A stretch of 64,000 nt of DNA from Tachypleus tridentatus (taxonomy: Eukaryota; Arthropoda; Merostomata; Xiphosura; Limulidae). Numbering within the stretch: position 1 is the first letter of the stretch; every line of letters starts with the position of its first letter. The stretch is from NCBI RefSeq assembly GCF_004210375.1, contig NC_134828.1:20576400-20640399 (forward strand), read 5' to 3'. A program made the position numbers and the translations under genes. Of the stretch, positions 1 to 64,000 are shown one piece after another. Under the pieces are notes generated by a model, which was not told the DNA's origin, did no database searches, and was given only the letters and a program-made list of their open reading frames with translations.

Positions 1-2135
1 AGTAATACCGTCAAAAATGCATATAAATTTTAAAAAATGCAAATTGATGTTAGAACCGGTTTCATCCGGTTGGAACCGGTTAAAACCGGTTTGAAACGTT
101 TAAAACCGTTTTAAAAGAAAAATTCTAGTAATACGGTCAAAAATACATATAAACTGTAAAAACATGAAAATTGAGGTTAGAACCGGATTGATCCGCATGG
201 AACCGCTTAAAACCGGTTTAAAAGAAAAATTCTAGTAATACCATTAAAAATGCATATAAACTGTAAAAACATGAAAATTGAGGTTAGAACCGATTTAATC
301 CGGTTAAAACAGGTTTAAAGGAAAAATTCTAGTAATACCGTCAAAAATGCATATAAAGTGTAAAAACATGCAAATTGATGTTAGAACCAGTTTCATCCGG
401 TTGGAACCGGTTAAAACCGGTTTGAAACGTTTAAAACCGTTTTAAAAGAAAAATTCTAGTAATACGGTCAAAAATACATATAAACTGTAAAAACATGGAA
501 ATTGAGGTTAAAACCGGTTTAATCCAGTTAAAACCGTTTTAAAAGAAAAATTGTTGTAATACGATCAAAAATGCATATAAAGTGTAAAAAGATGCAAATT
601 GAGGTTAGAACCGGTTTCATCCGGTTTGAACGGGTTAAAACCGTTTTAAAAGAAAAATTCTAGTAATACCATCAAAAATGCATATAAAGTGTAAAAACGT
701 ACAAATTGAGGTTAGAATCGGTTTGATCCGGTTCGAACCAGTTTAATCCTATTTTAAAGAAAAATTCTTGTAATACGGTCAAAAATGCATATAAAGTGTG
801 AAAACATGCAAATTGAGGTTAGAACCGGCTTGATCCTCGTGGAACCGGTTAAAACCGCTTTGAAACGTTTAAAACCGTTTTAAAAAGAAATTCTAGTAAT
901 ACTGTCAAAACAGCATATAATTGCACAAAAATGCAAATTGAGGTTAAAACCGGATTGATCCGCATGGAACTGCTTAAAACCGGTTTAAAAGAAAAATTCT
1001 AGTAATACCATTAAAAATGCATATAAACTGTAAAAACATGAAAATTGAGGTTAGAACCGATTTAATCCGGTTAAAACAGGTTTAAAGGAAAAATTCTAGT
1101 AATACCGTCAAAAATGCATATAAAGTGTAAAAACATGCAAATTGATGTTAGAACCGGTTTCATCCGGTTGGAACCGGTTAAAACCGGTTTGAAACGTTTA
1201 AAACCGTTTGAAAAGAAAAATTCTAGTAATACCGTCAAAAATGCATATAAAGTGTAAAAACATGCAAATTGATGTTGGAACCGGTTAAACCCGGTTTGAA
1301 ACGTTTAAAACCGTTTTAAAAGAAAAATTCTAGTAATACGGTCAAAAATACATATAAGCTGTAAAAACATGAAAATTGAGGTTAGAACCGGTTAAAACCG
1401 GTTTGAAACGTTTAAAACCGTTTGAAAAGAAAAATTCTAGTAATACGGTCAAAAATACATATAAACTGTAAAAACATGAAAATTGAGGTTAGAACTGGTT
1501 AAAACCGGTTTAAAAGAAAAATTCTAGTAATACCGTCAAAAATGCATATAAAGTGTAAAAACATGCAAATTGATGTTGGAACCGGTTAAACCCGGTTTGA
1601 AACGTTTAAAACCGTTTTAAAAGAAAAATTCTAGTAATACGGTCAAAAATGCATATAAATTGTAAAAACATGCAAATTGAGGTTAGAACCGGTTTGATCC
1701 GCATGGAACCACTTAAAACCGGTTTAAAAGAAAATTTCTAGTAATACCATTAAAAATGCATATAAACTGTAAAAACATGAAAATTGAGGTTAGAACCGAT
1801 TTAATCCGGTTAAAACAGGTTTAAAGGAAAAATTCTAGTAATACAGTCAAAAATGCATATAAAGTGTAAAAACATGCAAATTGATGTTAGAACCGGTTTC
1901 ATCCGGTTGGAACCGGTTAAAACCGGTTTGAAACGTTTAAAACCATTTTAAAAGAAAAATTCTAGTAATACCATTAAAAATGCATATAAACTGTAAAAAC
2001 ATGAAAATTGAGGTTAAAACCGATTTAATCCGGTTAAAACAGGTTTAAAGGAAAAATTCTAGTAATACCGTCAAAAATGCATATAAAGTGTAAAAACATG
2101 CAAATTCAGGTTAAAACCGGTTTAAAACAGGTTTA
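1..2135. repeat. AACCGGTT-rich satellite array
   Basis: About 20 units of roughly 85-125 bp, each opening with a variant of TAGTAATACNGTCAAAAATG and AAACTGTAAAAACATG, then a variable run of AACCGGTT/AAACCGTTT words. Unit length varies mainly with the number of these words. A higher-order arrangement is visible: the block near 240-440 recurs near 1008-1210 and 1745-1940. No open frame of note. The array starts at or before base 1, so its left end is not seen. Confidence 0.95.
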
Positions 2136-3070
2136 AAAGTTAGTGTTAACCATTGTGAGCTGTAAAGTTCAATGGTAGAGTCATCGTGGGTCATTATGAA
2201 GTGTAAATACTAGCAATGTATTTCTCAGAGATGAAGTTATTGTTGACTAAGTTGAGGTGTGAATGTCAGTTGATGAAACTGTTACAGATTGTTTGTTTCT
2301 TTTTTCTTATTCTTACCTTATATTTATTTTTCAATTCATTATTTTCTTCTTTACTTTGTTAATCAGTCACCTTCCCATAACTCTCTGCAGGCAGTGAAGG
2401 GTGATATGGATGTGGGACGTTGTGGGCTTCAGCACCCACATCTTGCTCTCCCAATTTCTATTTTCTATTTCTATATCTATTGCTATTCCTTTATTTTCTT
2501 TCTTTATGTGAGACTGGCTAATGGAGGTTAAGACGGTGTATCCCCACCATAGTGTGGGGCCTACTTCTTCAGTTACCTCCAAAACCTAGGGTACATTTTA
2601 TATCCCACATTATAGCTTGTATCCTGGGATCTTTTCATTTAGTGCAGCGTTTTTTATTTTGTTTGTTATTTTTATAATTTATTTTTCTTTTCGGATTGTT
2701 TTTAGGCTAAAACAACCTAATATAATTAGTCAAAGATTTGGATTTGCTGTTTTCAACGCAATCATTCCTTGTAATTTTGTTTACTTATCTTTATCAATAT
2801 TAATTTTCTCTACATTGCACCAAACTAGGGTTACTAGCAAATGATGGGAATCATACAAAATAAATTGTTAAGGCATTCCCAATGCTTTTCATAAAGAAGA
2901 TATGATTACTAAAAATGTTCACATAATTAGGATAAAATATCGTTAACTTCACAAACATAAACATATATTAATGAATTAAAGTGTTTTAACTCATATATGT
3001 ATTGTCTTTTTTCTGTTTTTCGAGGTGATAAAACTGTGCATAATTCTTTCCTATATTTTCTTTTATTATT
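2136..3070. other. AT-rich sequence without a supported gene
   Basis: Unique-looking, T-rich sequence to the right of the satellite. Short open frames at 2289-2531 and 2617-2844 are hydrophobic because the strand is T-rich, and I see no domain or splice structure. A remnant of an unrecognised repeat around 2380-2600 is possible. Confidence 0.5.
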
Positions 3071-3075
3071 TTGTC

Positions 3076-3196
3076 CCTCTGGTGGGACGGCTTCAATCTT
3101 ACTGACTTTCAACGCTAAAATCCAGGGTTCGATTCCCGGTGGTAGATACAATAGATAGCCTAAATTGGCTTTGCTCTAAACATTACCAAGCAAACA
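3076..3196 (+). repeat. tRNA-derived SINE (family B)
   Basis: Carries a B-box-like GGTTCGATTCCCGG at about 3126 and the family's AATAGATAGCC...GGCTTTGCT 3' portion, ending in an A-rich tail. The A-box side is diverged. Followed to 3700 by AT-rich sequence with nothing recognisable. Confidence 0.7.
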
Positions 3197-3724
3197 AAAC
3201 TTCCACACAAAGGTAAAAGGTTATTTCTGTCAGAATACCGTAAATAATTTGATGATTTAATGTACACGTCACACTGTCAGTCAAGATCGCCTGAGTAATA
3301 TCATTATATAATGTTGAATATCATATCATTCTATTACATTACTGCCACCATGGGCATATTATTCTGAAATAAAGTTATATCTTCTTTTATCTTAGCAATC
3401 ACATGAGACAGTTTAGGTCTCATTAATGCTTTCGATTACATTTCTCTAATATAATTTAGAAATACGAGTAAAACCTTCTTATATTATTTCTTTCATTCGC
3501 ACCTTGGGAATCTCTTACCAGAATTAATTTGTTCTAAGACGATTCTTAATGTAATACACCTATTTCATTGCAATGATAACTTGTGAAACTGCACGGTGAA
3601 TTTCGAATTGGATAGAAATTAACAAGTAAACCTTTAACATTATGGATTCGTGCCTACTGGTTGTGTGGAAATCCTAAAGGATAACATCTTAAGCCTTATA
3701 AATCTGTTCATAATCCAGTGTTGT

Positions 3725-3985
3725 AACCACATTCTACACTCCAGCACCTAGTATTGTGTATTAACTTCATTCTACACTCTCTTATCTAGTATTGTGTACT
3801 AAGTTCATTCTACACTCTCTTATCTAGTATTGTGTACTAAGTTCATTCTACACTCTCTTATCTAGTATTGTGTACTAAGTTCATTCTACACCCCCTTATC
3901 AAACTTCGTTCTATACATCCCTTTACCTAGTATTGTATATTAACTTCATTCTATACATCTCTTTACCTTGTATTGTGCATTTGGT
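3725..3985. repeat. 38-bp tandem repeat
   Basis: About six to seven copies of a 38-bp unit containing TTCATTCTACACTCTCTTAT and CTAGTATTGTGTACTAAG. The middle copies (3767-3880) are nearly identical; outer copies are diverged. Non-coding. The stretch 3990-4520 to its right holds no recognised feature. Confidence 0.9.
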
Positions 3986-4524
3986 TGCTTGAAACAAGAC
4001 GTTGTAGATATTGGCCAAGAATAATGAAGTCATGATGTGCACATGGTTTTTCAAACAATACGTTTTTAAAGGTCCTGTTACTTAGGACTTTCATGCTATG
4101 TTTTGCACAATATCACAAAGAATCTTGTATTTGTACTACTGAACAGTTCCCGGATGATAACACGTGAATATGTATAGGTAACATAGCTTAATCACAACAT
4201 AACTCCCTGTAGTGTAACTACATTTAACAGAATATTTACAATTCGCATTAGATTTCACAAAACTTGAACTATAGATATATGGCTATAATTTAGAATAAAA
4301 TGAAATATATTTTGTGATTGTAATTCTTAAACCAACTGATGAATCGTCTCTACAAACAAACATCAATGATTTACTGTAACCAATGTAAATATTCAGTTAA
4401 GGTCTGCGAACATTTTATCATTTTGTCTCTCTTGCGTGTTACGAGAGGATATTAACTCAAGGAATATTGTACACTATGTTTAAACAGTTTCTGTCTACTT
4501 ATTAGAGATCAATCGATCGATTTA

Positions 4525-4605
4525 GAGGTTACACGTGGAAGAGCGAAATGTCTAAACTGATATACGAGGTTCGATTCTCCGCATATAGCCCAACGTAGTT
4601 TTCTC
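4525..4605 (+). repeat. Diverged family-B SINE fragment
   Basis: A GAGGTTCGATTCTCCGC B-box-like word near 4567 with a degraded upstream half and a short A-rich end. Much more diverged than the other family-B copies. Confidence 0.45.
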
Positions 4606-4877
4606 TGAAAAAACAACAACATGAGTTACGGTTGAATGGTTTTTATAACTCTAATTATAATGAAACATTTTAAATCGAATATTCCACAACTGAAATAAAA
4701 CGTATATAAAATATATATTCACTAAATCTTGTTTATTGTTATATTTTATCTGTTTCAGCGACATCTCAGAAAGTGTCTTTAACAATTAGTGTTAAATTTC
4801 AGAACTAAATCGATTGAATGTTAACAAATTAAACTTTACTGGATGTTCAAGATTTGTGCGCTCGTACTGCTGACTTT

Positions 4878-5250
4878 TATACCAGTTTTATCATCATGTA
4901 TTTCATTTCTTCATCATGTGCCACTATATCTGTCTCAAAATTTAAACAATATATTTTATACAAGTTTTACCATCATGTATTTCATTTCTTCATCATGTGC
5001 CACTATATCTGTCTCAAACTTTAAACAATATATTTTATACCAGTTTTATCATCATGTATTTCATTTCTTCATCATGTGTCACTATACCTGTCTCAAACTT
5101 TAAACACTATATTTTATACCAGTTTTATCATCATGTATTTCATTTCTTCATCATGTGTCACTATACCTGTCTCAAACTTTAAACACTATATTTTATACCA
5201 GTTTTATCATCATGTATTTCATTTCTTCATCATGTGTCACTATATCTTAA
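4878..5250. repeat. 79-bp tandem repeat
   Basis: About 4.7 copies of a 79-bp unit containing ATGTATTTCATTTCTTCATC and CTGTCTCAAACTTTAAAC. Copies differ by a few bases only. Open frames at 4843-5414 repeat with the same period in shifted frames because 79 is not a multiple of 3. They are by-products of the repeat. Confidence 0.95.
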
Positions 5251-5471
5251 TGATTATCTTTACATCCAAACATCTTATATCTGTCAAGGTTCACTGTATC
5301 TACTCTTTCTCTGTGTATCGTTTTCAATATTTTTCCGTTAATTTCCATGTTCTGTATTTTGAAAAACAGTTGTTGTTTTTTCTGCCGGTAATATCAAATG
5401 GTGGTTTACAGTAACAACTTGTTTTTCTAGGCATTAGAAACAAACATATTATTCCTTGTTTCATATATAAT

Positions 5472-5775
5472 CTACATGATTGTGTGTAATGTTATATGAT
5501 TGTCTGTAATGTTATGTGATTGTCTGTAATGTTATATGATTGTTTGTAATGTTATATAACTGTCTGTGATGTTATATAATTGTTTGTAATGTTATATGAT
5601 GGTTTGTAATGTTATATGATTGTCTGTAATGTTGCATGATTGTCTGTAATGTTATATGATTGTCTGTAATGTCATATGATTGTCTAATGTTATATGATTG
5701 TTTGTAATGTTATATAATTGTTTGTAATGTTATATGATGGTTCGTAATGCTATATGATTGTTTGTAATGTTCTCT
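5472..5775. repeat. 20-bp tandem repeat
   Basis: About 15 copies of TGTTATATGATTGTCTGTAA with variants (TTTGTAA, TATATAA). Non-coding. Confidence 0.95.
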
Positions 5776-5802
5776 TATTTTTAAAGCTATATTCGTAGAA
5801 TT

Positions 5803-5920
5803 TCACCCCTCAATGGAACTGCGGAATGTCTACGGATTTATAACGCTAGAAACCGAATTTCGATACCCGTAGTGAACAGGTTGCAGAAAGCTTTATCTCA
5901 AACAAAGAAAGAAAGAAAGC
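5803..5920 (+). repeat. tRNA-derived SINE (family B)
   Basis: Reads GTCTACGGATTTATAACGCT, then a TTTCGATACCCGTAGTG B-box region, and ends in a GAAA-rich tail at 5905-5920. It sits exactly between the 20-bp and 47-bp arrays. Confidence 0.75.
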
Positions 5921-5939
5921 TTAATTTTTCACCCATTAT

Positions 5940-7438
5940 ACGTCTTTCACTTACATCCAATATGTTCACTACGTTATTTATTTATAATATTCTAAACATA
6001 CATTCAATGTATTCACTACGTTATTTATATACAATATTTTAAACTTACATCCAATGTATTCACTACGTTATTTATATATGTGATTTTAAATTTACATCCA
6101 ATGTATTCACTACGTTATTTATTTATAATATTTTAAACATACATTCAATGTATTCACTACGTTATTTATATATAATATTTTAAACTTACATCCAATATGT
6201 TCACTACGTTATTTATTTATAATATTTTAAACTTACATCCAATGTATTCACTACGTTATTTATATACAATATTTTAAACTTACATCCAATGTATTCACTA
6301 CGTTATTTATATATATATAATATTTTGGACTTACATCCAACGAGTTCACTGAGGCTATTTATATATAATATTTTAGCCTTACGTCCAATGTGTTCACTAA
6401 GGCTGTTTATTTATATTATTTTGGACTTACATCCAATGAGTTCACTCATGCTATTTATATATAATATTTTACACTAATATCCAATATGTTCACTCGGCTA
6501 TTTATTTATATTATTTTAGACTTACATCCAATGTGTTCACTAAGGCTATTTATTTATATTATTTTAGACTTACATCCAATGTGTTCACTAAGGCTATTTA
6601 TTTATATTATTTTAGACTTACATCCAATGTGTTCACTAAGGCTATTTATTTATGTGATTTTAAACTTACATCCAATGTATTCACTACGTTATTTATTTAT
6701 AATATTTTAAACATACATTCAATGTATTCACTACGTTATTTATATATAATATTTTAAACTTACATCCAATATGTTCACTACGTTATTTATTTATAATATT
6801 TTAAACTTACATCCAATGTATTCACTACGTTATTTATATACAATATTTTAAACTTACATCCAATGTATTCACTACGTTATTTATATATATATAATATTTT
6901 GGACTTACATCCAACGAGTTCACTGAGGCTATTTATATATAATATTTTAGCCTTACGTCCAATGTGTTCACTAAGGCTGTTTATTTATATTATTTTGGAC
7001 TTACATCCAATGAGTTCACTCATGCTATTTATATATAATATTTTACATTAATATCCAATATGTTCACTAGGGCTATTTATTTATATTATTTTAGACTTAA
7101 CTCCAATGTGTTCACTAAGGCTATTTATTTATATTATTTTAGACTTACATCCAATGTGTTCACTAAGGCTATTTATTTATATTATTTTAGACTTACATCC
7201 AATGTGTTCACGAAGGCTATTTATTTATATTATTTTAGACTTACATCCAATGTGTTCACTAAGGCTATTTATTTATGTTATTTTAAACTTACATCCAATG
7301 TATTCACTACGTTATTTATGTATAATATTTTGGACTTACATCCAACGAGTTCACTAAGGCTATTTATATATAATATTTTACACTAACATCCAATATGTTC
7401 ACTAGGGCTATTTATTTATATTATTTTAGACTTACATC
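5940..7438. repeat. 47-bp minisatellite with a 574-bp higher-order duplication
   Basis: About 30 copies of a 47-bp unit containing ACTTACATCCAATGTATTCA and a TTATTTATATATAATATTTT segment. Two subtypes exist (ACTACGTTATTT and ACTAAGGCTATTT). The block at about 6289-6477 recurs nearly identically at 6863-7051, an offset of 574 bp, so about 12 units were duplicated as a block. Repetitive open frames here (such as 7060-7386) are by-products of the array. Confidence 0.95.
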
Positions 7439-7883
7439 CATACCAGCATCGTGTAGCATTGCGCGAAATTCCAAACAAACCAAAAATCCTCAGATGGCCA
7501 TTTTTTGATAAATCTTTTTACATATCGTAACATTTCAAAACAAAATTCTGCTTTTCATCAGCGACCATGTAGGACATTTTCTCTTAAATACATTAAACTT
7601 TCTATCCTTTCGTAGTAGTATAACAATAGGTGAACATTGCTTAAAATTCTTGTTGGTTTTCTATAGATAGAAATAACAGTTCTTGTTTTGCTTTAGCTGT
7701 AAACATGTCTAAATATAGCGACAAGGTACTGGTTCACTTTTAAAGTTAATATAATACTATGCTTTACTGATCTTTTGAAAATACATAAAAATCATTTCTG
7801 AATTCCAGTTGAATAAAATACATGAACGTGTCCAAACTTATTTCATATAAACATCTAGTTACATAGTAGAGACTTTAACTTCA

Positions 7884-7975
7884 GCCCCTCACTCGCTGGT
7901 ACAACGGTAAGTCTACGGATTTACAACGCTTAAATCAGGAGTTCAATTCCTCTCAGATGGCTTAATAGATATCTC
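7884..7975 (+). repeat. tRNA-derived SINE (family B) that seeds the 33-bp array
   Basis: Has GGTACAACGGTAAGTCTACGG (A-box side), TTCAATTCCTCTCAGATGGC (B-box side) and then the TAGATATCTCGATGTGACTT tail. The tail runs directly into the minisatellite at 7967. Confidence 0.8.
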
Positions 7976-8562
7976 GATGTGACTTTGTTAAAAGAAAACA
8001 GATATCCCGATGTGGCTTTGTTAAAACAAAACAGGTATCCTGATGTGACTCTGTTAAAAGAAAACAGATATCCCGATATGGCTTTGTTAAAAGAAAACAG
8101 ATATCCCGATGTGACTTTGTTAAAAGAAAACAGATATCCCGATGTGGCTTTGTTAAAACAAAACAGGAATCCTGATGTGACTCTGTTAAAAGAAAACAGA
8201 TATCCCGATGTGGCTTTGTTAAAACAAAACAGATATCCCGATGTGGCTTTGTTAAAACAAAACAAATATTCCGATGTGACTTTGTTAAAAGAAAACAGAT
8301 ATCCCGATATGGCTTTGTTAAAACAAAACAGGTATCCTGATGTGACTCTGTTAAAAGAAAACAGATATCCCGATGTGGCTTTGTTAAAACAAAACAGATA
8401 TCCTGATGTGACTTTGTTAAAACAAAACAGATATCCTGATGTGACTTTGTTTAAACAAAACAGATATCCCGATGTGGCTTTGTTAAAACAAAACATATAT
8501 CCCGATGTGACTTTGTTAAAACAAAACAGATATCCTGATGTGGCTTTGTTAAAACAAAACAC
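7967..8562. repeat. 33-bp minisatellite derived from a SINE tail
   Basis: About 18 copies of a 33-bp unit (GATGTGACTTTGTTAAAAGA then AAACAGATATCCC). The unit equals the 3' tail of the adjoining family-B SINE (compare GATGTGGCTTTGCAATAATA at 22799). Two subtypes, with AAAAGAAAAC or AAAACAAAAC, are interspersed. Because 33 is divisible by 3, the array is open on both strands (7979-8608 plus, 7930-8568 minus), giving 11-residue repeats. There is no start context, splice signal or independent evidence that either is translated. Confidence 0.9.
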
Positions 8563-8570
8563 ACACACTT

Positions 8571-10156
8571 TAACTTCACATTATTACTTAGTCTTGACTT
8601 TATTGTAATTTGTTCTTTTTGTATTCTGCCTCCATTTTATCAGTTTCAAAAACTAATTATTTTCATCCGTTACTTTTCAAAAAAATATGTTCATAACTTC
8701 TTCTTGTAGCCGTGGCTACACTAAGTGTGACAGTCATATACATCAACAGATCACTCAAGAGTAGCTAAAGAGTTGACGACGAGTTCTGTTAGCTTACTGC
8801 CTTTTCAATGTTCTTTAATGTTCTGAGCGAAATGAACTTTCTGAAAAGACAAGGGTTGTAATAAACAATGATTTTGTTTTTCATTGAGGTTCAACTTTAT
8901 TTATAATTTATCAATAGTATATATGTATGTAAAACATTTAATAGATTCTGATATGTTTCCCACCGTCAGCCTTAGTTGTTATGTTATTACACTTGTTTAC
9001 TTCACATATTGTTCATGTTTTGTTTTGTTTCTTGATGTACTTCCTCAAGTTATTATGAATGAATTATTCTAAAAATAACACATATTTTGTATAGACACAT
9101 GTACTTACCACATTTAACCATCAATGTGTTAGTTAATCCATTATGTATCAGTATAATAGAGTTTGAGTAAAATTGTTGAGATACTTTTTAACTTACGGAC
9201 GATCACAACATGTACAGTGCGAAGGTCTGTTAACTGTGTTAATATTTGGTGTCTTAACGGAAAGACAAATACTCTAAATTAATTTACTGAATTCATGTTA
9301 TCGTAACTTAAAAATTCTAGCTTTTATCGGTCCGTGTTATTGGAGAAGATATGTGTGAACTTGCACAATTCTGGATACGGAAAACACCAGCTTACGATAT
9401 TATAAGTGTCAGACACTGTTAGGGTGTCAAAAGCACAAAAACTATTATTGTCACAAATGAGGCCGGACTTCCCTTTTATGTTGTCGTTCTTTCGTGTTTC
9501 ATCCCTCTGGAAAATGACCAAAATGGACATCAAAAACGAGATCTATATGCAATAGCTTGCGATTTTATCGTCTGGCGAGCCTAGATCACAAACCCGGAAA
9601 GCAGCTAGTTGGCTCGGAACACGAACTGAAGCTACTCACAATCCAAATGTACCAGCAGAAGCTAATACCATCAACCGACAAACCGAATTCACCCTACTAT
9701 GAAACCATGAATTCCGTGTCATAATATTTCTCTGTTGTGTGTGTTTAAATAATTCTTGTTTATATTGTTCAGTTAGTGATGAAATTACTCGGCGAATTTT
9801 TGCTTTGCAAGTCGAACAAAATGTGTAATTAAACAACGTAACATATGAAATGTTCTTGTCAGCTCTAGTCATTCTATTTTAGTTTACAATTTTAGATAAA
9901 ATCTATGTATATATTGTATTTCTACTGTAAAAAACTCAAATAAAAAATAAAATGTTTACAGTGTTTTACGTCTATTTTTATCGGAAATGTTGAGTTCTTT
10001 ATATAGCTGAACTTAGTTTAACTGACACATAAGGTCAGTCGAACTAAATCTAAGAATACGTAATACGTATATAAAAATAACACAAAAAAGTTATTTTTCT
10101 TTGTCCCTAAAATTAGGTTTTTTTTTCAACATCAAACATACAATTCTGGAACATTT
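8571..10156. other. AT-rich intergenic or intronic sequence
   Basis: No repeat or coding domain recognised on either strand. Short open frames at 8884-9072, 9324-9533 and 9636-9872 have no recognisable domain. Confidence 0.45.
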
Positions 10157-10168
10157 ATTGAACCTAAC

Positions 10169-10448
10169 GGCCCGGCATGGCCAAACGTGTTAAAGCGTTC
10201 GACTCGTAGTCCGAGGGTCGCGGGCTCGAATCCCGGTCGCATCAAACGTGCTCGCACTTTCAGCCGTGGGGTCGTTATAATGTTACGGTCAATACCACTA
10301 TTCGTTGGTAAAAGAGTATCCTAAGAGTTGGAGGTGGGTGGTGATTACTAGCTGCCTTCCCTCTAGTCTTACACTGCTAAATTAGGGACGGCTAGCGCAG
10401 ATAGCCCTCGAGTAGCTCTGTGCGAAATTCAAAAACAACAAAAAAACA
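10169..10448 (+). repeat. tRNA-derived SINE (family A), nearly full length
   Basis: Begins GGCCCGGCATGGCCAAACGT, with an A-box (TGGCCAAACGTG) and B-box (GGGCTCGAATCCC) of a tRNA-like head, then the family body (CACTATTCGTTGGTAAAAGA, TTACACTGCTAAATTAGGGA) and an A-rich tail. It is flanked by a perfect 12-bp target-site duplication ATTGAACCTAAC (10157-10168 and 10449-10460). Confidence 0.95.
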
Positions 10449-10460
10449 ATTGAACCTAAC

Positions 10461-11678
10461 ATTATCTTCACCAGTCTTCAGAAGAATTCTATAACTTCTG
10501 AGTCATTACACTTGAAAGCAAGTCGAAAAACTGTTGATCAAACAACAACTTGAAACATTGTTTACTTTAGAATTAAATCTGGTCTCATAACATTTTGAAA
10601 AGTCGATAATGTTGTATAATTACTGTGAGATAGCAGATTGTAGTTTTATTTTGTGACGTTTCGGTTACCATTAAGTTTGTACATTTTCGATTGTTTAGTT
10701 AAACTATGAATTTTTAATTATGTTAAAGTGCTAACTCACTTTCTAGATACAGCACGTTAATTTTGAGTTCTCATGTATTATAAAACCGAGACAAGTTTCC
10801 CCTAGCGTTGACGTACAGATATTAATGTTGTGAAAGATTATATAGATTTATGGTAATAACTAATCACATGAGATGCAATCTCGTGGTCTAATCAGTAGAT
10901 AAAGATGGCTAAACGAGTTAGTTAAAAAGAATTATTGCTAAATATTGTTACTGATACAAGAAATGGTTCATTTTTGAAGCATTATGTTATTCTCTGGTTC
11001 TTTCTTCTTTTGTTTGATATTTGTTGATATTCATCTAAGTGATATTTATTTTGTATTATTTATTAATATATATATACCTAGTCCTGACCAGATACTGGCT
11101 TACTAACTCTTGTTTTGTACACAATAAAACTCGGATGCTAGTTGTTTTGGTTATCTGTTGTTATAATTTAATAAACTGTTGTTATTTTACACCACTTGAG
11201 CGGCGTTTTGATTAATTACGCTTTGAATTGATTCTCTGGCTAAATTATTACGAGAAAGATGAGTTTCTACAGAAAATAGTAAATAATTAAACTCACTTAC
11301 AAACCCAATAAATAGATAGGAACTGGAGCACGTGACTGAGTCTACCAATGATAGATAGGAACTAGAGCACATGACTGAGTCATGTGGAATCGCACAAAAT
11401 GAAAGTGCTTAAAGCTAGCTCTTTACTATCACACCTGGACAACATAGCCTTCACCTGACGGATCGATGAGTGAACTAACATTTATAAAAGTATTCAATTT
11501 TTTAAAAACAAAACAACATTTTACTGTTTAAACTTGTGCTGAATCTATCGTTGTTTCACGTGGATTGACGTCATTGACGCGTAAACTGCTCTACAACCTT
11601 CAGTAACGAGGAAATAGACGGTGAAACTTTCACATTCCAAATCTTATTATGTCGTGACTGACTTTAACATCTTGTATG
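10461..11678. other. AT-rich sequence without a supported gene
   Basis: No domain-bearing open frame seen. A short imperfect direct duplication of GATAGATAGGAACT / AATAGATAGGAACT type occurs at about 11311 and 11350. Confidence 0.4.
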
Positions 11679-11680
11679 TA

Positions 11681-12569
11681 CGAGGTCTGTTCAAAAAATA
11701 CGCGGATTGTTTGAATTGCGCGGCTCCAGTTGGTTCCAGGGGAATCCGCTTGGTGTTGCTAGGTTCGCACAGATCAGCTGATTATGACTCCATTTCCCGA
11801 TTGCAGATATCTTCTTTTGTGTATTAGCTACGCGGTTTTAAGTGAAGTGCAATTTTTTTCGTTTGGCGGATTTCAGAATGAATGACCTGAAGGAGCAACG
11901 ACTTGCTGTGAAATTTTGTGTTAAACTTGGAAAATCTGCGACTGAAACTTTTGCTATGCTTAACACGGCTTACGGTGATGTTGCTATGAAGCGTACGGCA
12001 TGTTTCAAGTGGCATGAACGTTTTAAGGATGGTCGACAGTCCATTGAAGATGATGAGCGTCCTGGACGTCCTTCCACGTCGACAAAATCAACACCCTGGT
12101 GCAGGCAAATCGACGTCTGACTGTCAGGGAGCTTGCTGAAGAGTGTGGGATATCAGTTGGATCTTGTTACGAGATTTTGACCGAAAAATTGAAGATGCAC
12201 CGCGTTGCTGCGAAATTTGTGCCTCAGAACTCGTGAGTTTTTGGCCAAACACTCGATCACTGTTCTTCCCCACCCCCCCTACTCACCGGACCTTGCTCCT
12301 TGCGATGTTTTTTTGTTCCCCAAACTCAAAAGACCCTTGAAAGGAAGAAGATTTGAGACGATTCCCGAGATTAAGGCAAATGCAACGAAGGAGCTGGAGG
12401 ACATTACAAAAGAAGCGTACCAGGACTGTTTCAACAAGTGGAAACACCGTTGGGATAAGTGTGTGCGTTGGGGAGGAGAGTACTTTGAAGGGATCCCAGA
12501 CCTGTAACTTCTAAATAAAGTGCATTTTGTTTTATGACGTCAGTCCGCGTATTTTTTGAACAGTCCTCG
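11681..12569 (+). mobile_element. Internally deleted mariner element
   Basis: Terminal inverted repeats of about 28 bp face each other: CGAGGTCTGTTCAAAAAATA at the left and the complement of CGAGGACTGTTCAAAAAATA at the right, with two mismatches over the arm. Each end abuts a TA (11679-11680 and 12570-12571), the expected mariner target duplication. At 889 bp the copy is clearly shorter than typical mariners of about 1.3 kb. The missing part is the centre of the transposase gene. With intact ends it could have been moved by transposase supplied from elsewhere. Confidence 0.93.
11878..12507 (+). pseudogene. Mariner transposase, deleted and frameshifted
   Basis: The N-terminal part starts MNDLKEQRLAVKFCVKLGKS and contains the mariner helix-turn-helix region, ending in the PGRPSTS motif. 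A frameshift near 12075 moves the reading to another frame (TLVQANRRLTVRELAEECGI) until about 12235. The text then jumps to the C-terminal part REFLAKHSI...PYSPDLAPCDVFLFP, ending with a stop at 12505-12507. The first two Asp residues of the DD34D catalytic triad lie in the missing segment. Only the last Asp, in the SPDLAPCD motif, remains. The protein cannot be an active transposase. Family assignment is firm, subfamily is not determined. Confidence 0.92.
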
Positions 12570-12571
12570 TA

Positions 12572-13430
12572 CGACTGGATATTTCTGTCCTTAGTAACCC
12601 TGCAGGTTTCACGTAAGTAAACTTTTTTTACTCTTTTTACGAATTACTTAAATCTTATGTAATTGCATGCTTATTGACACTATTAATTTTTTTTATTACA
12701 TGCTTATGTAATTGACACTTGGCGGTAATTTAAATATCAACACATAACAATAAGTTTTTAATTAGGTTAAAGCAAATTAAGCGATGACCTCATTCGCTAA
12801 AATAAAGGTGCATATTAAAACGAAAATATTTTTAATAAATATAAAGTTATTTTGTACTTCTGGTTAAGTGTTACGGTAACTTTGGTCATTAGGTAAGTTT
12901 TGTATGTTTGTGCATAGCACGTGTAATTGTTTAAATGTCTGTTAAAATTAACTTACTTTCCTTCCAACACTGATAGCATTAAAATATTAATATTCTTAGG
13001 TTTTCATATTTAGATAAAAATACATATCTAACTGAACTTTTGTATCATGCATTTATTCATATTTTTTTACTTTATGATATTCTGTATCCTAACACGATAA
13101 AAAAGACAATTTTTTTTTCAAACTAGATAGGATGGAAACTTTTAATCTAATTAAGAATGATGTAGCATTTGTAACAACAAATAAAAACTAGTTTATGATT
13201 TATTGTAAGAAAAGAGCGATTTTAGTGTTAATTATTAACAGTAACAAACGAAAGGATAAGCCATTCCCTTTAGTCCTTCATATTTTGTTCCTGTAATCTG
13301 CCTTCAGTGATTCTATCGTATAAAAGGGATCAGGCTTTTATCCATTTTCTTTTTAGTGTCTCACTCATTGTTTTTCTGGTCTGTCTTCAGTAGTCCTATA
13401 TGTCTGTGGACTCAAACCGATAATAAAACG
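12572..13430. other. AT-rich sequence, nothing recognised
   Basis: Low-complexity A/T runs, no open frame with a recognisable domain, no SINE or LINE segment seen. Confidence 0.45.
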
Positions 13431-13436
13431 GTTTCG

Positions 13437-13512
13437 TAATGACAAGAAACCCACTTGCAGTTAAAATATACGAAAGTCGAAACGTTCTTCACCGCTTTAT
13501 TTTGGTAAAAGT
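13437..13512 (+). repeat. Possible Penelope-like terminal remnant
   Basis: Contains AGAAACCCACTTG (13446-13458), shared with 14120-14132 next to the Penelope-like hairpin, and a GTCGAAACGTT word like that in the Penelope-like termini. Short and diverged, so tentative. Confidence 0.35.
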
Positions 13513-13524
13513 GTTATCACCATA

Positions 13525-13585
13525 CCAGCCGTCCTGAAACTGGTTTTCGATACCCGTGATGGGCAGAGCATAAGCAAACAGTAGT
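13525..13585 (+). repeat. Family-B SINE fragment
   Basis: Contains the TTTTCGATACCCGTGATGGG B-box segment and GCAGAGCATA. The 5' and 3' parts are lost. Confidence 0.5.
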
Positions 13586-14152
13586 CTTATCATGTAAAAG
13601 TAATATGTTGTGAAACATTTCAATACACATCCTGAAGAAAATGACGTTAGATAAGTAAATATTTATTTTTTCTTACTGAATACATTCAAAGTAAACTTTT
13701 AGATTTTCTTTCATCCTTCCTTGAGGTTAATTATCTTTATAATTAAGCAGAAATCACAAACTCAGAGTTAAATGTTTTCAGAATCAAAATGTAAATAATA
13801 ATACATGATATTGTTTATTCTCTAAGTATTAGGATGTAAGTGTCTTTTCTAATCTAGCAATGTGTGAATTCAATTAAACACACTCTTCGTAAAGGATGTA
13901 ATATTAAAAGTACGTTAGGCCTAACACAACCGTCTTACGACCAATATATTAAATTAAATTCATGTTTTGCTGGCTTAGAAAAAGCGTTCAAAATTAAACT
14001 GTCCTATATAGATAATATAATAAATATAAAAGTAGATAATTATGTTGTCCTTATAACTGACTTAGAATTAAATAATTAAAGTTGTTGAGATACAACGAGG
14101 TTAGTTAATCAGTAATGTCGAGAAACCCACTTGTTGAGAAGCTTATATGCAA

Positions 14153-14272
14153 AAACGGCTCGTTTAGGTTGAGAAAATATTTTACATATAAGAGCGAACA
14201 ACGTTTCGACCTTCTTCGGTCATCGTGAGGTTCGCTCTGCTATGTAAAATATTTTCTCAACCCAAACAAGAG
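14153..14272. mobile_element. Head-to-head Penelope-like element termini forming a hairpin
   Basis: Arms at about 14160-14200 and 14230-14270 are inverted copies of 41 bp with about four mismatches, sharing TGTAAAATATTTTCTCAACC. Each arm matches the terminal sequence of the Penelope-like copies at 31.7 kb (plus) and 45.7 kb (minus). The 29-base loop carries the complement of the hammerhead-like segment (CGATGACCGAAGAAGGTCG, then AAACG). Inverted terminal pairs are known for Penelope-like elements. No coding sequence remains between them. Confidence 0.75.
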
Positions 14273-14538
14273 GTTAGTTAATCATATTTCTTGATTAAAT
14301 TATCTACAACGTTGTTTAAAAACATTTATATAAATTATTCCACGAATAAATAATCTTTTCAAAGTGTATCTTTATTGAAAGGTTTAAAGTAATTCGTGTT
14401 TACTTTAAAATCTAATAAAAGAAACACCTTAAATGGGAAAAAATAGGTGTGGCTAAAAAATGGATTGAGCGTGCGAATTAAAGATATCAAATCAAATTTG
14501 GAGGCCAAACTTGTATCTACATTTATGCCATTGGTAAT

Positions 14539-14679
14539 AATTTTACAGCTTATATTCATTCATTAGTCAGTTTGGCCGCGTGTTATATTTTATGTATTTT
14601 GTTTTACTCACCATCACGCCCAAAGCTGAACGAAGATCGCAGAATGGCTGACTAATGAATGTATATTGGCTGTAAAATT
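14539..14679. repeat. Foldback (32-bp inverted repeat)
   Basis: Arm 14539-14570 (AATTTTACAG...CATTAGTCAG) pairs with 14648-14679 with three mismatches in 32. The 77-base interval has a further inner pairing (TTTGGCCGCGTG against CACGCCCAAA). No open frame. It could be a small foldback transposon or a structured transcript element. Confidence 0.7.
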
Positions 14680-15300
14680 TGTACTAATGTTTATTACAAG
14701 TTAATCCGCCATTGGTGACTCATTAGTTACTGACTGTAACATGCACTTGCATGGGACCTGTGGGACAGTTTAGTGTCAACTTGAATTTTTGGTCAGTTAA
14801 CTATTTATTGCACAATAAAAACTTCTAGATAATTATTTGCTATGCTATTATGCATAAACCTACTTAACTGTTCATCTGATAGTTTTTTGTATGTAGACCA
14901 TAATAGGGCACATTATTAGAGATGGAGCAATGGTAAATTAAAATATTAAAACTAATATAAATAGTTAGTGTTTTTCCCACTGTATACAGAAAACTTGCAT
15001 ACTGTCCTTATACTAATTTATGTAAGTGTTCAAGAAATGTAACACTTTCCTTTACCTCAGAGCAAAATATAACCCTGGAATTAATAAAGTTGATAACCAT
15101 AAACCAAAACTTGTTCTTGTTAATAAAGTACCAAAACAGATGTGGGGGAAACTTAGTAAGGGGCTTATAAATAATTTGTAACTACCAAATGCTGGGTTTC
15201 ACAACTTTACAGTGTGATGAAGTTTGCAAGGAAGGGAGTTTAAAAGAAGGAAAATCTCAGATTTCAGACAATATATTTATGATTTTGTAAACTTCAGAAA
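14680..15300. other. AT-rich sequence, nothing recognised
   Basis: No recognisable coding domain or repeat family on either strand. Confidence 0.4.
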
Positions 15301-15310
15301 ATTGAGAATC

Positions 15311-15849
15311 TTAGGAATCTATAGATTTATTACTCAGTTTTATACACTGAATAACTGTATTCACATATGCTGAAAACACTGCACAACAAAGTTTTTGCTT
15401 CTTGAACACTATTGGGTGTTCCTTATAGATTTTTGGCTGCTGATCACGTACTGTTTCATCAAAATCTTCAGTTTCACCAAGACATTGCTTCAATGGGAAA
15501 ACGATATCAGGGCAAGTGGAATCTGTCAATGCTTGCTGACTACTGTTGAATACTGCAACGTGATGCACCAGACATTGAATACAAACGAAAATCAGGAGCA
15601 AACCACTTTTAATTATGTTGAACTTAATAGCATATTACAAACATAAATGCAGTTAAATACGTTATTGCCGGTAAACTGTCTATTTCTCAGAGTTCCTACG
15701 TGATGTAGCAAAACCAAAACTATATTTGTACATACCCACCAGGTACCTGCCACAATCAGCAAAAACTTTTCAAAAAGTTGTGCAGTGAAATATAATAGTC
15801 TATACCTAACTGTATTCACATATGCTGAAAATTTAATAGTCTCTACCAT
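15311..15849 (-). other. Unassigned minus-strand open frames with duplicated segments
   Basis: Two minus-strand open frames (15311-15601 and 15613-15849) share the residues FSAYVNTV because a 25-bp segment is repeated directly at 15352-15376 and 15807-15831. A second segment (15378-15398) is present in inverted form at 15759-15786 with a small insertion. The first frame, from about residue 18, has non-repetitive composition (SSQQALTDSTCPDIVFPLKQ) and could be a real exon or a transposon relic. No family recognised. Confidence 0.25.
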
Positions 15850-16068
15850 TTTGATAGTTATTACAATGAAATAAAAATTAAATTATGGGTAAAAGTTTCA
15901 GTTTTTTGCTTACTCTTATCTGAAACAAATGGTTGTAAAAGATCAAAAGAACTTTTAATATCTCATCATATAAGATATTTTGGAGGAAAATTTGAGGGGA
16001 TATATTAAGTTTTTCAAAGCTTAATGTTATTTACCTCTTTCAGTTAAGTTATTCTATTATTTTGACAG

Positions 16069-16382
16069 GTGGCTTTTTCTCAAGTCCGTTATCTGATTTT
16101 AGAGGAAACTGACAGAATGTTAGACATGGGTTTTGTGCCTGCTGTGATAAAAAATGGTGGACGATCCTTCCATGACAGTAAAATCGAAGCATCAGACTCT
16201 CATGTTTAGTACTACATTCCCTGAAGAAATACAGCGACTAGCAGCAGAGTTTCTTAAGCCAGATTATTTATTTTTAGCAGTTGGTGTTGTTGGCTCTGCT
16301 AATATGGATGTCAAACAGAATTTCTACCAAGTCCAGCAATATGAAAAGAGGCAGAAACTCATAGAAATATTAAACAATTCAG
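16069..16382 (+). pseudogene. Vasa/DDX4-like DEAD-box helicase exon, degenerate
   Basis: An exon with a good acceptor (TTTGACAG) and a possible donor (TTCAG|GTATTA) encodes the part of an RNA helicase from motif II through the start of the C-terminal RecA domain: VRYLILEETDRMLDMGF, then VDDPSMTVKSKHQTLMFSTT, PEEIQRLAAEFLKPDYLFLA and VGVVGSANMDVKQNFYQVQQ. This arrangement matches Vasa/DDX4 more closely than other DEAD-box proteins. Three defects are visible. Motif II, normally DEAD, reads EETD. Motif III, normally SAT, reads STT. One extra A in the run of six A at about 16148-16153 shifts the frame between AVIK and MVDDPS. A pseudogene or diverged duplicate is more likely than the working germline gene. 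The single-base shift alone could be an assembly error, but the motif changes could not. Confidence 0.8.
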
Positions 16383-16452
16383 GTATTATGAAAGGCTTGT
16401 TATTACTCAAATTGCTTTGAATTAGTTTTTTTAATATTGGAAATTATTGCAG

Positions 16453-16531
16453 TTTGCTACAAATGCAACAAAGAGGGACATTAGTAGAGATTGTCCAAAA
16501 AGTAGTGTATCAAGACTGAATGAAGAAAAAG
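16453..16531 (+). pseudogene. CCHC zinc-knuckle exon remnant next to the Vasa-like exon
   Basis: Bounded by an acceptor (TATTGCAG) and a donor (AAAAAG|GTAAAT). It reads CYKCNKEGH in one frame and ISRDCPKSSVSRLNEEK in another. Restoring two lost bases at GGACATTAGT would give one CCHC knuckle (C-x2-C-x4-H-x4-C). Zinc knuckles occur in the N-terminal region of many arthropod Vasa proteins, yet this exon lies downstream of the helicase exon on the same strand. This suggests a rearranged or tandemly duplicated locus. The 79-nt length is not a multiple of three. Confidence 0.6.
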
Positions 16532-17002
16532 GTAAATTGGTTTATATAATGTTTTGAGAATTAGCATTTTTCTAAAATAGAAGGATAAGTCAATGGAAAG
16601 TTGCCCATGGTACATACAAATAAGTGTTACTGTGACAGATTTTGTTGGAGTTGGTAATTCTCTCTTGAAATCAAATGATTGCTTGTGCTTACTGTTTGAC
16701 AATGTAAAACAAAAAGTGAAAAGGAATTTAAATATAAACACTTAAATCTAAATGTTTGCCTCTGTATCTATTGGAAAAATGCTTGGTTCAAAGGGAAAAT
16801 TGGCCAAAGGTTACAGGTATTAAATAATATTCATGTGAGAGAACCAGAATAAAATATAGATTTCCACATGTTAACTTTAACTTCTTGCACACAGATAAAT
16901 GGATGAAGCTGTGATGTAAGACAGCTAACAAAAGATTAACAACAAGCAACAGATAAAATGTTTCTACTGTTGATTTTAGACTTTTTGATAAATTCTCCTA
17001 GG

Positions 17003-17160
17003 TGTTTATTGGTATGCTGAAAAACAGAATGCTCAGAGAGACCTATTTATACAGACAAACCAAAATCTAGATGAAGTTCCAACATAAGTTATTAGACCAG
17101 GTTACCAAAAGATTGGCATTCATATGGACAATATGGCTTTGGAGATGATGACATTTGTGT
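17003..17160 (+). pseudogene. Possible C-terminal remnant of the Vasa-like copy
   Basis: After an acceptor-like CTCCTAG the sequence reads VYWYAEKQNAQRDLFIQTNQ, then NLDEVPT and a stop. About 35 bases on, another frame gives WHSYGQYGFGDDD, a Gly/Asp/aromatic composition seen in the tails of Vasa/DDX3-type helicases. The resemblance to the helicase C-terminus (LVKxLxxAxQxVPxW) is weak. I rest the call mainly on position. Confidence 0.25.
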
Positions 17161-17780
17161 GCTACCAGGCTTGAGCTGATTCTCACCTAAAAATCTTGTT
17201 TGGAGGAACTGTAATGGAGCATAACAACATGATGATAGCTCTTCTTCACTTGGAGGATGATGCATCTTCCATGCTCAGTATCTACTTTCAAGCACTTGTA
17301 CTCAAAATTACTACATTATTTTCCTCTGAACCAAACAGTTAACTCTTCAGTTTTGTTGTATTGTGATGTACATTTAGTTGAAATATCTTTCGGTATGATT
17401 GCTTATGTGTTTTTACAACTTACTCTCTATATCTCTTCTGTAATCTAGATGAACTTTTGTGGGTACAAGTTTAAATTTTAAACACGTTAGTTTTGTGTTT
17501 CAACAGCTGAAATTATTTTGAAATGGTTAAATACCTACCCCCTCCACTTTCTCTGTCTCGGTATATGTTTTACCCTGGAGGGTCAGGTTCTACTTGACCA
17601 CTTCGTCCTCCCTGTATTTATATTGATCTTACAGTAATATAATTTGGACTGAAAATTATTTTGGTCATTTTCAATTATGTCCATGTATTTTGGTACATTT
17701 ATAGTTGTTATTTTGCCATAACAGCATAATGTCAAGTTTGTTGGTGGCACATTATTTATTTTTTAATTTTATTTTTTATT
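17161..17780. other. Sequence between the helicase remnants and the LINE
   Basis: Includes a T-rich block at 17750-17830, which read on the minus strand is the A-rich tail of the adjoining LINE. Otherwise nothing recognised. Confidence 0.4.
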
Positions 17781-17789
17781 GTTATTATT

Positions 17790-19020
17790 TTTTTATTAAT
17801 TTATGTTATTTTTACTTATTTATTTTCATTTTTTATGTTTAAAATATAAATTGACTGGGGAGAGATGTTTAGGACTAGCTTCATCACGTATGAGGTACCT
17901 ATGTAGTTTGCATAGTAATTCATTTTTCATCCAGTTCTTATCAAAGTACATTATTGTACTATGTAGGAGTCTATCTGGTATGGTTGGTGTGTTTGAGTAT
18001 TTATGTATGAATTTTGATGATGTTGTTCTTGGAACTCTATCTCTATGCTGTTGTAAGGAGTGTGTTTTGGATTGTTTGTAGTTTGGTTTTAATTATTTTA
18101 TTGCTTACAGTTATCCATGCTGGAGCTGCATAATCTATTACTGGTCTAATATATGTTTTATAGATTTTTAGTATGTTATCTGTAGATGCTCCACTGTTTT
18201 TACCAGTTAGACTTCCAGCATAGTTAGTTCTTCACCAGACTTTATTCTTAATTTCGTTAACATGATTGATCCAAGTTAATTTAGAATCGTAGGTTAGACC
18301 TAAAAATTTTGCCGTTGAGGCAGTCTGAAGTAGTGTGCCATTCATATATAATTCTGGCAGTTGTTTTTTGTTTTGTCAATTTCGTAAAGACTACGAGTTG
18401 TGTTTTTGCTGTGTTCATTTTTATTTTTGACAGTATTCGCTTATTCTATTTAGGTGCGGTTGTATGTTAGTGGCTGCTACTATTGGTATTATAGCACTTT
18501 TCCAGACTGCCACATCATCTGCGAACTGTGAAGAGAATCCATGATTTGGATCCTTCAATGGTGAATTAAACGTTTACATACATAATGAAGAGTATAAGGC
18601 TAACTAACCCTCCCTGAGGGACACCAGCCTATGGAGTAAAGTACACAGAAAAGATATCCTCAACATTCATTCTTCACTTTCTATTTTCCAAAAAGTTGGA
18701 CAGCCAGCGAATAATTCCACGCGGTAGTCCCATTTCAATCATTTGGAACCTTAAACCATCATGCCATACACTGTCAATTGCTTTCTCGATATCAAGGAAG
18801 CAAGCAACAGTACAATCGATATTGTTGAAGCTGTTTATTATAGTTTCACTTAATCTAATTAAATGATCTGTTGTTTGTCTAAATTTCCTAAATCAATTTT
18901 GTTCTTTTGGTAATTTTGATGTTATCTCCAAAAATGTGGAGAGTCTATTACTGATTATTCTTTCGAGAATTTTGCCAATACAGGTTAAAGGAAAAAATGT
19001 GTTGGTGAAACATACTGGCC
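17790..19020 (-). mobile_element. Non-LTR retrotransposon 3' part (LINE family 2), decayed
   Basis: Read on the minus strand it gives reverse-transcriptase text in several frames. In order these are a template-binding region (LPKEQN...QTTDHLIRLSETI), CFLDIEKAIDSVWHDGL, AGVPQGG, the catalytic SSQFADDVAVW (codons at 18514-18525), and thumb/C-terminal text (FLGLTYDSKL, then IRPVIDYAAPAWITVSNK). It ends near YLIRDEASPKHLSPVNLYFK and an A-rich tail. Frames are broken by several stops and shifts. The layout matches Jockey/CR1-type elements. The 5' part, including the endonuclease, is absent, as expected of 5' truncation. It is the same family as 35.65-36.79 kb. Confidence 0.85.
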
Positions 19021-19595
19021 TACTTTTTACAAATTAATATAAATCAAACATAATTATGTGAATCACACATACTTACATTACAATTTTCAATGCCTTTTGC
19101 TTTACGCCGCATCTTTAGTTGCTTCCTGATAGCACGAGCCATCTTAACCTAATGTCTGGAACAGAGTAAACTTAAAACTCAATAAATCACTAAATTAAAA
19201 ACATACACGTTTAATAAAAGTTTTGGTTTTTCAAAAACGTGAAAATGTGGGTAAATAGATAACTAAGAGTACTTACGTTTAAATCCTACTCTCAAAAACG
19301 GTTAGAAACGTTCTATTTTGCTAAGCAACCGAATAACAATATCTCAGAATAGAACGATACTATAAGACTTATAGTATAAGTGTTGTAACCAATCAAATTT
19401 AGCTAGGAACAAGCGACACTTTACAAAAACGAAAAGAAAAATGAATATACTTTCTAAAATTAACAAATGTTTAAGTAATCCCCTTTTTAACACATTTTTC
19501 ATAATTCTTGCAACCACTTTATTTTTATTAATTTTGCCAAAATTAATTCAAATAAGGAGTTACTTTACATGCAGTAAAACCTACATGACAAATTT

Positions 19596-19727
19596 GTTGT
19601 TGTTTTTTTTTTAAATAAGCACAAAGCTACACAATGGGCTATCTGTGCTCAGCCCACCACGGCTATCGAAATCCGGTTTTTAGCGTTGTAAGTCCACAGA
19701 CATTCCGCTGAGCCACTGGGTAGCAAA
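19596..19727 (-). repeat. tRNA-derived SINE (family B), minus strand
   Basis: A full-looking copy: the complement of CACAAAGCTACACAATGGGC at the 3' side, a GTATCGAAA-type B-box region and the tRNA-like head near 19690-19727. The T-run at 19600-19611 is its A tail. Confidence 0.8.
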
Positions 19728-19778
19728 TGACAAGTAATTAGAAACATGAATCAGTAATGGCATGTTTAATTATATTTA

Positions 19779-20054
19779 GGCCCGGCATGGCCAAGCGAGT
19801 TAAGGCATGCTACTCGTAATCTGAGGGTCGCGGGTTCTCATCCCCGTCGCGCCAAACATGCTCGCCCTTTCAGCTGTGGGAGCGTTATAATGTGACGGTG
19901 AATTCCCCTATTCATTGGTAAAAGAGTAGCCCAAGAATTGGCAGTGGGTGGTGATGACTAGCTGTCTTCTCTCCACTTTTACACTGCTAAATTAGGGTCG
20001 GCTAGCACAGATAGTCCTCGAGTAGCTTTGTGCGAAATTCAAAAACAAACAAAC
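19779..20054 (+). repeat. tRNA-derived SINE (family A), full length
   Basis: Starts GGCCCGGCATGGCCAAGCGA and ends in AAAAACAAACAAAC. Flanking AATTATATTT / AATTATTTTT is a target-site duplication with one mismatch. Confidence 0.92.
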
Positions 20055-20165
20055 AATTATTTTTGAGTTTTAACTACTTACGCCTAAATTCAGTGATGAA
20101 TTAGTACCCAGTTTATGTTTTGATTTGCTGCTTTCTTGTTTTCTTAAAAATACAGGCCATCAGTG

Positions 20166-20285
20166 TGCGTATGTGTTTTCTTACAGTAAAGCCACATCGG
20201 GCTATCTGCTGAGTTCATCGAGGGGAATCGAACCCATGATTTTAACGTTGTAAATCCGTAGACTTACCGCTGTACCAGTGGGAGA
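20166..20285 (-). repeat. tRNA-derived SINE (family B), minus strand
   Basis: Complement of the family-B body: AAAGCCACATCGGGCTATCT, GGGAATCGAACCCATGATTT and CCGTAGACTTACCGCTGTAC. The tRNA-like head is at the right end. Confidence 0.85.
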
Positions 20286-20355
20286 CATTGGTGATGCTGA
20301 AAAGATAAAAGAAAATTAATTACCTAAACCTCATGTTCTATGCCTTTAGGGGCGG

Positions 20356-20624
20356 TTTGTTTGTTTTTGAATTTCGCACAAAGCTACTTAATGGGTATCT
20401 GCGCTAGTCGTCCCTAATTTAGCAGTGTAAGACTAGAGGGAAGGCAGCTAGTCATCACCGCCAAGTTTTTAGCTACTCTTTTACTAACGGATAGTTGGAT
20501 TGACCGTCATAATATAGCGCCCCCACGACTGAAAGGGCAAGCATGTTTGGTGCGACGGGGAAGCGAACCCACGACCTTCAGATTACGAGTCGCATGCGTT
20601 AACCCACCTGCCCGTGCCGGGCCC
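20356..20624 (-). repeat. tRNA-derived SINE (family A), full length, minus strand
   Basis: Complement of the family-A consensus from the A-rich tail (left) to GGGCCC at the head (right). Flanked by TAGGGGCGG on both sides (20347-20355 and 20627-20635), a target-site duplication. Confidence 0.92.
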
Positions 20625-20959
20625 TATAGGGGCGGAATGTATGTTGTTTACTTGATTTAAATTTTATTTTGTAGACTGTATTACTCATCATTAATTTAGG
20701 TGTTTGAACAGGTTGTTTTAAATGTTTCACTTGTGAATTTCTTTCACGAAACGCGAATTTCAGTGAAGCTAGAAAAAAAATTGATGAAAAGGTCTACTTT
20801 ATTCTTTGTTTTATTACTCTAACAACATACCAGTTTCTATCATTAACGTGTTAGTACTAAACGTTTAGTCAAACTTCACAATCGGTTAATCCTATTTTAT
20901 TTTATTTGTCCACACCCTCTCACATACAATAATAATAAAAGGTGTGATTTTAACTTGAT

Positions 20960-21064
20960 ATAAGTTAAGTTCGAAGCTACAGAATGGGCTATCTACGCAC
21001 TGCCCACCACGAGTTTCTAGCGTGGTAAGTCCGCAGACATTCTGTTGTGCCACCAGGAGGGCTG
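20960..21064 (-). repeat. tRNA-derived SINE (family B), minus strand
   Basis: Contains GAAGCTACAGAATGGGCTAT and GTAAGTCCGCAGACATTCTG. The B-box segment is partly deleted. Confidence 0.7.
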
Positions 21065-21473
21065 AAATGTGCGTGCTAGCTAATTTCATAATTTCCGAAA
21101 TATCCAGTGATTTCAATACACCCCTTCTGAATGTCGGCATTTGCACATTAGAAAAAAAACAACTTATTTTTCTTGTCTAACAATTATTTTCCACGCATTT
21201 TTCTTAAGATAATTTGAACATTTCGTATTTGGTCAAAGAATTATTGATGTTGATTAAATAACATTAAAATATTATAGGTGTTTTGGTTGTGACTTGGAGG
21301 GTGAGATACTATTTCTTCTTCTAGAACTCTTCTTCCATAACACTGTGCAATCTGCATTATTTTTGTTTATAAAATATGCAAACATCCCACGCTGATTTTC
21401 AGTAAATCAAATAAATTGATAATTAAGTAATCAATATATGTGTTACTATCAAGATAAGGATTATTTTTCTTTG

Positions 21474-21600
21474 CTTGTTGATAAGCGCAAAGCTGCACAA
21501 TTGGCAATCTGTTTTGTGCTCAACACAGGCGTCGAGGTCGCAACCCGTGTTTTCACGTTGCAAATGACTTACCATGCTCTCCGCCGGGTGGCTTTCTTCA
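21474..21600 (-). repeat. Diverged family-B SINE, minus strand
   Basis: Recognisable from GCGCAAAGCTGCACAATTGG, GTCGCAACCCGTGTTTTCAC and a CGCCGGGTGG head. It accounts for the open frame at 21438-21671, which is therefore not a gene. Confidence 0.65.
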
Positions 21601-21990
21601 TATCAAAGGCACACAGTTGTTTTTTTAATCCCAAACTTTGTATATTAAAATGTATCATACACGCAACATAACTGGATTGTTTATATAAATATTTATTTAC
21701 TTATCAGTTACATGTCGCCACAGCACTACGTACATATTTCCAGAGGTGAAATATTTATAAAGTCTTTAAGTCATTTTAAACTTATCATTTTGTAACCTAG
21801 ATTATTTGAGTGTGTGAATAATGTTGTTCTCCTTGGCCAAATTTATGATTTTGACCAACTATTTAATGTTACAGATTTCTTTTATTTTCTTTGGGTTATT
21901 AGATGATGAATAAAGAAGAACTCAAAAAGCTCATAAAAATTGGAAACAATATTTTCTAGTACCTTAAACATTGTCATCTCCAAAATCTGG

Positions 21991-22213
21991 GCCCAGCATG
22001 GCCAGGTGGATAAGGCACTCGACTCTTAATCTGAGGAGTCGCGGGCTCGAATCCAGGTTATAATGTGACGGTCAATCCCACAATTTGTTGGTAAAAGAGT
22101 GGCCCAAGAGTTGGCGGTAATGACTAGTTATCTTCTCTCCAGTCTTACACTGCTAAATTAGGGACGGCTAGCGCAGATAGCTCTCGAGTATCTTTGCGCG
22201 CAATTCAAAACAA
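21991..22213 (+). repeat. tRNA-derived SINE (family A), internally deleted
   Basis: Head GCCCAGCATGGCCAGGTGGA and tail CAATTCAAAACAA present. About 50 bases are missing after the B-box and about 10 near GTTGGCGGTAATGAC. A perfect 12-bp target-site duplication TCCAAAATCTGG flanks it (21979-21990 and 22214-22225). The head carries ACTCTTAATC, resembling a tRNA-Lys(CTT) anticodon loop, whereas most copies have ACTCGTAATC. Confidence 0.92.
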
Positions 22214-22388
22214 TCCAAAATCTGGTGTTGGCTATCCATGATGTTTTTGCAGCTACAACTCTGAAGAAGAAAAAGAAATATTTTGAAAGCCACGTGAATG
22301 ACATACATATCAACGTTCATATTATAACTGAAAACAAAGAAAATGAAACAATGATGATTTTAGATTAAATAAATAGAAAAACAACAAA

Positions 22389-22425
22389 GTCGCACGCCTT
22401 AACACGCTTGGCCATGCCGGGCCCC
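22389..22425 (-). repeat. Family-A SINE head fragment, minus strand
   Basis: Only GTCGCACGCCTTAACACGCT and TGGCCATGCCGGGCCCC remain. Confidence 0.75.
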
Positions 22426-22709
22426 TCAAGAAATAAATAAAAATAGTTTGTATTCCACTGTGATATGAACAAATTAAAAAAAAAAAAAAAGATGTAAAAA
22501 GGTCATTAGAACATCCAGAAATAGCAACATCTAAAAATAGCTCAAAATCATTAAAAATCACCAAAAAAGACAAACATTTTACAATTCTCTACTTTTATAT
22601 TGACTCTAAATCTTAAATTTTGCCTCTACTTGAGGGTAGTAGTAATACAGAAGGTGTTTCTCCTTTACCTGGATGTAGAAAAAAAAAGAAATCTCTTCCA
22701 TAACCCCCC

Positions 22710-22829
22710 CCCCCCCGCTAATAGAGCAGTATGTCTACGGATTTGCAACGCTAAAATCAGGGGTTCGATTTCTCTCGCTGGGCTCAGTAGATCGCTCGAT
22801 GTGGCTTTGCAATAATAAAACGCACACAA
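22710..22829 (+). repeat. tRNA-derived SINE (family B)
   Basis: Starts at a C-run (22706-22717), then TAATAGAGCAGTATGTCTAC, GGGGTTCGATTTCTCTC and the tail GCTCGATGTGGCTTTGCAAT, ending in AAAACGCACAC. The tail is the closest single-copy relative of the 33-bp minisatellite unit. Confidence 0.85.
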
Positions 22830-23130
22830 CATGCATCTTTTCCCTACACTGCATTTCATGGTACAAAATCACTTCAGTTTGTCAAAAATTTAATTCAAAT
22901 ATTGTGAAAATGTACAGAATTGTCAAAAAGATAATATAACAAAAAAGAAAAACCACAAAAAATAATAAGTATTATAAAAATAGTCATGAATCATTAAAGT
23001 TTTTAACCCTCAAAAATGAAAATAACAGTCATTGCTACAAAATGCTAACGTATGTTAACATGAAATTACAAGTTCAATAAAACGATTTTTCTGATTATTT
23101 CAACAGTTATTCTCTTATAAACATCCGTAA

Positions 23131-23245
23131 GATGGGTTGTGATGACTAGCTGCCTTTCTTCTAGTCTTACACTGCTAAATTAGGGACGGCTAGCACATAT
23201 TAGCTCGACTAGCTTTGTGCGAAATTCAAAAACAAGCAAACAAAA
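23131..23245 (+). repeat. Family-A SINE 3' half
   Basis: From GTGATGACTAGCTGCCTTTC to AAAAACAAGCAAAC. The tRNA-like head is missing (5' truncated). Confidence 0.85.
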
Positions 23246-23597
23246 CCTGGGTTTAGTTCACGAAGTTTCGATTGTAACGGCATTTCATTAACATATATTT
23301 ATTTTAATATGAACGTTTGTTTTAGTTAAGTATATATTAATATTTGGAAAAGTACGCCACTTCTTGTGTTAAATATGTATTGTGAAATTCTCATCTGTTA
23401 TATAAATTTGTAGAAGATTCTAGAGTAAAGAATCATCAATTGAAGATATGTGTATTTAAGTTCTAGTGACTGCCAGTATTGTTGCCAACTGAAATTTCTA
23501 GAACCTTGTCAAATGATTATAAAAGATAGTCATCAAAATCAGTATACTATAAACCTCAGAATTGGTAACTGTGATAAATATTTTACATTTTGATAAT

Positions 23598-24058
23598 GGC
23601 TGCTATGACACATAACCCGGAACCAGGACTGGAAAGGCCAACTTCAGGTGATTGACGGTGGTTCTTGAACTTACCTGTTAGTCTTCCTGTCGTGTTATGA
23701 TCATTACCATTTTGCTAGAGAAAGTCGTTTTTACAACTTCTTTTACTCTGATTTCTCTCTTTATTGTAGACTAGATGTCAACATTGGTTTTATGCTATTT
23801 ATGTTTTTCAATGCTGTTTTGTTTTACCTTCATTTCCTTTTATGAATTTTACTACATTTATTTTATTTTTACCTTTTTACCGGATGTTTGTCACAGATAA
23901 CCTATTTGCTTTGTGCCATAAAACACTAAATCAACTAACCAACTTGCCTTTGTTACGACTCTCAAAGACAGCACCATTTTAAACATGTTATGTTCCAAGG
24001 TTTGTCCATGATGTTAGACATTGTTATTGTTGAGGGGGACAATGGGCAGATTAGGTGA
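23598..24058 (+). mobile_element. LINE family-1 fragments in head-to-tail order
   Basis: 23598-23945 matches the 3' UTR of the LINE at 52.4-52.74 kb (ACCAGGACTGGAAAGGCCAA through CATAAAACACTAAATCAACT). Directly after it, 23945-24058 matches the end of ORF2 of the same family (51995-52110: TTACGACTCTCAA.GACAGCA, TGTTAGACA.TGTTATTG). Normal order is ORF2 then 3' UTR, so the end of one copy is joined to an inner part of another. It ends without the second 3' UTR. Confidence 0.75.
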
Positions 24059-24059
24059 T

Positions 24060-24588
24060 ACGTTAGTTTGCAAGACCGGTTTTTGTGGCAAAAATGACTG
24101 CCAACATGAGGTTTCTCATGCATATGTTACTTGGTTTGTTCAACAAACCAGGTTTGAAATCCATGGCATGTATTTAAAAATATAATATTGTAACTTGCTC
24201 TAAATTTTATCTTGGCACATACTGATGTTGTTAATAATAAAATATTTCAGGTATTCTAATGACAAGACTTTGCAAGTCTTGCATGTGTTATGAATCCGAG
24301 TGTATATAATGTTTTCTATTTATCATTGTTACAGTGAAAGTGTGGATACCTATTGATATATACATTTGCAGTCTAAATACTAGATTTAGGCTTAGGTCTA
24401 AAATAACATTAGCATTCTTATGTGTAGCCTAGTAATAAAAACATTGCTGTTACAGCAACACTTCTTTAAATGGATATATTGGTATTTACAAATTCCATCA
24501 CAAGTGTTAAGATCTGTTATTTAGGACAGTAAGATGTGCAGTTACTTAACTTTCAGAGTGGAACAAAACATTTAAAGATTTGTAACCA
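24060..24588. other. AT-rich sequence, nothing recognised
   Basis: No domain-bearing frame and no repeat family recognised. Confidence 0.4.
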
Positions 24589-24589
24589 A

Positions 24590-24657
24590 TAGTGGGGCAT
24601 AGCACAGATAGCCCATTGTGCAACTATATACTTAATTACAAAGAAATAAACCTTTTG
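24590..24657 (+). repeat. Family-B SINE 3' fragment
   Basis: Contains GTGGGGCATAGCACAGATAG and CCCATTGTGCAAC, ending in an A-rich tail. Head lost. Confidence 0.6.
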
Positions 24658-25011
24658 TTTTATATATATCAAGAATAAAATAAACACTAAAGTACAGCAA
24701 GAATCATGGTATTACTGGAATAATTCCTGTATTTGTTTTTTTGTCTCCTGTGATACATATAACATTAAAGTTGGATATCTGAGCCATATAAAGCTTTGTT
24801 TGATATCATTGTAACAATGAAAATGTAGTTTGTTGTTGATTGTTTTTCACAGAATTTTTCAATCCAAAAGCTGGATTTGGCTGAGACAAAATGAATCAAT
24901 ACATTCCCATATGTGGCCTTAATTTGATTTTTACAAACACTACTCTCATTAGTCATTACTCGCAGGAACAATTTCTGTATTATAGATGCTTGTCCTTTTT
25001 TCTGCTCCCTC

Positions 25012-25125
25012 AGTGGGGCAGTGATACATCTACATACCTCATAATGCTAGAAACCAGGTTTTGATACCCACAGTGAGCAGAGCACAGATAGCCCATCATG
25101 TGGCTTTATGCTTAAATTTAAACAT
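25012..25125 (+). repeat. tRNA-derived SINE (family B)
   Basis: Complete-looking: CTCAGTGGGGCAGTGATACA, GTTTTGATACCCACAGTGAG, CAGAGCACAGATAGCCCATC and an A-rich 3' end. Confidence 0.8.
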
Positions 25126-25129
25126 ATCC

Positions 25130-27968
25130 TTTCTTCCTAAGTTATTTTGACTTAAACTTTAAATTTGGTAAAATAATGTACAGCATTAGATTCTGATGGG
25201 GACAGTGGAGATGAGTTATTTGAAACCAAAAGCATGTAAACAAAATTCAGCAGTACTGAAATAAATTTTGTATGTCTTACCTCTGGTAGATGTGACCTAA
25301 TACTTCAGTATTAGGTTGTGCTTCTCAAGGATTAAAAACAAAGCTGTTGACTGGACAGCTGCACATATATCGTAAAGTTGCATTTTATACAATATTTAAA
25401 CATCTATTGCATATGATCACAAAACTTCATTCAGATTTAATGTGAAATAAACTTTTGTTTTTACAAGACAAATCATAGCTGGTTAATTTAGAAATGTGTA
25501 ACTAGAGGTCTTACAAACCTAATTGGATATGTTGTTTCAAATACTTTACTAGGTTTATGTGATTGTCAGATTGATTCATGTGGTAAAATGACAAGTAAGT
25601 GATTTGATTTTTGTTTACAAAGCCTATTTCATACTGAAAGTTGTCCAGGATGGCTCAATATGCATCTAAAATATGTACAACCCCATAGCTTTGGGGGAAG
25701 AGGGCTAGGTGGCTTTTAAAACTCCAGCTAATATATATATTTCAGTGAAATGTTCACTGAAAACTCACCCATGTTTATCCTCGGTTTATTTTTCCAAAAC
25801 TGTTCTCTTATAAGCTTTTGTGTGTACATGGAAACTACATGGTACAATTTATAAAATGTAAATCATACTAAACATACCGTACTAGCCCAAACATAAGTTG
25901 TTGTTTTTGCTGAAAGCATATAAGAACTAAACTTTCCTTAATTGTTGTCTGCTGTCTGAGGCACCTTTTGAGCACATGATCAATGGGCTCTTGTTAGGTC
26001 TTTAACGTTATTTTTCATGTTAAAACATGCTCATGTTACTGTTGGTCTCAGTTGCAGAGAAATGCATTACATTGTTTGTGATGTCTATGTTTAAGATTGT
26101 ATTGATTAAAATTGATCATGGAGGAAGCATCCATTAGGTTTGTGATATCCATAGTTTGTGGTTTCCATGTATTTGTAGGTGTGAAAGAAGTTTTCATAAT
26201 TAACTATAGTTCAACTTAAATATAGTTATCAATAGATCTTTTTAAAATCCAGGTTTAGTCACAGGTGGTGTATCCAAGTCACTAACTGAAAGTGATCTGA
26301 TTGTTTTATATGCTACTGAAAATGTTCAACATTTTAAATTAGAAGTCTCATTAGTTATTGTATCCACTATATTTTGTTTGATAAGAAACATTTCAGTGTT
26401 TGTTCCTTTCAATTTTTCAGGGAATATTTTGGACTTAAGATAGTCCTGTACTTTGCTTGACTTGGATTTTACACCTGTATGTTGATTCCAGCTTCAGTAG
26501 TAGGAGTGTTGTGTTTTCTGTATGGGTGCTTCACCTTGTTGGGTGATGCTCACAGGTATGAATAAGGGGGAGAAAATGATAGTTATCAATGTCTACTAGT
26601 GTTACTGTCATGAATGCCACCTAGTTGATGTATGTAGCATTTGTTAAAGAATATTGTACATTAATGCGTGATCCACCTAAGATTATTACACATGTTACCC
26701 TTATCAATGATGGAGTTATTTCTCCCCACTGGGAGCGCAAACATGAATATTTTCCTCACAGTAACTAAACTAACAATATCTTTACAGCTGACTCGCCACA
26801 TCTCACTCTTGACTAAAATTGAGCAACTCATTTGAAAGTTAGGTCTACCTGTATTGTGGTGTAGTATCGTTCATATATCAGTTGGAACTAACGATCCATC
26901 TCTCTGATAGTTTCTCGTAAAGACAGAGGAGCTGTAGAGTAACCCTATTAATAAAAGTGATGAAAAACTGCCAAGATATTCACTGAAATTAATAAAGATG
27001 GCATTCTTACTTATAAAAACAATTTGAATATTATGCCATTAGGTATCAGCCATAATTTTCTATGGTTTACCTTATATTTATAAAGAAGGAGTTTCATTAC
27101 GACCTATTGTTTTCTACAATGGAGCTTTCAGCCATACTTTACTGGGCTTTAGTTGAATTTTTAAAATGTTCACTATCATTGAATTTATATAAATAAATGT
27201 CAGTATGTGTCTGTTTCTCATATGTCTCCACGTTTCTTGTTCAATTAACACCAAAGCTAACACGGTGATATAGCTCTGTTTGTTATTCGTCTACAAACCA
27301 TTAACTAGATAATCAGACCAACTCTTGCAATTTCATCTTTCACAAATGCTAATAGTTATACACTACATTATTTATACCCAATAGAAAATTAAAGTTTCAA
27401 TCTGTCAAGCGATCTGGTTTGTTGTTTTCTTTATGCAGTTTTGTCTATTTTATCATTTGGTTTCAAATTTTTTTGATGGAAATTACTGATTACACAGTAA
27501 TCACACAGGTGAGCTTAGCTGATTGCCTTAACGTATATTATCACATTTATAGAACAGTGTTTTCTGTGTATTATTATTCTCTGTTCTTAGTTGTACTATT
27601 TAATTACATAAAAACATTATTAATTGTAATAATTTCGTAAATAGAAAAGTGAGCTTAAGTTTCATGACAGTTTACAGCAAAAGAGAAGACCCAGACAAAT
27701 ATTATATTATTTATTTTTCATATGTGTGTTTTATTTATTATTTATATCACTGAGTAAAATGTACAAAATGTAACTTATGAGATAAGGTAAAGTAATTCTT
27801 TTTAATATGGTATGCTTTTGAGCAGCCCATGGGTTATTTAATTTTTGGGTTTTGGTTTCAGTTTCGGATCTCTTGTAAAAACAATCTTGTGAGGGATGTC
27901 AACATATTTAACTTGATTATTATTTTTAGTTTCATGTACAATAAGATTATGTTCGCTTTGGCAACATT
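25130..27968. other. Long AT-rich stretch without a supported gene
   Basis: No exon with a recognisable domain. It follows (3' of) the minus-strand six-exon gene, so its right end probably includes that gene's 3' UTR. AATAAA-type words on the minus strand are common in such AT-rich sequence and not decisive. A segment near 26527-26550 (CTTCACCTTGTTGGGTGATG) resembles 62687-62702, suggesting an old repeat. Confidence 0.4.
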
Positions 27969-30900
27969 TTAATTGACACATGAGTGTTGATTTCGCAGCT
28001 CTACCAGTAATAAATTTGTTTCGGTTTCAGCATTTTCAATAACAATAAAAACGTTTCTCTGGTGATGTTCTGGTTTGCTGCCAAGTCTTACAGTGATACT
28101 TTTATCAGCATTGTAGACAAGTCTAGTAGAGGGAGGCCTGATGTTGCTTGACATATCCCTCTGGATACATTCATCGTCTTTTATTTCTTTTGAAGCTGGT
28201 GTTTCTGCCTGAAGATTTCATTATAATTAGTGATTAATCATCAATCGAAAAAAAATGTTTTAATAACAATAATAAGTTAATAAACATTTTAAAAATATAT
28301 AATTTATTCTTTATGTAGCAGTCGTTTTACTATAATATGAGTAAAACCAAATAAATGTTTGTATGAAAATTGTAAGTTATGAAATTGGTTTCAGGTGTCT
28401 GATAAACGTTTTCTCAAAACTACGAAATATATCTCAAGTATTGTCCCAAATAGTGAGAAAGGTAATATAGAGCAGATAATAGCTTTAAATAATGTTTTAC
28501 ATTTATATTGTTTGTTCACAAATATTAACTTGCTAAAACAAGATAAAACTACTGTTATAAATAAATGTCAATTGTTCTCCTCATTTCATTGTTATATAAA
28601 TTAAGCATGAAAAGTTATGTAATCTGATCTACAAATGACTATAAAGAGGAAGAGTTTTCAAACTGTCTTATCATAGTTGTAACACTGTAGTAAATCACGG
28701 AGTTTATAGTTCTTTAAAATATTCAATAATCTTAGTAAAGTCCAAAAGAAGACAGCTGGATATTTCACTAAATGTCTGTCAGACCAATGAAAGTTGACTG
28801 ACTATAAAAACAAACACTGATGCAAAATGTCTCAAAGTGTTATTAACAAGATATGGTGGAATCACGTGTAACAAAATGGTACAAATACACTGGTACTGGA
28901 CTGAAAAGAATAAAGTCCACATTTAAGTAAGTTACCGTTATCTAACGATTCGCTACAATTATGGGATAACTGTTAAAAACAGAATCAGATGTTCGTAGCT
29001 GCAACCGAACGTCATTTCAGTGTATGTACGGTTAAAAACACAAGAGGTTTGGTAATACTACTGAGACAAGGTATATTTTAGTTATAGTAAGACACAAAAT
29101 AACTCACTTTAATATCAGTAGTGGAAGTATGTGTGGTAATGAAAAATCACGAATGGACACTCTGACCTTTATGTTTTCCAGATGTCATTAAGACGATACA
29201 TAATACGCTGTCGTATATGTTTACGTTTGGTTCTGACTTCAGCTGAATGGATGATAATTGTCTTCCCACGTGTAATGATATTGAAGAAGAGATGATTGAC
29301 CAGTTTAACTAGGGTACAGACTTATCAGACCTCGATAGTATCGAACATGTATCGGTCTCTTTTGGAAGAATTACATGTATTTAAATGACTCTGAACATTA
29401 AGGATTCTCTGAATGCATCTTTTTCAGTAGTTGTGGATGCCTCAGGATCTTAACAACACTGATTGTAAGCATGCAACATCGATATGATATTGGTCACACA
29501 GTTTGACACAGTATACATTACATTAAAGTGAAATGTTTTTAACTCTAAAAATGTGAATTCATTTCTACTAAATATTAATCGTAAACGTAAGATAAATGAA
29601 AAATTAATTGAATTTTGAACCAGATACAGATAATAAGATGTCAGATATTCACAGAAATTAAATATGAGAATGGTTGTAATTATTTTATAACAGTAATTTT
29701 GTATTAGCATTAATAATGTACTATTAATTCCATTATATTTCAGTTGCTCAGTGCAATATATATATATATGTGTAGGTATAAATAAACTTGTATGAAGTGA
29801 AAGTTTAATATTAAGAGCAGATCCTTGTTATTAATGGTTATATGCTGATGCTGTATAATACTGAGTACTATAAAGAAAAAGAATTTTAAATCTACAAACC
29901 GTTGTCAGTAAATCAGAGTTTAATGTCTCTTTAGGTTTGTCATCATTCACGATTATCCTAGCGCATTTCTTTGGTTTAGTTTTATCAGAACCTGAAGCAG
30001 GCTTGCTCATGTTTTCCGCTCTTTCTGTTTTCCTTTCTATTGTGTACTTTTCATTTATTGTATGGGTGTTTGTGTGTATGTGTTTTCTTATAGCAAAGCC
30101 ACATCAGGCTATCTGCTGAGCCCACCGAGGGAATCGAACCCCTAATTTTACCTTTGTAAATCCGTAGACTTACCGCTGTACAAGCGGGGTCATTTTTTGT
30201 CTGCAAGATGGTTGGTTGTGTCAGTTTTGCTTTAACATCATATTATTTTCTCTTTTATTAAACTTATTTGTCGGGGCCTTTTCATAATCAGGGATCATTG
30301 AAACAGCTTCTAAAATATCTAACTCACTAGGGTGATCTTTTCAGTTACAAGCGCCTGGTCTTCTAGCATTGTATAGGCAAAACTCCACAAGACCCGAGGA
30401 CGCGGTTTTCAGGGCTTTCCATTCGCCCTGGGCTTTTTCATTTCAGTATCTCTGATTGGTGGAGAAAATCGTCGAGAATGGAAAAGACATTCGGGATAGT
30501 TTTATGGACTGTCAGAATCTGTTGTGGGATTTCTCGGAACTTATCTCTTAATTCTTTAAAATAAGGTGGTCTGTAAGCTCTATATTTCTTAAATGGTTTC
30601 TTTTTTTTTTTTTGTTTCTTCCTAAAACATCAAGAATCATGATAAGTTGATTTTAAATACCATTATATAGAAAATTTATACAGGGCAAAACTTATAACTG
30701 GTTTATATCAATTTAATGGATATCAACTAAAATAATACGTCTTCAATCAACATTTCTAGTTAAATATCCAAATTTTAAACAAACTAATTGGCTCCATGAT
30801 TGATTTTTAATGAGTAAAATGGGGGAATGTTTATCTTATATATAGCAAAATATTTACAACTTTAATGATTTGGGGGATAGTATGTGGAAAATATCACATT

Positions 30901-33900
30901 CCTCTTGTACTAATGAGAACAAAATGTAAACAATTATTTATAAGTTATATTAAAAATATGAGAATGTCAAAAGCAATAAAGAACAGAAGAAATTGAAATG
31001 AAAAAGGATTTCGGTATTTACAGCTTTACGTTTGAGGATGTTAAATTGCGTGATGCATATTTAAGTTAGCTTATTGTAAATATCGAGAAAATTGTGGGGC
31101 AATAAGTTTCCTCCATGTTTATTTGTTTGTTTTTTATCAGAAAGCTACAAAATGGGCTATCTGTGTGTACTCGCCACAAGTATTAAAAGCAGTCTTAGAG
31201 TAATGAGCACTCGGTCTTACTACTGAGTTCCAATAGTGGTTCTTAATCTATGACTGCTTTTTCATTTCAATATTCTAACATTCAAGGTTTGTCTGGAAGC
31301 CGTTTGGCTTCGAGATGGCGCTGCAACATTTATCAACATCGAGAATATAGATTTGAATTAAAACGCAAGAGGAAGAAGAACACGACAATAATGAAGCTTC
31401 ATAAAAAATGAAATGAAACATTTTTAAACTTTCTGTGGACCGTAAAAGAATCCAATACTTTCTAGCTAACATAAATGCAAATTCGTTAACCCAAAATAAA
31501 CCAATATAAAGGAACGCCATTATACCTATATTAATATAATATAATAAAATTATATATTGAGACATATAACACCGTCCTCTACATTCCGACACTCAGTTAC
31601 ACAACCCTTTCTAAACATGTGGTCAGCTTCCGGTCAGTTACCTCTTTCTTTGTGAACCTGACGATGACCGAAGAAGGTCGAAACGTTGTTCGCTCTTCTA
31701 TGTAAAATATTTTCTCAACCCAAACGAGCCGTTTTTTGCATATATATATCTTTCCAAATGTTAAAACAGTAGAAAATGTGTAATTTTTCCACTTTTGTTG
31801 TCTATACATTTCATCATATACTTTCAGTTTATAGACAAACAACAATATCAGGTTATAACATTTGTTGTTAAGAGACATGACACAAAGTGATCGTTGTTAT
31901 ACAGGGAAGCTGTACACCAAACTTGGTTAAGATTCATCCGTAGCTGTGTAACTTGTGCATTTACTGTGGAAACACATGACGCATAAACAGGGTCAAGTGA
32001 GTATACAAATTTCATGCATGTTTGGAAATGGCTGCAGAGATAAAGAAGAAACCTGTATTTTATATAGATATATACAACATTTCCAGAAGGTAGTTATCAT
32101 TAGGTGTCCATTCAAACCGTCTACAATTTCCATCCAAAAGTGATACCGTGCCATCAAATTGAAACTTTATTTTAAGGTGGAAGATTAGAGAGTAAAGTTT
32201 ATAACCTTAACACATTATATTTATAACGGAGTCTAACCTTCACGAAGAACACAAGCATAAAAATGTATAGAAAGTAAGTTAACATACATGATTGAAGATA
32301 TATTACATTATTCTTATGTCTGTTTATTTGAAATTAAGCATAGTGATCTATCTGTGCTTTACCCACCACGGCTAACGACACCCGGTTTCTAGCTTTATAA
32401 GTCCTCAGACCTACCGCTTTACCACTACAAGGCTCTTGCTGGGAAAGAGAATAATATGATGACATTTTCTATCATTACATTACTTACTTGAGGCAGTTGA
32501 ACATACCGCACTTTCCTTGGTCTATTTTTCATAATATTGTGTGGTTTTCTATTGTATTTTAAATGTTTATTTGATTTTACTATTGAGTTTTGTGGTTTTA
32601 ATGTATTTTTCTCGACGATCACCTCATCTTTTTTCCCCCTTTCTGACTGGCAGCACCATTTCAAACTTATAAGACTACAGAAGAAAACCACCAATAAATA
32701 ACATAAGTGATTTAATTTAACTATAATTTATACATCAGTGTTATTTCAATTAAAAATAGAATCTAATTATAATCTAGAAATAATAATATTTAGCAACCAG
32801 AGGCACAGGGGCTTCCTCAACATGTTGAATGGCAGTAATTAAACAGAAATAAAATGTTATAACATAACAGGGATAATTTAATAAATATTATACTTGCTAA
32901 TAAATTCCACTTTTAATTAAATATCGTATTAAAATAAATACGATAATCATTAATTAAAAAATAACTTCTTTGAATGAAAATGCCTTTTGTATTTATCTCA
33001 AGTGTTTTCCAATTACTCTAATTGTAAAGTTTAGGTTTCCAAATATTTAACACGTTTCAACTTCAAGTATTTGTAATAACACACAGTACCTTATTGTATT
33101 TACATATAAAACTGGTTAAACAATAACATACTTACAAGAACTTGTAATATTGAAAAAACTGCTCCACAATTTAAGTTTTAAATGATGATCCACACATAAA
33201 TTACAGTTTATTATAAACTAATGATGCTAATTTCACCTTATTATTTCTTTTTACTGCAAGTGTTTGTAACCATTATTTATTATTCCAGTTAATGAACATT
33301 TTGGATTTCTCAGCCACTTGAAATTTATCATCAAGAATGTACACAAATGGTTCAACTATTATTATCTTAGAAATTATATTAAGATCTATTCAACTAAACA
33401 TAAGAAAATAATATTTTTCTTGCCTTAAACAAGTTATCAAAAGTATTATTCCTGCTGCACCAATCATGAGGGGAATGGGATGATCTAATATTGATGTTAC
33501 TGAAATGGAAAAATACAAGTTAAAAGAAAATGAATTTAGAGCAGTTTGTTTTTGTTCTGTGATAATATTGAAGGAGATTATGTTTCATACATTATACCTA
33601 CGGTTAAGAGAACCATATAATGACAGCGTTCTGAGTTACTAGAATCAAATTTCCATTCAGTATTCAAACAGAGATACACATACACATCGATAAAACAGTA
33701 CAGGTAACGAAGTGTGAAGTATCAGTATGGCTTTACTTCTCCAGTGATAATACCAGTAAATATATTTATTTATCACATTTTAAAATTTATTTTATCTCTT
33801 GTTTTTGTACTTTATAATAACCAAATATACTGACTGTGTTTTCACATTAAAATAGTATGATAATTTTATGTAACATGTGACTAAACACCTTTATTTCAGA

Positions 33901-36900
33901 TATATTTATAACAAGACAAAAGACAAGAGTAACGATTTCTCAGACTTTCAAAGATGCGTGATTGTCGATACTGACTTGCTTACAATTTGTAAACTGAATA
34001 CTGTTTATCTGATAGACTACTCATAGAAATCTATAATTAGTGTTTACAAGAACTAAAACCAAAGAGAACACCTTGAAAACTATCGGAAACAATTCAAAGT
34101 GAATAAACGTTTTTTTTAAAGTTGCTACGAGTGGTGAAATGGTAAGAGATGTATTCTTCATGATAGAAAATAATGACCAGTAACAGTTTTCCGTCACGAC
34201 ATCTTGTCACCAGCCTTTCTAAACATACTGTCTCATGTTGAAAATAAGCGTTGAATAACATCATTTGTATAGTAACTAACTTTTGTTTGGAGAAGGACTG
34301 AATGATGAGACATTCACTTCTGGTTCACATGGATCTAAAAAACGTCCGTATATGTAAATAGTGTTAACTTTGACAATTAATAATAAAATGCAGGATGAAA
34401 TATATAATTAATAATTGACTGCTTAGTTTGTTCAAAACAGTGTTTCCTTTTTCGATTTATTTTAAAATTAGAAGTCACAAATACTGGTCACAACACAGAT
34501 TAAATCTCATCGCGTATCCATCAGGACATTCGTCGAAGTCTTTGTCTGGTTGTTCGAATGCTAAAATAAAGAATAATATAATTCATAGTTCAAGTATTGT
34601 TGACATCAGGAAAACTACTTTGTACTGTTTGTTTGGAATTTAACATAAACCTAAACAATGAGCTATCTGTGCTCTGCCCACCACACATATTGAGACCCGG
34701 TTTTTTAGCACTGGAAGTCTACCGACATATCGCTGTACCACGGGAGTATGTTTTGAACTGATATAACATTAATGTTATTATACCAAACTTCTACAAGTCG
34801 ATAAACTACGTTTTATTAAATAGATAAAGAGCAAGATAAACTATCAACTACATTTGTTAAACTTTGTTTATTCCTAACAGAATTTTCGATTTATGAGCTT
34901 TCCTGAAGAAAAGTAGTTAATAATTTATTATGGCCCTAAAATATATTTTTGGTATTGTAAGTCACCATAGGTTTCAACTCAATATATTTTCATTATTAAC
35001 GATATGTAAGGATTTACAGTGCTAAAATCTAGGGTTCGATCTCTCCTAGGGGTAGACACGAGGATTTCCCGTTGTTGCTTTCCTATAAGAAAAACACACA
35101 TTTTCATAATAAGAAAAAAAACATAACGTGACTGCAAATCTTGGAAAGACGATATTCCAAAAATATTAAAATTATTTACGAACTCCTGAGTTTATTATCT
35201 TTTACAGAAGAGAGAGTAAACAGGTCCCGGCATGGCCAGGTGTTTAAACTTGTTTAGCAAAATTTTAAATGTTTTCACACTTGAGAAGGGTAAACAATCT
35301 TCTAGAAGTTTTCTTTTCCTTTCTGTTTTCAGTCACTTCCTTATCAATTGATGTACATTGTAATATATACACAAATTTTGTTCAGTATTCTTTTTTTTTT
35401 TTTTGCAAATAGTTCAGGATAGCCAGGTGTTTGAGGCACTCGACTCGTAATCTGATGGTCACGGGTTCGATTCCTCGTCCCACCAAACATTCTCGCCCTT
35501 TCAGTCGTGGGGTCGTTATAATGTAAATGCGGTGGGTGATGATGACTACCTGCCTTCCTTCTAGCCTTACATTGCTAAATTAGGGACGGCTAGCGCAGAT
35601 GGGCCACGTGTAGCTTTGTACGAAATTCAAAACAAACAAATGTAAGTGAACCAACTACAGAATACATTCAAAACATACAGATCCAGATATGAATGCTTAT
35701 TTTTACAACAAAGTAACAAATTATACACTAAACAACAAAGAACAATTAGGACCAATTGTCCCAACAAGTATATCTGAAACAAATACAAGACTCATCACAA
35801 ATTACAAAGACACGATCCTAATGAAAGAAATATCCATACATGAACTTCTTGAAGCAATAAAAGCAAATCTCCGTGTGAAGATGAGATACAAGCCATCCTT
35901 CTAAAAAGGGCACTACAAAATTGTTTGACCACCTAAAAGCACTTTTTAACTTATCACTATCCTCAGAACACATACCAGTTTCTCGGAAGCATGCTAATAT
36001 ATTGATGTTCCATAAGGAATAACAGCCAGCAAATAAACCTAATAAACCTTTAACAAAACCAGTGCACTGCTTTCTTGGCATTGAGAAAGCATGTGACACT
36101 GTATGGTACAATGGTCTACAGTTCCACATGAATGAACCGCGTGGAATTATTCGCTGTAATCTAACGTTTTCGAAACTAGAAAGTGTAGAATAAATGTAGA
36201 GGGAACCTTTTCTGAGTACTTTACTCCAGAAGCTGGCGTCCCTCAGGAAGGGGTGGTTAGCCCTATACTCTTCACCATGTATGTAAACAATTTGCCATTG
36301 AAGGGTCCTAATCATATTTTCTCCTCACAGTTCAGTGATGATGTGGCCGTCTGGAAAAGTGCCACAACAACAACAATAGCAGTCACAAACATATAACCAC
36401 AACTAAACAGAATAAGCGACTACTGTCAAAGATACAGAATAAAAATAAATACAGCAAAAACACAACTTGTGTGTCTTTACAAAGTTGATAAAATACAAAA
36501 AACTACAGCCTGAAATATATATGAATGGAACACTACTTCCGCCTACCACATCGGCAAAATTTCTAGGTCTAACCTATGACTCAAAATTAATATGTATTAA
36601 CCATGTAAATGAAATTAAAGTCTGGCAAAGAACCAACTATGCTCGGAGTCTCATTCGCAAGAAAAGTAGAGCATCAACAGACAACTTACTAAATATTTAC
36701 AAAACATACCTCATACACGATGAAGATAGTCCTAAACACTTCTATCCGATCAGCATATATTTTAAACACAAAAATAAATAAATGAAAAAAATAACAAAAT
36801 AATAAGATAATATATATATGTATTTTAAAAAGGGCCACCACCAAACTAGACTTCAAACTGATAGGGCAAAATAATATCAATATATGTACGGCCTGGCATG

Positions 36901-37831
36901 GCCAAGCGCGTAAGGCGTGCGACTCGTAATCCGAGGGTTCGCGCCCGCGTCGCGCTAAACATGCTTGCCATCCCAGCCGTGGGGGCGTATAATGTGACGG
37001 TCAATCCCACTATTCGTTGGTAAAAGAGTAGCCCAAGAGTTGGCGGTGGGTGGTGATTACTAGCTGCCTTCCCTCTAGTCTTACACTGCTAAATTAGGGA
37101 CAGCTAGCACAGATAGCCCTCGAGTAGCTTTGTGCGAAATTCCAAAACAAACAATCTATATATGTATACCAGTACATGAGCATTGATGATAAAAGGGTCG
37201 GAGTAAATTCATCCCACTCTGACCCTAAAGTAGTAACTAACACCAACCAACACTGCATGACCATATGATACCCAAATCCCAAGAGAGAGAACAATACGCA
37301 GTGCTGTATTTATTCTCGAATTTTGCCTTTTTCATTGACACGTATAACACTAACTTCCGACAGCCGAAGATATCTACTTAGATCAAAATTAAAGATTTGT
37401 TTTTTGTAATTTCGCACAAACCTACACGAGGGCTACCTGCGCTAGCCGTCCTTAATTTAGCAGTGTAAGACAAGACGGAAGGCAGCTAGTCATCATCACC
37501 CACCGCCAACTCTTGAGCTACTCTTTTACCAACGAATAGTGGGATTTAACGTAACATTATATAGCCACGACGGTTGAAAGGACGAGCATGTTTGGTGCGA
37601 CGGAATTCAAACCCGCAACCATCAGGTTACGAGTCGAACGCCTTAAGCCACCTGGCCATGTCGGGCCCAAAATTAAAGATATACTCAGTAATAGATATTA
37701 ACTACTTAATAAAATAAGCTGTTCAAGGCGTCGAGTTTAATACCTTCACGTGTATCTTTTGTGCGTGTGGGCATTGCGGTTAATACAGCACCTAGTACTA
37801 TAAAAATAAATGCCTGTAAAAATAAGTTCAT
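27969..37831 (-). CDS. Unrecognised small type I membrane protein, six exons
   Basis: Predicted exons, in transcript order: 37831-37744, 34560-34495 (or 34492), 34334-34281, 33499-33424, 32674-32488, 28208-27969. Total 711 nt, 236 residues (237 with the alternative donor). Intron phases fit throughout: 1, 1, 1, 2, 0. Exon 1 begins MNLFLQAFIFIVLGAVLTAM, a good signal peptide. Exons 2-3 give a roughly 40-residue ectodomain with DFDECPDGYAMRFNL, PCEPEVNVSS (two or three Cys, one N-glycosylation site). Exons 4-5 give a transmembrane segment, PLMIGAAGIILLITCLSLIS, then KWCC and a Lys/Arg-rich tail. Exon 6 carries VYNADKSITVRLGSKPEHHQ and ends in a stop. Introns 1-4 start with GT except intron 4, which has a GC donor (TTAAG|GCAAGA). 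Introns contain SINEs, a LINE and a Penelope-like piece. No family is recognised. A receptor or adaptor-like surface protein is a guess. The agreement of phases is the main evidence, and transcript data are lacking. Confidence 0.62.
28209..29890. other. Last intron of the predicted membrane-protein gene, left part
   Basis: AT-rich. The plus-strand open frame at 28395-28604 and the minus-strand one at 29450-29710 have no recognisable domain. A short (AT)n run lies at 29757-29770. Confidence 0.4.
29891..30622 (-). other. Coding-like tracts inside the last intron (alternative exons or decayed coding sequence)
   Basis: On the minus strand three stretches look coded. About 30622-30455 gives KPFKKYRAYRPPYFKELRDK, then FREIPQQILTVHKTIPNVF and DDFLHQSEILK with a stop. 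About 30350-30240 gives HPSELDILEAVSMIPDYEKA. About 30065-29905 gives ENMSKPASGSDKTKPKKCAR, then IIVNDDKPKETLNSD. A SINE (30073-30192) separates the last two. The first is preceded by an acceptor-like TTTTAG and an A13 run, one base too long to keep phase 0 with the preceding exon. They could be cassette or alternative terminal exons, or pieces of a broken older gene. No family recognised. Confidence 0.35.
30073..30192 (-). repeat. tRNA-derived SINE (family B), minus strand
   Basis: Complement of the consensus: AGCAAAGCCACATCAGGCTA, GGGAATCGAACCCCTAATTT and CCGTAGACTTACCGCTGTAC. Intact A- and B-box regions. Confidence 0.88.
31120..31235 (-). repeat. Diverged family-B SINE, minus strand
   Basis: AGAAAGCTACAAAATGGGCT and CACTCGGTCTTACTACTGAG are recognisable. 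The middle is scrambled. Confidence 0.6.
31478..31750 (+). mobile_element. Penelope-like element, 3' terminal fragment with hammerhead-like core
   Basis: The segment from about 31478 matches, in reverse, 45705-45965 of the Penelope-like copy (GTGGTCAGCTTCCGGTCAGT, GTGTAACTGAGTGTC complement, AACCCAAACGAGCC). The terminal part contains CTGACGA (31658-31664), a GACC/GGTC stem with a GAAGAA loop, and GAAAC (31680-31684), the arrangement of conserved core words in a hammerhead ribozyme. Hammerhead motifs are documented in Penelope-like elements. Only the end of the open frame is present. Confidence 0.8.
31658..31684 (+). ncRNA. Hammerhead-ribozyme-like core in a Penelope-like terminus
   Basis: CTGACGA, then a 4-bp GACC/GGTC stem closed by GAAGAA, then GAAAC. 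One unpaired U lies between CTGACGA and the stem, which departs from the canonical core. Upstream GTTAC (31636-31640) could pair imperfectly with GTGAAC (31652-31657) as stem I. A proper cleavage triplet is not clear, so self-cleavage of this copy is doubtful. Confidence 0.4.
32320..32434 (-). repeat. tRNA-derived SINE (family B), minus strand
   Basis: AATTAAGCATAGTGATCTAT, GCTAACGACACCCGGTTTCT and GTCCTCAGACCTACCGCTTT match the complement of the family. It lies just past exon 5 of the predicted membrane-protein gene, inside its last intron. Confidence 0.75.
32700..33420. other. Intron 4 of the predicted membrane-protein gene
   Basis: AT-rich, no repeat family recognised. On the minus strand it starts with the GC donor at 33423 and ends at the TTCTTCTGTAG acceptor at 32675. 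Confidence 0.45.
34628..34750 (-). repeat. tRNA-derived SINE (family B), minus strand
   Basis: AATGAGCTATCTGTGCTCTG, TTGAGACCCGGTTTTTTAGC and CGACATATCGCTGTACCACG. Lies in intron 1 of the predicted gene. Confidence 0.8.
35005..35102 (+). repeat. tRNA-derived SINE (family B), 5' truncated
   Basis: GGATTTACAGTGCTAAAATC, TAGGGTTCGATCTCTCCTAG and a tail with TTTCCTATAAGAAAAACACA. Confidence 0.7.
35224..35248 (+). repeat. Family-A SINE head fragment
   Basis: TCCCGGCATGGCCAGGTGTT only. It probably became separated from the copy at 35414 by an insertion, since both read AGGTGTTT after the A-box. Confidence 0.6.
35414..35640 (+). repeat. tRNA-derived SINE (family A)
   Basis: Head AGGATAGCCAGGTGTTTGAG, B-box ACGGGTTCGATTCCTCGTCC, body TTACATTGCTAAATTAGGGA and tail AACAAACAAA. 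The middle lacks the TATTCGTTGGTAAAAGAGT segment. Confidence 0.88.
35650..36790 (+). mobile_element. Non-LTR retrotransposon 3' part (LINE family 2), decayed
   Basis: Same family as 17.8-19.0 kb, opposite orientation. It gives the pre-RT linker (SISETNTRLITNYKDTILMK), the RT core CFLGIEKACDTVWYNGLQFH, EAGVPQEGVVSPILFTMYVN, the catalytic box FSDDVAVW (36331-36342, where the other copy has FADD), and thumb text AKFLGLTYDSKL. It then jumps from NIYKTYL to IHDEDSPKHFYPISIYFK. Against the 18-kb copy, about 220 bp are missing at that junction. Stops and shifts break the frame. It lies antisense in intron 1 of the predicted membrane-protein gene. Confidence 0.85.
36889..37156 (+). repeat. tRNA-derived SINE (family A), full length
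   Basis: Head CGGCCTGGCATGGCCAAGCG to tail AAACAAACAATC. TATATATGTA-like target-site duplications flank it (36879-36888, 37157-37166). Confidence 0.9.
37397..37668 (-). repeat. tRNA-derived SINE (family A), full length, minus strand
   Basis: Complement of the consensus with the head GGGCCC at 37668. A perfect 12-bp target-site duplication AAAATTAAAGAT flanks it (37385-37396 and 37669-37680). It inserted just downstream of exon 1 of the predicted gene, inside intron 1. Confidence 0.93.
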
Positions 37832-38175
37832 CTTCACTAGAATTTAATGTATGCTTGCAGTAAAATGTAATCGTTTTATGTAACGAAGGTAATAAAATTT
37901 TCCTAATTTCTGTGTCGCTAAGAAACTAAATCATTGTTAATAATATTAATATTGTAACCACGTGTTTCTATAATCCTTAGAGGCAACAAAGATACTAGAC
38001 AAATAATGTATTATAAAATTTACATGTTAAACACCAAAAACTGACAAAGTACAGAAACTAGAAGGTGGAGCATTTGTGGTAACACAACAGAACTACAATT
38101 CAGTTTGGAAACAGCTTTGATTTGAATTCAAAGTATACAAATTTAAAAGGAGATGGAAAAAATCTAAAGATTATG

Positions 38176-38232
38176 TCTGTGTTTGTTTTTCTTACAGCAA
38201 AACCACATCGGGCTATCTGCTTAGCCCACAGA
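38176..38232 (-). repeat. Family-B SINE 3' fragment, minus strand
   Basis: TTACAGCAAAACCACATCGG and GCTATCTGCTTAGCCCACAG. The head is lost. Confidence 0.65.
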
Positions 38233-38756
38233 ATGTTAAAGGTTACGCGATTTTTATTACAAAATATTGTTGTTTGACAACAATACTTGTTAGATAATCA
38301 CAATTATTGTTGTAAAAATTCTTTAAACAACTCGCCTGGCAGGTATATTATATAACTTAAGAGCAAACAAAAACGGGCTATGTCAGTTTATATATTTTAG
38401 GCAAAAGCCCTTGGTCTAATACAAATCTGTCAAAGTCCCATATACAAGAGTCGTTCAGTTTAACAGTAAAAGATTGGCTTAAATTATAGTGAATAAAATC
38501 ATTAAACGCGTAATTTTCGCTTACTGTTAAAGTGTTATTATTGTAACAGTTACAAGACATCAAATATATGACATTACATGATTTATGGTATAATGAGTGA
38601 TTAATCTTTAAAGCTATCCAAGTGTTGTGTGGTTACTTGCGGTAGGGCAAATAGGACTTCATATTGTATCTACAGAAATATTGAATACAAGCTAACGAGG
38701 TCATAACTTCATTAAACATGTCACTGGTTAGACTTCATTTGGAATATTGTGTTCAG

Positions 38757-39014
38757 TTTTTGGTTTGAATTTCGCGCAAAGCAGTACGAGGGCTATCTGT
38801 GCTAACCGTCCTTAATTTAGCAGTGTAAGACAAAGGGAAAGCAGCTAGTCAACATCACTCACCGTCAACTCTTGGGCTACTCTTTTTCCAACGAATAGTG
38901 GGATTAAGCGCTACATTATAAAACCCCCACGGCTGAAAGAGCGAGCATATTGGGTGTGACAGATTCAAACCTGCGCCCCTCCGCTTACGAGTCGAGTGCC
39001 TTAACCACCCGGCC
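38757..39014 (-). repeat. tRNA-derived SINE (family A), minus strand
   Basis: Complement of the consensus from GAATTTCGCGCAAAGCAGTA to AACCACCCGGCC. The head lacks about 10 bases. No clear target-site duplication. Confidence 0.88.
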
Positions 39015-39629
39015 TATTGGTTACTACGGTACCTGGGATAGAGGGGGGTTGTCATATAAGGAGAGGCTGAAATCTAAAAGTTTGATTGATCTTTGGATGT
39101 TGTAGTGGCAGTAAATATAAGTGAGTTCAAAAGAAAGCTTCATTAGTATATGAATGATAAGGGTTGGTTTTAAATCTTTTTACTTATGGAACAGCCGAGG
39201 TGGACCAACAGGTTACATGTTTTCCCAAAACGTTGTGTTAATAGTCATGTCGTTTATGTATCAAATTCCAAAATCTTTATAGTAAGAAAAGTAATAAATT
39301 GTTCAAAAAAGAAATATTATAATCATGTTATTAAAAATTATTAGTCGCTAGATTTATAATTAAAGAGTCAAACTATAAGTTTATTTAAACTAACTGTATT
39401 AGTTATACTCATACTGACCAAATTTATGCTAGTCCTACTTTGTGGAACTATAACGTCAATATATATTTAAAAGTGGCTGCTGTGGGTAGAGAAGGCATCA
39501 CGGATTATAACGTCGTTACACAACTCATGGCGCTCGAGAAACGAGTCTCTGGTGACACTTTCTGGAACAACGACATCACACTGAGCTGTGAGCGCGCCAT
39601 TTGGTGACAAATTTTGGAAATATGTCATT

Positions 39630-39752
39630 ATTTTGAATTAAGCACAAAGCTACACAATGGTCTATTTGTGCTCTGCCCACCACGGATATCGAAACCCGGT
39701 TTTTTTGCGTTGTAAGTTCACAGACATGCCGCTGAACCACTGGGGTGCAATA
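39630..39752 (-). repeat. tRNA-derived SINE (family B), minus strand
   Basis: AAGCACAAAGCTACACAATG, GATATCGAAACCCGGTTTTT and CAGACATGCCGCTGAACCAC: close to consensus. Confidence 0.85.
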
Positions 39753-41150
39753 TGTCGTCATTATCTTTAATGACAACATTCCTTTCCCGCTTCAGACCCA
39801 CACATATGTAGCGTCATCTAATGGCCTGTTCCACAAGACGTGGGATAACTATTTACGCTTATTGATTTTTTGTAACAAATACACAAAGTTGTATGTTGTA
39901 TAGTAAAAGCAATTTGTAGTACTTCAAAATATACCTGACATGTAACATTTAAAAGATTGTGTACCTTATTACGTTTTACCGATTTTTTTATTTACAAATG
40001 TATCAGAGTTTAAATACCTTATAGTTTTACCAGCAACATTTCTATATTATTGTACACGTATAATTTGAAATTTATGCAGTAAGTTGGGTACAAAATGTAT
40101 GCTAACAATATTCTCTATTACAAACTTTTTCAGGATAATGACGAAATTTTCGTATCTAGAAAATCCCTTTCCTGTAATCTATTCAGTCTTCACTGTTTTC
40201 GTTTATTTCCAACAGTGGCTTCTACTGAAAGTACTGTCAGCCATTAAAGTGTGCTGCAAAATTTTATCCAGTACAATCCTCTCATTATGATCATAACGCA
40301 CGTTCGTTTGCTATGAATGAAACTTAAATATTCAGGTCTCCAAAATAACAAAGGCCTACGACAATTCCAAGAGGCGTTCAGCCGTTTTTCAGGTATAACG
40401 GCCAAGTCGATAAAGCAGTTCGTTTTCGTCCTGTTACCTTTAACATCTGAAAGAATAGAAATAGAATTAAATATGAGAACATAAAATGTGGAATATAAAT
40501 GTGTCAGAGAGGAAATGGTATAAACGATACAACGATATAAATGTATTCTAGTGACACTTGAACCAGGTATCTAAAGACAAGTAGTGTTTATTATAACAGC
40601 GCATTATTCAGTTTAATGATAAAAAGAGAATTGTTTAGTTTTAAATCACCAACAGATAGCGGGTCAACAATGATCGACGTACTTTTATTTCCAATTGTAT
40701 TTACGATGGTGAAACATACTTTTTGTTTTTTTTTATTTCTAAGTCGTTTACTTCTCTTATGTGTTTCTGTTTAACATTAATTCCATCAACTTTTAAACTT
40801 TGTTCACCGACTTCCATCATCCAAGTGAGCACATTCAGCGTTTTATTATCTCATCCGGGTTACGAACTGTACAGTTACGTGTCATTTATCAGCCAGTAGA
40901 CACTAAAATGACGTCATACAATGGACGCTTAATACTTCAATTTGTACTGTTGTGAAGTCAGTAAAACGTGTGATTGTCATAAGTCACGAAAAGAATCAGG
41001 CATTCTGTAGACTAGAACACGATGTGACATGTAACCTAAATATAAGATAAAAATATTTGTTACTCCTTAATTTGGATTTATTTTACTCTTGAAACAGAAT
41101 ATTTTCGTAGACTTGTTTCAGTGTTTAAAAGTAGGTTTACTATATTTTAG
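39753..41150. other. AT-rich sequence, nothing recognised
   Basis: The open frame at 40084-40290 has no recognisable domain, and no repeat family is recognised. Confidence 0.4.
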
Positions 41151-41384
41151 GTTTGTTTTCGAATTTCGCGCAAACCTATACGAGGGCTATTTGCGCTAGT
41201 CATCCCTAATTTAGCAGTGTAAGATTTGGGGGAAAGCAGCCAATCATCACCAAGTCTCGGGCTACTCTTTTACCAACGAATAGTGGGATTAACCGTAACA
41301 TTCTAACGCTCATACGGCTGAAAGAGCGAGCATGTTTGATGCGACGGGGATTCGAACGCCCTAACCGCTTGGGCATGCCGGGCC
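41151..41384 (-). repeat. tRNA-derived SINE (family A), minus strand, internally deleted
   Basis: Complement of GCGCAAACCTATACGAGGGC at the left to GGCATGCCGGGCC at the right. About 30 bases between the B-box and the anticodon side are missing. TATATTTTAG / TATTTTTTAG may be a decayed target duplication. Confidence 0.88.
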
Positions 41385-44300
41385 TATTTTTTAGGTCCAG
41401 TGTCTTTCACACGTTAATATATTTTTAAATCCAGGTTTTATTTAAATATATTTCAACGCTTTCCGAACATTATTTCACCCTAAAACTAAAACGGTGCTTT
41501 TGTTTACATCACATTAAATATTAATATGAATAATTTTAAAACACAGGATTTTTAGAATAACAAAAGTTTCTAATTGCACATACCTAAATAAGCATGTCTA
41601 CTTGTGTTCGGTCTAACAGGAGTTAAGCCTTTATTTAATAAGTACAGCCTGTATTCATTAAATAAGTAAACACTAACTTTTGTAAGTTTTTTGCTTTCCT
41701 TTACTAAGGACAAAGTTCACCGTACGTAATACTATCAACGGGTAAACTTATACTATATTACTACATTACGTTAGACATTAAAAAAAATTAATATATCGTA
41801 CAAAATGTATGCTAAATTATATTTACACTCGCCTTTTGCTTACATCAGTTATTATAAAATATAACATATACTGAAACATATATGTTTAATTGGTCCTTTG
41901 TTTTCTCCAAAACTAGTGAAACATAAATGTTACTTCCACAAGTGAGACATCAAAATTAAGAACCTACAAAATTCCCCAAATAAAGAAAAGTTTTAAATGT
42001 GAGAGACCCGAAGTACTACTGTAACATCCTCACAAATTTACATTGTGTTTACGCAATTCACTCAGCAAATTCAATATGGTCTAAAAAACTACAAGAATTG
42101 TAAAATTAAAAAACATTAAATCCATTTGTGTCAATTAGATAATCCGTTGTTAATGAATATTGTTCTAAAGATAAATTATTTTTGCATAGTAGAGACAACA
42201 TTTTCAATTCTGTGAGAATTTTGTAGGTAGAAGTAAAACGTGGCTTCATTTCCCCATTCTAAGTGTATGGATTTACATGAAAACTTGACATTCCAAATTT
42301 CATAAAGTACAAATTCACAAAAAAGCAATCTTTTCAAAATCTTAATTAATTAATTTACAGGTACATATAAGAATCATATTAACAGAATCAACTTGGTTAC
42401 AAATTTTCATCAGTACAAGTGTCCCTTACTGAAAATATAATTTAATATCATAATATCACCATAAATAATTCTAATTCAAAAATTTTATTATAGCAGTTGT
42501 TTCACTAGTTTGAATATTTATATGCAATTCCATTAATGTCCAAGAAAAGTCAGTTTTATCACACCAAAATAATGAAAATGATTCTAGAAGCATAACGTAT
42601 TTGTCAATCAGTCAGTAACACATTCAATTAAAGATGTTCAAAGTGTTTGTCTGTGTTGGAAACCACTATAGTAATCAAAACAACAGCAAAAGTTTAATAT
42701 CAAAAGTAAGAGACATCCTACTTATTATTCTTTGTATGATTGTTATTAACCTACAACTGACAAGAGTTCTTTGTTTTCTGACTGGATTCCACCACCCTAC
42801 TCTAACAATCTAACTGCAGGTTGCCACTGTACTGGTAAATTAACAAATACCATTAAAGTATACAAGGTATATAAGGTTAGTTGTTCATTATGTGATTATT
42901 TGAAATATCTGATGGAAGGAATTCGAGCTGTGTTTTCAAATCACCAGACATAATATTTGAAGAATGTTAATTACCTCTGTTTGAATGCAAACAGAATATG
43001 CATTCCTTTTTCTATGAGTCTGTCAGATGTTTCTAAGTGAAAGTTAATACAGCCTTATATTATTTACTATAATTGAATCATAAATAGAAAAAGAAATATT
43101 ACTATTCACACTTAAAATATAATTTCTTTCACACCTTATACTGCATTTTTTGTCATACTTCACATGTGACATAATTAGTGTAACACACTGTGACATGAAC
43201 AGAGAAAATGATTTTTTTTTTTTTTTACATTTAAGAGCATTTTGGAACAGTTCTATACACTTAACTTGCTTTGTTCAAAAGTTTGTTATTACAATGGTAC
43301 TGAATTATTCTTCATGTAATTCCTTTATGCACTGTAAAATAAATAATTAAAAAGGCAGATGAAATAAGTTAAGTGTATGTAAATGCATCATAAAGATTAA
43401 ACCTGTTAAAGGAGACAGTAAACAATTATTCAATGGATCAATATTTGATTGAATTTATTTGAATACAAGAATGTATATGATAATAATAAAGTACAATGTA
43501 CTAGAAAATATAATATACTGAACTTGTATCGACCAGATACTGGAATGTGCATAATATGGAATTCACCTGTTAACTTTGTGAGATTCACGTTTCTCTTAAT
43601 ACTTAAACCTAAGCAATAAGAAATGGCTTGAGAAAATATATAAATAGATTATAACTTACATGTATGAAAGAATATTATTGTATACTTAAACAATTTAAAT
43701 GTAACATAATTATTAATTTACAAACAGCTTAAAACTGTCAACAAAAACCTTTTTTGTGACATTTGCAATAGAAGATATGATCTACATGTATGCCACATTT
43801 AATAAACCAATAATAGCAATAATAAAAGTTATTTGACTAAGTCTTCAAATATAAATTTTAAGAAAAATACATTTCCTCATTACCATACATTTCTTACATT
43901 TACTAGGACCCAATGAATAACTAAAACTTAACATAATATTAAAGACATTTCAATTTCATTTAGATGTGTACTCATGTTGAATTACCTTTATGTGTTACTA
44001 TTTTAAAATATTGGAATGATATTCAATAGGCTTAAACCACTACTTGTAAATAGATGTGCAAAAAATGTTAGGCATAAATATCATTACACAACAAGCAATG
44101 CTTAAGAGGAATACATGTCAAAACTGTTACATAACAAACAACCTTTTTTGGGTCACATTTTAAAGTTTTTCTCTCAATTAAAAAAAATAACATAAACCTT
44201 TTATTTACACCTAGTAATATAGCAGGACTTTTAAATGTGATGTAATAAGTGGTAACTAAGATTTATTAATCTATTAGAGTACTTTGTTTTAAATAAGGCA

Positions 44301-45700
44301 CCATTTTTATTATTACACAAAATGACTTTAAAATTACTTGTCAACTAGTATATACAAAGTATACTTAGTTTTGTTTCTTCCTGCCCAAAAAAGGATAAAA
44401 TCAAACACTGTAAATGTCTGGAATTGTTCAATACTTTGTGAAGTGTACAGACAATGGATATGTAATACCAACAATTAATACAAAGTTATTAATGTTGGTT
44501 CACTGAACAAAGCTACTGTTAACCTTCTGTTTACATGTAGATACTACAGAAGTAAAATTTAGTTCATCTTGGTGCTACAGCTGTTTCTGTTTGTGCAACT
44601 GTCATTCCAACAGTTACTGTAAACAGATAACCTTCTTTTATACTAATTATTTCATCATTATGTTTAAAACTGACAACTATGAATAACTTCTGAATTCTTA
44701 TATATATATTGGAAACATGCAGCATTTGAAGATCTGTTCATGCAGGCACAGCTTAACATTCACTTTTGAAATGGCAGTAGAACAAGTATGAATAATGTTA
44801 ATACCAAACTTTATTTCACAAGTATGATATTCTATATTTATCAGACTATCATTAACATTTCAAAATGTGACATACTATAAGAAATACAAATGTACATTTA
44901 CCATGTGTTACTGTTGAGCAGCTCCTAGCACAACTGAAGTGATTAATTATTTTATGGTGTGAAGTATAAAAAGCTCAGAGCTTTGGCTCTAAGTGAAACC
45001 AAGAGTGCAAAAAAGTTAACATTTTTAAAGTTCATGAAATAATTTATATTGGTAGATTAACTTAAACAGTAACTGTCACTGGGGACAGGTACTTTTGCTA
45101 GACTTAACTTAAACACCAACCATCACTATAAATTGGTAATTTTGCTTGTTACATTCTATTTTAAATCTATACATCATCACCAACAATTAATTTGGAACAA
45201 TTATAATGATCAGAAGTGATAACTGTAACAGTTTTAACAAGACTCAATGTTAGACAAATGTAACATCCTTAATAAGCATGAACCAAAGTGATGACAGTAA
45301 AACCAACTACAGTAGTTTCACAACTGCAAGTTTACTTTCTTCCAAAGCTCTGAATTTGTATTTGTACAATGACAAATCTGGCACACAGAATATTATATAA
45401 CATTTTAGTTTATACCTGACAACATGTTCATATTTGATTGTTTCTGCACTAAATGAACAGTGCATATTTCAGCTCTGACTTGTAAAATTATTTCCAAGAG
45501 AAGGTGTAACAGATACAACAGTAGAGAACTTGGATTACTGTAACAATTGAAATATTCACATATTTATATTTAAAGAAAAAATAATACAGTCACTGTATTA
45601 AATTTAAAATGACCAAAATTATTCTTAGCTCAAAATCACAGTTATGAAAACATCTTGTCAACAACAAGGAATAAAACCACAAGGAACATAATTTTAACTC
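41385..45700. other. Long AT-rich stretch without recognised genes or repeats
   Basis: 4.3 kb with no SINE, no LINE and no open frame with a domain, which is unusual for this window. Short frames at 42771-42953 and 43150-43350 are not convincing. A long 3' UTR, an intron or a region kept free of insertions are all possible. Confidence 0.4.
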
Positions 45701-45702
45701 TA

Positions 45703-46480
45703 TATGTGCAAAACGGCTCGTTTTGGTTGAGAAAATATTTTACATAGAAGAGCGAACAACGTTTCGGTCATCGTCAGGTTCATAAAGAAAGAGGTAACTG
45801 ACCGGAAACTGACCACATGTTTGGAGGGGTTGTGTAACTGAGTGTCGGAATGTAGAGGGCGGTGTTAGATGTTTGAATATATAATTTTATTTTATTATAT
45901 TAATATAGGTATAAAGGCGTTCCTTTATATTGGTTTATTTTGGGTTTAAGTTGTTGTATAAGTAAGGCTTCTTTAATTTTGCGTTTGTTTATGTTTGTTT
46001 CTTTATTTAGTATTTGAGTGTTTTCCATGGTTATGTTGTGTTTATTTGACTTGCAGTGTTCGAAAACGTGTGAAGGTGATTTTTTATGTTCTTTGAATCT
46101 GGTTTCCATTTTTCTACTTGTTTCTCCAATATAGAAGTCGTGGCAGTTATCACATTGTATTTTATAAATAATGTTGGTGTGGTGTTTGTCAGTGTAGTTT
46201 TCACATAGTATAGACCTCAGTTTTGTGCCTGGTTTTTGAATAAATTTGGTATTAACTGGAATGTCATATTTTGTTATTAGTTTTAACCAAAATTTTTTGG
46301 TTATTTGTCTGCTGATGTCGGAAATATATGGTATGCAGCAGTTCATGGTTTTCGTGATTTTCTGATTCGTGAGATATATTTACTTTGTTGGTTGATTTTG
46401 CTTTCTGTCTAGGTGTGTGCGCAAGTCATTACTGTAGTTGAAGTAGAAACGGAAGTTTTTTATAATCGTGTATTATAATA
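45703..46480 (-). mobile_element. Penelope-like element, 5'-truncated, minus strand
   Basis: The terminal part (45710-45790) matches the copies at 14.2 and 31.7 kb. On the minus strand it is followed upstream by the end of the element's open frame. The hammerhead-like segment here is shortened: CTGACGATGACCGAAAC lacks the GAAGAAGGTC half of stem II. Coding text continues weakly to about 46480 (with two stops near 46430), where the element ends. The reverse-transcriptase domain is absent. Confidence 0.85.
45900..46346 (-). pseudogene. Penelope-like GIY-YIG endonuclease domain
   Basis: A 148-codon open frame. NIIYKIQCDNCHDFYIGETS then RKMETRFKEHKK is the GIY-YIG core (the first half reads NIIYKI, the second FYIGETS, with the conserved Arg and EH following). 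It is preceded by KKFWLKLITKYDIPVNTKFI, usual between RT and endonuclease in these elements. In an intact element this domain nicks target DNA for reverse transcription. The frame is open to its stop, but the RT half is missing, so this is a fragment of the polyprotein, not a gene. The Met at 46346 is internal. Confidence 0.9.
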
Positions 46481-46909
46481 CACTTTACTTATAATTGAGT
46501 AGTTAAAAATGTATAAACATTGTAAGAAAAGTTTGATTGAAATATCAGTTAAAGAATATTTAAATATATAACTTGTACGAGAGGTACTGCAGTCCAGAAT
46601 GTCTGATAGAGATTAATAACTGTGTATAACGGCATCAAGCTATTTGTTCTTCAAAACTGATGAGAGTTCAATATATCGTTTGTACTGAATAGAGTATTAT
46701 GTTCATTGTGCTGTTTTGGTTATTAGGTAAATATACTACTTACACATTTTAAAAAATAATTTACTAATGTATGGTATAATTTTATCCTATCATAATTTTA
46801 TTGTAATGTCGTAATCAAATATTATGCTGTGAAACTAACAGGTTTGAGATTTATGATAAATATCATGTAATTTGCAATACCACCTTCCCATCCCTCCGAA
46901 AAACAATTC

Positions 46910-47409
46910 NNNNNNNNNNNNNNNNNNNNNNNNNNNNNNNNNNNNNNNNNNNNNNNNNNNNNNNNNNNNNNNNNNNNNNNNNNNNNNNNNNNNNNNNNNN
47001 NNNNNNNNNNNNNNNNNNNNNNNNNNNNNNNNNNNNNNNNNNNNNNNNNNNNNNNNNNNNNNNNNNNNNNNNNNNNNNNNNNNNNNNNNNNNNNNNNNNN
47101 NNNNNNNNNNNNNNNNNNNNNNNNNNNNNNNNNNNNNNNNNNNNNNNNNNNNNNNNNNNNNNNNNNNNNNNNNNNNNNNNNNNNNNNNNNNNNNNNNNNN
47201 NNNNNNNNNNNNNNNNNNNNNNNNNNNNNNNNNNNNNNNNNNNNNNNNNNNNNNNNNNNNNNNNNNNNNNNNNNNNNNNNNNNNNNNNNNNNNNNNNNNN
47301 NNNNNNNNNNNNNNNNNNNNNNNNNNNNNNNNNNNNNNNNNNNNNNNNNNNNNNNNNNNNNNNNNNNNNNNNNNNNNNNNNNNNNNNNNNNNNNNNNNNN
47401 NNNNNNNNN
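46910..47409. other. Assembly gap of 500 N
   Basis: A run of exactly 500 N, a conventional placeholder length, so its true size is unknown. It cuts off the 5' end of the LINE that follows. Confidence 0.99.
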
Positions 47410-47951
47410 TTATGGTGGGTGTTATGACAAATTTTTCCTTGGTTCCTTACTCTTAATTAAATAAAATAGTGAAAAATAGTCAGTAGGTAAGGACAATGTC
47501 TTGAAGACTTTGATCAGTAATCTTCAATGTCTGTACCACCATTTGTACCTCATTTTCTCATCCATTCTTTTTAGAAAAACTTTGGGCAAATGCCCCTTTT
47601 TTATTCAAAAGGAACTGGAGGATTTGCTAGGTCTCCAAAGTCAGTAAAAGCTTTGATCTGGAGACATATTGGTTGAAACACATCCCAACACAGTGAACTC
47701 CTCTTGAATTCAAAGGCTATTTGGGATGTACCTATGAGGTTATCTCTTATGCTACCTTGAATTCATCACAGGAGTTATTGTTGAAGGTTTGAAGAACATC
47801 CCTGAGTCAGAGATTTTGCTGGTTTCTCTTTCGAGTTTCTAGTGAGCATCTCCACCTGAGATGGAGTTACACTGCTGACACATGTTCTCGTTTGACATTT
47901 ACATCCCACGTGCACCTGCCACCATCAAGGCAGGTTATCTAAATACAAGGT

Positions 47952-48161
47952 ATGGCTGCACATTCCAAACCCTCTCCAATGTTTCCAATGTCAGAGGTTC
48001 GACCACTCAAAAGCGTCATGTCGTCTTTCCCTGACGTATTTGTTGTGGTGGCAGGACCCGATGCCTATGAGTGTGAAGCGGACCCACATTGTGTCAACTG
48101 CAATGGTTCTCACCCTTCCTACTTTTGTTCTTGCCTAAATGGTTGGAGGAAAAAAGTGTAG
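47952..48161 (+). pseudogene. LINE ORF1 zinc-knuckle fragment (copy a)
   Basis: Residues AYECEADPHCVNCNGSHPSY then FCSC form the second knuckle. Compared with copy b, the first knuckle (CAHCGDEDHHAYEC) is destroyed here by substitutions and small shifts: its Cys codons are lost at 48035-48060. ORF1 proteins of this kind bind element RNA. Confidence 0.75.
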
Positions 48162-48589
48162 CATTTGAAAATGACTTGTAACATCACATATCCTAAGGCT
48201 CGGAAATTGCTGTCCACCACTTCATCTGGACATATGCTGCTGCACTTCACTCACCACTACAGTGGGGTGCAGACAGATCTCTTTGTGCCTCAAGAGAATT
48301 GTTCTCAAAACAAATGAAAAGCCTTTTGACCTCCATGGTTAAAAGTTGATGAATCAACTTCTACACCCATCGCTGTTCCTCTCATACATTCCAACAAACC
48401 CCATGATCCACATCTTTTGGCTCCAGGTACAGGCATTTCTTCAGATACATGGGCAAAGACCTGCCCAACCGACTCAGGGCAGGATCCATGGAGGTCAATA
48501 GACCTCCCCAAATAAGGACAGTAAAGATAAAAGACATAGTCATAAACAGAAGGGTTCTTCAGCCAATTTGCCTACACATCATTAAAATG

Positions 48590-49160
48590 GCCAATGTGAT
48601 ACAATGGAACTGTCGAGTTCACATTCTAATCTGGATGATATCAATACACTGATTGCTTCCACCATCCTGTATGTCTTTCCTTACAAGAAACATTTCTAAA
48701 CTTTGCCAATACAGTCACCTTTTGGCAGTTTTCATTGGTTGATCAACTTGTGCCCACCCTGTCTTTGTAACTCAACATGTCTTTGGAGGCTAGCCATCCG
48801 GTGTTCCTTGGGTCATAGCATCACTGTTTCTTCTCTCTACCTGTCACCTGGAGAGACATATGATCAATCAGACCTTGCTGCTCTCATTGAACAGTTGCCA
48901 TCTCCCTTTCTAATGGGGACTTTAATGGACATCATTCTGGGAAGTGCTGTTATTGATAGGAGGTCACTCTGTATTGCATATGCTCTCTGATCACAACCTT
49001 TCCCTTTTCAATACTGGTTCTCCCACTTATTTTCATATACCTAGTCAGTCCTTTACTGCTATTGATCTCTTGGTTTGCTCCCTTTCATTATTCTCCCATT
49101 TTGGGAGGGTTGACAATAATCCACAGGCAGTGATCCTTTGAGAGAGACTGGCCATGGTCG
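48590..49160 (+). pseudogene. LINE endonuclease domain (copy a)
   Basis: Broken frames read VIQWNCR (the N-terminal motif), SITVSSLYLSPGETYDQSDL, LPSPFLMGTL and LSDHNLSLFNTGSPTYFH, which match the apurinic/apyrimidinic-like endonuclease of non-LTR elements. The GDFNAHH motif is damaged (MGTLMDIILG). Confidence 0.75.
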
Positions 49161-49849
49161 ATGCCACCCTACCCACATGCCCCAGTGGAAGCTGGATCAG
49201 GCAGACTGGTCCACTTTACTGCTCTGCAGAACTTGATCCTGCCATCATCTGTCAGCCATCAATACATGACTGTGTGGCAGCAGTAATTGACTATATTATA
49301 CAAGCAACTGCTTAATGTATTCCTAAAACCTTGACACATTTTCCAGTATATCCCTGTCCATGGTGGAATCCTTTCTGCCACATGGCACGGAAGGCTCAAA
49401 ACAGGCCTGGTATACTTTCGTAGATATCCCACACTTTCAAACCACATCGCTTTCCAGCAGGCCCATGCACATGCTGGGTGGGTAAGACAAAACAGAAGGA
49501 ATCTTGTATTAAGTTCACAACTGGCATATCTTCTACCACCAGTTCCAAGATCATATGGGACAAGGTTCAAAAGGTCAGTGGGCACTACAATTCTGTCCCC
49601 TCTCGATCTTACTTTCTGATGGCCAAGAAGTAGCTGATGTCCTGATCATCACTGATACTCTAGGTGAAAGCTTTGCCAGGTACCTAGTGCTTCTGCTTGT
49701 TCCTCCACCTTCATGGCCATCAAGACTTGAGCAGAGTGATCACCTCTTTCCCCAGACTGACTATCTTTTTTACTATAATCATCCCTTTGGTGGAACTGAA
49801 ACTGGCTCTTCATCGATCTGGCAGTACATCTATTGGACCAGATGATGTA

Positions 49850-50760
49850 CACTATGACATGCTGTGCCATCTATCTCCTGCTTCTCTTGATATTCTTCTA
49901 ATTGTTTTAACCAGATCTGGCAGGAGAATGTTTTCCTAATGCCTGGCACCAGGCTATTATTTTACCTTTCTCTAAGCCTGGGAAAGATCCCAAGATTCCT
50001 TTAAACTTCCATCCAATTACTTTGGCAGCTGTCTCTGTAAGACCTTAGAGAGGATGGTTAATGCTTGTCTTGTTTGGTTCCTCAAATCAAACAACCTCCC
50101 TTGCCCACCAGTGTGGGTTCCAACAACAGCACTCCACCATGGAACACTTAATTAGACTTGAAACAATAATCAGAGCCTTTCTCAAATGACATCTTGTATC
50201 AATATTTTTGACATTAAGAAGGCTTATGACACAACATGGAGATAAGGCATTTTTGACCTCCATGTATATGGGTTACATGGACATTATATTTTAATTAAAA
50301 ATTTTTACGGACAGGAGATTCCAAGTTCATGTGGGTTGAAACTTTCCGTTCTTTCTTCAGGAACTTGGGGTCCCTCAGGGCTGTGTTTTGAGTATCACTC
50401 TTTTCACTGTAAAGATTAATGCTATCACTGAACAACTCCCTCTCACTGTTGCAAACGGGCTCTATGTCAACAACTTTCACATCTCATGTCAGTCATTGAA
50501 CATGAGATGTATTGAACAGCAACTACAAACTGCTTTCGATCGTGTACTGAAGTGGACCACAGCAAGCGGCTTTAATTTCTCTCTCTAAAATCATTTGCAT
50601 GCACTTTTGCTGCCAACAGGGTATTTTGATCCTGAACTCTGTATCAGTGAAGTTTCCCTGCCTGTGGTCCCTGAGACCAAATAGCAGGGGCTTATCTTTG
50701 ACTGTAAGCTGACCTTTATACCACACTTCAAGCAGCTACAGGTCAAATGCACAAAAGCAC
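49850..50760 (+). pseudogene. LINE reverse transcriptase (copy a), catalytic box mutated
   Basis: Motifs in order: CGFQQQHSTMEHLIRLET, FDIKKAYDTTW, ELGVPQGCVLSITLFTVKIN, then GLYVNNFHISCQSL, and FLGLIFDCKLTFIPHF-type thumb text in broken frames. The catalytic box that should read YxDD is YVNN (about 50463-50474), so both aspartates are replaced by Asn. Inactive. Confidence 0.82.
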
Positions 50761-51316
50761 TGAACATCCCTCTGTGTCCTCTCTACCACTAGTTGGGGAG
50801 TGGATCGATGTTCTATGCTAAGATATATTGTACTCTTATTCGGTGGCTTCGACTATAGAACACTTGTCTATAGCTCTGATAGACTCTCGGCCTTAAAGAT
50901 ACTGGACTCCATTCATCATCAAGGACTCTGACTCTACACTGGGGCTTTTGCACTTCCCAGTTCAGAGCTTATACGTAAAATCTCATGAACCTTCTCTGTA
51001 CCTTTGCTGTTTTGCAACTCTCTTTACTATATTCTTCAAAACTTCATTCCTTATCAAAGCATCCCACCTGTGATTGTGTTTCCCTTCCGGTGGGCCATAC
51101 TTTTCACTACAGACGATCTGCCATTGTTCTTTTTTGCCTTCACGTCCAGGTGCAATTGGATGAATTGGGTCCGTGGTTGGATAACATTGCAGTATCCACT
51201 GGTCAGCCCATCCCACCATGGCTGATTACAGTCCCCAAATGTGACCTTTCTTTAAGTCATCTGAGAAAGGCAGATACTCCTGATTGGAAGTACCATCTTT
51301 TATTTACTGAACATCT

Positions 51317-51640
51317 TTGAACAATCTTTCCATTACAATTTATACTGATAGTTCCAAATCAGGTGACTCTGTGGGCTTTGCCATGGTTTGTTGTGGTTCA
51401 GTGGTTGCGTGCAGAATCCCCTCTACAGCTTCTGTGGTCACTGCTGAACTGTATGCCATTTTTCTTGCCCTGGATCATATTGAAGCTAAGCAGTACTCCA
51501 ACTGCACTATTTATACTGACTTGCTTAGTTCTCTACTGGCCCTGGAATTACTTCATGTTGGTTCATACCCTGTTCTCACTGATATTCAAAACTGATTAAC
51601 CCATTTCTCATTAACTGCTACTTCTATCCAGTTTTCTGGA
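51317..51640 (+). pseudogene. LINE RNase H domain (copy a)
   Basis: SITIYTDSSKSGDSVGFAMV gives the first catalytic Asp (YTDSSKS), TASVVTAELYAIFLALDHIE the Glu, and NCTIYTDLLSSLLALELL the second Asp (normally TDSxSxL). The fourth acidic residue falls after a stop. It would degrade the RNA strand during second-strand synthesis in an intact element. Confidence 0.85.
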
Positions 51641-52379
51641 TACCAGGCCACTTGGTATTTGCAGGAACAAGCTTGCAAACATGGCAGCTAAATCTATCTG
51701 CTCTGGCACTATCACCACTGTGCCTATTCCATACATGGACTATGGTCCTGTATTCAAGGCTTGGCTACGTGCCAATTGGCAGTCGACTTGGAGTGAGCAA
51801 AGTGACAACAATCTTTTCCAAATAAAACTATATATTGGACTTTGGCTGCCTTGCTTCTTTAAGGATCGGAAAGAGGAAGTTGTTCTAACTAGACTACGCA
51901 TTGGTCACAGTTTTTTAACTCATCGTTTTCTTTTATCTGAGACTGATACACCAGTGTGTAGTTGTGTGTAACACTAAAATCATTGTAAGCCACATTTTAC
52001 TTTCTTGCCATCATTACGACTCTCAACAACAGCACTATTTTAAATATGTTCTTTCCCAAGGTTTCTCCATAACATTAGACAGTGTTATTGGTGAGGGTGA
52101 CACTGTCCACCTAGATAAAGTTTTGAGTATTTTAAAGGTCATTAATCTTTTTAATGTCGTTTAAGTGTTTTATATTTATTCATTAAACCATTTTTATTGT
52201 GGTTCCCCTTTAATAGTCACAATCTCTCTAGTTCAATTTGAAATTGGAAAATGGCCAGAAAATTAAATAACTCGACACCAGGACTGGAAAGGCCAACTTT
52301 AGGTGACTAATGCTGCTGTTTGAAATTTCTGTTAGTCATCCTGGTGAGTTATTATTACAATTTTGCTGCATGTCTTATA

Positions 52380-52741
52380 ACACTTTTATTACTTTACTTT
52401 TTGATACTGTCCATAATGACACATAACCCTGAACCAGGACTAGAAAGGCCAATTTCAGGTGACTGATGGTGGTTCTTGTACTTACCTGTTAGTCTTCCTG
52501 GCAGGTTATGATAATTACCATTATGCTATAGAAAGTCCTTTACAACTTCTATTACTGTAGTTTCTCTCTTAACATTGTAGACTGGATGTCAACATTGGTT
52601 TTATGCCATTTATGTTTTTAATTGCTGTTTTGTTTTACCTTCATTTCCTTTTATGAATTTTACTACATTTATTTTACTTTTACCTTTTTACCAGATGTTT
52701 GACACAGATAGCCTAGCTGCTTTGTGCCATAAAACACTAAA
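52380..52741 (+). repeat. LINE family-1 3' UTR (copy a)
   Basis: Shared with 23598-23945 and 59150-59325. A 5' piece of the same motif (CACCAGGACTGGAAAGGCCA) also occurs at 52269, so the UTR contains an internal duplication of about 150-170 bp (52260-52380 against 52425-52545). Confidence 0.8.
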
Positions 52742-53260
52742 TCAACCAACTACATTCCTGCAAGCTGTCTGAAAACTTTGAATCCTGGGAGATAATTCCA
52801 GAAGGTAGAAAACATCTTTTACTGATGTTACCATGACATGATATGGTGCTTCTCTTGCAAAGTTTTCTGTTTTCTCATTCACTTCTACCCTGGTACATAA
52901 GCTAGATGATGGTCTTACTATACTTTCTGTCATCTATATGGATCCCAACCAAGTCTATGCAGTGCTATTTGTCTGTCAGAAATAATCACGATGATGGCAC
53001 TGTTTGTAATAAGACATTGCTTTAACTAATCTGGAAAAAGCTTGCTTTATTGCTTCCAGCTTCATCATTATACTGTTTGTGGGAAGCTTGAATGCATAAC
53101 TTGATTTATGTATAATGTTATTGCTCTACAAGACAAAATATGTCCAATTAGCATTCTTGCTCTGTGATACAATAACCACCTGTGGTAATGGTGACTGGTC
53201 ACCATAATCTCAAAATAGGACTTGCAGGCTTTCTTTCTGTTTGAACTTCCGTCTACTACA
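52742..53260 (-). pseudogene. Possible decayed RNase H region of another retroelement, minus strand
   Basis: On the minus strand, broken frames read SYAFKLPTNSIMMKLEAIKQ (E/AI as in the RNase H Glu helix) followed about 30 residues on by VIISDRQIALHRLGWD (resembling the YSDSxxAL motif). It continues into the open frame 52933-52742. The spacing is right for RNase H but identity is low, so this is tentative. Confidence 0.3.
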
Positions 53261-54980
53261 TGTATTTTCTGCCCAGTCTGATTTCCAAAGATCCTTGTGA
53301 TATTGAATGTTTATTTCAAGTGGAAATGTCTGAGAGATTTAGCAACCAATGTAAGTCAGCAGTGGATGTGTGGTACCTGTCCAGTCATGACTATCTCATG
53401 AGATACCTTTTAGAAATTATGTGCTTGACTGATATCTGTGGGATTATGGTGAAGCGTTAATGTCTCAGTTGAGAAGGGCAATGATTCAATGATTGAATGC
53501 GTGGTCTTTACACTGCAAGGCACAAGTTAAGAAATTTGCTTGTAAATAATGTTTCTGCTGTGTGATGTTGATGAATCTTGTGAGGTGTAATTGGGTAGGA
53601 GGTGGCTGTAGCACATCTTGTGACCATTCTTAAACTGCTGTTTCGTATTCCAGTCTTTATTTAGCTGTGTAGAATTTGTAGTGATAATTGTTACTGTCTA
53701 ATCCAGAATGAAGCATATAAGATGGGTAGTACATAAGCAGATGATGTTCTTCAGTTCTAGTTCCTGCTGTAACATTCAGAATATTGATACCTTTGGTAGC
53801 TCAGGTTACTGTGGCCAGTGGAGGTGTCACTGTTAAAAGTTGACTTTTAACTTCATTCTACATTTTGACCCAGAGGCTGGGATGGTCAATTTAGTTTGAT
53901 ACCAATCAGTGGAACAGTCTGATAGCATAAATGTGTGTGTATATCTGGGTGATATCAATGGGATTGAGGCTCCACAATATCTTGTCATTAATATAACCAC
54001 AATGTTTGGATAGTTTCTTGATGTTGCTTTCTTTACATAACATTTTCGTGCAGATAGAAGAAAAAAAAAGCTACATCTGTACATATATTCTAAAATAATA
54101 CATACCTCCTTTCACACTTATATATATCAGTTGACTGCCATGGTTTCTTCCTTTGCCCATCTTAGTATTGGTCTTATTTTCCCTCCCTTAATTCAGTGGT
54201 ATATAAACCCCACTTAACTGCTCTTGGTGATATCTGTCTCATGAAGTTTTCCACCTTAGTCATTGCACTCTCTATCCTGATACTATATAAAATCACTTCA
54301 TTCACATGATGTTATAACTTTTCTCTAGAAATAATTCACTGATGTGTTTCTCTATACTATTACTACAATCATTGGAGATACTTTGAGCATTCTTAGCAGC
54401 ATCTAGTTGAATTTCATTTATAAAAAAAAGACTAACAAGCTGATATATAGTATAAATTCCTGGATTATTATTTCTGACACAGAGGCAATTCATGTCTATT
54501 CTTTGTCCTCTCTGATATATAGTGTCTCACAACATTGTGGAGGTTTTTTTTTATTCTTGGTTGTGTTGTGTCTGTCAGTGACCTTATTTGTAGTGAGATA
54601 AAGATGTATATTCGGTTCAGTGGTGCTTCTCCAGGGTCTCTGAGATTGCAATTGTGGCAGTCATGGTCATTTTGGAGTGAGATTTGATTATTTTTTTTAT
54701 TTCTGCACATTCGTTTATTCTGTTACCTTCTCAGGTCCCTTGAGGTTATTCAGTTTCCCAGGATTTATCCTTATTTACATTGAAAAGGTGGGTATGAAAT
54801 TCTTCCATATTGATTATTCTGGGCTCTCTTTGAGGACAAAGAATCTACCATGAGTCATAACTAATCAGGTTAGTCACATTTACATGTCCTTAGCAGCTTG
54901 GTTTAATTGTTAACTAGAGGATGTTGTGTAACTGCTTTGTAGACCTCTGCTAATACTTTTCTATTATCTGTATGATCTGG
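53261..54980. other. Unassigned sequence between the two LINE copies
   Basis: Higher GC than the left half of the window. Minus-strand frames at 53833-54084, 54302-54493 and 54468-54710 are not recognised. Their proximity to retroelement pieces suggests an older decayed element. Confidence 0.35.
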
Positions 54981-55721
54981 CAATATCTTCATTTGAGGGT
55001 GTTCAACAACTTCCCTGTAGCTATTTTAACCACTTCCCCTGGATTATACAGAGGGGTGAGTATTTTAATTGCTATGCTTGTCTATTCTTTATCTCTCAGG
55101 GTTCCTTACCTCATTTTCACAGGATTCCACTTTGTGACATGTGCCCCTCAGGGTGGATTTCTGTACGTGGTGAGGGACCTCCCAGGAAGGTTCTGTTCTT
55201 TCAGTTTACCTCCTCTGGGATCTAAACATTTATTGATGTGTTTGCTGTGCATGGTGACCTCCTCTCCTTCACAGGTCCACCCCTAACACACCACTTTGGC
55301 CTTGAATGCCTGTAGGTGGGTGGCCACTCTTGGATCAGTTGGCTGGTCCATTTGGGCTAGGGTCAACCAAATACCAATGTTGGATGTTCTCAACAGGTGT
55401 TGTGGACATTGTATCTGATGCTGGTGTTTGGGTATAGTGCTCACAAAACCTTGGCATTGTTCATTGCTGCAGTGTCCTTGTTTGGCATTGTGGTGCATCC
55501 CTCAGAGGGCTTCATAGTGGGTGGGGTCAGTGGGCACCAAAATATTCCTTTTTTTTATAATGGATCCTCCAAATAAAAACTTAAATAAGATAGTGAATAA
55601 ACAGTCCATAGGTAAATAACCACATCTTGAAGATTATCAGCAGCAATCTTCAACATCTGTAACATCTGTTGTACCTCATTTTTTTATACTACATTCTTTT
55701 TCAGACAAACCTTTAGGGCAG

Positions 55722-56242
55722 ATGTCTCCCTTTTTCATTCAAAAGGGACAAGAGGGACTTGTTGGCTCTCTGAGGTCAGTAAAGAAGCTTTGCTCTGGTG
55801 ATATATTGATGGAAACATCTGCATCTCACCACAGTGAACTTCTCTTGCATTCAAAGGTGATTGGGGATATACCTATTGAGGTTACATCTTGTGCTACTTT
55901 GAATTCAACACGAGGAGTTATTGTTGAGAGGGATATGAAGGACATCCCCGAGTCAGAGTTTCTGCAGTGAGGCTCATCTCCACTCACAAAGATGTAACTA
56001 TGATGCTCACCAATATCCTCATTCTGACATTTACATCACCACTTCCACCTGCCATAATTCCAAATCCTCTCAGATGTTTCCAGTATCAGTGGTTCGGTGA
56101 CTCAAATACATCATATCATGGTTCTTTGACGTGTGCTCATTGTGGTGACGAGGACCACCATGCCTATGAGTGTGAAATGGACCCTCATTGCATCAGTTGC
56201 AATGGCTCTTATCCATCCTACTTTTGTTCTTGCCCTACATAG
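55722..56242 (+). pseudogene. LINE ORF1 protein with two zinc knuckles (copy b)
   Basis: Two overlapping frames read MSPFFIQKGQEGLVGSLRSV to VIVERDMKDIPESEF, then a shift, then NPLRCFQYQWFG...SLTCAHCGDEDHHAYECEMD and PHCISCNGSYPSYFCSC. The first CCHC of the usual set is damaged (CFQYQ for CFQCQ). The next two, CAHCGDEDHHAYEC and CISCNGSYPSYFCSC, are clear. These bind the element RNA. Confidence 0.8.
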
Positions 56243-56886
56243 TTGGAAGAAAAGAGGTGTAGCATTTAAAAATGATTCATAACATTACTTATCCTGAGGC
56301 TCTAAACTTGCTGTCCACTACTTCATCTTGGACATGTGCTGCTTTTCTACAGTGGGAGTGCAGACAGGTCTCTCTGTTTCTCCAAAAGAATCATTCTCAA
56401 AACAAATGAAAGTATTTTGACCTCCATGGTTAAAGAAGTTGATAAATCAATTTCAACACCCATCTCTGTCCCTTACATACATTCCAACAAATCCCAAGAT
56501 TCACTTCCTTTGGTTCTGGGTACAGCCATTACCTTGGATACATCTTCTTCTCTGATCCCAAATTGCAAAATGATCATTTGTTCATGTCCTCAGTCACTGG
56601 AATCCTTTTCCAACAGCATAGACCTCCCTCGAATAAAGACAGTGAAGGAAAAAGACATAGTCATAAACAGAAGGGTTCTCCACCCAGTTTGCCTACACAT
56701 AAATAAAAATGGCCACCTTGATACAATGGAACTTTTAAGGTTTATGTTCTACTCTAAATGATGTCAAAACACTGATTGCTTCTTACCATTCTGTATTTGT
56801 TTCCTTAAGGAAACATTTCTGAAGCCTGCCAATACAGTTACCTTTCAGCAATTTTATTTATACAGAAATGACAGGCTGTGTGATAA

Positions 56887-57237
56887 ATGACTGCATGGAG
56901 GGGTGGCACTGTGGTTGATCAGCATGTGCTCACCCTGTCTTTGCCACTCAATACACCCTTGGAGGCCATAGTCATCTGTGTTTCCTTGGGTCGTACCATT
57001 ACTGTTTGTTCTCTCTACCTGTCACCTGGAGAAACCTATGATCAATCAGATCTTGATGCTCTCACTGAACAGTTGCCATCTCCCTTTTTAATCCTGGGGG
57101 AATTTAATGCACATCATTACCTCTGGAGAAGTGCTGATATTGATGGGAGGGGTCACTCCGTAAAGTGTATGCTCTCTGATCACAACCTTTCTCTTTTCAT
57201 TAGTGGTTCTTATACTTATTTTCATGCACCTAGTTAG
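56887..57237 (+). pseudogene. LINE endonuclease domain (copy b)
   Basis: One of the better-preserved stretches: AIVICVSLGRTITVCSLYLS, PSPFLILGEFNAHHYLWRSA (the GDFNAHH motif with Asp changed to Glu) and GHSVKCMLSDHNLSLFISGS. It nicks the target strand in intact elements. A stop follows YFHAPS. Confidence 0.85.
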
Positions 57238-57899
57238 TCCTTTATTGCTATTTATCTCTCAATTTGCTCTGCTTCTCTATTCTCCCACTTTTCATGGATG
57301 GTTGACAATAATCCACAAGACAATGATCATTTTCCTATAATTTTGAGAGAGACTGGCCATGTTGATGCCACCCGACTTGCATATCTGGGTGGAAGCTAGG
57401 TCAAGCAAACTGACCCTTTTTCACTGCTCTTGCAGAACTTGATCCTGCCTTCATCTGTAAGCCCTCAGTATACAACTGTGTGGCAGCAGTAACTCACTGT
57501 ATACAGACAGCTCTGCAATGTATTCCTAAAACCTTGACATGCTTTCCATGATGTCCTCGTCTGTGGTGGAATCCTGCTTGTCACATTGCATGGAAGGCTC
57601 AAAAATGGGCTTGGGATCCTTTTTGTAAATATACCACGCTCTCACACCACATTACTTTCCAGCAGGCCCAGGCCCATGCTTGGTGGGTAAGATGTCAAAG
57701 CCAGAAGTAATCTTGGATTAAGTTTACAATCAGCATATCTTCTACCACAAGTTCCAAAGTCATATGGGACAAGATTCAAAAGGTCAGTGGGCAATATATT
57801 TCTGTTCCCCTCTTGATCTTGCTCTCTGATAGCAAGGAAGTAGCTGATACCCCAAGCATCACCAATACTCCAGGTGAAAGTTTTTGCTAGGTGTCTAGC

Positions 57900-58900
57900 A
57901 CTTCTGCTTCTTCCTCCACCGTATTATCCATCAAGACTCAGGCAGAGCAATCACCTCTTTCCTTTCGAGCTGATGGTCTCTATGACTATAATTGCCCCTT
58001 TACACTGGTGTAACTCAAACTGGCTCTTCATTGGTCTGGCAGTACATCAGTCGGACCTGATGATGTACATTATGAAATACTGCACCATCTATTTCCTGCT
58101 TCTCTTGGTATTCTTCTGATTGTTTTTAACCATATCTGACAGGAGAATGTTTTTCCTGATGCCTGATCCGAGGCTATTGTCCCACCTTTTTCTAAACCTG
58201 GGATGGATCCCATCATTCCTTCAAACTACTGACCAGTTGCTTTGACGAGGGGTCTCTGTAAGATATTAGAGAAGATGATTACTACTCATCTTGTTTGGTT
58301 CGAGGAACCAAACTACCTCCTCTCACCCACCCAGTGTGGGTTCCAATGACAGTGCTCACCTGTTTTGACTTGAAACATCAATCAGAGAAGCCTTTCTGAA
58401 ACGACATCTTGCATCAATATTCTTTGACATTGAGAAGGCTTATGATACAACGTGGAGGTATGGCATTTTGCAAGACCTCTCTATATGTGGTCATTTTTAT
58501 TAAACTTTCACATCTCAAGTCAGTCATTGAACAAATAGGTATGTTGAGCAACAGCTACAGACTGCTCTCAATTGTTAACTGAAGTGGACCACAGCAAATG
58601 GCTTTAACTTCTCTCTCCCTAAAACCGTTTTCATGCATTTTTGCTGCCAATGGTATAGTCATCCTGATCCTGAACTCTGTATCGGTGAAGTTTTGCTGCC
58701 TGTGGTTCCTGAGACAATGTTCTTGGAGCTTATCTTTGACCATAAGCTGACCTTCATACCACACGCGATGCAGCTGTAGGTCAAATGTACAAGAGCACTG
58801 AACATCCTCCGTGTCCTCTCTTCCATCACTTGGGAGCTGATTGATGCTCTATGCTGAAGATATATCGTGCTGTTATTTGATCTGAAATTGACTATGGATT
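57900..58900 (+). pseudogene. LINE reverse transcriptase remnant (copy b)
   Basis: Broken frames include FDIEKAYDTTWRYGIL (58420-58470) and, after the deletion, text with TALNCLQLQTALNC-type and IPHAMQL thumb segments. The region with the VPQG and YxDD motifs is gone. Confidence 0.75.
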
Positions 58901-59325
58901 ACTAGTCTATCGCTCTTCCAGGACCTCGGCCTTAAAGATGCTGGACCCCATTCATCATGAAGGACTTTGGCTCTGCATGGGCTTTCCACACTTCCCCAGT
59001 TCAGAGCTTATACATTGAGTCTCATGAACCTTCTTTGCACTTATGCCATTTGCAACTGTTTTTACTATATGCTTTGAAACTTTGTTCCTTACCAAAGCAT
59101 CCTACCTGAGGTTGTGTTTTCCTTCCTTTCCTTCCTGTAATTTTCTCTTACTGCTGTAGATAAGATGTTAAAATTGGTTTTAATGCAACTTATGTTTTTT
59201 TTTTAAACTTTGATTTTTTACCTTAATTTCCTTTTCTGAATTATACTAATTTTAACTTTTTACCAGATGTTTGGCACAGACAGCCTAGTTGTTTTGTGCC
59301 ATAAAACACCAAACCAACCAGCTAA

Positions 59326-60533
59326 CCATTTGTGGCAAGTGTTACCCATTGCATTGTTTAAGGAATAGGTCTACTCTTTCCTCATAGTGGTTCCATCCTG
59401 GGTCCTTGGTTTTGTACATTTGTTCCACCTCTTACCCATAATACTGGGAGCAAGTGGAATGTACTTTGTCCACACAGTTGGAGAGTGAGGGTAAATGTTC
59501 ATAATCCTAGTCAAAAGGAGTTCTGCTTCCTTAGATTGAACAAGGTATACTCAGTCTTGTCATTCCAAACCTGGAATGTTGCATTTAGGGCTGCTTCAAG
59601 TAGAGAAGATGATTTATCTACTTCAGTGTTGCTTTATACCTACAGTATGTGATTTACTAAAGTGTGTGTGTGTGTGTCTTTTTTTTGGACTGACCTATAG
59701 TGATGATCACTTATGTGCAATTCTACCAATGATACAAGAATTAAGTTCAGGGTGTAGTACATACCTGTTTTGAATATAGTTTTTATTTTAAGGGGCAGAT
59801 TTAATTGTCAGCTAAAGTTAACTGGGCCTTATTTGTTTTTGCTCAATGTATAATGTTGGTATGAATGGAGCCCTTTATGCCTCTTTAGCTGACCACACAT
59901 TTACACTTAAATGTTCCCTTGCCTCTAGAATGCCAACCCTCTATTGACACATTCATGATCTGTACAGACACTTTTTATATAGATATGTCCTCACCAGCCC
60001 CTTCACCTTTTCACTGTGGGATTCTAGCGATGAGAGGTTCCATTTGGAAGTTAACATTTTCATGAATTGAAAACGTATTTTCAGTCATACTTACTTTTTC
60101 TGACACTCTCACACCATTTTTTCCCATGAAGAGGTTCTGTTAGAGACTGTAGATTGAGTCAGTCTCAAAAATGTGATAAAATTATGTGAATGAGGTAATT
60201 GTATACAGTACTAAAATATAGAGTGCATTGATGTAGGTGGAGAATTTCATGGGACAGATATTTCCAAGGGTAATTAAGTTGTGTATAAAAGATTAGAGCA
60301 AGTGAGAAATAACCAGATCAATGCTTAGCTTGGCAAAGGAATAAACTGTCGCAGTTGAGTAGTCGCTGTAAGTGTGAGAGGAGGTGAATATAATTGGAAA
60401 TACATTATAAATTTAGGAAAATGTTAACTTCAAGATCAATATAGAAATTTCCTGTATACATATTAGATACCATACTTGTTTTAGTTTAGTTCTAATAAAA
60501 TTAGATACTGCATTGGTTTGTATGTTTCTACAG
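59326..60533. other. Probable intron upstream of the TMED exon
   Basis: No repeat family recognised. Contains (GT)n at 59662-59677. It ends in a pyrimidine-rich stretch and the acceptor TTTCTACAG. Confidence 0.4.
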
Positions 60534-60779
60534 GTTGTGACAGGTGGTCAGTATGATGTAGATATGACTCTAGAATCACCAAAGAAAGAGATTCTGTATA
60601 AAGGAATTAAGAAGCAGTTTGACAGTTTTACCTGGACAGCTGCTCAGACAGGTGTTTACACTGTGTGCTTCAGTAATGAATTTTCAACTTTCAGTCATAA
60701 GCTGGTATACATGGACTTTCAAGTGGGGGATGAAAAACCCCTTCCGGGCATAGAGGAGCATTTGTCTGCCATGACAAAG
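60534..60779 (+). CDS. TMED7-type p24 cargo receptor, one internal exon
   Basis: An 82-codon, phase-0 exon between a strong acceptor (TTTCTACAG) and donor (ACAAAG|GTTAGT). It encodes most of the GOLD domain: VVTGGQYDVDMTLESPKKEI, ILYKGIKKQFDSFTWTAAQT, then YTVCFSNEFSTFSHKLVYMD and FQVGDEKPLPG. FSNEFSTF-x-HK and VYxDFQVG are hallmarks of the TMED3/TMED7 (gamma-p24) group. These type I membrane proteins cycle between ER and Golgi in COPII/COPI vesicles and select cargo. Here the exon lacks the signal peptide, the first GOLD Cys, the coiled coil and the membrane anchor, which must lie on other exons. The next exon was not found downstream in this window, so its intron is long or the exon is beyond 64 kb. 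No defect seen, so probably a working gene. Confidence 0.88.
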
Positions 60780-61037
60780 GTTAGTATAGACACTTTAAAG
60801 GAATTTATTTAGATAATAACATTTCTATTAAATTTAGTGGTGAATTTAAATGGAAGTAAAGTGCATACTGTATTTTTGTGTCATTTTTTAAAATCTTTTG
60901 AGGCTCACAAAGCCAGTCCAAGAGCTACAAGTGTGTTCCACAAACAGTGGTGATGACTTCTCATAAGTTATACTTAGGATGAACCTTTTTTTTTTTACCA
61001 AATTTATTCTGAAGTGTGTCTTGTTACTTGTCCTTAG

Positions 61038-61252
61038 TTCAGTCCCCATCACACCAAACATGCTTGCCCTTTCAACTGTGGTACCATTATAATGTGACAG
61101 TTACTCCCACTATTCATTGGTAAAAGAGTAGCCCAAGAGTTGGCAGTTGGTGGTGATGACTAGCTGCTTTCCCTCTCGTCTTACACTGCTAATTTAGGGA
61201 CGGCTAGTGCAGATAGCCCTGTGTAGCTTTGCAGAAAATTCAAAAAACAAAG
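61038..61252 (+). repeat. tRNA-derived SINE (family A), 5' truncated
   Basis: From the end of the B-box (AGTCCCCATCACACCAAACA) to GAAAATTCAAAAAACAAAGC. Lies in the intron after the TMED exon. Confidence 0.88.
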
Positions 61253-62229
61253 CAATTTTCGGTTGCAGATTTACTTCCTTCTGCTCTTAAAAGTGTTTGT
61301 TAAACAAGTGAATAATATTGTGATTTTTTAAACAAGAAATATGAATAGGAAAGTAAAATGTAAAGATGTAAATACTAATTACTAAATTTTTTGTAATTGT
61401 TACAATGGTTTTTGCTGAAACAAAATGCATTTTAAATGAAATATTAAATATACACTAAATAATTTCCAAAAACTAGGTGTTAGTGAAAGAAATCATTTTA
61501 TGTTAAGAGAGGTGATATTTAGTAGCACAAGAATAGAATAACTTCATAAGATTTTTCATAATATAACATATGAAATAACATTGTAAATTGCTGTGTCAGG
61601 ACCAAAAATACAATAACTGTCATAAGTTGGAGAACTTTTGTTTCACTTCATTTCTAATTAATATTATAGTTACTTTTATGCCCATTTTAAATATAATAAT
61701 AATTCATAGACCATTTTGATGTTTTGTATTACCAATGAACTTCAACTTTAGGCATTTCCTGTGCATTTTAATTTTATTTATTAAAATGCCTCCACAAGTT
61801 TTTTTCTACTTTAAAATCGATCATTGCTGGGTATGGTAAAAAGAATGCACTGGCCATTGAAGAAATGAAGTTTTATTTTGAAAATAATGTGTACCTAAAG
61901 TGCAATGTGGTACCTTCCATATTCTCACAAGATTAACTTTTCCCATTTAGTGTTGTGTTGCCCTTTATATTCAATTTTTTCAAAATATATGCCACAAACC
62001 TTCCACATCTTTCTGTTAGAATCCAAAGTTCCAACACATCTCTTATGCAAATCATTATGCTTTAAATCTCCACCAATAGGAGAGTACTAATATTATGTGA
62101 CTTTTCTATGCAAAACTGCTTAACTATCACTTTTGTTTGGGAGCGCTTGAGTGCAGACATCTTTCTTTAGACCACTTACTACCTAAGAAGTGGTTTAACT
62201 TTACCTCAGTTGAAGTTCATTTAATTTAA
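61253..62229. other. Intronic AT-rich sequence, nothing recognised
   Basis: No exon with TMED coiled-coil or membrane-anchor text seen, and no repeat family recognised. Confidence 0.4.
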
Positions 62230-64000
62230 TTTCACTTTTCTTTGAGAGCATTTGATATACTCATGTTGCTGTGTATTTTCAATGGTTTAGTGTATAACCT
62301 GAATTCTGAAGTTGCTGCTACCATTTCTGGTGTATGCCACTTGTCTGTTATTGCACTTTCGTCCACAGACACAGGCAAGTCATCAGAGAATTTCTTGGCC
62401 TTTGTTCACAGGGAAATGGAACAGTGTATGGCAACCATGCTGTCTCCTTTTCATGCACTTCTTCCTGTATTTTTAAGCCTCTTACATGATGAAAATTTGA
62501 TTCCAACACCTGAAGTTTGCCATACTTTCCCACACATTTTGTTCAGCTGTAATTAGCTTTATCAGGGATTACATCTCAGTTATGTGATGTTTTATTTCTT
62601 TCCATAGTTATTTTCACTTTATTGTTTCCACCTCTCTCCCTTGTTTCCCTGTCCACTTATGTTTGTGTTTACATTGAGCCTTTTTCACCGTGTTGGGTGA
62701 TGGTACTGGTATGCTTACTTTCCTGTGGGCTTTGGGTCAGTCCACCTTTATGACTTTTAGGGTTGGCTTCCAAATTCTGGACCATCAGTTCTGGGTTCAG
62801 TTTTACCTCTTTGGAGGAGCACAGGTCCCAATTTTCCTGTTCATCCGATCTATACCATGTTTTTTTCAATTTGGTCTTTTTCTGACACTTTATAATACCT
62901 CATCTCACTCCTCTTCATGTTTGAGGCTTTCACAGGAAGCCTAGGGGTTTCTGGGGACATCCTTTCTCTCTTCTTCCACTGTATTCCACATATTGTTTCT
63001 GGTCCTACACACATTATTACATTTCTTGAGGATTTTTTTGTTACGACACTGTATTCTCATGGACTCATCACGCAGGTACATATATATATATGGGATCTTT
63101 TATGGCTCCATTTTTCATTTCAAGTGTAACAAGGTTACTGTGTCCTTGAAGTTGTGTGTGGCTTCTGTCCAAAAGTGATTCACTGTTCCCACTGGATGCC
63201 CCATTGGTCCCCATTGGAGTCAGTCATGGCTCTGTGTCCTTGCTCCAGATTTTATCCTTCACAGCCTTATCTATCCCAGCACCCCTCTGGACCACAGTTT
63301 ACTGTTTTTATGCTGATACACAGTATGCAGACAATGGTTCCTGTGACTGCCTGTTGGGTTTGGAACTAGTGTTAACTCATCTGGCAAATTTGGTTCATTA
63401 GAGCAGCCCTTTCCTCTCTGATGTTCAGGTTTGTCTTGTTATTTTAGAGGGTTTCATGTTACCCCTTTTCTCCTTTCTCTTCTTTCCTTTGTCTTGTGTG
63501 GGATCCCTGGTCATACTAGTGTCTGTCCAAGGCAGTAGTCAACCTCCTCATCCAACATATTTTTGTATTTGCTCCACATGTGTTGTGTGGGTTTTGCTCC
63601 TATCTATTTGCCTGTCATTGGGTGCTATATCTTTTGGTACCTGGCCCTTTCATCTGACTTCCAAGCTGTATGTTTTGCCAAGTGGTTTGCCACTTTGCTT
63701 GGCATATTCATACCTTTAGGTTGCACTTTCACATGCACTGCTGACTTCTTTCTCATTCCAAAGAAGAGACAACACAGATTCCTGTGTTTTACATGTTGAA
63801 TCTTATCTATTGAGCCAACTCCCATCACATTCACTTAATGGCATGCAATATTCTTGGTGCATTCAATCTGGTGGAGGATTGTCTGTCCCGACTGGATTGG
63901 GTTTATCCCTCAGAATGGTTTTTACATCCTGCTGTTGTTCAGTAGTGCTATCATTGTTTAGGTACTCCCCATATTGCCACATTTGCCACTGCTCCCAGTC
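62230..64000 (+). mobile_element. Decayed DIRS-like retrotransposon, runs off the window
   Basis: Broken plus-strand frames give the RT/RNase H order of DIRS-type elements: FLWALGQSTFMTFRVGFQI (pre-RT region), GFLGTSFL where GFxSxLFLV-type motifs start the palm, then DTQYADNG...LGLELVLTHLANL around the YLDDW position. Finally come ILGAFNLVEDCLSRLDWVYP, SEWFLHPAVV and GTPHIATFAT (63840-63990), the RNase H end that in this group reads DxLSR..EW.L....GxPxxDLFAT. The tyrosine recombinase would be to the right of the window. The 62242-62556 frame may be gag-like. Many stops and shifts. Confidence 0.6.

Follow-up and report, generated by a model that had tools for sequence, protein, structure and literature searches.

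The window, i.e., the whole analysed stretch of 64,000 nucleotides from the horseshoe crab Tachypleus tridentatus, most probably holds one copy of a short six-exon horseshoe crab gene, with the 3' end of a second gene joined to it at 30443/30444. It lies on contig C4 of a 2.17-Gb genome, and all copy counts given in the following are lower bounds. Coagulin, which is not known from animals other than horseshoe crabs, has 19 matches in this genome (best E 1.5e-25) and none in any of 14 control genomes. For this region, the initial annotation had reported six minus-strand segments that join with phases 1,1,1,2,0 into one frame of 711 nt (E1 88, E2 66, E3 54, E4 76, E5 187 and E6 240 nt), and we find both the segments and the frame as described. 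Its interpretation as one unrecognised six-exon gene is partly supported. That is, strand, phases and E1-E5 stand (with E2 set 3 nt too short), while E6 forms the 3' end of a different gene. Joining splice phases by hand from the raw sequence recovered five true exons of a family without recognised relatives; where this assembly failed was the fusion point, the neighbour's last exon happening to fit in phase.

Exons 1 to 5 of the short gene

We compared each exon with its relatives elsewhere in the genome, i.e., with copies that are about 2-26% diverged and that were picked because their DNA resembles the window, which biases the sample towards well-kept copies. All exons lie on the minus strand. 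E1 (37744..37831, 88 nt) starts with an ATG, encodes the signal peptide (MNLFLQAFIFIVLGAVLTA...) and ends at a phase-1 donor GTATTA. From 85 candidate matches in the genome 40 were scored. ATG and frame are intact in 14/20 relatives, and a GT donor is present in 17/20.

E2 (34492..34560, 69 nt) encodes ectodomain sequence (CPDGYAMRFNLC). The 66 nt assigned to it before are right with regard to acceptor and frame, but the true end lies 3 nt later, at 34492. E2 is present in 14/15 relatives and its acceptor is kept in all 14 of them, of which 12 show the donor GTAAGT exactly after TGTT, i.e., at 69 nt in window numbering. A 34-nt deletion has removed this GTAAGT from the window such that the degenerate donor GTGACC remains. 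E3 (34281..34334, 54 nt, PCEPEVNVSSFSPSPNK) contains the NVS site and has the donor GTTAGT in the window; acceptor and a GTAAGT donor are kept in 15/15 relatives each, one of which (L100) carries a stop. The genome search for E2-E3 gave 130 candidates, 40 of them scored.

In relatives, for instance L082 and L098, the E3 sequence is PCQPGMDDETC and then SPNK. The window has three Cys in E2-E3 and some relatives (L082, L098, L099) have four, the last E3 Cys being gone from the window. The Cys spacing that had been proposed as a check is conserved in part: the first two Cys of the CP...C stretch of E2 are found in 14/14 relatives that have E2, whereas the Cys of E3 vary.

The transmembrane helix is encoded by E4 (33424..33499, 76 nt), which ends at a phase-2 GC-AG donor (AG/GCAAG). 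Among the 17 rows compared (138 candidates, 40 scored), 16 have a length of 76 nt, 14 have the GC donor and 3 have GT; 14 are free of stops and frameshifts, and two carry a stop. E5 (32488..32674, 187 nt) contains the KWCC juxtamembrane motif and the basic tail, and it ends at a phase-0 donor GTAAGT. It is open in 7/9 rows; lengths differ by 6 and 15 nt, which keeps the frame, and the GT donor is present in 8/9. All of its 31 genome matches were scored.

Damage is common among the relatives. It affects E1 in 6/20 copies as well as E2 in L103 and in L082, where an insertion lies within the exon. Judged by this comparison, E1-E5 are real exons, with frames, lengths and splice sites that are found again in diverged copies.

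The fusion point and the two last exons

To the initial annotation, the segment at 27969..28208 (minus strand) was the last exon of the same gene. A search with the DNA of this exon 6 yielded 159 candidates at first look; the 40 that were scored have 89-100% identity. The 19 copies with at least 96% identity, among them the window's own, are called the window family here, and the remaining 21 are called old copies. E5 is found within 8 kb upstream of exon 6 in 16/19 window-family copies and in 0/21 old copies. The old copies show a cysteine-rich exon 2.4-6.3 kb upstream instead (at least 10/21), which is seen in 0/19 window-family copies among the matches listed (150 scored of 425). Exon 6 belongs to this second gene, referred to as the long-family gene, and not to the short gene. 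A match to an unrelated gene, named beforehand as a finding that would speak against the six-exon model, was thus obtained for exon 6 alone and not for E1-E5. Seen from the other side, E1, E2/E3 and E4 lie upstream on the same strand at 16 of the 31 E5 places, and five of these 16 are outside the window family.

As the last exon of the long-family gene, exon 6 carries a 1-nt deletion in the window, which results in a new C-terminus. In the five old copies for which a longer stretch was read, the frame of exon 6 passes the window's stop and ends at about the same place. The longer frame was read in 18/21 old copies within the stretch fetched, compared to which the window is one base short.

The position of the fusion follows from two sets of alignments. 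L119 (C4:57.74 Mb), which is a relative with regard to E1-E5, aligns to window positions 31490-30444 and ends there; this refers to 3.9 kb that were read, with nothing beyond 30444 in that order. Copies of the long family (C2, L058, L060, L061) align from 30442/30443 downward, and L059 from 29767. Therefore, the window fuses two genes at 30443..30444, with the short gene at higher and the long-family tail at lower coordinates. The same fusion is present in all four other window-family copies that were read across, i.e., on contigs C19, C8 and twice on C12.

Directly at the fusion point, the window retains a remnant of a further long-family exon (E5b, 29900..30443, minus strand), which reads MEDQALVTEKITPSEL...SDSLTT in copy C2. 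It is open in C2 and L060, has one stop in L061 and a frameshift in L058. In the window it contains stops as well as an interruption by a short repeat at about 30065-30189. This repeat (30069-30189) resembles a second one at 20172-20286. We considered E5b as an extra exon of the window gene, which is excluded by the linkage table and L119; it is part of the second gene.

The short gene has a last exon of its own, which had been overlooked. It is located at 30502..30621 (minus strand) and continues in phase 0. Both the C19 and the C8 copy read EETKKKKKPFKKYRAYRPPYFKELRDKFREIPTTDSDSP-stop here, from which the two C12 copies deviate slightly, and L119 reads EKNKEKKFTKYKAYRPLYYKELKHKFKQLSNTDSDSP-stop. 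The acceptor of this exon is TTTTTAG in the copies and TTTTAG in the window. Within window positions 30621-30502, the frame is lost after seven codons through an extra A, which leads to an early stop; near the end, the absence of a C brings the frame back. The extra A lies in an A-run and could be an assembly error. All four other window-family copies fetched (C19, C8, two on C12) have this exon open. When searching the genome with window 30440-30660, 26/26 candidates matched, of which 22 have E5 at most 4 kb upstream; the list of 26 is a lower bound, L119 being absent from it. Using the C19-type last exon, the corrected gene comprises 88+69+54+76+187+120 = 594 nt (197 aa), and at least 11 loci among the matches listed have all corrected exons.

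It could be argued that the fusion itself made a new functional gene, in which E1-E5 are spliced to the borrowed exon 6 and 30621-30502 is skipped. With the E2 donor shifted by 3 nt, the joined frame of 714 nt (237 aa) is open, and the window's E5 can join exon 6 in phase. Furthermore, E1-E5 and the borrowed exon occur together at 8 places, and AATAAA/ATTAAA words are found 126-364 nt past the stop, if in AT-rich DNA. We nevertheless consider such a gene unlikely. The frame of exon 6 is cut or shifted in 11/19 window-family copies (in 4 of these 11, the only damage is a stop within the final 8 codons) as well as in 4 of the 8 places where all six exons are found together, the donor of E2 is degenerate, and the acceptor of the nearer exon outscores that of exon 6 (6.3 in L119 vs. 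-0.8, simple score; a home-made splice matrix for chain scoring was too strict for use).

The window copy has probably become a pseudogene or is close to one. Not all of its splice sites and exon frames are intact: its E2 donor is degenerate and its true last exon is frameshifted. Since a GT is left at the E2 junction, some splicing could persist.

Copies, selection and decay

Rather than standing alone, the gene belongs to a multicopy family, in which many copies are damaged. Window 12893-45701 matches C19 in one piece with 97.3% identity, and the match goes on to 2125 in further, gapped pieces. The copies on C8 and C12 begin at 36415 with a different flank, the two on C12 being about 27.6 kb apart. 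The gene is therefore part of a duplicated block (2126..45701, about 43.6 kb) that holds all exons and the fusion. Around exon 6, about 3.2 kb are shared at 98-99% identity in 3 of the 7 other loci read, and about 3.07 kb in the other four. An inverted partial copy with E1-E5 and the last exon is found about 17.6-25.1 kb left of the window on C4.

We hold it to be improbable that E1-E5 are the cargo of a large mobile element and dispersed for this reason. Copies are indeed scattered over many contigs, introns included, and reverse-transcriptase-like, mariner-like and SINE-like pieces lie close by, but the copies of the block end variously (45701, 36415; few long copies were fetched) and old copies are truncated differently. 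In addition, no terminal repeats or transposase could be tied to the unit in a non-systematic search, and the possibly related long family clusters as ordinary gene families do. Under the preferred reading, i.e., a short gene within a duplicated block, the window copy would owe its copy number to the duplication of the surrounding DNA and not to an activity of its own.

With regard to individual contigs, C19 (69.8 Mb) carries 11/19 of the window-family exon-6 copies and 35/150 of the scored cysteine-module exons; it may be an unusually duplication-rich chromosome.

Besides the gene, the window contains minisatellite arrays at 68-2125, 3730-3900, 4875-5247, 5476-5771, 5949-7440 and 7967-8561, of which 4875-5247 and 7967-8561 seem longer in the C12 copy. 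A dispersed SINE-like repeat is found at 10169-10451, 19779-20059, 36881-37154 and other places, and also beside many copies. By eye, the open pieces at 35650-36781, 17826-18892, 11842-12507 and 45900-46379 resemble reverse transcriptase, mariner transposase and a Penelope-type endonuclease; a search with 45900-46379 gave no useful match. An open segment on the plus strand (16151-16420) matches a vasa-type DEAD-box helicase (PDB 2db3, E 5e-23) and is apparently a fragment within the duplicated block. On the minus strand at 15311-15882, two open segments overlap in different frames, both with FSAYVNTV, and one has a signal-peptide-like stretch (IKSGLLLIFVCIQCLVHHVAVFNS). One of the two was searched, which gave no family over cut-off. 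Rfam reported nothing in the window at gathering scores.

Selection was assessed with a neutral simulation of stops along FastTree trees, in which indels are ignored, a mutation bias is assumed and L103 is left out. For E1-E5, we observe 4 stop-carrying tips vs. 20.9 (sd 7.7) expected neutrally, and 0.35% of 2000 runs were as low as 4. An earlier version of the test that included E6 gave 5 tips vs. 34.7 expected, with 0/400 runs as low. Stops in E1-E5 are rarer than under neutrality, and thus the ancestral gene was coding. This test, together with the conservation of the frames and of the GC-AG donor and with the canonical donors of the relatives, in our judgement already refutes for E1-E5 the reading of the open segments as a chance chain in AT-rich DNA, to which short exons and the weak E1 and E2 donors (simple consensus score) might point and to which we assign next to no probability.

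Substitution rates tell less. Changes per site are nearly equal overall for codon positions 1, 2 and 3 and the flanks (0.65, 0.56, 0.64 and 0.62, respectively), and dN/dS on E6 fails to separate its frame from frame +1 (0.54 vs. 0.51). The rates therefore give no demonstration of present-day constraint. Near-equal rates fit copies that have mostly been drifting since. A faster divergence of exons than of flanks, as it appeared when comparing copies with the window, was dropped as a general feature: when trees are used, only E2/E3 show it (0.81 vs. 0.55 changes per site in the flanks, p 0.004), while E1, E4, E5 and E6 show no such difference (p 0.26-0.69). Positive selection on E2/E3 is a possibility.

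Product, long family and known receptors

The ancestral product would be a single-pass surface protein of type I, made up of a signal peptide, a Cys-containing ectodomain of about 50 residues, one transmembrane helix and a Lys/Arg-rich tail ending in TDSDSP. The CC motif just inside the membrane could serve as a candidate palmitoylation site. Based on hydropathy only, the protein has an N-terminal hydrophobic signal and one further transmembrane segment, with windows above 1.6 starting at residues 1-4 and 73-88, in agreement with the signal peptide and single helix described before. Its most likely role would be that of a small cell-surface receptor or of a co-factor resembling one, to which we give about even chances.

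That the family was not recognised from the sequence is confirmed: searched as joined frame or as single exons, E1-E5 of the window gene gave no family in Pfam (none over cut-off) or PDB. RXT2_N, Asterix, vacuolar pump subunit G, Microcephalin, MAP17 and Anophelin were discarded, as were Calcyon, EGF_Tme5 and Mid2 (mixed relative), since their matches were below cut-offs or near chance. NCBIfam was queried with the long-family and other window pieces only.

For the long family, the exon upstream of the borrowed exon 6 (C2:86709730-86709891) matches Ephrin_rec_like (PF07699) with 35.4 bits (cut-off 23.1, E 9e-9). Within the PDB, it matches Mst1 (E 9e-7) and, weakly, thyroglobulin (E 0.005). The genome search with this cysteine exon gave 425 candidates, and 148 of the 150 scored are without stop. 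Two clusters, at C6:130.3-131.0 Mb and C5:58.9-59.2 Mb, account for 10 and 11 of these 150 scored exons, respectively.

The short gene shows a weak likeness to this module. The PCQPGMDDETC of the relatives' E3 is similar to PCPPGHDDNGFQTHC of the long family (BLASTP E 0.003, for a single pair), E3 and the cysteine exon both look like phase-1/phase-1 exons, and they share a common start after the acceptor, TTAG/ATCCATGT. On the other hand, the module of the short gene is shorter (three Cys in the window; some relatives have four), and the ectodomain of window and relatives gave no Pfam match to PF07699. A trusted E2-like or E4-like match was found near none of the long-family cysteine exons of C2, L058, L060 and L061.

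A further comparison is with small members of the TNF receptor superfamily such as BCMA or BAFF-R. Similar to these, the ectodomain of the short gene is short and starts with C-x10-C-x2-C, and there is one transmembrane helix. TNFR_c6 reaches 14.7 bits on the long-family exon vs. a cut-off of 29.4 (E 0.043), and none was listed for the short gene in the Pfam searches. The last exon of the long family weakly resembles Reeler (PF02014; E 9e-4 and 0.008), with 20.2 and 17.2 bits vs. a cut-off of 21 and no match in 3 of 5 old copies tested.

Titles and abstract openings from the literature on horseshoe crab TNF receptor, ephrin and multigene families contain nothing on this family, which is no proof of its being unpublished. 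For the mangrove horseshoe crab, immune genes are reported to lie in tandem clusters (PMC7210998), and the words TNF and ephrin are absent from the main text of that paper.

It is conceivable, albeit doubtful, that the short and the long family are two branches of one fast-diversifying surface-receptor multigene family specific to horseshoe crabs, in which the ectodomain exons outpace the introns and whose products perhaps recognise microbes, gametes or self. If they are true genes, the 425 ephrin-receptor-like candidate exons would represent a large gene-family expansion, which is worth a separate study.
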